Virus record (IMG/VR): IMGVR_UViG_3300019135_000049
Span: 1-32,725 of that record
Reading direction: 5' to 3' (one strand)
Origin: a virus
Length of the DNA stretch: 32,725 nt
Shown: positions 1-32,725 of the stretch, one piece after another
Numbering within the stretch: the first letter of the stretch is position 1
Layout of the letters: each line of letters starts with the position of its first letter
The notes under the pieces: model-generated
Databases searched by the model: none
What the model saw: the letters and a program-made list of their open reading frames with translations, nothing else
What the model was told of the DNA's origin: nothing
Made by a program: the position numbers and the translations under genes

Positions 1-1683
1 TTATTTAATTCTAATTTTCCAACTATGAGGAATTATTTCAGTGTCAACATCTTCAACATCATTTTCTAAAATATAAGCTAACATGGTTGGTAAGTTAAAG
101 AAAAACTCTATCTCTCTACCTTCCTCGGTCTCTTCGTATATTTTGATTTTAGATATTAAAGATAACAACTCCTCAAAAGTATAAAATTCTTTCCTAGACA
201 TCTCTTGAATCTTTGCATAACTTCGTTTAATTTGTTGTTCTTCCTGTTCTATATAGGATAAATCATATTTTGCTTTTTTCCGTTCTAGTTCCTGTCTTTT
301 TTGTTCTAATTGTTCAACTTTTCGTTGTGTTGCAGATATAACAAACTCATTTACCTCATCATTGTTTATAAATGTATCGAGTAGTCTGTTTATCTGTTTG
401 TTAATTTCATTAATTTCATTTTGAATACTATGTCGTTCTTTTTCAATATTTTCTCTTTTTCTTTGCTGGATTTTCATTAACATTTCGTACAATTGTTCTT
501 CTTTATCTTTTTTAGTGATCATGGATTTCATAATTTTCTCTTTAGAGAAGTTCATGATCTCACGTTCAAGAGTATTATGTGAAATCCCTTTCATATCACA
601 AGTCCCATGCACTCTTCGATTCCGGCAGAAATAATTATACTCTGTAATTGTTTTATTTAATTTTTTACGTTTTTTAATTGCGCCCACTCTTGTAAAATAC
701 GCTCCACATTTTGTACAAATGAGTTTTTCATGGAACAAGCTCTTAACAATCCTTGCTCCTTTTTTGCTACCATCGGGCATCATATTTACTCGTTGCTCTA
801 ATATATCCTGTGCTTTCTGCCAAATTTCCTCATCAATTATCGGTGGAATAGCGTCATTAAGAATAATCCATTCGTTTGGATCACGTTCTTTTTTTCGCTT
901 AGACGAGTCGGTAACAGCTGGATTTTTGTATTTATTTAAGACAACTTGTCCTTTGTATTTTTCATTTTTCAAAAGTCTTTTAATTGCTGTTCCATCCCAT
1001 TTTTTACCCTTTCTAGTTTTAATCCCTTTGTTGTTTAGTTCAACAGCAATAGACTTAGTACCCATGTCTCGATTAACATACATATCGAATATCATTTTAA
1101 CAACAGCAGCTTCTTCTTCGTTTATAACATACTTTTTTGTTTCTTTATCGTATTGGTATCCCAATAAAGGTGTAGACATATGATAGATCCCTTTTTTTGC
1201 ACGTTGATTATACCCGAAACGAACTTTTGAAGAACGGTCAATTGACTCTTGTTGAGAAAAAAGTAGAAACAATCCAAGTCTAAACTCCCAATCATCCATT
1301 TCTGTTGATAAGTTAGCATTTTCAAAGAATATATAGACATTGTTTCTACGTAATATTCTAGCAATATCAATGGCATTAATATTTCTTGCAAAACGAGAAA
1401 CGTCTTTGGTAATAATTATTTCAAATTTTGGTTTACGCTCTGATAATTCAAACTCAATTTTCCCATTACTCTTTTTAGTTACATCTATTCCTGCATCATA
1501 GAGCATTTCCAAAAATTTATCTCGCTTAATACTTACTCCCGATAGTCCCTCATCAGCATAAATCTTGAATATTTCATATCCAAGTTCGTTACAGTATTTT
1601 TCATAATATTCCTGCTGATTTTTTAATGAAGTCAGTTGTTCTTCATGATCCGTACTCACTCTTGTATAAATTGCTACTTTCAT
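1..1683 (-). CDS. Large serine recombinase (phage integrase/resolvase type)
   Basis: A large serine recombinase of about 560 residues. These enzymes cut and rejoin two DNA sites through a covalent serine intermediate, and in phages they integrate or excise the genome. The N-terminal resolvase domain carries YTRVST with the likely nucleophile Ser10, and a second catalytic stretch TKDVSRFARN near residue 95. A recombinase domain follows at about 170-270, then a zinc ribbon (CTKCG and CRNRRVHGTC, about 320-370), then a Lys/Glu-rich coiled coil at about 400-480. The ATG at 1683 is preferred over an upstream in-frame GTG at 1692 because AAGGGTGG lies just before it. The stop codon is the first base triplet of the window. 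The protein appears intact. Whether it integrates the element or resolves multimers cannot be decided here, and no att site is evident. Confidence 0.95.
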   Translation of the reverse strand: MKVAIYTRVSTDHEEQLTSLKNQQEYYEKYCNELGYEIFKIYADEGLSGVSIKRDKFLEMLYDAGIDVTKKSNGKIEFELSERKPKFEIIITKDVSRFARNINAIDIARILRRNNVYIFFENANLSTEMDDWEFRLGLFLLFSQQESIDRSSKVRFGYNQRAKKGIYHMSTPLLGYQYDKETKKYVINEEEAAVVKMIFDMYVNRDMGTKSIAVELNNKGIKTRKGKKWDGTAIKRLLKNEKYKGQVVLNKYKNPAVTDSSKRKKERDPNEWIILNDAIPPIIDEEIWQKAQDILEQRVNMMPDGSKKGARIVKSLFHEKLICTKCGAYFTRVGAIKKRKKLNKTITEYNYFCRNRRVHGTCDMKGISHNTLEREIMNFSKEKIMKSMITKKDKEEQLYEMLMKIQQRKRENIEKERHSIQNEINEINKQINRLLDTFINNDEVNEFVISATQRKVEQLEQKRQELERKKAKYDLSYIEQEEQQIKRSYAKIQEMSRKEFYTFEELLSLISKIKIYEETEEGREIEFFFNLPTMLAYILENDVEDVDTEIIPHSWKIRIK

Positions 1684-1747
1684 TGTTTCCACCCTTATTT
1701 ACCTCTATTTCTACAAATATTGTACGGTGTATCCTAAAAGCTGTAAA

Positions 1748-1775
1748 TAAAAACCGCACCTTAAACAAGTGCGGC
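1748..1775 (-). terminator. Intrinsic terminator
   Basis: Minus-strand hairpin with the 6-bp stem CCGCAC/GTGCGG and a 9-nt loop, followed by TTTTT. It overlaps the stop codon of the 76-residue gene and separates it from the recombinase gene. Confidence 0.7.
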
Positions 1776-1991
1776 TTTATCGCAAACCTCTTTCCATATT
1801 ATACAAAAATCATTAACATCAATTTCATGAACTTCTCCATTTACTGTTTCAATTTTGATTTTCCGAATATCAGCCGTATTTTCGTTAACCATTTTATAAA
1901 TTTTTTCCCAAGCATTTTGCTCCCCTTCAGCTTGGAACTCTTTAGATACATGTAGTTGAATTTCTCCGAAAGCCCAATAAGTATTTTTCAT
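1761..1991 (-). CDS. Small hypothetical protein, 76 aa
   Basis: I do not recognise the family. It is a soluble, mixed-charge protein without signal peptide or membrane segment, starting MKNTYWAFGEIQLHV and containing a Trp/Ile/Glu-rich centre. The ATG is preceded by AGAGG at good spacing, and the gene ends inside a terminator stem, so it looks like a real independent unit. It lies just upstream of the recombinase gene on the same strand, in the region where integrase-associated small genes often sit. Function unknown. Confidence 0.65.
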   Translation of the reverse strand: MKNTYWAFGEIQLHVSKEFQAEGEQNAWEKIYKMVNENTADIRKIKIETVNGEVHEIDVNDFCIIWKEVCDKAALV

Positions 1992-2044
1992 TTTATTGCC
2001 TCTCCCCTCATTGTTTTATAAATTACAATTTTCTACAAATTAAA

Positions 2045-2158
2045 TTACAATTCCTGTGTATTTTTTCTTTTTCGCCCTTGTACAAAAGAAGCACCTGCCA
2101 GCAGATAATACCGTTGACTTTGTGACAAGTTAAGCCATTCTTTAGCTGTGATGATCAT
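2045..2158 (-). CDS. Very small ORF, 37 aa
   Basis: The sequence starts MIITAKEWLNLSQSQRYYLL and has a basic tail (GRKRKNTQ). The ATG at 2158 has AAGGTGG about seven bases upstream, a convincing ribosome site. It reads like a short soluble, amphipathic, basic peptide, possibly DNA- or protein-binding. It is divergent from the Xre gene at 2335 and shares the intergenic region with it, so it may be under that regulator. No family recognised. Confidence 0.5.
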   Translation of the reverse strand: MIITAKEWLNLSQSQRYYLLAGASFVQGRKRKNTQEL

Positions 2159-2269
2159 AATACCACCACCTTTTATATAGTAAATATAACCTTTACATTA
2201 CTAAAGATATAATACAATATGGTAAAAGTTGCTGTCAACAATTATTTTTCATTTTCCTAAAGTTTTGAT

Positions 2270-2286
2270 ATACTTATCTAAAGTAT
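2270..2286. promoter_or_regulatory. Operator-like dyad upstream of the Xre gene
   Basis: ATACTT and AAGTAT form a perfect 6-bp dyad around a 5-nt centre, 49 bp upstream of the Xre start. Three CTAAAG motifs lie nearby at 2201, 2257 and 2278, the last two 21 bp apart (two helical turns). This is a plausible autoregulatory operator between the divergent genes, but binding is inferred. Confidence 0.3.
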
Positions 2287-2334
2287 TGATTCATATTATA
2301 AAATAACCACAAGTGAAAGGCTGGATGATGATAC

Positions 2335-2547
2335 ATGTTTTCTTATGCTCCATTGATGGCGACTCTCCATAAAAAAGGTATGACGAAAACAGAATTACAA
2401 AAATTAATCGGGGCTTCATCTGCTACATTTGCGAAGATCTCGAAAGATGAATATGTATCGATGAAAATTTTAGATGACATTTGCACAGTGCTTGACTGTG
2501 AAATTACAGATGTTGTTGTTCATGTAAAAGAAAAAGACCACTCGTAA
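2335..2547 (+). CDS. Small Xre/Cro-type transcriptional regulator, 70 aa
   Basis: A single-domain helix-turn-helix protein of the Cro/YozG-like kind. The HTH spans about residues 15-45 (GMTKTELQKLIGASSATFAK), followed by the typical ILDDICTVLDCEITDVV stretch that closes the five-helix bundle. Such proteins bind operator DNA as dimers and act as repressors or anti-repressors in lysogeny switches. It is one of the few plus-strand genes, is divergent from the recombinase side, and converges on the replication-relaxation gene. The two genes share a terminator. No strong ribosome site is visible (AAAGG lies rather far upstream). Confidence 0.85.
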   Translation: MFSYAPLMATLHKKGMTKTELQKLIGASSATFAKISKDEYVSMKILDDICTVLDCEITDVVVHVKEKDHS

Positions 2548-2562
2548 ATTTTGAGTGGTCTT
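2534..2562. terminator. Bidirectional terminator between convergent genes
   Basis: Perfect 10-bp stem AAGACCACTC/GAGTGGTCTT with a 9-nt loop. It covers the end of the plus-strand Xre gene and reaches the stop codon of the convergent minus-strand gene. Confidence 0.75.
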
Positions 2563-3250
2563 AATTATTGAAGGCATCATATTGAAAAACACCGTTTGCT
2601 GATTGTAGCTTAATTTTCTCCGATTGTTGTATTGTTTGCCCTGCATATCCAATCTTCTTCATGAACTCATCTATACTTTCTGCTTGAGCAATAGGAAATG
2701 GATAATCTGATACATCCACTTTCTTATTCACCTTACCAATAATTAATACATGGGGGAAAATCGGTTTATTTGTGTTTACAAATTGAGTATATTTCCACTC
2801 TTCTGACTGATACCATTCAAGATATTGCTTTAACTTCTGTTCCGTTTGTTTTGCAGTATACAAAGAGTTTTGCGCTTCAATAAACCATCGGCTTCCCTTC
2901 CATCTTGCAAAAGCATCAGGAATAAAACCGTCAAGGATTGGCTCAATATCATATTGTTTCACTGCATCATATTTCATCATGTCGATGTAAATTTGAGCAA
3001 TCAATAAATAATGGTCTACTTTCTGTGAGTTTTTCTTGATTGTTGTAGGATTCGGAAAATAGATGTACTGGTGAAATGCTTTATCGGTGTTTGCTGTGAT
3101 ATATCCATCTCTGCGAAGCCTTTTGAGAACAAAATTGGCATTGGTATGAGGCTTTTTACAATGACTAAAGAAAAGAGTAGCTATTTGGTCGCGGGTGAGG
3201 CATTTAAAACGCTCTAACGCTGCAATAATCTCTTTATCACGCTTCCTCAT
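2561..3250 (-). CDS. Replication-relaxation family protein
   Basis: About 229 residues. The N-terminal winged-helix part (LTRDQIATLFF, then VLKRLRRDGYI) and the later conserved block with FIEAQNSLYT resemble the replication-relaxation family found in Gram-positive plasmids, integrative elements and phages. Members are thought to act with the DNA-processing machinery of the element, but the biochemical role is poorly defined. The ATG at 3250 lies inside the end of the FtsK-like gene, preceded by GGGTGG. The 14-nt overlap indicates translational coupling and joint function with the translocase. A longer ORF extends further upstream but would run far into the translocase gene. Confidence 0.75.
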   Translation of the reverse strand: MRKRDKEIIAALERFKCLTRDQIATLFFSHCKKPHTNANFVLKRLRRDGYITANTDKAFHQYIYFPNPTTIKKNSQKVDHYLLIAQIYIDMMKYDAVKQYDIEPILDGFIPDAFARWKGSRWFIEAQNSLYTAKQTEQKLKQYLEWYQSEEWKYTQFVNTNKPIFPHVLIIGKVNKKVDVSDYPFPIAQAESIDEFMKKIGYAGQTIQQSEKIKLQSANGVFQYDAFNN

Positions 3251-4439
3251 CTTCATCCACCCAAAACCATTGAATTTGCTTTGGTTGCAAGAAATGAGGT
3301 GTAGTATCAGTGATTTCATTTGTATTATTGTTTTGCTCGTCTTTTACCTCTTTTACTTCCTTCACCTCTTTATAAATCATGAATGGCTCAAGTATCTTTT
3401 TAGCCTTCTCAATATCGAGAAATGCTGACTGAATTTCCTCTTGCTTTTTAATCCTTAAAATAAATCTTCCCGGTTGTTCTAATTTATCGGCTCCGATTGT
3501 ATTAATAACTCTTGCGTTTGTTGCATCTGTTACCTGAAAACCCATTCGTACAGTTAAATTTGCTCGAATTGTTGTATCTAACACATCGGCAGTAGGTCTT
3601 TGCATTGAAAGAATGGCAAATACACCTAATGTACGTCCAATTGCTACAATTTCAATCAAAATATCCATAATTTTTTGGTCATTGCGTAACATTACAAATT
3701 CGTCAATACAAACAATGATATAAGGTTTTTTATACTCTTCTGGTAAATCATCAATATGAGCAACGCCAAATGTATCGGTTAAATCACTTCGTTCATCTAG
3801 TTCCTTTTTAATATGCTGAAGCATTTTTCGAATATCTTTTGGTGAGCTTAAAACACATTTAACATGCTCAATCTGTCTAAAAATATGGAATTCACTCTTT
3901 TTACAGTCGGCAAGATATAATTCTAATTCATTCGGTTTCTTGTATTGAATAAGAGTTGTAAGAATAGATCGCAATTGAGTTGACTTTCCCGAACCTGTTT
4001 CACCAGCAATTAATAAATGCGGATTCTTCGTTAAATCAAACGCTCTCCATTGACCATTTTTATCTTTTCCGCAGATAATTGGTAATTTCATGTCTTTAAT
4101 GACTCGATAAAAAGAATCGTAGTTATATAGAACTTTATCATCAAAAGCATTGTGATATATCGTCAAGGTAAATTTCTTAACATCTCCATCAATCTCGATC
4201 TCCCTACCGAATACTTGTTGAAAGACATATTCTTTCTTGTAAATATCTTTCGGATTCATACCATTTCTTAAGGTAAAGGAAAATACCGTCTTATTATTTT
4301 TAAATTGCACCGCATGGATTTTTGGATAGATACAAATCGTCTTATCTCCACTTTTATAAACCTGATAAATCTCAGCATTCCTAAAACATTTCAGGAGTAC
4401 CGATTTCATTTGTTGTTTCTTAAGCCATTCCTTAAGCAT
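3237..4439 (-). CDS. FtsK/SpoIIIE (TcpA-like) DNA translocase
   Basis: A 400-residue ATPase of the FtsK/HerA superfamily. Walker A GETGSGKST lies at about residues 145-153 and Walker B IIVCIDEF at about 238-245, followed by SMQRPTADVLD and the arginine-rich RANLTVRMGF region typical of FtsK-like motors. There is no N-terminal membrane domain, so it resembles the short TcpA/YdcQ-type coupling proteins of Gram-positive plasmids and ICEs, which pump double-stranded DNA. The neighbouring two-helix membrane protein could supply the membrane anchor. The ATG at 4439 is chosen because GGGGTGAAATA precedes it. It could move the element in replication, segregation or transfer; which one is unknown. Confidence 0.88.
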   Translation of the reverse strand: MLKEWLKKQQMKSVLLKCFRNAEIYQVYKSGDKTICIYPKIHAVQFKNNKTVFSFTLRNGMNPKDIYKKEYVFQQVFGREIEIDGDVKKFTLTIYHNAFDDKVLYNYDSFYRVIKDMKLPIICGKDKNGQWRAFDLTKNPHLLIAGETGSGKSTQLRSILTTLIQYKKPNELELYLADCKKSEFHIFRQIEHVKCVLSSPKDIRKMLQHIKKELDERSDLTDTFGVAHIDDLPEEYKKPYIIVCIDEFVMLRNDQKIMDILIEIVAIGRTLGVFAILSMQRPTADVLDTTIRANLTVRMGFQVTDATNARVINTIGADKLEQPGRFILRIKKQEEIQSAFLDIEKAKKILEPFMIYKEVKEVKEVKDEQNNNTNEITDTTPHFLQPKQIQWFWVDEDEEA

Positions 4440-4449
4440 TATTTCACCC

Positions 4450-4791
4450 CTAGAACGTTGTAAAAAACTTATAGGTAAAGTAGGCAAAAATACCAATCGG
4501 CAACAAAAGATTCATTGTCATTGAAATGATTTCTGCAAGAAAAGCATTGTCATTTCGGATTAAGTGTTTTTCGAGAATAGTAGTACCGATTAACATAATT
4601 CCAACACCAGCAACTAACAAAAGCGCAACATCTGCTGAAGAGCCACTGGGCATGAACGTTCTCGTTGAAATATCTACTCCCATAAATCCAAAAATTGGTG
4701 TATTATATTGTTTAGGAGACGATTTCGTTTTGTGATGCCCTGCCAAGAAATCACGGACGGAATATGTCTCCGTTTTTGTTTTAAATAACAT
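4450..4791 (-). CDS. Small membrane protein upstream of the FtsK-like gene
   Basis: 113 residues with two predicted membrane helices, at about 55-75 (ALLLVAGVGIMLIGTTI) and 85-112 (ISMTMNLLLPIGIFAYF), and a soluble N-terminus rich in Lys, Ser and Thr. GGAGG sits just upstream of the ATG. It ends 10 bp before the translocase start, so both are probably in one transcript. A membrane tether or partner for the soluble FtsK-like motor is a reasonable inference. I do not recognise a named family. Confidence 0.7.
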   Translation of the reverse strand: MLFKTKTETYSVRDFLAGHHKTKSSPKQYNTPIFGFMGVDISTRTFMPSGSSADVALLLVAGVGIMLIGTTILEKHLIRNDNAFLAEIISMTMNLLLPIGIFAYFTYKFFTTF

Positions 4792-4915
4792 CTTTTTCCT
4801 CCTTGCTTAGAGAAATACATCCAGTAACTCACAAAGTTTCGCCTAACTATTGTTGCTACTCATTTTCTCTTAATAATTCGATTAAATCCCTTTATATCAA
4901 CGATTCGGACACGAA

Positions 4916-5000
4916 AACTTTAGTAAGGTCTACTTTAGATGCAACTAGATTTGTTACTAAAGTTAAAATAGAATCCTTGCTTTAGTTGTTACTAAAGTTA
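4916..5000. repeat. Repeat cluster at the 3' end of parR (candidate centromere or operator)
   Basis: TTGTTACTAAAGTTA occurs twice exactly (4951-4965 and 4986-5000, 35 bp apart). Its 11-bp core also occurs inverted as AACTTTAGTAA at 4916-4926. The cluster covers the end of parR and the start of the 206-bp intergenic gap before the membrane-protein gene. Iterated sites beside parMR are the usual form of a ParR-binding centromere, but the assignment is inferred. Confidence 0.5.
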
Positions 5001-5213
5001 GATATAACTATTTGCAATGTCATTATTGATGGTGACTTCATTCTGAAACGGAGTTGTTATCGATGGTTTTTGCATATTACCTTCCATATCACGCTGAATC
5101 AATCGTTTGATATATGCAGAGAAATTTGTTCTTTTCATCGCATGGTTGTATAAGGCACATTGGTCAGGATCAGAAAGGTTAAATGCAACTGGTTTACGAA
5201 TGATTCGAGCCAT
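4998..5213 (-). CDS. parR: ParR-like ribbon-helix-helix partition adaptor
   Basis: A 71-residue protein right after the actin-like ParM gene and overlapping its end by 20 nt. The N-terminal half (KPVAFNLSDPDQCALYNHAM, then FSAYIKRLI) fits a ribbon-helix-helix DNA-binding domain. The C-terminal tail is polar and probably disordered, as in ParR proteins, whose tail contacts the filament end. The ATG at 5213 is preceded by GGGAGG at 8-nt spacing; a longer upstream start lacks a ribosome site. Size and position argue for ParR, although the sequence family is divergent. It probably binds the repeats at 4916-5000 and/or those upstream of parM, and represses the operon. Confidence 0.7.
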   Translation of the reverse strand: MARIIRKPVAFNLSDPDQCALYNHAMKRTNFSAYIKRLIQRDMEGNMQKPSITTPFQNEVTINNDIANSYI

Positions 5214-6018
5214 ATAATGCCCTCCCAATGTTGAAAAATCCAATGCAATTAGCATAAATAGGTGGATAATGTTTATCGTTTAACATAGGGTGAAGAACCT
5301 TAGCATAGGGAAAGTAAGTACGTATCGGTTCTAACAAATGCTCCGCAATTCCCCCAACTAAAAACACGTCATCATCTTTTTTCCAGCGTTTTGACATGTG
5401 GGAATAGATCCCCCTCGCTAATTCACTAAAATTTTTATTACGAATCGTATTAAAGCCAAATGGTAATGTTTCGGAATCACGATTCACATACTTCATATCA
5501 AGTAGAGTTGCACAATTAACTGTTGCACTCCCAACATCAATAATTCGATTTAATCCGTTCATAGGAGTACTTAATAACGCTGATGCTCCTTCTGCTGCTA
5601 CCTCACATTTACTAATCGTAAACGTTTTTGTTACACCATTAACTGTTAGGGTGTGTCTCCCCATTAACATCCTCTTGATTTTCTGTTTTTCTTCACGTGT
5701 ATGTCTGGAGATTGGTTGACCTACTACAATCTCGTAAACATTTGAATTGCTATATCTATGAAGTGCAAGTAGTATTCTAATCTTTGCATCCTCATGTGCT
5801 TTGGTTTCTCCCATTATTGATCCACCAAAATCCGATTCGATTAGTGCAAGAGTGCCTGCAAAACCTTTTCGACCATTGTACTCCCAAACCATTCCGTCAC
5901 CGTGATTGTTTTCGAGATTCCTTTCTTGATATTCTCCAATCGCTGCACAAAATTTATCCAAACCTAACGACCCTGCAACTTTTACTTCGTTATTACCACC
6001 ATCGACACCCACAATCAT
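5194..6018 (-). CDS. parM: ParM-like actin-family plasmid segregation ATPase
   Basis: A 274-residue actin-like ATPase. The phosphate-1 motif VDGGNNEVK is at the N-terminus, the phosphate-2 motif IIDVGSATVNC at about residues 158-168, and the adenosine motif FLVGGIAEHLL at about 219-229. ParM proteins polymerise into filaments that push plasmid copies apart when capped by ParR on the centromere. The ribosome site GGGGGTGAAAAT is strong. The gene heads a two-gene operon with parR, and a 14-bp inverted repeat lies in its promoter region. This is the clearest sign that the element lives as a low-copy plasmid. It is shorter than R1 ParM (about 320 residues) but contains all nucleotide-binding motifs. 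Confidence 0.88.
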   Translation of the reverse strand: MIVGVDGGNNEVKVAGSLGLDKFCAAIGEYQERNLENNHGDGMVWEYNGRKGFAGTLALIESDFGGSIMGETKAHEDAKIRILLALHRYSNSNVYEIVVGQPISRHTREEKQKIKRMLMGRHTLTVNGVTKTFTISKCEVAAEGASALLSTPMNGLNRIIDVGSATVNCATLLDMKYVNRDSETLPFGFNTIRNKNFSELARGIYSHMSKRWKKDDDVFLVGGIAEHLLEPIRTYFPYAKVLHPMLNDKHYPPIYANCIGFFNIGRALYGSNHS

Positions 6019-6042
6019 ATTTTCACCCCCATTGGTTATTCA

Positions 6043-6100
6043 GTAGTTAATCACTAGACAACATTCCGGGCTTGTGAGTTATTACATAGTGATTAACTAC
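6043..6100. repeat. 14-bp inverted repeat upstream of parM
   Basis: GTAGTTAATCACTA at 6043-6056 is repeated exactly in inverse at 6087-6100, with a 30-nt spacer. It lies between parM (minus) and the Xre gene (plus), overlapping the likely parM promoter. It could be an operator for ParR or the Xre protein, or part of the centromere. Confidence 0.6.
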
Positions 6101-6146
6101 GTTTTGATATAAGTTTATGGGTGTTTGTTTGTCCACTGAACTTGTA

Positions 6147-6164
6147 CTTCAAATTTTTTTGAAG
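6147..6164. promoter_or_regulatory. Palindrome upstream of the Xre gene
   Basis: CTTCAAA and TTTGAAG form a 7-bp dyad with a 4-nt AT centre, about 80 bp upstream of the start at 6244. TTTGAAGAA recurs at about 6200. Possible operator; no direct proof. Confidence 0.3.
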
Positions 6165-6243
6165 AATGATTAAAAAAATTTAAAACAGGAATCTAAATAA
6201 ATTTGAAGAAATGGTACAAGAGGCTTTAAACGGAGGAATTAAA

Positions 6244-6444
6244 ATGAGGAATAGAATATCTCTTATTATTAGAGAGAATGGACTTAAGCAAAACCATATC
6301 GCTAAAAAAATGAAGGTATCCGAACAAACTTTTTCAAACTGGTGTAGAAATGTGACACAACCAGATCTTATTCAGGCATACGAACTATCAAAAATATTAG
6401 GAGTGAAAATGGAGGAACTAATTGAGGTTAAAGACGAGGAATAA
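6244..6444 (+). CDS. Xre-family transcriptional regulator, 66 aa
   Basis: A compact helix-turn-helix protein. MRNRISLIIRENGLKQNHIA starts the domain, and VSEQTFSNWCRNVTQP carries the recognition helix. ILGVKMEELIEV closes the Xre fold. The ATG at 6244 has GGAGGAATTAAA upstream; a longer ORF beginning at 6211 lacks a ribosome site. It is divergent from parMR and converges on the AbrB-like gene, sharing a terminator. It is a candidate repressor of the partition operon or of lysogeny functions. Confidence 0.88.
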   Translation: MRNRISLIIRENGLKQNHIAKKMKVSEQTFSNWCRNVTQPDLIQAYELSKILGVKMEELIEVKDEE

Positions 6445-6446
6445 AA

Positions 6447-6469
6447 AACCTACTCGCTCTGAGTAGGTT
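6447..6469. terminator. Bidirectional terminator
   Basis: 9-bp perfect stem AACCTACTC/GAGTAGGTT with a 5-nt loop, preceded by an A-run. It sits between the convergent Xre and AbrB-like genes. Confidence 0.75.
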
Positions 6470-6746
6470 ACTTAATCATTAATTCTTCAAGTTCCTTTAA
6501 TAGTTGTTCCATGCCCTCCCGACTTAAAACAATTTTTCCATCAGCTAACTTAAAGTTGTCATCTGATACTTTTCCTGTAATCATACAAGCCATTTTAGGC
6601 TTGTATTTTTTTAATACGATATGTTCCCCATCTACAAAAATTTCTAACGCATCTTTGACCTTAATGTTCATCGTTTGTCTAATTTCTTTCGGTATAACGA
6701 TTCGCCCTAATTCATCTACATTGCGAACAATACCTGTAGAATTCAT
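6468..6746 (-). CDS. AbrB-like transition-state regulator
   Basis: 92 residues of the AbrB/SpoVT family. The swapped-hairpin DNA-binding domain is plain at the N-terminus: STGIVRNVDELGRIVIPKEI, then MNIKVKDALEIFVDGEHI. The C-terminal half is the multimerisation part. AbrB proteins are global repressors of post-exponential genes in Bacillus, and plasmid or phage copies may interfere with host AbrB or Abh. The ATG at 6746 has AAGGGTGATTTGT upstream. It is divergent from the surface-nuclease gene and could control it, since the two share a 141-bp regulatory gap. Confidence 0.9.
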   Translation of the reverse strand: MNSTGIVRNVDELGRIVIPKEIRQTMNIKVKDALEIFVDGEHIVLKKYKPKMACMITGKVSDDNFKLADGKIVLSREGMEQLLKELEELMIK

Positions 6747-6821
6747 ACAAATCACCCTTATACACTTTTTAAGTTTATTTTACTATTAAATTTCCAATAT
6801 GAGCCAATTAAATGACATTTA

Positions 6822-6850
6822 TTGTCGGTATTGATTAATAATAGTAGAAT
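6822..6850 (+). promoter_or_regulatory. SigA-like promoter of the nuclease gene
   Basis: TTGTCG and TAGAAT are separated by exactly 17 nt, about 37 bp upstream of the nuclease ATG. The surrounding AT-rich tract is also a plausible AbrB-type target. Confidence 0.5.
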
Positions 6851-6887
6851 AATAGTAATAAATAACTAATAAGGGGTTAGGTAGCGT

Positions 6888-8102
6888 ATGAGAAAGTTTT
6901 TTATGTTATCCTTCGCTTTAGTAATGATGTTGTTAACCGTAGACCATGTTTTTGCCCATCCCGGGGGAAGAGATGAATTGGGCGGACATTTTAGAAGATC
7001 AGACTGCACTTATTTTTTACATGAACCAACATCCATTGCAAGATCTGCTAAGAATATGCAAGAATTAATCGCATTAATAAAAAAGTACAACAGTAACTCT
7101 AAATGCATAAATACTCTAAATGAAAGCAAGGTTGACCTAGAAGGATTTACATTCAGTAATGGTACACCCTCTACCAATCCAACACCAAATCAAACAAAAC
7201 CAGCACCGAAACCAACACCTCAACCACAATTACAATTAGGACAAAAGTATTCAGCTACATTAGCAGGTTGTACAGACGGAGATACTGCTAATTTTGTAAT
7301 CAATGGGAAAACATACAAAACTCGCTTCCTGTATATTGATACACCAGAGAGTACTACACAAGTTGAACCATTTGGAAAAGAGGCAAGTGAATTTACTTGT
7401 ACATTTTTAAAAAGTGGGAAAATAACTCTTGAAACAGATGGGAATTCGCTTTTTGACAAGTATGATCGACTTTTAGCATGGGTATGGGTTGGAGATAAAC
7501 TTCATCAGGAGGAAATTACGAAAGCTGGCTTAGTTGAAGATTTTTATGATTACGGAAATTACAAATACGAAGATCGAATACATGCAGCGATGGAATATGC
7601 AAAAACGAACTATACAGGAATGTACGCTTCGTTAAAACCAGCAGAACAACCTAAATCAACAGAGGATAATAAATCAGAAGGGAAACCCGAAGAATCCAAA
7701 GAAGACGATGCAGAAAAATTTGAGGAAAATAAGGAAACTAAATCAAAAGATGAGCAAGTAAAAACGGATGAGTCAAATAAAAATGACGATAAAGAAGGAA
7801 GAGTTGTTAAAAACTCTGACGAACAAGTAGCATCTCAACAAGTGGCAACAGAAGACCCGACAGCCCTAGATTATGTATTACTCATATTGGTTTTAATCTT
7901 AGTTATCGTATTCTTCAAGATTCCGAAAATAAAAGGTCGATATGGAGTAAGACCACTGATTGCTCATAAGCTACGTTCAAGAAGGACTTGGTTAAACATT
8001 ATACTAGGAATTATTTATCTATTTTTCTGGTTTATTATATTAATAATTGTCGTTATGGAATTTGTACATTTAAACAAAACCAAAAAACACGTATCAATGT
8101 AA
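6888..8102 (+). CDS. Secreted, membrane-anchored staphylococcal-type nuclease
   Basis: 404 residues. A signal peptide (MRKFFMLSFALVMML...) ends at about VFA|HP near residue 23. A short region with HPGGRDELGGH follows, then a Pro/Thr linker. The SNase domain spans about 120-250 and retains the catalytic residues: DGDT, TRFLYIDTPES (Arg, Asp and Glu) and DKYDRLLAW (Arg). Next come about 70 residues of Lys/Glu/Asp-rich linker, one membrane helix at about 328-345 (VLLILVLILVIVFF) and a second at about 367-390. So the nuclease faces outside and is tethered to the membrane, unlike ordinary secreted thermonuclease. It has its own promoter and terminator and reads against its neighbours. A role in degrading incoming DNA, as superinfection exclusion, is possible but inferred. 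Confidence 0.88.
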   Translation: MRKFFMLSFALVMMLLTVDHVFAHPGGRDELGGHFRRSDCTYFLHEPTSIARSAKNMQELIALIKKYNSNSKCINTLNESKVDLEGFTFSNGTPSTNPTPNQTKPAPKPTPQPQLQLGQKYSATLAGCTDGDTANFVINGKTYKTRFLYIDTPESTTQVEPFGKEASEFTCTFLKSGKITLETDGNSLFDKYDRLLAWVWVGDKLHQEEITKAGLVEDFYDYGNYKYEDRIHAAMEYAKTNYTGMYASLKPAEQPKSTEDNKSEGKPEESKEDDAEKFEENKETKSKDEQVKTDESNKNDDKEGRVVKNSDEQVASQQVATEDPTALDYVLLILVLILVIVFFKIPKIKGRYGVRPLIAHKLRSRRTWLNIILGIIYLFFWFIILIIVVMEFVHLNKTKKHVSM

Positions 8103-8103
8103 A

Positions 8104-8140
8104 AATAAAGCCCTTCTCCTCATTTGAGAAGGGCTTTATT
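8104..8140. terminator. Strong bidirectional terminator
   Basis: 15-bp perfect stem AATAAAGCCCTTCTC/GAGAAGGGCTTTATT with a 7-nt loop, directly after the nuclease stop codon. Confidence 0.85.
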
Positions 8141-8218
8141 TATATTCAATTCCCAAGTCTTGAATGATGTTTTCGGTTTTCTCAAACAATTCATTACACG
8201 TTAATTACATTAGACTAG

Positions 8219-8351
8219 AAGGTTGTGTATTCTGCTCGATTTATAAAAAATTAGCCGATTTGAGCCACGTTTCTAAACATGGTAATAGAATTCTATTCAA
8301 CCAATTCTCTAACCTTTAAATCGGCTAATTTTCTCTAAAACGTACAACCTT
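8219..8351. other. Structured element with nested inverted repeats
   Basis: Outer arms AAGGTTGT/ACAACCTT (8219-8226 and 8344-8351) enclose a perfect 15-bp stem, AAAATTAGCCGATTT with its complement (8247-8261 and 8318-8332). Inside are a near-perfect hairpin, CCACGTTT/AAACATGG with one mismatch, and a 14-bp palindrome AATAGAATTCTATT at 8284-8297. No ORF fits. It could be a structured RNA, a miniature transposon-like insertion, or a protein-binding site. It occupies the gap where tail-tip genes would be expected. Confidence 0.55.
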
Positions 8352-8359
8352 TTACATGT

Positions 8360-8557
8360 TTAATTTGTTTTTGCTAAACGAAAGGCTGAACGTTTACGAT
8401 TAATTGGTACTTTGTATTGAATACCAATAAGCTTATCAAATTTAAAATATTCAGCCATGATATCAAAATCTTTGTAATAACGTTTAATGCGTCTCATAAT
8501 ATCTTTGCTTTCTGTATATAAACAATAATAATCACCACATTTCCAAACTTCAGCCAT
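8360..8557 (-). CDS. Small hypothetical protein after the tape measure gene, 65 aa
   Basis: Begins MAEVWKCGDYYCLYTESKDI and is rich in Tyr, Arg and Lys (RRIKRYYKDFD, RKRSAFRLAK). The ATG at 8557 lies 10 nt after GGGGGG; an upstream GTG would be too close to it. It is separated from the tape measure gene by a terminator, so it may be expressed separately or by readthrough. I do not recognise the family, and it is far too small to be a distal tail or receptor-binding protein. Confidence 0.6.
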   Translation of the reverse strand: MAEVWKCGDYYCLYTESKDIMRRIKRYYKDFDIMAEYFKFDKLIGIQYKVPINRKRSAFRLAKTN

Positions 8558-8577
8558 TTGAAGCACGCCCCCCTAAT

Positions 8578-8608
8578 AAAAAAGGTGAGGATAAACAATC
8601 CTCACCCT
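8578..8608 (-). terminator. Terminator at the end of the structural operon
   Basis: 8-bp stem GGTGAGGA/TCCTCACC with a 7-nt loop, followed on the minus strand by TTTTTT. It ends the head-tail transcript right after the tape measure gene. Confidence 0.8.
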
Positions 8609-10632
8609 TATTTGCGATTCATACGGATATACAAATCTAAATCCCTAAATAATTGTTGTGGATTATCAGCTTTTATTGTAACGTTGTGTAAATGATAATG
8701 ATGTTCTGTGTTATTATGATTGTTTGTTATTCTTTCAGACTTCATATTCTGTTTCATTCTATCCCATACTGCATCTGCAAACGGAGCCATATAGGTAGGA
8801 TTTTCTAGAGGTAATATTGCTTCACGTCCATTTTCAGCAAGCCCAACGATTGAAGGCTTATCAAAGATCCCCCCTGTTTGATACCAATCAACTGAAAAAG
8901 TTGGTATTTTAACAGATAAGTCTCCTACACCAAACGATTTCCAGTCTACATCAATATGAGGGAGCTTTGGTTTAGGAATTTTAATTTCTAAATTGCTAAA
9001 TGCTGATTTGATTTTATCGATAATATCAAGGACTGTACTTTTCGCTGATTCAATCGGGGAAGTAATGGCAGTCTTAATACCGTTCCACACGCTAGTTGCC
9101 GTTGACTTAATACTATTGAAAATACTTGATACGTTTGATTTCACTGAATTAAATACTGAGGAAACTGTACTGGAAATACTGTCTATTGTGGAAGAAATGG
9201 ATGATTTAATTCCATTCCAAATGGTACTCACTGTAGTTTTTACCGAATTTAGCGTGTTGGAAATAAAGGTTTTAATGTTATTCCAAACGCTTTGGATATT
9301 TGAACTTATACTATTCAAAATTGATGAAATATTGCTTTTGATAGTATTCCAAACAGATTGGATTAAAGAAGCTATTCCATTCCATATTGTAGAAAATACA
9401 TTTTTAATGACATTAAGCGTTGTTGAAATTGTATTATGTATTCCATTAATGGCTGACTTTATAACCCCATTGATAGTATCCCAAACACCTTTTGCAATAC
9501 TCTTTATCCCTTCCCATACACCCTTCCAATCACCGGAAATGAGGGAAAGAACGGTTTTAATAATACCACGTAAAATTTCGAGCAGTCCTTTAATAGTCTG
9601 TCCAATAGCTGACCACGTTGTTTTAGCCGCTGTTGTAATTTCATCACCGTATTGCTTCCAAATTTGTTTACCAAATGTAACAAAGTCATTGATAATTTGT
9701 TTGAGAATCCCAAGATTTTGTGTAATTGAAGTAGCAACTTCTGGTGGAAGAATTTCTTGGATAACACCTTTCCATCCAGCATTTTTAAAGGCATCTGATA
9801 TACGATTGATGAGGTCAATAATAGAGGGGAGAAAGGATTTTATTTTATCAAATAAGTCACTTGTTACCATTGCGGAGAATGACTTAAGGTTATCTTTTAG
9901 TGTAGACATCATACCGTTAAACGTTTGACTTTGTTTCTCCATCGCACCACCAAAGCGATTACCCATTCCTTCAACAAGGGCTGGAATGACTTGATCAGCC
10001 ATTAATTTGCCTTGTTCGGACATTTTCATCAACTCAGGAACAGATTTATCCATTGTTTCAGAGAGAATTTGCCATGCAGGAATCCCGCGCTCCGCCAATT
10101 GGTTCATTTCCTCTGCTGATGCTTTTCCTTTTGCGGACATTTGAAAGAGAGCCATCGACACACCTTCAAGTTCTTCCTGTCCCCCACCGACTGCTGATAC
10201 CGCATCACCGACTGCTACGAGGGTTTCTTTCAATTTCTCTCCCTCAAATCCAGCCATATTAAGAAGCTTCGCACTCTTGTCTAGCCCTTCAAATTCGAAT
10301 GGAGTTTTAGCACCAAGTTCTTTTAAATCTTGTATTGTTTGCTTTGCTTCCTCTGCGCTACCAAGAAGAGTTGTCCATGCAATTTCTGACTGCTCCATCA
10401 TTGCATTGAATTCTATACCTGTTTTTGTAGCAAGTGTCCCAACAGCAGCAATAGCAGCACCAAGTCCAGCAATTGCACCTGTCGCAAGTGTTCCCACTGT
10501 CGCTCCCCATCGACTTGTACCAGATTCAAAATTCTTTAAATCTTTTTCGGCTTGATCCATCTTTGTTGTAAATTTTGAATCATCAAGCATTATTTCCGCT
10601 TTGTAACTACCGAGATCAACTGTCGCCATCAT
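8608..10632 (-). CDS. Tail tape measure protein
   Basis: 674 residues. The N-terminal part has the conserved tape-measure block (TPFEFEGLDKSAKLLNMAGF, AKGKASAEEMNQLAERGIPA). The middle, about 370-560, is a long repetitive helix-forming region with W-N-x-I units and many Ser, Ile and Val residues. The C-terminus, with GIFDKPSIVGLAENGREAIL and a His-rich NNTEHHYHLHNV, is typical for these proteins, so the gene looks complete. In siphophages the protein sets tail length; at roughly 1.5 angstrom per residue it implies a tail near 100 nm. Its start overlaps the stop of the chaperone gene by ATGA. It is the last recognisable tail gene in the window. Confidence 0.92.
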   Translation of the reverse strand: MMATVDLGSYKAEIMLDDSKFTTKMDQAEKDLKNFESGTSRWGATVGTLATGAIAGLGAAIAAVGTLATKTGIEFNAMMEQSEIAWTTLLGSAEEAKQTIQDLKELGAKTPFEFEGLDKSAKLLNMAGFEGEKLKETLVAVGDAVSAVGGGQEELEGVSMALFQMSAKGKASAEEMNQLAERGIPAWQILSETMDKSVPELMKMSEQGKLMADQVIPALVEGMGNRFGGAMEKQSQTFNGMMSTLKDNLKSFSAMVTSDLFDKIKSFLPSIIDLINRISDAFKNAGWKGVIQEILPPEVATSITQNLGILKQIINDFVTFGKQIWKQYGDEITTAAKTTWSAIGQTIKGLLEILRGIIKTVLSLISGDWKGVWEGIKSIAKGVWDTINGVIKSAINGIHNTISTTLNVIKNVFSTIWNGIASLIQSVWNTIKSNISSILNSISSNIQSVWNNIKTFISNTLNSVKTTVSTIWNGIKSSISSTIDSISSTVSSVFNSVKSNVSSIFNSIKSTATSVWNGIKTAITSPIESAKSTVLDIIDKIKSAFSNLEIKIPKPKLPHIDVDWKSFGVGDLSVKIPTFSVDWYQTGGIFDKPSIVGLAENGREAILPLENPTYMAPFADAVWDRMKQNMKSERITNNHNNTEHHYHLHNVTIKADNPQQLFRDLDLYIRMNRK

Positions 10633-10913
10633 TTCTCACCTGCCTTGTAGCCCGATACTTGACGAAGCTTTGCAAAATCTGGCTCTGTTTGTTTCATACG
10701 TTCACATTTTTCGAGATGTTCTCTACCCTCTGGAGTACTCATGAGATCGAACATTTGACAGTACTTCAAATACGCTAAAAAAATCGCATACGGTAGATTC
10801 ATGATTTCCGTATGCGACATCCGAGTCTTCATATTAAGATACGCAACCTTTTCCATGAATTTAATTCCTTCGCTTCCCCTCGCCTTCCCTTCATCAGTCG
10901 GAAGGGAGGGCAT
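10629..10913 (-). CDS. Tail assembly chaperone, frameshift extension (gpT-like)
   Basis: 94-residue ORF lying between the gpG-like gene and the tape measure gene, in the position of lambda gpT. Its frame is -1 relative to gpG. The frame is open upstream across a CCCAAAC slippery heptamer, so the natural product is probably a gpG-T fusion covering 10629-11233. A free-standing start at ATG 10913 overlapping the gpG stop (TAATG) is also possible. The sequence has a helical NLPYAIFLAYLKYCQMFDLM core. The fusion is expected to coat the tape measure protein and recruit tail tube protein during assembly. It overlaps the tape measure start by 4 nt. Confidence 0.75.
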   Translation of the reverse strand: MPSLPTDEGKARGSEGIKFMEKVAYLNMKTRMSHTEIMNLPYAIFLAYLKYCQMFDLMSTPEGREHLEKCERMKQTEPDFAKLRQVSGYKAGEK

Positions 10914-11233
10914 TAGGAGTTTGGGTTGGAATTAATCTCCATCATTGTTTGCTGGTAAATTTCAACCACTTTACGCATCTGAACAGGAAAAAACTTTCGG
11001 AGGACTTCTTCAGTCGTTACTTTCCGTTCTCCTTGTGAAAGAAGAGTTGCTACCATTTCTGCGAGAAGGTGAATTTGTTCTTCTGCGTTTTTTGCTTTTT
11101 TTGATTTGTTTTCGATAGCGACCATCTGCAAAACGAGTTGAGTAGACGGTGAAGATGGTACTTCGAATGTTTCATCACCGATTTTGAATTGAATGGATTC
11201 CTGCACAAGTAAATCTAAATCAACAATTTTCAT
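10913..11233 (-). CDS. Tail assembly chaperone (gpG-like)
   Basis: 106 residues between the tail tube and tape measure genes, the standard place of the gpG chaperone. It is acidic to neutral and helical (VLQMVAIENKSKKAKNAEEQ, EVLRKFFPVQMRKVVEIYQQ). It ends NSNPNS, and the codons just before the stop contain the slippery heptamer CCCAAAC in the correct phase. Made in excess, it would keep the tape measure soluble, while a minority of ribosomes shift to give the longer gpG-T form. A terminator upstream (11265-11290) separates it from the tail tube gene, which would reduce its level relative to the tube protein. Confidence 0.8.
   Translation of the reverse strand: MKIVDLDLLVQESIQFKIGDETFEVPSSPSTQLVLQMVAIENKSKKAKNAEEQIHLLAEMVATLLSQGERKVTTEEVLRKFFPVQMRKVVEIYQQTMMEINSNPNS
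10919..10925 (-). promoter_or_regulatory. Programmed -1 ribosomal frameshift site
   Basis: On the minus strand the gpG frame reads AAC CCA AAC TCC TAA. This gives C-CCA-AAC, an exact X-XXY-YYZ slippery heptamer, two codons before the stop. A -1 slip gives CCC AAA CTC and continues in the T frame. About 15 nt downstream CCCTTC/GAAGGG can form a stem that could stimulate the shift. Confidence 0.8.
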
Positions 11234-11264
11234 ATACTTTCATCCTCCTGTAATTTTTGAGACA

Positions 11265-11290
11265 TAAAAAAGGAAGGGAACTCCCTTCCA
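11265..11290 (-). terminator. Terminator after the major tail gene
   Basis: GGAAGGG/CCCTTCC stem, 7 bp with an AACT-type tetraloop, then TTTTTT on the minus strand. Partial termination here would give more tube protein than chaperone and tape measure. Confidence 0.75.
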
Positions 11291-11292
11291 AA

Positions 11293-11832
11293 TTAGATTT
11301 CTTCGATAATTTCAACTAAATTACCATCTGTTTTATTAGGAACAGCCATAGCAATAAATTCCATGTCTAACACAGTTTCCTTTTCTGCATCAAAATTTAA
11401 TTCAAAGCCTTTTTGATTTTGTGCTTTGAAGATATTAACAATCAAACGCTTCCCTGAAGGTTTATAATGTACGAACCGTAAGAAGTTTATTGGTACATCT
11501 CTTAATCCGCCAATTCCGATACGTCTTTTTCCTGCTGTTGTATCTTCTATATAACTCGCAGCGTTGAGTCGAGAAATATTTTGCAAATAAAACGTACAAA
11601 GACCTGTTTTAAAAATAACCTCTTCAGACGTTTTAAAATTAGCTAAAATATTGTTTTGCGCTCCACCACGAACCTCTTTAAACGTAGGTTTGTATGTCAG
11701 TGTTGCTCCACCAGAAATTTCTCCGATTTTAACTAATGCAGCTTCAATTTCAGCCTCTGTAGCGTTTGGTTCAACGACTCCCAAGAACAAATCGCCCGAA
11801 CCAAGTAAAATCGTATTTGTTTCAGTCGCCAT
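11293..11832 (-). CDS. Major tail (tube) protein
   Basis: 179 residues. It contains LLGSGDLFLGVVEPNATEAE at the N-terminus and a VGGAQNN-like beta-rich body (GGATLTYKPTFKEVRGGAQN), ending with an acidic strand. Length, composition and position between the tail completion gene and the chaperones fit a siphophage tail tube subunit, which stacks in hexameric rings around the tape measure. AAAGGAG lies at the right distance from the ATG. It is followed by its own terminator, as often seen for highly expressed structural proteins. Confidence 0.85.
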   Translation of the reverse strand: MATETNTILLGSGDLFLGVVEPNATEAEIEAALVKIGEISGGATLTYKPTFKEVRGGAQNNILANFKTSEEVIFKTGLCTFYLQNISRLNAASYIEDTTAGKRRIGIGGLRDVPINFLRFVHYKPSGKRLIVNIFKAQNQKGFELNFDAEKETVLDMEFIAMAVPNKTDGNLVEIIEEI

Positions 11833-11834
11833 CT

Positions 11835-12236
11835 TTAAATCATCTCCTTTACTTTTACATGAAAAATTAACAATTGCTCATAAACTCCAAGATCATCAAC
11901 AAACAAAACGCCACCGCCAATGTGTTTGGCATGGTAGATGGCTGTATCATTCACGGTGAACGGTTTTGACTTTGCACGAAAATGCAAAAGATCAATTAAT
12001 CGTTTTGCGATTTTCTCCATTTCAACCACATTTTTCGAGACAATACGAATGTCACAACGATATGTATCAATTTCTCCAGCTTCATACGGAAAAGTTTCAA
12101 AAATCACGTATGGATAGTCATTTCGATTGTAAGGAACACCTGCCGAAATTCGCTTGTTTTTTGGTGTGTAGTCTACAAGTGAAATCAATTCAGTATCAGA
12201 AATAAAAAGGGAATGAAGTATTTGTGAAATCGTCAT
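11835..12236 (-). CDS. Tail completion / minor structural protein (gp17-like)
   Basis: 133 residues starting MTISQILHSLFISDTELISL with the motif KNKRISAGVPYNRNDYPYVI and a later beta-rich domain (YRCDIRIVSKN, YHAKHIGGGV). This is the organisation of the tail terminator/completion proteins related to SPP1 gp17, which cap the tail tube and join it to the head. It starts inside the end of the HK97 gp10-like gene (ATGA-type overlap) and lies just before the tail tube gene, as expected. Confidence 0.75.
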   Translation of the reverse strand: MTISQILHSLFISDTELISLVDYTPKNKRISAGVPYNRNDYPYVIFETFPYEAGEIDTYRCDIRIVSKNVVEMEKIAKRLIDLLHFRAKSKPFTVNDTAIYHAKHIGGGVLFVDDLGVYEQLLIFHVKVKEMI

Positions 12237-12556
12237 TTTACTCCCATCCCCTTCCGTATCATATCCCCGATTTTGTCTCTGTTTTCTTCAATAGCAGGGC
12301 GCAAATATGGCTGTGGTTTGATATTTTTGCTTGCCACTCCGAATTCTGTTGCCGCTGCATATTCTGCATTAGAGCCGACATATGCTTTTGATTGCGTTTC
12401 GCTATTCTCTACTTCATGTGAAATGGATCTTCGAAGGTGTCCTGTATCGACTGGTGCCCGAAGTTTCGCTTCAGCCTCAACAAAAATAGCAATCTGCTGA
12501 ATTGTTCGCTCTCTTCTTTCCTTCATTTTCTGAATCTCTTCCTGAAAACGACTCAT
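12233..12556 (-). CDS. HK97 gp10-like head-tail joining protein
   Basis: 107 residues with the family signature: EAKLRAPVDTGHLRRSI, then SKAYVGSNAEYAAATEFG and PQPYLRPAIEENRDK. HK97 gp10 family proteins are needed for joining heads to tails or for tail tube completion. Both gene ends overlap neighbours by 4 nt, so the connector genes form a tightly coupled block. Confidence 0.9.
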   Translation of the reverse strand: MSRFQEEIQKMKERRERTIQQIAIFVEAEAKLRAPVDTGHLRRSISHEVENSETQSKAYVGSNAEYAAATEFGVASKNIKPQPYLRPAIEENRDKIGDMIRKGMGVK

Positions 12557-12873
12557 GACATATCATCCTTTTTAATCAACACTTCATAGTGCCGATCATA
12601 ATCCATTACGCCTGTAATGGTATAATTTTCATTTCGATATTCAATTTTTTCACCTAATTTCAAACGTGCATCCGGCTTTGTGAACAGCCGATATTGTACA
12701 TCAACTACAATTCCGTAGCGATTTTCAGCTAATTTTGAGGAATAGGGTTCAATTTCACATTGGATAGGAATTCTTACAGGAATCGTCTCATAAATCGGTT
12801 CTCCGAAGTCATTCCAGCCGACTAATACTTCTTCACCTTCAGCAAGAAGATATACTGTTTTCGTTAATCTCAT
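12553..12873 (-). CDS. Head closure / minor capsid protein
   Basis: 106 residues, beta-rich, with LRLTKTVYLLAEGEEVLVGW-like strands and FTKPDARLKLGEKIEYRNEN, ending in YDRHYEVLIKK. This is the head-closure protein position and fold type (SPP1 gp16-like). It closes the head after packaging and forms the tail interface. It overlaps the genes on both sides by 4 nt. Assignment rests on position and general sequence pattern. Confidence 0.75.
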   Translation of the reverse strand: MRLTKTVYLLAEGEEVLVGWNDFGEPIYETIPVRIPIQCEIEPYSSKLAENRYGIVVDVQYRLFTKPDARLKLGEKIEYRNENYTITGVMDYDRHYEVLIKKDDMS

Positions 12874-13169
12874 ACGATTTTCACCCTTCGATATCGATTC
12901 AATTGAGCAAGGATATCATCGGGCAACGAATCACGATACGTTTCAGAAAGTGAACCTTTTTGCTCACTTTTCACGTTTTCTACACCATTCATCCGATAGC
13001 GATAAACAGCAATATCTTCAATCACTTCGTCAAGTTCGGCAGGAATTGTATCAAGATTGCAGTAATTTTTTACGAATTTTTCTGCACGAGAAAGGTAAAG
13101 ATTGAGCAGATTATCATCGTCATTATCAAAAATCCCTAACAATGTTTTCACATTTTCCAATGAAGGCAT
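12870..13169 (-). CDS. Head-tail connector (SPP1 gp15 / YqbG-like)
   Basis: 99 residues, all-helical. It begins MPSLENVKTLLGIFDNDDDN, followed by LNLYLSRAEKFVKNYCNLD and later LSETYRDSLPDDILAQLNRY. This matches the DNA packaging/connector family that docks under the portal. A strong AAAAAGGGGTGATTTAA precedes the ATG. First gene of the coupled connector block. Confidence 0.88.
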   Translation of the reverse strand: MPSLENVKTLLGIFDNDDDNLLNLYLSRAEKFVKNYCNLDTIPAELDEVIEDIAVYRYRMNGVENVKSEQKGSLSETYRDSLPDDILAQLNRYRRVKIV

Positions 13170-13174
13170 TTAAA

Positions 13175-13381
13175 TCACCCCTTTTTCGCAGGTGATTTTT
13201 TAGGAGTTGACTTTGGTTGTTCTCCCTTGACTTCTGTATCAGAATGCACTAACTCATATCCAAAGTCATAAATAAGAATATTTTTAATTTCTTCACTATC
13301 TGTTTCACCCAGTCCATTAGTGAATTTTACACCGTATGTTACGCCATTATAGTTGTGATTTGGTGTTTTAATTTTGTACAT
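13175..13381 (-). CDS. Small protein between capsid and connector genes, 68 aa
   Basis: 68 residues, starting MYKIKTPNHNYNGVTYGVKF, with an ordered N-terminal half and a Lys/Pro/Ser-rich basic tail (PKSTPKKSPAKKG). A gene of this size often lies here in Bacillus siphophages. It might bind the capsid surface or the connector, but I do not recognise a defined function. Its ribosome site AAGGAGTGATTAG is strong. It is separated from the capsid gene by a terminator. Confidence 0.7.
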   Translation of the reverse strand: MYKIKTPNHNYNGVTYGVKFTNGLGETDSEEIKNILIYDFGYELVHSDTEVKGEQPKSTPKKSPAKKG

Positions 13382-13401
13382 CTAATCACTCCTTAGCTAA
13401 A

Positions 13402-13431
13402 ATAAAGAGAGGATGGAAAAACCACCCTCTC
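13402..13431 (-). terminator. Terminator after the capsid gene
   Basis: Minus-strand 10-bp stem GAGAGGGTGG/CCATCCTCTC with one G-U pair and a T5 loop, then TTTATTTT. It would make capsid transcripts more abundant than connector transcripts. Confidence 0.75.
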
Positions 13432-13448
13432 AGCAAGAAAGATATGTA

Positions 13449-14378
13449 TTAAACAATTAATCCTTTTAAACGTGCTGCCGCTTTACCGTTGAATACACCA
13501 ATTCCACAGTAGAATTCGATGCGTGTACGATAAGCTGGTTTAGATTCAAGTTCACCTAAATCATAAACTTGAACTCCACCATTTGTTAAGCCAGAAACAA
13601 ATTCATCTGCTCCAAACTTAACTGCATAGATTGAAGTTGTATTATTTGCTGTACCTTGAACTTCATCATGACCAATAATTTTTGTACCGTCAGTTTTTTC
13701 ACCAGCAGCAAACATTGGCACTCCATCGTAAGCCATTACACTTCTACCAAATGCATCAACAGTTTTATCAAAATAGCCTAATTGACGAGCAATAGATTTT
13801 ATCTTTAATAGTGTTTTAGAGTCCATGAATAATGCATCTGCTTTTCCAGCAGTTTGATAAATTAAAGCGTCTAATGCTTCAAGGAATTTATACATACTTC
13901 CTTGGTCAGCATCAATGTCCAAGCCGTTAGTATCAGCTACGATAACTTGATTTCCTGTTAAACGTTTTTTAAGTCCATCGAAGGAATTAGCATCAGTTGC
14001 CGTATCACCGTTGAAGAAAGTATCTTGAAATTTATAAGCCAATGCTTTTGTTTTTAAAGCAGTTTGAATAGCACGTTGATCGTTAATATTGCTGCGAGTT
14101 TGAGCAATAAATTTGTCAACATCAGCATCTCCACCGAGAATAACAAGAGATTCCGTTTTTGGATTTACTGTGCCAGTTGATTCAGAATATGCACCATTTA
14201 CTGCACGGAATTCAACACCCGGAAGTGTTAATTCTTCATTGTATTTGTAGGAGTTACCTTGAATCTCAATGAAAGGTAACATCTGAAGAACTGGGGCATG
14301 TAACACAAATGTTTCCATTACACCTTTCTTTAACGTATCTTGAGATAATTTTGCAGATTCTAATAATGTAATAGCCAT
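13449..14378 (-). CDS. Major capsid protein
   Basis: 309 residues. The position directly after the scaffold gene and the sequence pattern (ETFVLHAPVLQMLPFIEIQG near the N-terminus, TGTVNPKTESLVILGGDADV, FQDTFFNGD, DALFMDSKTLLKIKSIARQL, and YRTRIEFYCGIGVFNGKAAA at the C-terminus) fit an HK97-fold capsid protein of the Gram-positive phage type. No protease gene or long N-terminal delta domain is present; a separate scaffold protein is used instead. AAAGGTGATTTAAT precedes the ATG, and a terminator follows. Confidence 0.92.
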   Translation of the reverse strand: MAITLLESAKLSQDTLKKGVMETFVLHAPVLQMLPFIEIQGNSYKYNEELTLPGVEFRAVNGAYSESTGTVNPKTESLVILGGDADVDKFIAQTRSNINDQRAIQTALKTKALAYKFQDTFFNGDTATDANSFDGLKKRLTGNQVIVADTNGLDIDADQGSMYKFLEALDALIYQTAGKADALFMDSKTLLKIKSIARQLGYFDKTVDAFGRSVMAYDGVPMFAAGEKTDGTKIIGHDEVQGTANNTTSIYAVKFGADEFVSGLTNGGVQVYDLGELESKPAYRTRIEFYCGIGVFNGKAAARLKGLIV

Positions 14379-14404
14379 ATTAAATCACCTTTCCTTTTTA
14401 TTTT

Positions 14405-15001
14405 TTAATTTTTAGATTGAGAGTAAGCCACACTCATCAATTGAGTTGGCGATAAATTTTCTAAGTTTTGAGTCGTAGAGTTATTAGCGTTTAAGTTAGT
14501 ACCACTAGATTTAAGTTTTTCTTCAATAGCATTCTGAATATGTGTGTTAAATACTTCTTCAAACTTTGCTAAATTACTTAATGTAGATTCTTCGCTGTCA
14601 CCAATCATGAAATCAACGATGCTTGAAGGAAGTTTCTTTTCAGAAAGAACAGTAAGAGCCTTGTTTTTTAATGCCTCTTTTGTCTTTTCTTGTTCCATCT
14701 GCTTAATTTTCTCTTCAAGTTCACGAACTTTTCTTTGTTCAGGAGTTTCTGCTGGATAACGTTTTGAGATCTCTTCGTCAATCAGTTTTTGAAGGTTATT
14801 TTTCTTCCACGTTTCCAAGCCTTTTGAGAAATGTTTGTCTTTCTCTGAATCAAGCCATTTTTTATAATCTTGATTCTCTGAAAATAATTGTTGCATCTCC
14901 TCAACGCTCAATTGTTTTAAGCCCTGAAGATATGCTTTAACTTCTTCATTCTCTTTGTTTTGTTCAAAAAATTCCTTAACTAGTTCTAATGTGATTTCCA
15001 T
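14405..15001 (-). CDS. Capsid scaffolding protein
   Basis: 198 residues, strongly helical and charged. A coiled coil of Glu/Lys/Gln runs at about 85-125 (VRELEEKIKQMEQEKTKEAL), and a Ser/Asn-rich C-terminal tail ends AYSQSKN. This composition and the place immediately before the major capsid gene are those of Gram-positive phage scaffolds. It should guide procapsid assembly and then leave. A longer ORF reading starts at 15115, but AAAGGAGGTC lies upstream of ATG 15001, making this the real start. Confidence 0.85.
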   Translation of the reverse strand: MEITLELVKEFFEQNKENEEVKAYLQGLKQLSVEEMQQLFSENQDYKKWLDSEKDKHFSKGLETWKKNNLQKLIDEEISKRYPAETPEQRKVRELEEKIKQMEQEKTKEALKNKALTVLSEKKLPSSIVDFMIGDSEESTLSNLAKFEEVFNTHIQNAIEEKLKSSGTNLNANNSTTQNLENLSPTQLMSVAYSQSKN

Positions 15002-15104
15002 AAATATTGACCTCCTTTGCCCTTTCAACGCTTTAGCCCTGAAAGTGCAGATTTTTTTATTTTTCGATTGTTCTTTAACGTCTGCAATCGAAAAAAAGAC
15101 AATA
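15002..15104 (-). promoter_or_regulatory. Structured leader upstream of the scaffold gene
   Basis: The gap holds an 11-bp hairpin TTTTTCGATTG/CAATCGAAAAA (about 15057-15092), a CTTTCA/TGAAAG hairpin, and a TGCAGA/TCTGCA pairing that would compete with the first. No U-tract follows the large hairpin on the minus strand, so it is not a simple terminator. A leader or attenuator for head genes is possible. Confidence 0.35.
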
Positions 15105-15107
15105 TAA

Positions 15108-15130
15108 AAAGCCACTTCAATAAGAAGTGA
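15108..15130 (-). terminator. Terminator after the MuF gene
   Basis: CACTTC/GAAGTG stem with a 5-nt loop, then GCTTTTT on the minus strand, directly after the stop codon. Confidence 0.65.
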
Positions 15131-15991
15131 CTATTGTTTGACTCTTGAGTTATACCATTCATCGTAATTTTTGTATTGAATGATTTGTTTTGTTTCGTTA
15201 TCTTTTCTTCGTGTTGGTTCATATCCTTCAATGATAGGAATCCAACACGAACGACAATTCGGATGTGCAGGAATCATTGGACGATTCGGATCATCAATAC
15301 TCCATTTCTTCCCATCTCTACTACGACATATATCTGATGTACGATTATCGAGTGTTGCTGTATACATGAGATACTGAACAACACCGCTATCTTTATAAAT
15401 CTTTTCATTTGCTGACGAAATTATTCTTCCTGCCTCTGTACGGATTAGACGTTGGGAACTATATGCACTTGAATTGAATTTTTGGTCAATTCTTTTTGCG
15501 ATTTTGTCCAACGATTCACCTTGAGAAATGCCGAGATGAAGTTCGGTTCTCAATGCACGATGTAACGCCTCAATATTTGACCAAATACGATCAGAAAACG
15601 GAATACCACTCCAGTTAAAATTGACAATCTCATCAATTACTTCTTTTCTCAACAACGAAAATGAAATAGATACACCGATACTTTTTTCAATCTCATATGC
15701 TGTACGATAGTAGGCAGAAGCAAATACATTCGCAAGGATAGATGTAACCAATGCAATTTCTGAAATTCCGATATTTCTGATTTCTTCTTGCATTTGACGT
15801 TCGATTCTTGAAATGTCGGATACATTTACTTTTCCGTCATTACCATATCTCATGAACAATTCAGCAATTAATTGCTTTATATTGTCACGATGACGCTTAT
15901 ATAATTTCAATACTTCTCGATGTTCTTTTTCAGAAAGATTGAATAGCTCATCGACCATTTTCAAAAATTCTTTTTCATTCATTTGTGTCAC
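15131..15991 (-). CDS. MuF/SPP1 gp7-type minor head protein
   Basis: 286 residues. The C-terminal third carries the MuF core: SQRLIRTEAGRIISSANEKI, then TATLDNRTSDICRSRDGKKW and IPAHPNCRSCWIP, whose Cys and His residues probably bind metal. The N-terminal two-thirds is helical. SPP1 gp7 binds the portal and affects DNA release into the host. There is no toxin domain fused at the C-terminus, unlike some Gram-positive MuF proteins. It overlaps the end of the portal gene by 17 nt. Confidence 0.9.
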   Translation of the reverse strand: MTQMNEKEFLKMVDELFNLSEKEHREVLKLYKRHRDNIKQLIAELFMRYGNDGKVNVSDISRIERQMQEEIRNIGISEIALVTSILANVFASAYYRTAYEIEKSIGVSISFSLLRKEVIDEIVNFNWSGIPFSDRIWSNIEALHRALRTELHLGISQGESLDKIAKRIDQKFNSSAYSSQRLIRTEAGRIISSANEKIYKDSGVVQYLMYTATLDNRTSDICRSRDGKKWSIDDPNRPMIPAHPNCRSCWIPIIEGYEPTRRKDNETKQIIQYKNYDEWYNSRVKQ

Positions 15992-17252
15992 CTATAGAAT
16001 CGAGATTCATTGCATCTTGTTCCTTTTTAAGTTTTTCAATGACTTGTTTTGGGTTCTGAATGCGCGGATGCCATGATAGGCGAGTTTCTAAGTCTACTGT
16101 ATTCGCAAGCTGCACAATTTCTTGTGTAATCTCCATTTCGTTTTGTGGAGTGTTTCGACTGAATTGGAATTGAATATCTGTATAGTTGTAGTTCGCACCC
16201 TTCAAATTAAGGATATTTGTAATCAATCGAATACGTTTCCGCAATGCTTTTTCCATTTTGCGTTCTTTTACAGAACATTTTGCTTCAAGACTAAACAATT
16301 TGAAACCGATCGCAATCCCCGAAAGGTTTGAAGAAAACTCCTCTGTTGTCAATTTTGGCGTTGCTGTTTGAATATGTATCAAATCATCGATCGTTTCAAA
16401 GAAATTTTGCTGGAACTGATTATTTATATTTTTGATGAGCCATGAAGCATCGCCTTGCTGATCTAGCAAAAGTACTCCATTTTGCCGCATTTGCTCAACG
16501 TCTCTTGGTTGTGTACCCTGATATCCTTTGATTAATAAATAACAATTGGCAAATGATTCCAACTCGTTTGCACTATCTGAAAGGATTTTATCTATAGCAT
16601 CAACCAATGGGATTTGTTTTTCGAAATCCCCTATCTCTTCATCATTATTTTTATAGATGATGACAGGCACTTCCCCAAAATAATGCGGAATGGAACGATC
16701 AAGGATAAACGTTTCACCACTATCAAACGATGTGAAATAATGAAATCCTTCTGAATCGTATACTTCAACCTTCATTACGTCTGAATCGCCTTGCTTTTCG
16801 TTCCAGTAGCGAATGCCGAAAAGGATATTGCCTTGACTATCTTTTTCAACGTACATTTCAATAGGCGAATATTGCTTGAAACGGATGTTTCCTTGTGGGT
16901 CAATATATGTTATTTCGTAACACTTTCCGAAAATAGAAAGATCCTTCACATTCTCCGCATTTATATCCTCCTCATCATTGAAAAGGAAAATATTTTGGAG
17001 ATCGGAAAGATACTTTTCGTTGTTGGAACGTGAAAGATATGTGATCGGCTTGGAAGCGAAGTAACCAACTACCGTATCAATGATCAAACTACAGTAGCTT
17101 GTAGCGATCTTGTTGTTTGGCTTGAGAGGATCGGGTAGAGTACGCTTCAAGATGTCATTTTTGCCCGTGTAATATCTATACAATTTTTCATATCTAGGTA
17201 ATTCTAGACGATGTTTTCGTATAGCTTCTTTTATTTGTTCTGATGTTAGCAC
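15975..17252 (-). CDS. Portal protein (SPP1 gp6-like)
   Basis: 425 residues. Conserved features include KIATSYCSLIIDTVVGYFAS near residue 50, SPIEMYVEKDSQGNILFGIR and YKNNDEEIGDFEKQIPLVDA, then LSGIAIGFKLFSLEAKCSVK with the long C-terminal helices. This is the SPP1 gp6 type of portal, the dodecameric ring through which DNA is packaged. The start is GTG at 17252 with AGAAGGTGG upstream. Length and motifs are complete. Confidence 0.93.
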   Translation of the reverse strand: MLTSEQIKEAIRKHRLELPRYEKLYRYYTGKNDILKRTLPDPLKPNNKIATSYCSLIIDTVVGYFASKPITYLSRSNNEKYLSDLQNIFLFNDEEDINAENVKDLSIFGKCYEITYIDPQGNIRFKQYSPIEMYVEKDSQGNILFGIRYWNEKQGDSDVMKVEVYDSEGFHYFTSFDSGETFILDRSIPHYFGEVPVIIYKNNDEEIGDFEKQIPLVDAIDKILSDSANELESFANCYLLIKGYQGTQPRDVEQMRQNGVLLLDQQGDASWLIKNINNQFQQNFFETIDDLIHIQTATPKLTTEEFSSNLSGIAIGFKLFSLEAKCSVKERKMEKALRKRIRLITNILNLKGANYNYTDIQFQFSRNTPQNEMEITQEIVQLANTVDLETRLSWHPRIQNPKQVIEKLKKEQDAMNLDSIGDTNE

Positions 17253-17270
17253 TTTTCCACCTTCTTTCTT

Positions 17271-18866
17271 TTAAAGTCCGAGTAATCTTCGGTCGAGCGT
17301 TTGAATGCGCTTATTATGTTTCAGCATTTGCACCGCTCCAAATAATGAGTCGGCACAATCATCATGTTTCGCTTTAGAAGAATAATCTCGAATTTGAGTG
17401 TTATAAGCATGATTATCTGGATTAAATAAGATTTCTCCCGAATTGATTTCTGGTTGTAAAGACTCAATCCGAGTATGCTTATTCCCTTTTGAATTGACTC
17501 CTATTATTGGTAAATAAATCTTTTCTTTCCATAGTGCTTCTTCAAACTTTTGTTTCATATAGGATTGTGCTTGTATTGATTCAAATCCAATCCTATCAAC
17601 AGGAATACTTTTAAGTTTATCGGCAGCAATTTTAAATAACTCATCAGGTAATACTTTGTGCATTGAGCCATCAATTACATATTTTTGATTTGTTTTCTTG
17701 TGTTGTCCTAGAATGGTGATGGCTGAAAAGTCGTTTCGTTTACCCGATTTAATGGCAGGGTCAATATACATGACAATATCCATTTCATTAAAATCAGGTA
17801 GGGTTTTCCAATATTGCATTTTCTGAAATATGTATTCGCCCGCTGATTTTGGTTCATTCATTAATTCTTTCCAAAAAGAAATTTCACCATCATCAATTTT
17901 CTTTTTCATTAAATCGTAATATGTCCATCGTTCATTCCATAAAACTTCTGTTCCTTTTAACATTTCTTCTTTATGAGCATTAAAAAAAGATAGAGCTGTA
18001 TTTTCTCTATCTGGATCTTCTCTATTTGTGTAAAGTGATTCCCATTCTGACCATAAATCAATGGCATCACTAAATTTTATAACTGCTTGTTTTCTGATTT
18101 TTTTCCATCCAGTAGTGGATTCATCAAGCAATTCAGAAATCAAATCGTTTTCACTTAAAGTCGTACCAACTACAAGATAGTTGGAATAAGAATCCCCCAA
18201 GTTTAAAACAGATTCTTTAAAAAGATTCTTTACTTTTTCATTTTTTGATTCAGATTCAACCATACTGTCAGTCAACAAATCATCACACAGGATTAATTGA
18301 GGGCGTAATCCTTTCCATTTAATTCCCCTCAATGTTCCCAACAATCCGCGTGCCATGATGCACGAGTCATTTTTCAACCATATTTCTTGCGCTGACCATT
18401 TTTCAGATGATTTTAATTCCCCAAAATCCTCAATAATCGCTTCATTATTTGTGATTTCTGCCTTAATATCGTTCATGAGTGCTACTGCTAAATCATCAGA
18501 TGCACTTAAAATAAGTAAAAAACGTATTCGTTTGTAAAGAATTAGATGTAGTGGACTTAAAAATGAAATAATTGTACTTTTCCCATGATTCCGAGGGATG
18601 GCAAAAATGTATCGCTGTCCTTCTTTTCGCAATAATCCATCTAATTCAGATAATAATTCACGTTGAAAGTCCCCAAATTCACGCCAAAATACCTTTGGGA
18701 AGTAACAAAGGGCAAAATATTCTCGATCAATTTCTGCTAATTTCTTTCGTAAACCTTTTTGACCGGTTAAATTGTTCTTGTGTGCAATGAGTAATTTCTC
18801 AATCTCCTCTTTTGTGAAATGTTTTTGAAGATATTTCAGCATCAATTGTTTTTCTTTTTTGTCCAA
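17271..18866 (-). CDS. terL: Terminase large subunit
   Basis: 531 residues. The ATPase domain has Walker A IPRNHGKST at about 90-98 and Walker B LILCDD at about 195-200. The C-terminal RNase H-like nuclease has YIDPAIKSGKRNDFSAITIL at about residue 368 and a final Asp pair in HDDCADSLFGA near 507. It is the motor and nuclease that cuts concatemers and fills heads. The start is TTG at 18866 with AAGGGGTGAAATA upstream. A tyrosine recombinase gene separates it from the small subunit gene, which is unusual. Confidence 0.95.
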   Translation of the reverse strand: MDKKEKQLMLKYLQKHFTKEEIEKLLIAHKNNLTGQKGLRKKLAEIDREYFALCYFPKVFWREFGDFQRELLSELDGLLRKEGQRYIFAIPRNHGKSTIISFLSPLHLILYKRIRFLLILSASDDLAVALMNDIKAEITNNEAIIEDFGELKSSEKWSAQEIWLKNDSCIMARGLLGTLRGIKWKGLRPQLILCDDLLTDSMVESESKNEKVKNLFKESVLNLGDSYSNYLVVGTTLSENDLISELLDESTTGWKKIRKQAVIKFSDAIDLWSEWESLYTNREDPDRENTALSFFNAHKEEMLKGTEVLWNERWTYYDLMKKKIDDGEISFWKELMNEPKSAGEYIFQKMQYWKTLPDFNEMDIVMYIDPAIKSGKRNDFSAITILGQHKKTNQKYVIDGSMHKVLPDELFKIAADKLKSIPVDRIGFESIQAQSYMKQKFEEALWKEKIYLPIIGVNSKGNKHTRIESLQPEINSGEILFNPDNHAYNTQIRDYSSKAKHDDCADSLFGAVQMLKHNKRIQTLDRRLLGL

Positions 18867-18980
18867 TATTTCACCCCTTTCGTTAAAAAATGGTCTAAAA
18901 ATACCACAAACTTTGTTGAAGCATATGCTGTCGGGGATTGCCAGCCCAAATAAGAAGGATACCCCCCCATATACACAAAC

Positions 18981-19010
18981 AAAAAAAGACCGTCAATGAT
19001 TGACCGTCCT
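18981..19010 (-). terminator. Terminator after the tyrosine recombinase
   Basis: GACCGTCAA/TTGACCGTC stem, 9 bp with one central mismatch and a 3-nt loop, followed by TTTTTTT on the minus strand. It also separates the recombinase from the terL promoter region, so terL probably has its own start in 18867-18980. Confidence 0.7.
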
Positions 19011-19560
19011 ACAATACAAATGTATCAAGTTCTCTTTCAATTTCTTCTTCCGTGATCCCAATATATCGTAAAGTAATTTCAGGATGACTATGATTTAAAA
19101 TCTTTTGTAACTTAGCAACATCTTTTGTCTGCTTATAAAACCAGTAACCAAAAGTTTTACGCATGGTATGTGTTCCGATACCTTCAGTAATATCTACCAT
19201 CTCTGCTGCTTTATTCAACTGTCTGTATGCTTGCGTTGGTGTTATCGGCTTGTCACCTTTACGAGAAGGAAATAACCATTCACTATCCAATGTTTTAATG
19301 TATTCTTGAATCTCATCGTATATATTGTTTAAATTGATTGTTCTAGCTTTTTTAGTTTTACCTTCTTTGATAACTACCTTTCTTTTTCTTCTCACGTCAC
19401 TTACCTTAAGTTTAAGTAAATCTCCTACACGTAATCCAGTATTAATTCCAATCAAGAAAAGTATGTAATCACGTTCTGAACAATGGCGTTTTAGTGACCA
19501 TTTCATATCTTCAATGAGTTGTTTGTCACGAATCGGCTGAACGTCTTTAATTTGATTCAT
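19009..19560 (-). CDS. Catalytic-domain-only tyrosine recombinase
   Basis: 183 residues with a complete catalytic set: Arg44 (NTGLRVGDLL), a Lys-rich hairpin near 63-72, His131 and Arg134 (THTMRKT), His157 (LNHSHPE) and Tyr166 (LRYIG). It lacks most of the usual N-terminal core-binding domain (normal integrases are about 350-400 residues). Such short XerC/D-like enzymes are common in Bacillus phages near the packaging genes and may resolve multimers or act on a nearby site. It sits between small and large terminase genes. A repeated motif lies just upstream (19584-19703). Confidence 0.92.
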   Translation of the reverse strand: MNQIKDVQPIRDKQLIEDMKWSLKRHCSERDYILFLIGINTGLRVGDLLKLKVSDVRRKRKVVIKEGKTKKARTINLNNIYDEIQEYIKTLDSEWLFPSRKGDKPITPTQAYRQLNKAAEMVDITEGIGTHTMRKTFGYWFYKQTKDVAKLQKILNHSHPEITLRYIGITEEEIERELDTFVL

Positions 19561-19583
19561 GATATACCGCCCCTTTCAAATAC

Positions 19584-19703
19584 AGAAAAATCAAGGATTT
19601 GAATGTACGATTTTTTTCTTAAGAGCAGTATATCATGAATTTTTAACAGAAACAAGAAAAATCAAGAAAATGAATGTAAGTTTTTATCTAAAAACATACA
19701 TTC
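19584..19703. repeat. Direct and inverted repeats upstream of the tyrosine recombinase
   Basis: AGAAAAATCAAG followed 4 nt later by TGAATGTA occurs twice (19584-19607 and 19655-19678, period 71). GAATGTA also occurs inverted at 19697-19703. It could be the recombinase's own site, with core arms around a spacer, or an operator for its gene. Confidence 0.55.
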
Positions 19704-19722
19704 GATAAAGACAAAAAAACTT

Positions 19723-20127
19723 TTATTCTTCCTTTTCCTTCTTCAACATATCCAGCAATTCATTGTAATCTTGATCATCATTCTTCGATTCTTCAATGAT
19801 AAGTGTTCTTTGATTAAGTCCTGCCTTCTCTAAAGCGTTTGTGAGGGCATTTAGCTGGGCATAGACCGTCTTTGTATTCTTGATGTTGCCGCGTGCAATG
19901 TCAACGATAATTTTAGATAACTCTTTTGAGTTAATACGTAGGATTCGCAATGCCTCCTTTAAACTTTCTTTTTCAAGCTGATCAATATACTCTTGTGCTT
20001 CTTTTCGCTTCAATAAATCATATATAGAAGCCCGATTTTTCCACCCACACGCTTCTGCAATTTCTTGAACGGTCATCTGTCCTTCGTAGTAAAGTCGCAA
20101 CGCTTTAACTTCACGTTCAGTTAGCAT
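19723..20127 (-). CDS. terS: Terminase small subunit (phBC6A51-type HTH)
   Basis: 134 residues. An N-terminal helix-turn-helix (EVKALRLYYEGQMTVQEIAE, then WKNRASIYDLLKRKEAQEYI) is followed by helical oligomerisation segments and an acidic tail (DDQDYNELLDMLKKEKEE). This is the terminase small subunit type seen in Bacillus cereus phages of the phBC6A51 kind. It recognises the packaging site and recruits the large subunit. AAGGGGGTGAAAAT precedes the ATG. The 126-bp gap upstream, with TGTGTG/CACACA, may hold promoter or packaging signals. Confidence 0.82.
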   Translation of the reverse strand: MLTEREVKALRLYYEGQMTVQEIAEACGWKNRASIYDLLKRKEAQEYIDQLEKESLKEALRILRINSKELSKIIVDIARGNIKNTKTVYAQLNALTNALEKAGLNQRTLIIEESKNDDQDYNELLDMLKKEKEE

Positions 20128-20253
20128 ATTTTCACCCCCTTAAACATGTTTGCGTTTGTGTGCAGACACACACATTTTCCACTCATCTTATTTCATATAG
20201 ATTTAAATAAACATATAATCATATACTTATGTATAAAAAATAAAATAATCCCT

Positions 20254-20583
20254 TCACTCCATCCCAACCGCCTTTTTTACCTCTTCAATCAACTTCTCAA
20301 TTTCCTTTTTCACAACCTCGTATTCTCTTTTTAACTCTTCACACTTCTTTTCATCTTCTCGATATATCTCCGTGCAACATTCTAACATCATCATTCGTGC
20401 CCTTAATTCATTCACCTTGGGCGTGTCAATCTTCAAAATATGTATACAGTCGCATTTATTGCATTTAATAAATTTCTCAAAAACAGGATCGCCTTTGTAT
20501 ATGCCAACCTTTTTCTTTCGTATCGACTTTTTTAACAAAAGCTTGAGATGACACTGTTCACATTCAAAAAATCTGTATGGCAT
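20254..20583 (-). CDS. Zinc-ribbon protein with coiled-coil tail
   Basis: 109 residues from the start MPYRFFECEQCHLKLLLKK. Two Cys pairs (CEQC near residue 8 and CNKC near 42) should bind zinc. The C-terminal 50 residues form a Lys/Glu coiled coil (KKCEELKREYEVVKKEIEKL). ATG 20583 is preferred since GAGGG precedes it and it leaves a short gap after the previous gene; a longer start at 20643 overlaps that gene. Probably DNA-, RNA- or protein-binding. It lies next to the terminase operon and before it in transcription order. Family not recognised. Confidence 0.6.
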   Translation of the reverse strand: MPYRFFECEQCHLKLLLKKSIRKKKVGIYKGDPVFEKFIKCNKCDCIHILKIDTPKVNELRARMMMLECCTEIYREDEKKCEELKREYEVVKKEIEKLIEEVKKAVGME

Positions 20584-20608
20584 TTTCTTGCCCTCACACT
20601 CAACAAAA

Positions 20609-20788
20609 TCAATCGATCTCACTAATCCATTCCACTTCTGCATCTGAATTCATTATTACTCCTGTGTTCATCATCCTTTTAAAACATTCCTCATCGAAAT
20701 TATCCTTCACAATAAAAATCGATGTATTTTTAGGTACTTCCATAATTTTACCATCTTTAATATAAGTAATCTGCTCTTTCATCAACAT
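20609..20788 (-). CDS. Small protein, 59 aa (paralogue of the gene at 21091)
   Basis: Starts MLMKEQITYIKDGKIMEVPK. GGAGGG lies 9 nt upstream of the ATG at 20788, within the end of the previous gene. The stretch YIKDGKIMEVP...FDEECFKRMMNTGVIM lines up with IIIKDDFVEIP...YTDEEIKKMINNGGVIF of the 56-residue gene at 21091-21261, so the two look like diverged duplicates. Function unknown. Part of a row of five very small genes with strong ribosome sites. Confidence 0.55.
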   Translation of the reverse strand: MLMKEQITYIKDGKIMEVPKNTSIFIVKDNFDEECFKRMMNTGVIMNSDAEVEWISEID

Positions 20789-20793
20789 TCATT

Positions 20794-21091
20794 TTATCCC
20801 TCCATCTCCTTCAATTCGCTTACCAATTCCATCAACCCATCAATCATCATTTTCCGTGTCTCTTCATCACGTAAAACCTTAACAGCAAAATCATGACTAC
20901 AACCAAGTTGATTTTTCAATTTTGTAATTAACTTATCCGTCTCTGAACTTTTTTTTGTCTAATTTTTCTTTTAAGCGACATCCAAAATATAAATCTTCAA
21001 ATTCTTTTAAACTCAACCCATTCATAATAAACTCATAATTAAATCCAGTTTGTTTCATGATCGTTCCAATCATTTTATTAAGGTCTTTCAT
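20794..21091 (-). pseudogene. Small gene split by a frameshift in an A8 run
   Basis: From ATG 21091 (GGAGGGAAGATA upstream) the frame gives 52 residues, MKDLNKMIGTIMKQTGFNYE through LKEKLDKKKFRDG, and stops at 20933. Just before that stop, after eight A's at 20949-20956, the +1 frame continues smoothly (KSSETDKLITKLKNQL ... ELVSELKEMEG) and ends at 20794, 6 nt before the next gene. With seven A's the whole would be one protein of about 98 residues. It is a pseudogene, a transcriptional slippage site, or a sequencing error. Confidence 0.6.
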
Positions 21092-21261
21092 TATCTTCCC
21101 TCCACACTCGGCAAAAACTTAATCATTTCTTCGCCATTTCTAAAAATAACTCCACCGTTGTTAATCATTTTTTTGATTTCCTCATCTGTATAATTCCCAT
21201 ACTCAAATTTAATAAGATTATCAGGAATTTCTACAAAATCATCTTTAATAATAATTTTCAT
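21091..21261 (-). CDS. Small protein, 56 aa (paralogue of the gene at 20609)
   Basis: Starts MKIIIKDDFVEIPDNLIKFE and ends MIKFLPSVEGR. GGAGGGAAAAAG precedes the ATG. Its stop overlaps the next start by one base (TAATG), giving translational coupling. It is similar to the 59-residue gene downstream. Soluble and small with an acidic centre; function unknown. Confidence 0.6.
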   Translation of the reverse strand: MKIIIKDDFVEIPDNLIKFEYGNYTDEEIKKMINNGGVIFRNGEEMIKFLPSVEGR

Positions 21262-21285
21262 CTTTTTCCCTCCAATATTTTCAAT

Positions 21286-21464
21286 TCATTGATATAAACC
21301 ATCCTCCATCAATTCAATATCACCATTTACAAAATATTGTACGGTTCCAACGTGGTACCATTCTTCTGCACCTTTTCGTCTAATGTAATGGGCAAGCGTC
21401 ACACTATCTTCAGCTTCATGAATGGTTTCCGTCTTTTTTCATACAAATCACTAGCTTTTATCAT
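21286..21464 (-). pseudogene. Small gene split by a frameshift in an A6 run
   Basis: ATG 21464 has an excellent GGAGGGAAGAAG upstream but reads only 21 residues. At the A6 run (21434-21439) another frame takes over and runs to 21286: KTETIHEAEDSVTLAHYIRR, then GAEEWYHVGTVQYFVNGDIE. Adding one A would give one 59-residue protein, MIKASDLYEK joined to that tail. The tail looks clearly coding. Pseudogene, slippage gene or sequencing error. Confidence 0.6.
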
Positions 21465-21480
21465 CTTCTTCCCTCCAAAC

Positions 21481-21503
21481 AAAAAAGCACCCCGAAGGAT
21501 GCC
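21481..21503 (-). terminator. Terminator with UUCG loop
   Basis: Minus-strand GCATCC-TTCG-GGGTGC with one U-G pair, then TTTTTT. It follows the HExxH gene. Confidence 0.75.
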
Positions 21504-21514
21504 ATACATTAATA

Positions 21515-22012
21515 TCAAAGCCATTCTTTTAATTCCTGTACTTTCTTAGCAAACTTAGTCAGATGTTCTCTTATTTTTGTCTCATGTAAACTAATATTTT
21601 GTGTAGCGAATTGTAAATATTTTTCCTTTAATCGATGAGGAACAAACTGTTCTCCATTTCTCCAAGCATTTTTTTCTGCTTGTATAAGCGCTTGAACCCC
21701 CTCATTAATAATCCCTTCATCATATCCTTTTTCTTTTAACAACTCATATGCTTGAACCTTTTTATTAAACAATTTTTCTATATCTGGATCAATTGCATGT
21801 CCAAGTTCATGACTTACAATAATATAGACAACATCCTCTACTGGTATATTCATTCTATTTGCTTCTTTGTAAAATGCACTCTGATTAATCTCAAGCGTTT
21901 TTGTCTCAAAATTATAAGTTGCTGCACTTCCATCTTGAAAAAAATCAGCGACCATTAAATTATCAAAGCCATTTGAAGAAATAAAATCCTTTACCATTTG
22001 TAAAATATCCAT
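21515..22012 (-). CDS. HExxH zinc-metallopeptidase-like protein
   Basis: About 165 residues, with a single HELGHAIDPDIE motif near residue 68-79 preceded by VVYIIVSHELGH. That is the classic zinc-binding helix of gluzincin/ImmA-like domains. An amphipathic C-terminal helical part follows. Phage proteins of this type may cleave a repressor (as ImmA does) or process another protein, and it could act on one of the Xre regulators here; that is inference. ATG 22012 is used because AAGGAG precedes it; an upstream TTG at 22018 is possible. No HTH domain is fused to it. Confidence 0.65.
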   Translation of the reverse strand: MDILQMVKDFISSNGFDNLMVADFFQDGSAATYNFETKTLEINQSAFYKEANRMNIPVEDVVYIIVSHELGHAIDPDIEKLFNKKVQAYELLKEKGYDEGIINEGVQALIQAEKNAWRNGEQFVPHRLKEKYLQFATQNISLHETKIREHLTKFAKKVQELKEWL

Positions 22013-22100
22013 CTCCAATCATCTCCTTAAATAATCACTTCGGCAAAAGGAGAGAACTTCCTTTTAAACTGGCACTTTCTTTTTATGTACAATTACCATA

Positions 22101-22128
22101 AAAAAGGCACCTCAAAATGAGGTGACGG
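22101..22128 (-). terminator. Intrinsic terminator
   Basis: CACCTCA/TGAGGTG 7-bp stem with a 3-nt loop, then CC and TTTTTT on the minus strand, 9 bp after the 22133 gene. Confidence 0.8.
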
Positions 22129-22132
22129 ATTA

Positions 22133-22456
22133 TTAAAATCCTAATTTTTTTGCAACCCACTCTGTTCCAGCTTTACCTTTCATTTCTTCCCAACTTGAGA
22201 ATTGTGTATTATTTCTAATATACTCATCAAATTGATTAATATCAATTTTATCAAAATCTTCTTCAGTTTGAATTTCAAAAGGACTTTTATCGAAAAATTC
22301 GTCAATACTAGTAAAATTTGTGTATTTTCTCATAAAGCCCTCATGAAATAATTCATCAAAACTTACAGAAACGCCTTTTTCAAGATCTTTTGTGGCATTT
22401 TGCATTTGCTTTAGTTTTTTTCTAAAATCATCAAAGCCTTTCATTTTAATTCCCAT
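22133..22456 (-). CDS. Conserved phage hypothetical protein, 107 aa
   Basis: Starts MGIKMKGFDDFRKKLKQMQN. A basic N-terminal helix is followed by acidic segments (FDELFHEGFMRKYTNFTSID, EDFDKIDINQFDEYIRNN) and ends WVAKKLGF. The N-terminus resembles phage minor structural proteins, but the rest does not, and it lies far from the head-tail block. GGAGG is 10 nt upstream of ATG 22456. Function not known. Confidence 0.65.
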   Translation of the reverse strand: MGIKMKGFDDFRKKLKQMQNATKDLEKGVSVSFDELFHEGFMRKYTNFTSIDEFFDKSPFEIQTEEDFDKIDINQFDEYIRNNTQFSSWEEMKGKAGTEWVAKKLGF

Positions 22457-22545
22457 ATAAATCGCGCCTCCTCCCTTCACTCCAATAATTCTACATAAGA
22501 GAGGAATTTCCTGTTAAAATATATAAAAATTTGTAATATTTTCGG

Positions 22546-22618
22546 TGGATTCGGCAGGACTCGAACCTGCGACCTTCGGATTATAAGTCCGCTGCTCTCC
22601 CGGCTGAGCTACGAGTCC
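22546..22618 (-). tRNA. tRNA-Ile with anticodon UAU
   Basis: 73-nt cloverleaf on the minus strand. The acceptor stem is GGACTCG/CGAATCC, the D stem GCTC/GAGC, and the anticodon loop CTTATAA (anticodon TAT, codon AUA). The T arm is GCAGG-TTCGAGT-CCTGC and the discriminator base is A. CCA is not encoded (CCG follows). There are mismatches at 4-69 (C-A) and 27-43 (G-A), so it may be decaying. Bacillus normally reads AUA with a CAU tRNA carrying lysidine. Confidence 0.9.
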
Positions 22619-22652
22619 AAAAAGAAAAAAAGTAAATCTCCCCTACTCATCA

Positions 22653-22736
22653 TCAATACATATCTCTCAACAACATCAGCAAAACTAACAAAACTACATC
22701 TGACGGAACTGCCTTAAGTAATCGATCAATACTCAT
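22653..22736 (-). CDS. Possible 27-aa hydrophobic peptide
   Basis: ATG at 22736, just after the HNH stop. The peptide MSIDRLLKAVPSDVVLLVLL (first 20 residues) continues with two Leu and Arg-Asp-Met-Tyr and could span a membrane. No clear ribosome site; translation would depend on coupling to the HNH gene. It may be a chance ORF. Confidence 0.3.
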   Translation of the reverse strand: MSIDRLLKAVPSDVVLLVLLMLLRDMY

Positions 22737-22737
22737 C

Positions 22738-23181
22738 TCAACTGTTCGCAGCAATTTCCTCATTTTGCTCATCCTTCTTTTGTTTGTAGTATTGTTTTTG
22801 GCATTCGTTGCAACAAAATTTCGTATTCTTGTTCACTATGTATTCAGCGCAAAACAAACACTTCTTCACAATATGTCCCTCAGTTGCGATTTCTTCAAAT
22901 ATTGGATACAAATCATATCTCCGCATGAAATTGTGTAACTTAGTATGCTGCCCTTTTTCAAGTACAAGCAAATTTTGTGGTCTATTGTCACTCGGATTCA
23001 AATTCAAATGATGTACTTCTTCGTTATCCCTTAATGGTCTACCCAACATCTTCTCAGCAATATAAATATGCTGATATAAATAGCCAGCCCACTGTCCATG
23101 TTTAATTGATTTTGGGTGATCCGGTTTGTAAATCAATATGTATCCATTCGATTTCTTATCCTTTTTCATCTTTTGTTTCAT
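22738..23181 (-). CDS. HNH homing-type endonuclease
   Basis: 147 residues. The HNH_3-type nuclease motif EEVHHLNLNPSDNRPQNLLV lies at about 54-73, preceded by YLYQHIYIAEKMLGRPL. The C-terminal 40 residues form a four-cysteine zinc ribbon (CLFC near 108, CCNEC near 124). Proteins of this kind nick or cut DNA and are often mobile passengers in phages. The gene sits beside the tRNA and among small accessory genes, as freestanding HNH genes often do. GGAGG is present upstream, at somewhat long spacing. Confidence 0.9.
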   Translation of the reverse strand: MKQKMKKDKKSNGYILIYKPDHPKSIKHGQWAGYLYQHIYIAEKMLGRPLRDNEEVHHLNLNPSDNRPQNLLVLEKGQHTKLHNFMRRYDLYPIFEEIATEGHIVKKCLFCAEYIVNKNTKFCCNECQKQYYKQKKDEQNEEIAANS

Positions 23182-23204
23182 TCACTTCAACTCCTCCAAA
23201 ATAA

Positions 23205-23228
23205 AAAACACCCCGAATAAGGATGTTT
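23205..23228 (-). terminator. Intrinsic terminator
   Basis: ACATCC/GGGTGT stem (6 bp, one U-G pair) with a 7-nt loop, then TTTTTT on the minus strand, after the 23235 gene. Confidence 0.65.
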
Positions 23229-23234
23229 TATCAA

Positions 23235-23423
23235 TCAACTTAATTTGTTCTCTTCGCTATCTCCATCACTAAAATTCTTTTGTTTTCTTTTTTCTTCAAT
23301 TTTTCTGTTTACACTATCAATAATAATCATTTTAATAATTTCAATAATACGTTCATATTTTTCTTTGCTAGTCACATTGATTTTTACCTCTCGTATGATT
23401 GGAACATTTTTCGGTCTTGGCAT
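23235..23423 (-). CDS. Small basic hypothetical protein, 62 aa
   Basis: MPRPKNVPIIREVKINVTSK, then YERIIEIIKMIIIDSVNRKI and a Lys/Glu tail. The ATG at 23423 has GAGGGATCAAT upstream. The longer ORF starting at 23540 lacks such a site and has a different composition. One helix could be amphipathic. Likely a DNA- or protein-binding accessory peptide; not recognised. Confidence 0.55.
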   Translation of the reverse strand: MPRPKNVPIIREVKINVTSKEKYERIIEIIKMIIIDSVNRKIEEKRKQKNFSDGDSEENKLS

Positions 23424-23551
23424 ATTGATCCCTCTTTCATGCTGTTCATCCATTTTAATGTACAAAAAACAAAAAGGGGTATCAATCATCGATTCTTTAC
23501 AGAAAAGTAAAAAAGCTACATTTCTAAATGTCGCTTTCATCCAGATGAAAT

Positions 23552-23734
23552 CTAATCCTCAAATGACAGCTTAAATGTTAAAAATTCTATAATGTAACTT
23601 AAATAAAACATTGATAGAAATATTTTCCAAAAAGTTGTATCAACTCCCCACAAATCTAATAATTCCTGACCTAAATAACTCGCAAGAAGTAAAAATATAG
23701 CTCGAAATGTTAGCGATAAAATAAACTCTAACAA
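23552..23734 (-). CDS. Small membrane protein, 60 aa
   Basis: TTG start at 23734 behind AAGGGG. Two hydrophobic segments are present (ILSLTFRAIFLLLASYLG at about 4-21 and FWKIFLSMFYLSYIIEF at about 36-52), with few charges between. Size and pattern would allow a holin-like or other small membrane role, but the location is far from any endolysin and none is found. Function unknown. Confidence 0.55.
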   Translation of the reverse strand: MLEFILSLTFRAIFLLLASYLGQELLDLWGVDTTFWKIFLSMFYLSYIIEFLTFKLSFED

Positions 23735-23736
23735 AT

Positions 23737-24167
23737 TTATACCCCTTTCTTCATTTGTTCATCATTATTAACAGGCTCCCAATCATCAAATGGCACATCT
23801 TCTTCATCGCATCGCAAAACATACTTAATGTACGCATGACTATATTAAAAAACTCGCGTACATTCTGCTTAAAAACAGCATCTGCATGTAACCACCGTTC
23901 CATTTCCGTTTCAAATCGCTCTGAAAACTCTTGATTCCATTCGCCATCATCATTCCAAAATTTCACGCCATTATCTTGTAAAAACCGTTCTAAGAAATCA
24001 CCCCAACTCGTCAAAGCATTCACAAAATCTTTAAACTCTTCATTCTTCGCTACTCTTCCTGCTATCTCGTTGTATATGTATTCTTCAATATCCCTTTCGC
24101 TATACGGCACAAATACATATTCGTCACCGACTAAAAACACATGATGTCCTTTTGGGGCAACGATCAT
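23737..24167 (-). CDS. Hypothetical protein with a probably frameshifted C-terminus
   Basis: From ATG 24167 (overlapping the upstream stop by ATGA) the first about 105 residues are acidic and consistent: VFLVGDEYVFVPYSERDIEE, ALTSWGDFLERFLQDNGVKF, EMERWLHADAVFKQNVREFF. The same frame then becomes unlike protein (MRTLSMFCDAMKKMCHLMIG) and stops at 23751. The -1 frame from the same place gives SHAYIKYVLRCDEEDVPFDD and WEPVNNDEQMKKGV, ending at 23737 three bases before the next start. A one-base loss near 23850 would explain this. Function unknown. Confidence 0.5.
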
Positions 24168-24577
24168 TCATTGTCATCTCCCTTTTTGAATTCCGGTAAA
24201 TCTACTTTCGGTATGGGAATAGTACGCAATGTGTTTAGTTTCATTGCTTCCTCAAGTGACTTCTTAAAGTCAACACTCCCAAGCGCCTTTTGCAATTTCG
24301 GATCTGACTTCAATGCTTCAATCAATGAATTATCTTTCTTTTTTCGTTCTTCAACATTAACTTCTTTTTTAACTTCCTGTTTCGATTCAATCAACATCTT
24401 TACAAGCAATTCAAGTTTCTCTAATCGCTCAAGAATAACTCGCATATCCTCTTCCATCTGGAGTAAAAACCGTTTTGCTATACCATCAAAAAGTAAATTG
24501 TTTGCACCTTTTGCAGTATTAAAGATTAGTTGTTGCAATTCTTCTTCACGCATATCAATCAATCGTTTGTTTCTCAT
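24164..24577 (-). CDS. Coiled-coil hypothetical protein, 137 aa
   Basis: Highly charged, with helices at about 35-75 (MRVILERLEKLELLVKMLIE) and a Lys-rich middle. The C-terminus is Pro-containing (TIPIPKVDLPEFKKGDDNE). GAAAGGAG lies upstream of the ATG, and the stop overlaps the next start. It may be a dimerising adaptor. Family not recognised. Confidence 0.6.
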   Translation of the reverse strand: MRNKRLIDMREEELQQLIFNTAKGANNLLFDGIAKRFLLQMEEDMRVILERLEKLELLVKMLIESKQEVKKEVNVEERKKKDNSLIEALKSDPKLQKALGSVDFKKSLEEAMKLNTLRTIPIPKVDLPEFKKGDDNE

Positions 24578-24678
24578 CGTTTCTTCTCCTTTCTTTTTTC
24601 AATTTGTTGCTGCTTTTCTTGATATTGCTTTTGATACTCTCTAAACAATTGCTCAAACGTCTTTTTTCTGTTCTTCAA
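24574..24678 (-). CDS. Possible 34-aa basic coiled-coil peptide
   Basis: TTG 24678 begins LKNRKKTFEQLFREYQKQYQ, then more Lys/Gln/Glu. It overlaps the next start by ATGA, and GGAG is 11 nt upstream. The coupling suggests a real first cistron, but no ATG is present and it is short. Confidence 0.3.
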   Translation of the reverse strand: MKNRKKTFEQLFREYQKQYQEKQQQIEKRKEKKR

Positions 24679-24706
24679 ACAATCATCAACTCCACTAAAA
24701 AAGATG

Positions 24707-24729
24707 AGGCAGGATTTATCGTCCTGCCT
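24707..24729 (-). terminator. Intrinsic terminator
   Basis: 8-bp stem AGGCAGGA/TCCTGCCT with a 7-nt loop. On the minus strand it is followed by CATC and TTTTTT, so it ends the transcript of the Xre gene at 24859 after about 130 nt of 3' region. Confidence 0.65.
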
Positions 24730-24771
24730 TTTGAAAAGGGTGTAAATATATAATTATAGGAGGTTTGAAAT

Positions 24772-24831
24772 ATGGGATACAGTATCGTGTCTATGCTTAT
24801 ATTTAACGACCGAGCAATAGACGGGCACTAG
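24772..24831 (+). CDS. Mini-ORF of 19 codons with a perfect ribosome site (plus strand)
   Basis: AGGAGG is 8 nt upstream of the ATG; the peptide is MGYSIVSMLIFNDRAIDGH. It is opposite to every neighbouring gene and lies antisense to the 3' untranslated part of the Xre transcript. It may be a small toxin or regulatory peptide, or chance. Confidence 0.3.
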   Translation: MGYSIVSMLIFNDRAIDGH

Positions 24832-24858
24832 AATAACACTGGCGATGCGGTCAGAAAA

Positions 24859-25038
24859 TCAATCTACAAAAAACAGTGATACTCCGAATATCTCTTCAAT
24901 CTTCTTCACCACTTTCTTAGACGGTTTCCTTTTACCATTCTCAATTAGAGAGTACAACGACTGGCTAATCCCTAATTTTTTTGCCATCTCCATTTGAGTA
25001 AAACCGTTCAATATCCGCAATTTCTTGATTTTTGACAT
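24859..25038 (-). CDS. Xre-family regulator, 59 aa
   Basis: A minimal Cro/CI-type HTH: KIKKLRILNGFTQMEMAKKL, then GISQSLYSLIENGKRKPSKK. It is nearly only the DNA-binding domain, with a short hydrophobic end. ATG 25038 has GAGGTGAGAGGTG before it. Terminators on both sides make it a single-gene unit between the sigma-like gene and the accessory row. A Cro-like or anti-repressor role is likely. Confidence 0.85.
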   Translation of the reverse strand: MSKIKKLRILNGFTQMEMAKKLGISQSLYSLIENGKRKPSKKVVKKIEEIFGVSLFFVD

Positions 25039-25087
25039 CACCTCTCACCTCGTTTTGTTAAATGTAATAAATTATTAATTTCCTTAT

Positions 25088-25122
25088 AAAAAAAATAAGA
25101 CAGCCGGAGAAGGATGGCTGCC
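25088..25122 (-). terminator. Intrinsic terminator
   Basis: Minus strand GGCAGCC/GGCTGTC 7-bp stem (one G-U pair) with a 10-nt loop, then TTATTTTTTTT. Located upstream of the Xre gene. Confidence 0.6.
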
Positions 25123-25148
25123 TAAAAATAAAGAAAATGGAGGAAAAA

Positions 25149-25196
25149 ATGACCAGACTGTTGCAGATCTCTCACACATATAAAAATGAGAAATGA
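25149..25196 (+). CDS. Mini-ORF of 15 codons with GGAGG site (plus strand)
   Basis: GGAGG is 5 nt before ATG; the peptide is MTRLLQISHTYKNEK. Like the one at 24772 it runs against its neighbours and lies between two hairpins. Weakly supported. Confidence 0.2.
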   Translation: MTRLLQISHTYKNEK

Positions 25197-25233
25197 ATTA
25201 GTAATACTTTGTTTGTTGAAGAAATTACAAAAC

Positions 25234-25264
25234 AAAAAGAGCAAGTAAAAAACATTACTTGCTC
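25234..25264 (-). terminator. Strong terminator after the sigma-like gene
   Basis: 10-bp perfect stem GAGCAAGTAA/TTACTTGCTC, then TTTTT on the minus strand, about 55 bp after the stop codon. Confidence 0.85.
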
Positions 25265-25317
25265 CCTTCACTATATTATGTACTTTATCCTAACCCATTT
25301 TGTAATATTTTATTAAT

Positions 25318-26535
25318 TTAGCTAACTTTATTATTAATATTTCTTAATTCATTATGTAGATATTTAAACTCTTTATGTATGTAGTTTGTTAATACTGTCG
25401 TACACTGGTACACAATATTACGTTTCTGCTCAAGTGTCAACTGCGGTATTTCATTCCGTTCTAAAATGGATTCTAACACTGCATATGTCTCTTTTGCTTT
25501 TTGCCCCTTAATCTTAACACGATTCAGATTATCAATAATGATGTCAAAGATGGTTTCTCCTGTTTCTTTTCTATTAGCTTGCAACTTTTCGAAATCTTTA
25601 AACCCTTTAACAATAACCTCTCCTTTTCGATAATGTTGTTTGAGCCATCCGATAAAAACAGCCCATTTTACATCAATAATATGTTCCTTTAGGCTAAACT
25701 TTTCAACATTTGCAATGGCAATAAATAAATCAACAATTGCTTGGGCTTTTGGTAAATTATGCTTGTTTCGTGCAATTTTCCATTGTTTGTATAGATTATT
25801 AATTACTTGCGCTATTTTCTTTTCATGTTTCATGAATGCTTGCTCAGAAATCCCGATTCTCTCTGCAATCTTTTCTCTTGACTCTGACCCCTTGCTAAAA
25901 TCATAATTGTAATGTGTATAGTAATCTTTGATATACGGATACACTTCCCGTTGTCTTGGTGTTAGATGCTCTTCAATATCAACGACTTGAAGAAATGTTT
26001 CAAAATCATCCTCATCGGCTAATTCCCTGTATTTTTTAAACAATTCTTTTTCAATTAAGTGCTTCTTATTTTGATCATGAATAGATTCCTTTACAAATTC
26101 CCTTTCTTTGAGTCCGTCTTGATTGATGGACTCGTTTCCATACTCTTTTTTCACTAAAGATTTGAATTGATTTTTAACCCAACCACTAAACCTCTGTGTT
26201 AATTCTTTCTCATGTAAATTAGCAATAGCATGTTTTTGATTGATTTTCGGGAGTTGCTTTCCAAAAAAGTCAATAACAAAATCCCAATACTGTGAATCAA
26301 AATCTTCCTTATTAAAATACTTTTTATAACCTAGTTTGTTATATAGATAATTATGTATTTTGTTTAAATCATCGACACTATATGTAATTGATGTACGTAC
26401 CTCAATACTTTTCCCTATTTTTACTACTTTTTTATGTTCAACAACTAATTGTTCAAATACACCAAATTCACCATTTACGTAGCCAACACAAAAATCTTTA
26501 AATGTATTAAATTTTCCATTCAATTTCTTTTCCAT
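25318..26535 (-). CDS. Sigma-like / late regulator protein, 405 aa
   Basis: The strongest signal is at about residues 191-245: LTPRQREVYPYIKDYYTHYN, then SREKIAERIGISEQAFMKHE, which looks like region 4 of sigma-70 factors (helix-turn-helix binding the -35 element). Upstream, LTQRFSGWVKNQFKSLVKKE may correspond to region 2 or 3, but weakly. The C-terminal 150 residues are helical and not recognised. A phage sigma or late activator is a good guess. GGAGGAATTAGA precedes the ATG. It lies just before the accessory row and the packaging operon in transcription order. Confidence 0.6.
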   Translation of the reverse strand: MEKKLNGKFNTFKDFCVGYVNGEFGVFEQLVVEHKKVVKIGKSIEVRTSITYSVDDLNKIHNYLYNKLGYKKYFNKEDFDSQYWDFVIDFFGKQLPKINQKHAIANLHEKELTQRFSGWVKNQFKSLVKKEYGNESINQDGLKEREFVKESIHDQNKKHLIEKELFKKYRELADEDDFETFLQVVDIEEHLTPRQREVYPYIKDYYTHYNYDFSKGSESREKIAERIGISEQAFMKHEKKIAQVINNLYKQWKIARNKHNLPKAQAIVDLFIAIANVEKFSLKEHIIDVKWAVFIGWLKQHYRKGEVIVKGFKDFEKLQANRKETGETIFDIIIDNLNRVKIKGQKAKETYAVLESILERNEIPQLTLEQKRNIVYQCTTVLTNYIHKEFKYLHNELRNINNKVS

Positions 26536-26549
26536 TCTAATTCCTCCAT

Positions 26550-26738
26550 TTATTTAAAATTTTTCTCTTTTTCATCCAAACACCACCCACAAACATTTGC
26601 TTTCTTCCTGTCATTGTCATTGCATTTGTCATTGCCATTTGTCATCTTCTCCTTTTCATCACATTGTTTTTGTTTGCATTCTGTTTGGCTGCTTACCGTC
26701 TGTTCATTTTGTATTCTTTGTAATTGTTGAATGCTCAT
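26550..26738 (-). CDS. Small Cys-containing protein, 62 aa
   Basis: MSIQQLQRIQNEQTVSSQTE leads into a Lys/Asn/Asp-rich region and a CGWC motif near the end. AAGGATATTA precedes the ATG. It ends 14 bp before the ATG of the sigma-like gene, so both are probably co-transcribed. It is possible but not certain that it is expressed; the composition is unusually hydrophilic. Confidence 0.45.
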   Translation of the reverse strand: MSIQQLQRIQNEQTVSSQTECKQKQCDEKEKMTNGNDKCNDNDRKKANVCGWCLDEKEKNFK

Positions 26739-26792
26739 TAATATCCTTTTGTTTGCATTTGACTCTAGTCATGTGTTGGACTCGAAATTTTC

Positions 26793-27355
26793 ACTCCACA
26801 AAGTTGTGGAGTCAATTATTCATCAACACCAAGAAGAAAGCGAAACATTTACCCTCATGTGACATCACCCCTTTCAAATCTTGACGCGCTGTTTACAGAT
26901 TGTTCCGAGTAGATTGCCACTGCAATCTTACTCATGTTTCGATGCTACGCATTCGAGAATTAACATTTTTGACTCATTTGTAATTGAAAAAATATAATTA
27001 AAATTATTCAAACCCTTGTCGCTCTAGGCTTCAACGGACTTTCTTGACATATTAGACCTATTTTTTTATGTTTTTCTTTGTCAATGTTCTAAAATGCTTG
27101 ATAAATAAGGATTTTTAATACTTTGTGAAAATTTTATATTAAATGTTTGAAAAATATTGATATATCAACGTTTTTAATACTTTTTTGACATTCACATAAT
27201 TTATTGTAGATTGAAATTGAAGAGAAAAATTTTATATTAAAATCGATGAAACCCTTATGGTTGTAAGGTTGGAGCCACTTTCTTGACATCGATGCTATAA
27301 TATAAATAATCACAAATAAGCGTATGCTTATTTTGACCTTTCAGTTGTAAACAGC
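26793..27355. repeat. Candidate replication origin: repeats and dyads in a 630-bp gene-free stretch
   Basis: No credible gene lies between 26739 and 27373. The stretch is AT-rich and contains a 20-bp dyad at 26793-26812 (ACTCCACAA/TTGTGGAGT) and a bulged 11-bp hairpin at 26907-26933. Two related 49-nt units at 27002-27050 and 27241-27289 share AAACCCTT and ACTTTCTTGACAT at constant spacing. AAAATTTTATATTAAA (27128 and 27226) and TTTTTAATACTTT (27112 and 27171) are exact repeats. TTGATATATCAA is a palindrome at 27157, and AATAAGC/GCTTATT a dyad at 27315. GCTGTTTACA at 26888 recurs inverted at 27346. This lies directly downstream of the helicase gene. Confidence 0.55.
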
Positions 27356-27373
27356 ATGTCAATTTGTATATAA

Positions 27374-29119
27374 TTAGGGTGCTACAAAGTACTTCTGTTG
27401 CTCTTTAAGCTTGAGTTTTTGAAATTGAGGATGCTTTTTGACTCTGTTCCATACAATTGTCCCAAATTGCTTTTGAACATCTGATTTGTGTATTTTCTTT
27501 TGTCCATCGTTGACAAGTATATATATGTGTTGTACGATTTGATCTACTTTAGTCGGCTGTTTAGTAGCCGATTTTTCTTTTTGCTCATCTTTCGGCTCAA
27601 TTGTTTCTGTTAGCTTTGCATTCTTCATTTCTTTAAGTACCATATGTACAATTTCTTCATCCTTTGTAACTATGTAGAATTTCCCCTTTGGGTTTGCATT
27701 GCGTTGGATACGTTTCATTGATTGATATATTTCTGCTGCTATATAACCTTCCTGTATCGCTCTGAATTTAGCATTTTTGAATTTGCCCCTATTGTCTACT
27801 TGTAGACTATTCTTTCCGAGCGTTTTGTCTGCATATTGCATGTAATGAATAAGATATTGAGCGTTTGATATGTTTGGTGTTCCAAGTATCCAAACATTGT
27901 CAAAATCGCTATATGTATTTTTCCCGATAAGATTGCCGAACCATGCGATAGCATATGATTGTTCGTTGTAATCTGGATCAGTTTCCTTTTCTTTTTCCTT
28001 CCAGACATCATCGTTAAAAGCCTTTTTCATATGACCGTATAGCGTATCTGCGAATCGCTTCTGAATGACGAGAAGTGTTTTTTCTCCATTAATGTGCCGT
28101 TCTTGTATCATCTGTGTGATATTTTCGAAGTACTTCTTTTCATTTGCTGCAATTGTACTTTTTGAACTATTCATTTTGATATGTATGTATTTGCTTTCAG
28201 AATGGTCTATGAGCCGTGTTTGACGCTGAACTTTGAATTTACTATGCACTTCGTATACTCCATCTATTCCGGCTGATGCATCAAGAATAATATTATTTTT
28301 GAGCCCCCAGTGTTTGTGTCGTCTGTTTAATGTGTGGAGTTCTTCGCTGTTGTGCAGAGCTAATACATTTTTGTCATACAGAAGCAATACCGTATCAAGA
28401 AAATTCTCTAGTTTGCGTTTAATTTTAAGATCGTGCTGATGTTTGATTTCATCCTGCATCATATCTTTAAATTGTTGTAGTAGCTCTTTTTCGATTTTTG
28501 GATAAATTCTTGTTATCGCTGTTGAATTGTTAGTTGCTAATTCATTAAGTGTTCGACAAGCTTTGTCAAACAGTTCACTGTTTTTGAATGATATGTACTG
28601 ACGAACATAGCTATATATTGCATAAGAATATTTGTATATCGGGAAATTAACCTTTTCATCTAAAATGAGCGTATGTCTGCCTTCTGTGAAAATCGCCCGT
28701 TCTGCATCGTTTTCACAAAGGTCTATGTATCGTTTGTGACTAATGATGATGACTTGTTTTCGTTGCAATTCCTTCGCGTTCTTCTTCCACTTCTGCCAAT
28801 TCTCTGCCGTGATAACGACTACATGATTACGAATGAAGCTGTTTTCTTGTATTGTTTGTGCCGATCGTTCTGATTCATCGTTGAAGCGTTTAACGATTAG
28901 AAATTTACGACCTGTGCTAAATCTTAAATATTCACGAATTGTCAGGTCTGTATATCGACTTTTGCCCAGTCCTGCTTCAAAGTTGACCACTTTAAATATG
29001 TTTTCACCTGTTTCATCTTCCGTTATCAGTTTTCGCAAATAATCAATCTTTTGTATATACTTGTCACCGTATTTTTGATAATAGGCATCATCCTTTTGAA
29101 TAATCTGCTTCGTCTCCAT
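27374..29119 (-). CDS. DEAD-like helicase / replication protein
   Basis: 581 residues of the superfamily-2 type. Walker A EAGLGKSR is at about 48-55 and the DEAx-like box TLILDEKVNF near 150. A later conserved ILDASAGIDGVY is at about 280, and a C-terminal part contains MKRIQRNANPKGKFYIV, typical of helicase motifs V-VI. The C-terminal 60 residues (SATKQPTKVDQIVQHIYILV onward) look like a small winged-helix DNA-binding domain. No separate Rep or primase is seen, so it may be the main replication protein. It lies next to the repeat-rich candidate origin. Its short relation to known plasmid Rep families cannot be settled from sequence alone. Confidence 0.7.
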   Translation of the reverse strand: METKQIIQKDDAYYQKYGDKYIQKIDYLRKLITEDETGENIFKVVNFEAGLGKSRYTDLTIREYLRFSTGRKFLIVKRFNDESERSAQTIQENSFIRNHVVVITAENWQKWKKNAKELQRKQVIIISHKRYIDLCENDAERAIFTEGRHTLILDEKVNFPIYKYSYAIYSYVRQYISFKNSELFDKACRTLNELATNNSTAITRIYPKIEKELLQQFKDMMQDEIKHQHDLKIKRKLENFLDTVLLLYDKNVLALHNSEELHTLNRRHKHWGLKNNIILDASAGIDGVYEVHSKFKVQRQTRLIDHSESKYIHIKMNSSKSTIAANEKKYFENITQMIQERHINGEKTLLVIQKRFADTLYGHMKKAFNDDVWKEKEKETDPDYNEQSYAIAWFGNLIGKNTYSDFDNVWILGTPNISNAQYLIHYMQYADKTLGKNSLQVDNRGKFKNAKFRAIQEGYIAAEIYQSMKRIQRNANPKGKFYIVTKDEEIVHMVLKEMKNAKLTETIEPKDEQKEKSATKQPTKVDQIVQHIYILVNDGQKKIHKSDVQKQFGTIVWNRVKKHPQFQKLKLKEQQKYFVAP

Positions 29120-29123
29120 GCTC

Positions 29124-29336
29124 TCACCGCCCTTCTGTCATTTGAGCTAAGAAAGCATGGAATTTCTGATCTTTTTTGTACTGCCCCAATGCTTGCCGAA
29201 TTACTTCTGAATCGTTAAAAATAAATACTCTGCGGTTTTTAGAATTCAAATCCGGTTCAACACCAAGAAGAAGAAATCCCTTACATTGCAAATAGATTGC
29301 TAATTTACGAGAATGAATGATTAACGTTTCCGTCAT
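29124..29336 (-). CDS. DUF5659-like small protein
   Basis: 70 residues: IYLQCKGFLLLGVEPDLNSK, then NRRVFIFNDSEVIRQALGQY. The pattern of a buried GF.LL, followed by a beta hairpin and a helix with IRQA, resembles small DUF5659 proteins found with plasmid and phage replication genes. AAGGGGGAATTAA precedes the ATG. It ends 4 bp before the helicase start, so it is probably in the same operon and could be a helicase accessory factor. Function unknown. Confidence 0.6.
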   Translation of the reverse strand: MTETLIIHSRKLAIYLQCKGFLLLGVEPDLNSKNRRVFIFNDSEVIRQALGQYKKDQKFHAFLAQMTEGR

Positions 29337-29397
29337 TTAATTCCCCCTTGTTTTCATGATGTTACAAAATCAGTAACATCATTATCTTTAACAAAAT

Positions 29398-29595
29398 TCA
29401 GTTTTTAACGCGGTTATCGTGTGTTTCGATGTAGCGTCTATATGCTTCTAAATTCTCTTTCTTCAAATCCATTTTGCCGTTTTCATATTGAGAGATGGCT
29501 GCACTTGTGATACCGATTGCCGAAGCAATTTCTTTAATTTTGATTTTCTTCTCTCTTCGCATGATCGTGTATATATGACGTTGTTTTAGATTCAC
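29398..29595 (-). CDS. Xre-family regulator, 65 aa
   Basis: HTH: IYTIMRREKKIKIKEIASAI, then GITSAAISQYENGKMDLKKE. The start is GTG at 29595 with a perfect AAGGAGG 8 nt upstream. Sits at the head of the helicase operon, so it may set copy number or repress replication in the lysogenic state. Confidence 0.85.
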   Translation of the reverse strand: MNLKQRHIYTIMRREKKIKIKEIASAIGITSAAISQYENGKMDLKKENLEAYRRYIETHDNRVKN

Positions 29596-29891
29596 TACCC
29601 AATCCTCCTTATCATTAATAAATTAAGCATTTCGAGGGTAAAAAAAGAGTTACCCCCGAAGCGAAGATTAAATATAGTTAATGTCAGTCTATATGTATTT
29701 TTAAAGTTAAAGTATGTACTATACACTATTTTTCTTTTTGTTACGTTTCTTCTTTTGTTGCTGATTCTTGATGAGAGGGTTTAAGTCATCAATCATTAGA
29801 AGTATTTTCTCATGTTGCGGATTCTTGAAGTGTTCTGAATTCTCCAGTCAGCAAAAAATTGCTTAATAGATCTCTTCCCAGTACGTCTACA
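29596..29891 (-). other. Gap with decayed coding remnants
   Basis: No intact gene. Pieces that look like protein lie in different frames: VDVLGRDLLSNFLLTGEF near 29870, and EHFKNPQHEKILLMIDDLNP followed by a Lys-rich end near 29740-29830. They may be parts of one small gene broken by indels. The rest, 29630-29735, is AT-rich with no recognised feature except a possible GGGTAA/TTACCC dyad at about 29636-29656. Confidence 0.4.
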
Positions 29892-30083
29892 TTACATTTC
29901 CCCTTCTTTTAATCGTTCCTCGATAATATTAAGCAACTTGTCAATGTACTCAAGATAATATGGGTATACATCATCGTCTTTATCTTTCAAACTAAATACC
30001 GCATCCTTTACTTCTTCAATCAGATGATCAGTTCCATTCTTCTTTTGTATCTCAACAGCAACATCCACGATTGTTTTTTCCAT
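29892..30083 (-). CDS. Small acidic hypothetical protein, 63 aa
   Basis: MEKTIVDVAVEIQKKNGTDH, then EEVKDAVFSLKDKDDDVYPY and YIDKLLNIIEERLKEGEM; helical and acidic. The ATG at 30083 is preceded by GGGGG 8 nt away, better than the upstream GTG. Probably first gene of the transcript leading to the Xre gene and helicase. Not recognised. Confidence 0.6.
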   Translation of the reverse strand: MEKTIVDVAVEIQKKNGTDHLIEEVKDAVFSLKDKDDDVYPYYLEYIDKLLNIIEERLKEGEM

Positions 30084-30119
30084 TTTCACTACCCCCTTTC
30101 AATTTTTAAAAATTTATTG

Positions 30120-30148
30120 TTGACACCTTCACTTAACTAGTTTAATAT
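30120..30148 (+). promoter_or_regulatory. Plus-strand SigA promoter
   Basis: TTGACA and TAATAT with a 17-nt spacer, one base from consensus at each box's end. No plus-strand gene follows, only the terminator at 30251. Confidence 0.65.
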
Positions 30149-30154
30149 ATAGTT

Positions 30155-30279
30155 AGGTTAAAATATAAAATGGGATAATTATGCGTTTGTGAAGACATCA
30201 AACTTATATTAACATATTTTTCTATTAAATGTCAAAGAATTATGGGGTTAAAGGATACGTTTAAAACGTGTCTTTTTTA
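30155..30279 (+). ncRNA. Candidate small RNA of about 125 nt
   Basis: Begins about 7 nt after the -10 box and ends in a strong intrinsic terminator. It contains only ORFs of one to a few codons. It is antisense to the 5' region ahead of the gene at 30083 and to the stop of the gene at 30277, so it could act as a counter-transcript regulating the replication operon. Confidence 0.5.
30251..30279 (+). terminator. Intrinsic terminator (plus strand)
   Basis: GGATACGTT/AACGTGTC stem with a 3-nt loop and one T-G pair, extended by A-T pairs, then TTTTTT, A, TTTTTT. There is no U-tract in the minus direction. Confidence 0.7.
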
Positions 30280-31173
30280 TTTTTTAACCAATCGTAATTT
30301 AGGTCTCATACGCTCTAATTTCACTAGCTGCAAATATTCATCATATGTTGCTTTGTAAATGGGTAATTTTCTTTCAAAAATTTCATCAATCTTATCCAAC
30401 ATTCGTTTCCGCAATTCAGGATCACGGTCTTTTGCTTGCATCAGCGAGTCAAATATCATTTCTCCGAACGTGTCATTGTAATCATCTTCAATCTTGTCAA
30501 CAAATACGGCATCAAGAAATGTATTACGGTCAATGCGCTCTGGAAGATTGCGAATAGTTTCTTGACTGCGCTTTGAACGGTCAAGCGTTAAAAGGCTTAA
30601 GAATTCGTTCTTTGAAATCGTTGCATCGCCGATGAACATGTATTCGAGATACTTACGAAAGTCGATTGTACCTTGTTCAATCGTTAATGCATCAAGCGCA
30701 TGATGATGAAGATCATATAGTGTTTCTAGTGCTTGCATAGTACGTTTGTTTTGTTTCGGCTTTGCTTTGATACATTCGACAAGTGTTTTTAATTCACTAA
30801 GATCGTCAATCAACTTCGCTCGCAATCGTTTAAATTGTCTATGTAGCTTCTTGTATTGCGACCAAATCCGTTTTAAATACACAACAACGTTGAAGATTGA
30901 GTATGAATCGGCATTTTCAGCATAGTATCGAACCATATGCCATTTCTCTTCTCGACCATGCACCACCATTTCCAACATTTCCTCGAATGCTTCCGATGAC
31001 ATTTCCTTTTTGTTCATTAAAAGAAGGTATGTCATAATTTTTTCGTATATCGTTTGCTCATACATGAGAATATCTCTGTTTGCACTCATGACATGCTGAT
31101 GAAAATTAGTAATGTCCTGTTTAATTTTTGATTCGATTATATATAGTTCATTTTTCAATTGAATTGCGTTCAT
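30277..31173 (-). CDS. Large hypothetical helical protein, 298 aa
   Basis: MNAIQLKNELYIIESKIKQD and nearly all-helical sequence to the end: YEQTIYEKIMTYLLLMNKKE, RIWSQYKKLHRQFKRLRAKL, FGEMIFDSLMQAKDRDPELR. No catalytic motif visible. ATG 31173 has AAGGGGG seven bases upstream; the longer ORF starting at 31233 would overlap the previous gene. Possibly a structural or replication-associated factor, co-transcribed with the 284-residue gene. Unknown. Confidence 0.65.
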   Translation of the reverse strand: MNAIQLKNELYIIESKIKQDITNFHQHVMSANRDILMYEQTIYEKIMTYLLLMNKKEMSSEAFEEMLEMVVHGREEKWHMVRYYAENADSYSIFNVVVYLKRIWSQYKKLHRQFKRLRAKLIDDLSELKTLVECIKAKPKQNKRTMQALETLYDLHHHALDALTIEQGTIDFRKYLEYMFIGDATISKNEFLSLLTLDRSKRSQETIRNLPERIDRNTFLDAVFVDKIEDDYNDTFGEMIFDSLMQAKDRDPELRKRMLDKIDEIFERKLPIYKATYDEYLQLVKLERMRPKLRLVKK

Positions 31174-31189
31174 TTGCATTCCCCCTTGA

Positions 31190-32044
31190 TTAATAGTTTT
31201 CCTTCTTAACACGTTGAGGATGCTCCTCTTCATACAATTCTTTCATTGTTTTCCCTACATATTTTTCGAGTAATTTAACTGATTCTTGATAGTTTAGATT
31301 TGTTTTTACTGTTTTCTCTTTTGTAATCTCGTCAATAACGCCAAGATACTTTAAACCGTCAATCTCATTGCTAAATGCTGGTTGATGAAATGTAAAACCC
31401 TCGATCTCATACATGATGAAGTATACTTCTTTTTCAACATATTCAATATCGTATCTTTCTCTTTCTAAGTGAAATTCAACAAAATCATCTAATTTTTCAT
31501 ATTCACATGCCCCTGTATTAAAATACTCTCCTTTTAACTCCTCAATTTGGTTCTCAATTTCTTCTTCCGTCAATGGAATTGCTACTTTTTCTTTGACAAT
31601 CTGTTTTTGAACATGATACCCAACTACATTCACGTAACCATCATCAATTAATTTATTTATGACTGCATTTTTAAGTGCGTAATGTTTTAATTCTCTCGTT
31701 TTGCATGATTGAGTTGTTGAGTGATCTCTTCTTTTATAAGCTGTTCTTTTTGCATCTCTACTCGCTTTTGCGGATTTGTTAATTTGATATAGTGCTTCAG
31801 CAAGATTCTGTTTTGTTATTTCTACTTCTTTAACTTTCTTTCTTTTTAACGGTGTACAATTTTTAATATGATACAAACAATAGATTCTTGATCCATAAGG
31901 TGTCCTCATTGAAATTGTCGCATCATACATACCTTCATCTTGAGGTTTATATCCTTCTTTTTTCCATTGTGTTTTAGTTTTCAATTCGGCAGGAACACTT
32001 TCCCATTTTGTAAAATGTTGTTTTTCTGATGTTACTGTTATCAC
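31190..32044 (-). CDS. Hypothetical protein, 284 aa
   Basis: GTG start at 32044 with GGGGG seven bases upstream. The N-terminal third is basic with two Cys (SRIYCLYHIKNCTPLKRKKV), then a Lys/Arg-rich stretch (KSAKASRDAKRTAYKRRDHS) suited to nucleic acid binding. The C-terminal half is acidic (LTEEEIENQIEELKGEYF, EYEKLDDFVEFHLERERYD). Not recognised. It lies between a regulator and the 298-residue gene, so may belong to an early replication operon. Confidence 0.65.
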   Translation of the reverse strand: MITVTSEKQHFTKWESVPAELKTKTQWKKEGYKPQDEGMYDATISMRTPYGSRIYCLYHIKNCTPLKRKKVKEVEITKQNLAEALYQINKSAKASRDAKRTAYKRRDHSTTQSCKTRELKHYALKNAVINKLIDDGYVNVVGYHVQKQIVKEKVAIPLTEEEIENQIEELKGEYFNTGACEYEKLDDFVEFHLERERYDIEYVEKEVYFIMYEIEGFTFHQPAFSNEIDGLKYLGVIDEITKEKTVKTNLNYQESVKLLEKYVGKTMKELYEEEHPQRVKKENY

Positions 32045-32047
32045 CTT

Positions 32048-32101
32048 TCATCCCCCTATTTTCTTATTTTTATTAGTAAAAAGCGCATATGCACCTACAA
32101 T
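32048..32101 (-). CDS. Possible 17-aa ORF behind a perfect ribosome site
   Basis: AAGGAGGTGATG lies at 32104-32115, but its ATG is followed at once by TAA. At the ideal 7-nt distance stands ATT, which opens IVGAYALFTNKNKKIGG, ending 4 nt before the next start. Either a rare ATT start, a start-stop regulatory site, or a leader remnant. Confidence 0.25.
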   Translation of the reverse strand: MVGAYALFTNKNKKIGG

Positions 32102-32200
32102 TACATCACCTCCTTAAATATTTGGTAATTATTTCTCCTTGTTTCTATCATTTGCTGAGTTATCTTTTAGTTGTCAAGGAGCGAAACGAGTTAATCGAAA

Positions 32201-32725
32201 TTATGAATATTTTCCGGTAAGGTTTTCTAATTCATCGATAAATTTTTTGTTGCTCTCAAGCATAATATCAACTAGATCCCAGAGAATACTTATTTCTCTT
32301 TCACTTTCACTTTCCAGGATAAAATTTAATACATTTTGAATTAAACTCATTTTAAACCTCATATCCGCCTCTGACTCGGATTTTAATATTACTTTTTTGT
32401 ACAAGTTTAATATCAATTCATTCATGTCGTTTAAATCAAATATTTGAGAAATAGAACCTCGTTTCTTCTGTAGTAGTTCAATTTGAGCATCGTATTTTCT
32501 TTCGAGATGCATGATGTGAATATCCCGCATCTCTTCTTCTGTTAATTCGAGTTGAAAATACTCTTGTGGAATATCAAAAAGTTTCGACAATTGTTTAAGT
32601 CTTGCATCTGGTATTTTTTTCTTCTTAATCCAATCATAAACACTTTGCCTTCTTATACCAAGTTCATCGGCTAATTGATTTGGATTACTATTAAAAATTT
32701 CTAAAATAAACTCTAAACCAAACAT
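32201..32725 (-). CDS. Xre-type regulator with C-terminal domain (possible repressor)
   Basis: 174 residues. HTH at about 5-45: EIFNSNPNQLADELGIRRQS, then VYDWIKKKKIPDARLKQLSK. It is followed by an acidic helical linker and a C-terminal helical region (KMSLIQNVLNFILESESERE) that may oligomerise. It is larger than the other Xre proteins of the window and is the best candidate for a main lysogeny repressor, but lacks a LexA-type peptidase motif. The ATG is the last codon of the window, so the ribosome site is not seen and an earlier start is possible. Confidence 0.75.
   Translation of the reverse strand: MFGLEFILEIFNSNPNQLADELGIRRQSVYDWIKKKKIPDARLKQLSKLFDIPQEYFQLELTEEEMRDIHIMHLERKYDAQIELLQKKRGSISQIFDLNDMNELILNLYKKVILKSESEADMRFKMSLIQNVLNFILESESEREISILWDLVDIMLESNKKFIDELENLTGKYS

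Follow-up and report, generated by a model that had tools for sequence, protein, structure and literature searches.

The window analysed here comprises the 32,725 bases of IMGVR_UViG_3300019135_000049, a viral record without an attached host genome, and carries on its minus strand a late operon with the gene order small terminase subunit (terS), tyrosine recombinase, large terminase subunit (terL), portal, minor head protein, scaffold, capsid, adaptor, connector, neck protein, a 133-residue protein, tail tube, two chaperone-like ORFs and tape measure protein (TMP). The terS gene (19723-20127, 134 residues) matches PHROG 2538 (5e-5) and has homologues at the same site in the relatives G003, G005, G006, G357, G251 and G420, terL (17271-18866) matches PHROG 38 (7e-95), and between the two lies a tyrosine recombinase of 183 residues (19009-19560; PHROG 216, 3e-61; Pfam Phage_integrase, 2e-26). 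They are followed by an SPP1-type portal protein (15975-17252; PHROG 64, 8e-128; 90% identity to G001 with a dN/dS of 0.04), a minor head protein (15131-15991; PHROG 115, 2e-78), a head scaffolding protein (14405-15115; PHROG 172, 1e-29) and the major capsid protein (13449-14378; PHROG 212, 3e-89; dN/dS of 0.05 against G001). As regards a head maturation protease, the profiles show this scaffold (PHROG 172) and, on the minor head protein only, a match in name to PHROG 595. A head-tail adaptor (12870-13169; PHROG 132), a connector of 106 residues (12553-12873; PHROG 32600) and a neck1/tail completion protein (12233-12556; PHROG 5) come next. A recombinase gene at or near the terS-terL junction is present in most members (the window, G003, G005, G006, G340 and G357); it is of the tyrosine type in the window, G357 has a serine resolvase-like protein instead, and its function is perhaps multimer resolution.

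The 133-residue protein between neck and tail tube (11835-12236) is conserved in the family, with 77-83% identity in G001 and G003. The probable major tail (tube) protein (11293-11832) weakly matches PHROG 885, major tail protein (3e-4), as well as PHROG 2175, and sits between neck and chaperone genes; the ORFs of 106 and 94 residues behind it (10629-11233), kept in all tailed members, are probably the tail assembly chaperone pair, judging from a match to Pfam Phage_TAC_19 just under the cut-off (1.6e-5) and from their position. A family HMM of the tube protein finds matches in 11 of 397 genomes from the order of Metabacillus fastidiosus, and tblastn among phages returned two remote matches and nothing else. 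The TMP (8608-10632, 674 residues) is identified by PHROG 58 (1.5e-71) and Pfam TMP_3 (5e-33), and its C-terminus is 52-64% identical to TMPs of Geobacillus phages, which are the closest among phages. A sequence-only reading of this DNA had the tail module stop at the TMP without tip or lysis genes, a terminator closing the operon, and a 65-residue ORF, a structured element and an opposite-strand nuclease following in turn, and this description holds. An intrinsic terminator with a 12-bp stem and a T-run lies at 8609-8581 on the minus strand (shuffled sequence yields 0.4 +/- 0.8), and comparable hairpins are found 3' of the TMP gene in L001, L002, L003, L004, L046, G340 and G357. Past the terminator are the ORF at 8566-8360 (minus strand; 65 residues from ATG, 68 from a GTG start), an inverted repeat with 25-nt arms (8237-8261 and 8318-8342, 88%) and, on the plus strand, a gene for a secreted or membrane-anchored protein with a staphylococcal nuclease domain (6888-8102; Pfam SNase, 2e-14).

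Further along the minus strand are encoded a ParM/ALP-like actin partition protein (5194-6018; PHROG 691, 7e-42; Pfam ALP_N), an 85-residue protein whose gene overlaps the 3' end of the ParM gene (4998-5255; PHROG 8966, 2e-15), an FtsK/SpoIIIE-HerA ATPase (3237-4496; PHROG 1358, 1e-91), which in Geobacillus phages is the gene after lysis, and a replication-relaxation protein (2561-3319; Pfam PF13814, 4e-14). Together with small membrane proteins they form a module (2561-6018) comparable to those of G420, G340 and G251; TrbC/VirB2-like proteins, under the cut-off, occur in G340 and G251, and an M23 peptidase in G251. The FtsK, relaxation and ParM set resembles a slimmed-down module for mobilisation or plasmid maintenance, part of which is also present in Geobacillus phages.

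The left end of the window is taken up by a large serine recombinase, the probable integrase (1-1692, minus strand; PHROG 95 and Pfam Recombinase; 70-74% identity in G001 and L002), and the right end by an HTH gene (32201-32725). Since the edges of the record are exact ORF ends, the stop codon of the recombinase at the start and the start codon of the HTH gene at the end, the window looks like a provirus trimmed at gene ends. G420 is colinear with the window and matches it closely from the HTH gene to the replication-relaxation gene, and by this colinearity only about 2.9 kb, corresponding to integrase and Rep in G420, would be missing at the right end. The element also carries a tRNA-Ile with the unusual anticodon TAT (22544-22618, minus strand), and Rfam detected in the window this tRNA alone, besides sub-threshold chance matches. 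A putative zinc metallopeptidase of 167 residues, which contains an HELGH motif, is encoded at 21515-22018. When plasmids and phages were searched for nearly identical DNA, no match was obtained, and an FtsK protein scan of viral contigs confirmed zero relatives.

Tip and lysis genes in the window and its relatives

The sequence-only reading had seen no endolysin, holin pair or fibre-like protein elsewhere in the window and had proposed to search the remaining contig for Dit, Tal, amidase and holin genes. PHROGs and Pfam scans of the main window ORFs revealed no Dit, Tal, fibre, holin or endolysin, and in tblastn none of 24 tip and lysis proteins (drawn from NIIg9.7, PK3.5, Dulem virus 30, G032, G081 and G107) matched the window or any of the elements. 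Only the control prophages G032, G081, G107 and G132 were matched by these queries, and TMP and FtsK queries did match the elements in the same search. Pfam confirmed Dit, Gp37, Amidase_3 and GH25 in the controls, and the Dit, Tal or receptor-binding protein and holin-endolysin genes that characterise a complete temperate siphophage, for which these four served as positive controls, were not found in the window. A holin-sized protein is possible among the small membrane ORFs, for example at 23552-23734.

The Geobacillus siphophages vB_GthS_NIIg9.7 and PK3.5 resemble the window in late-gene order, in the TMP C-terminus and in having FtsK and replication-relaxation genes after the late genes, but their head genes are different and their order is TMP-Dit-fibre-XhlA-holin-amidase-FtsK-replication/relaxation. 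The distance from TMP to FtsK is accordingly 7.1-7.5 kb in these phages versus 1.5-4.4 kb in the elements, in which the site of the tip and lysis block is often occupied by a cargo gene, the gene for the 68-residue protein and the palindrome formed by the inverted repeat. As the order in the elements equals that of the Geobacillus phages minus one block, deletion of this block is the likely origin of the layout.

The order from TMP to FtsK/replication-relaxation without tip or lysis genes is shared by the window and at least nine diverged relatives (G001, G003, G005, G340, G357, G420, G333, G251 and G301), of which G005 is counted on its TMP end and its 68-residue gene, its FtsK gene lying beyond the record. 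The 68-residue gene directly follows the TMP gene in G001, G003, G005 and L002/L004, and G333, G251 and G301 have the tipless order without it. G420, an element of 37.3 kb with one IS, lies between perfect 84-nt attL/attR repeats at the 3' end of spo0A, and G340, 41.8 kb including several transposases, lies between 95-nt repeats with one mismatch, also at the 3' end of spo0A (Spo0A_C, 9e-44). Neither contains a tip or lysis gene between its repeats. G357 is a near-complete contig of 34.7 kb, likewise devoid of tip and lysis genes, with queF-like sequence at both ends (from translation), consistent with contig ends that represent a break at an att site. In the comparison with complete relatives, which the sequence-only reading had suggested in view of a deletion scar, the layout is neither a truncation nor a one-off deletion, as it recurs in diverged relatives, the complete G420 and G340 among them.

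Identity of the window to G001, G003 and G420 is 94% for the capsid, 88-90% for the portal and 68-76% for the tube protein, and the TMP is 69% identical between the window and G001. Wherever a simple estimate was computable, the genes for head, neck, tube, chaperone and TMP have dN/dS values of 0.04-0.18, which, with dS often near saturation, are indicative of purifying selection on the head and tail genes. Tiplessness may or may not have a single origin, as phylogenies of the portal, the minor head protein and the tube protein place the controls at the end of long branches and show a mosaic portal.

Completion of the particle and rival explanations

How could an element of this kind complete its particles? 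With good confidence, we regard the window as an integrated phage satellite, complete but for a small part, from a Bacillales host; it has its own packaging, capsid, neck, tube, chaperone and TMP genes and would borrow tip and lysis functions from a helper. The sequence-only reading had offered three options, a defective element, a satellite using the tail tips and lysis of a helper, or genes outside the window, and the satellite is the best supported of them, its dependence on a helper being what we infer. It may be envisaged that a helper siphophage multiplies in the same cell in which the satellite excises, replicates and turns on its late operon. TMP and chaperones of the satellite would then recruit Dit/tip complexes of the helper, on which the satellite tube protein would polymerise until the tail has the length that the satellite TMP dictates. 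At about 0.15 nm per TMP residue, the TMP of the window would be expected to give a tail near 100 nm, and a TMP of 1187 residues one of 178 nm. Such a chimeric tail would dock on satellite capsids filled by the satellite terminase, and holin and endolysin of the helper would free the particles. Because the TMP C-terminus, the part that should contact the tip, has its nearest phage counterparts in Geobacillus siphophages, these are candidate helpers. Among the resident prophages of G357, G310 and G291 no specifically matching TMP was found, and the genomes of G340, G088 and G084 yielded no Pfam Sipho_tail. If the proposed mechanism is true, the satellite makes everything except the tip, which would provide a natural test of mutual recognition between TMP and tip and show how far a satellite can go short of being a phage.

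That the window represents an autonomous temperate phage, with tip and lysis genes that escaped recognition or are located elsewhere, is very unlikely. Such a phage could be missed, as tip and holin genes diverge fast, small membrane ORFs exist and the window is open at one end, but the complete att-bounded relatives lack any candidate gene, the gap between TMP and FtsK in G333 is just 1.5 kb, and sensitive profiles do recognise the other morphogenesis genes. For the close relatives, a location of the genes outside the window is excluded by the att-bounded G420 and G340 and the near-complete G357, all without tip and lysis genes. It is highly improbable that the window is a mobilisable or plasmid-like element which uses an FtsK/relaxase route for transfer and whose particle genes yield tailless or tipless capsids only. 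The clustered FtsK/HerA, replication-relaxation, TrbC/VirB2-like (under the cut-off), M23 peptidase and ParM genes could serve another transfer route; however, ordinary complete Geobacillus siphophages share the FtsK-relaxation pair, and selection acts on those packaging and tail-tube genes that were tested. The least probable explanation is a prophage in decay after loss of the tip and lysis block, corresponding to the defective element of the sequence-only reading. The layout persists across members with TMP and tube proteins diverged to about 40%, dN/dS is well under 1, and the 68-residue gene and the palindrome are kept at the junction, which all speak against decay, although a gene order that differs from Geobacillus phages by one missing block and the IS elements in some copies would be compatible with it.

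A lineage of Bacillales satellites that encode both capsid and tail tube is the best reading, and the closest known systems are the cf-PICIs and the PLEs of Vibrio cholerae. The cf-PICIs make their own heads and obtain tails from a helper (Alqurainy et al., 2023, as described in PMC10690885). Like them, the window is integrated, has its own terminases (TerS and TerL), portal, capsid and connectors, and is devoid of tip and lysis genes; unlike the cf-PICIs as portrayed in PMC10690885, which take the whole tail from the helper, the window and nine relatives encode tube, chaperones and TMP, and have SPP1-like head genes with a scaffold, FtsK/relaxation genes and in some cases ParM. Some cf-PICIs carry TMP genes (PMC12987554). 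PLEs have been called the first known case of satellites that combine their own proteins with those of a phage in one tail (PMC12987554, 2026): their chimeric tails combine the PLE's TMP, tail assembly chaperone (TAC) and baseplate hub with tube, sheath and baseplate of the helper ICP1, whose capsid protein is also hijacked (PMC12987554). As in PLEs, TMP and TAC belong to the satellite (the TAC just under the Pfam cut-off and by position), helper parts would complete the tail, and the satellite TMP would set its length. In contrast to PLEs, tube and capsid are self-encoded in the window and the hub is not, the gene order is siphoviral, and the host belongs to the Bacillales. The Streptomyces satellites MulchRoom and MiniFlayer likewise encode capsids and rely on helpers, but belong to another lineage and are reported without a module of TMP, chaperone and tube (PMC10690885). 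The combination of head, tube and TMP without a tip is described neither for cf-PICIs in PMC10690885 nor for PLEs in PMC12987554, and the open-access literature searched contained no Bacillus or Geobacillus cases of such satellites.

The 68-residue protein, the palindrome and a wider group of elements

The 68-residue protein, a hallmark of these satellites, is conserved in seven IMG/VR records including the window and in 13 genomes. Its profile matches 12 of 397 genomes from the order of Metabacillus fastidiosus, and the protein has no counterpart among 50,697 phage records and 72,556 plasmid records. An AlphaFold model (pLDDT 79) predicts a beta-beta-alpha-beta-beta arrangement, for which the PDB holds no significant match. 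A function as tail-tip substitute was considered and ruled out, as the protein is also encoded after a head-only operon (G006) and in tube-less islands.

These islands of 13-17 kb encode distant homologues (42-50%), have flanking repeats of 44-100 nt with mostly tRNA-like ends, and carry an integrase, HTH regulators and often a Rep-like gene; in several of them an HNH-like gene immediately precedes the 68-residue gene. Clear tape measures are found in G088, G310 and G291 and TMP-like ORFs in G084 and G133, no TMP lies inside the repeats of G136 and G277, and a tube gene is present in none of the islands. G088 additionally has a capsid protein and terS. In G006 a full head operon leads to the 68-residue gene with no tail gene in between, a head-only layout like that of the cf-PICIs described in PMC10690885. 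Att-bounded elements with integrase, regulator, replication and packaging genes and no lysis genes, as in PICIs, are G340, G420, G088, G084, G310 and G291; the window's own att ends were not seen. Taken together, the group reads as satellites that contribute differing shares of the virion. It is moderately likely that they constitute a Gram-positive group of satellites not described before, with the 68-residue protein as its mark and made up of TMP-only islands, head-only elements and head-plus-tube elements that all outsource the tip. If this is true, satellites could take charge of virion assembly to any extent that leaves out the receptor-binding tip, and tail length could be set by the satellite while the host range of the helper is kept. 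Upstream in G006, away from the head operon (L056, 10586-12374), are ORFs of 234 and 170 residues that by eye resemble tail-completion and tail chaperone proteins and have no Pfam match.

The structured element noticed in the sequence-only reading is real. The inverted repeat at 8237-8342 has a folding z of -3.7, and its pattern TTAGCCGATTT-N(42-70)-AAATCGGCTA is found a single time in the window with zero expected; among 2.9 million viral contigs only 5 contain it, each of them from this satellite family, and it is also present in G340 and G420 and missing from G006. Since the stem is invariant, with almost zero compensatory change, an RNA structure was rejected and the palindrome is read as a DNA site, which would suit binding by a protein; an origin, a packaging site and a regulatory site are possibilities. 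The 68-residue gene and the palindrome are simple markers for finding more members, in thermophiles that are not pathogenic and from which phages have been isolated.

Between the 68-residue gene and the HTH/FtsK module lies a variable cargo site (6888-8102 in the window, 12437-13543 in L001, 10453-12281 in L046 and 10384-11867 in L048), which, depending on the member, holds the nuclease, a secreted-looking protein of 368 residues, small lipoprotein-like genes or a transposase (G340). In the G088 island (L080, 170-280) a nested inverted repeat, which differs in sequence, begins at the stop codon of the 68-residue gene, echoing the layout of the window.
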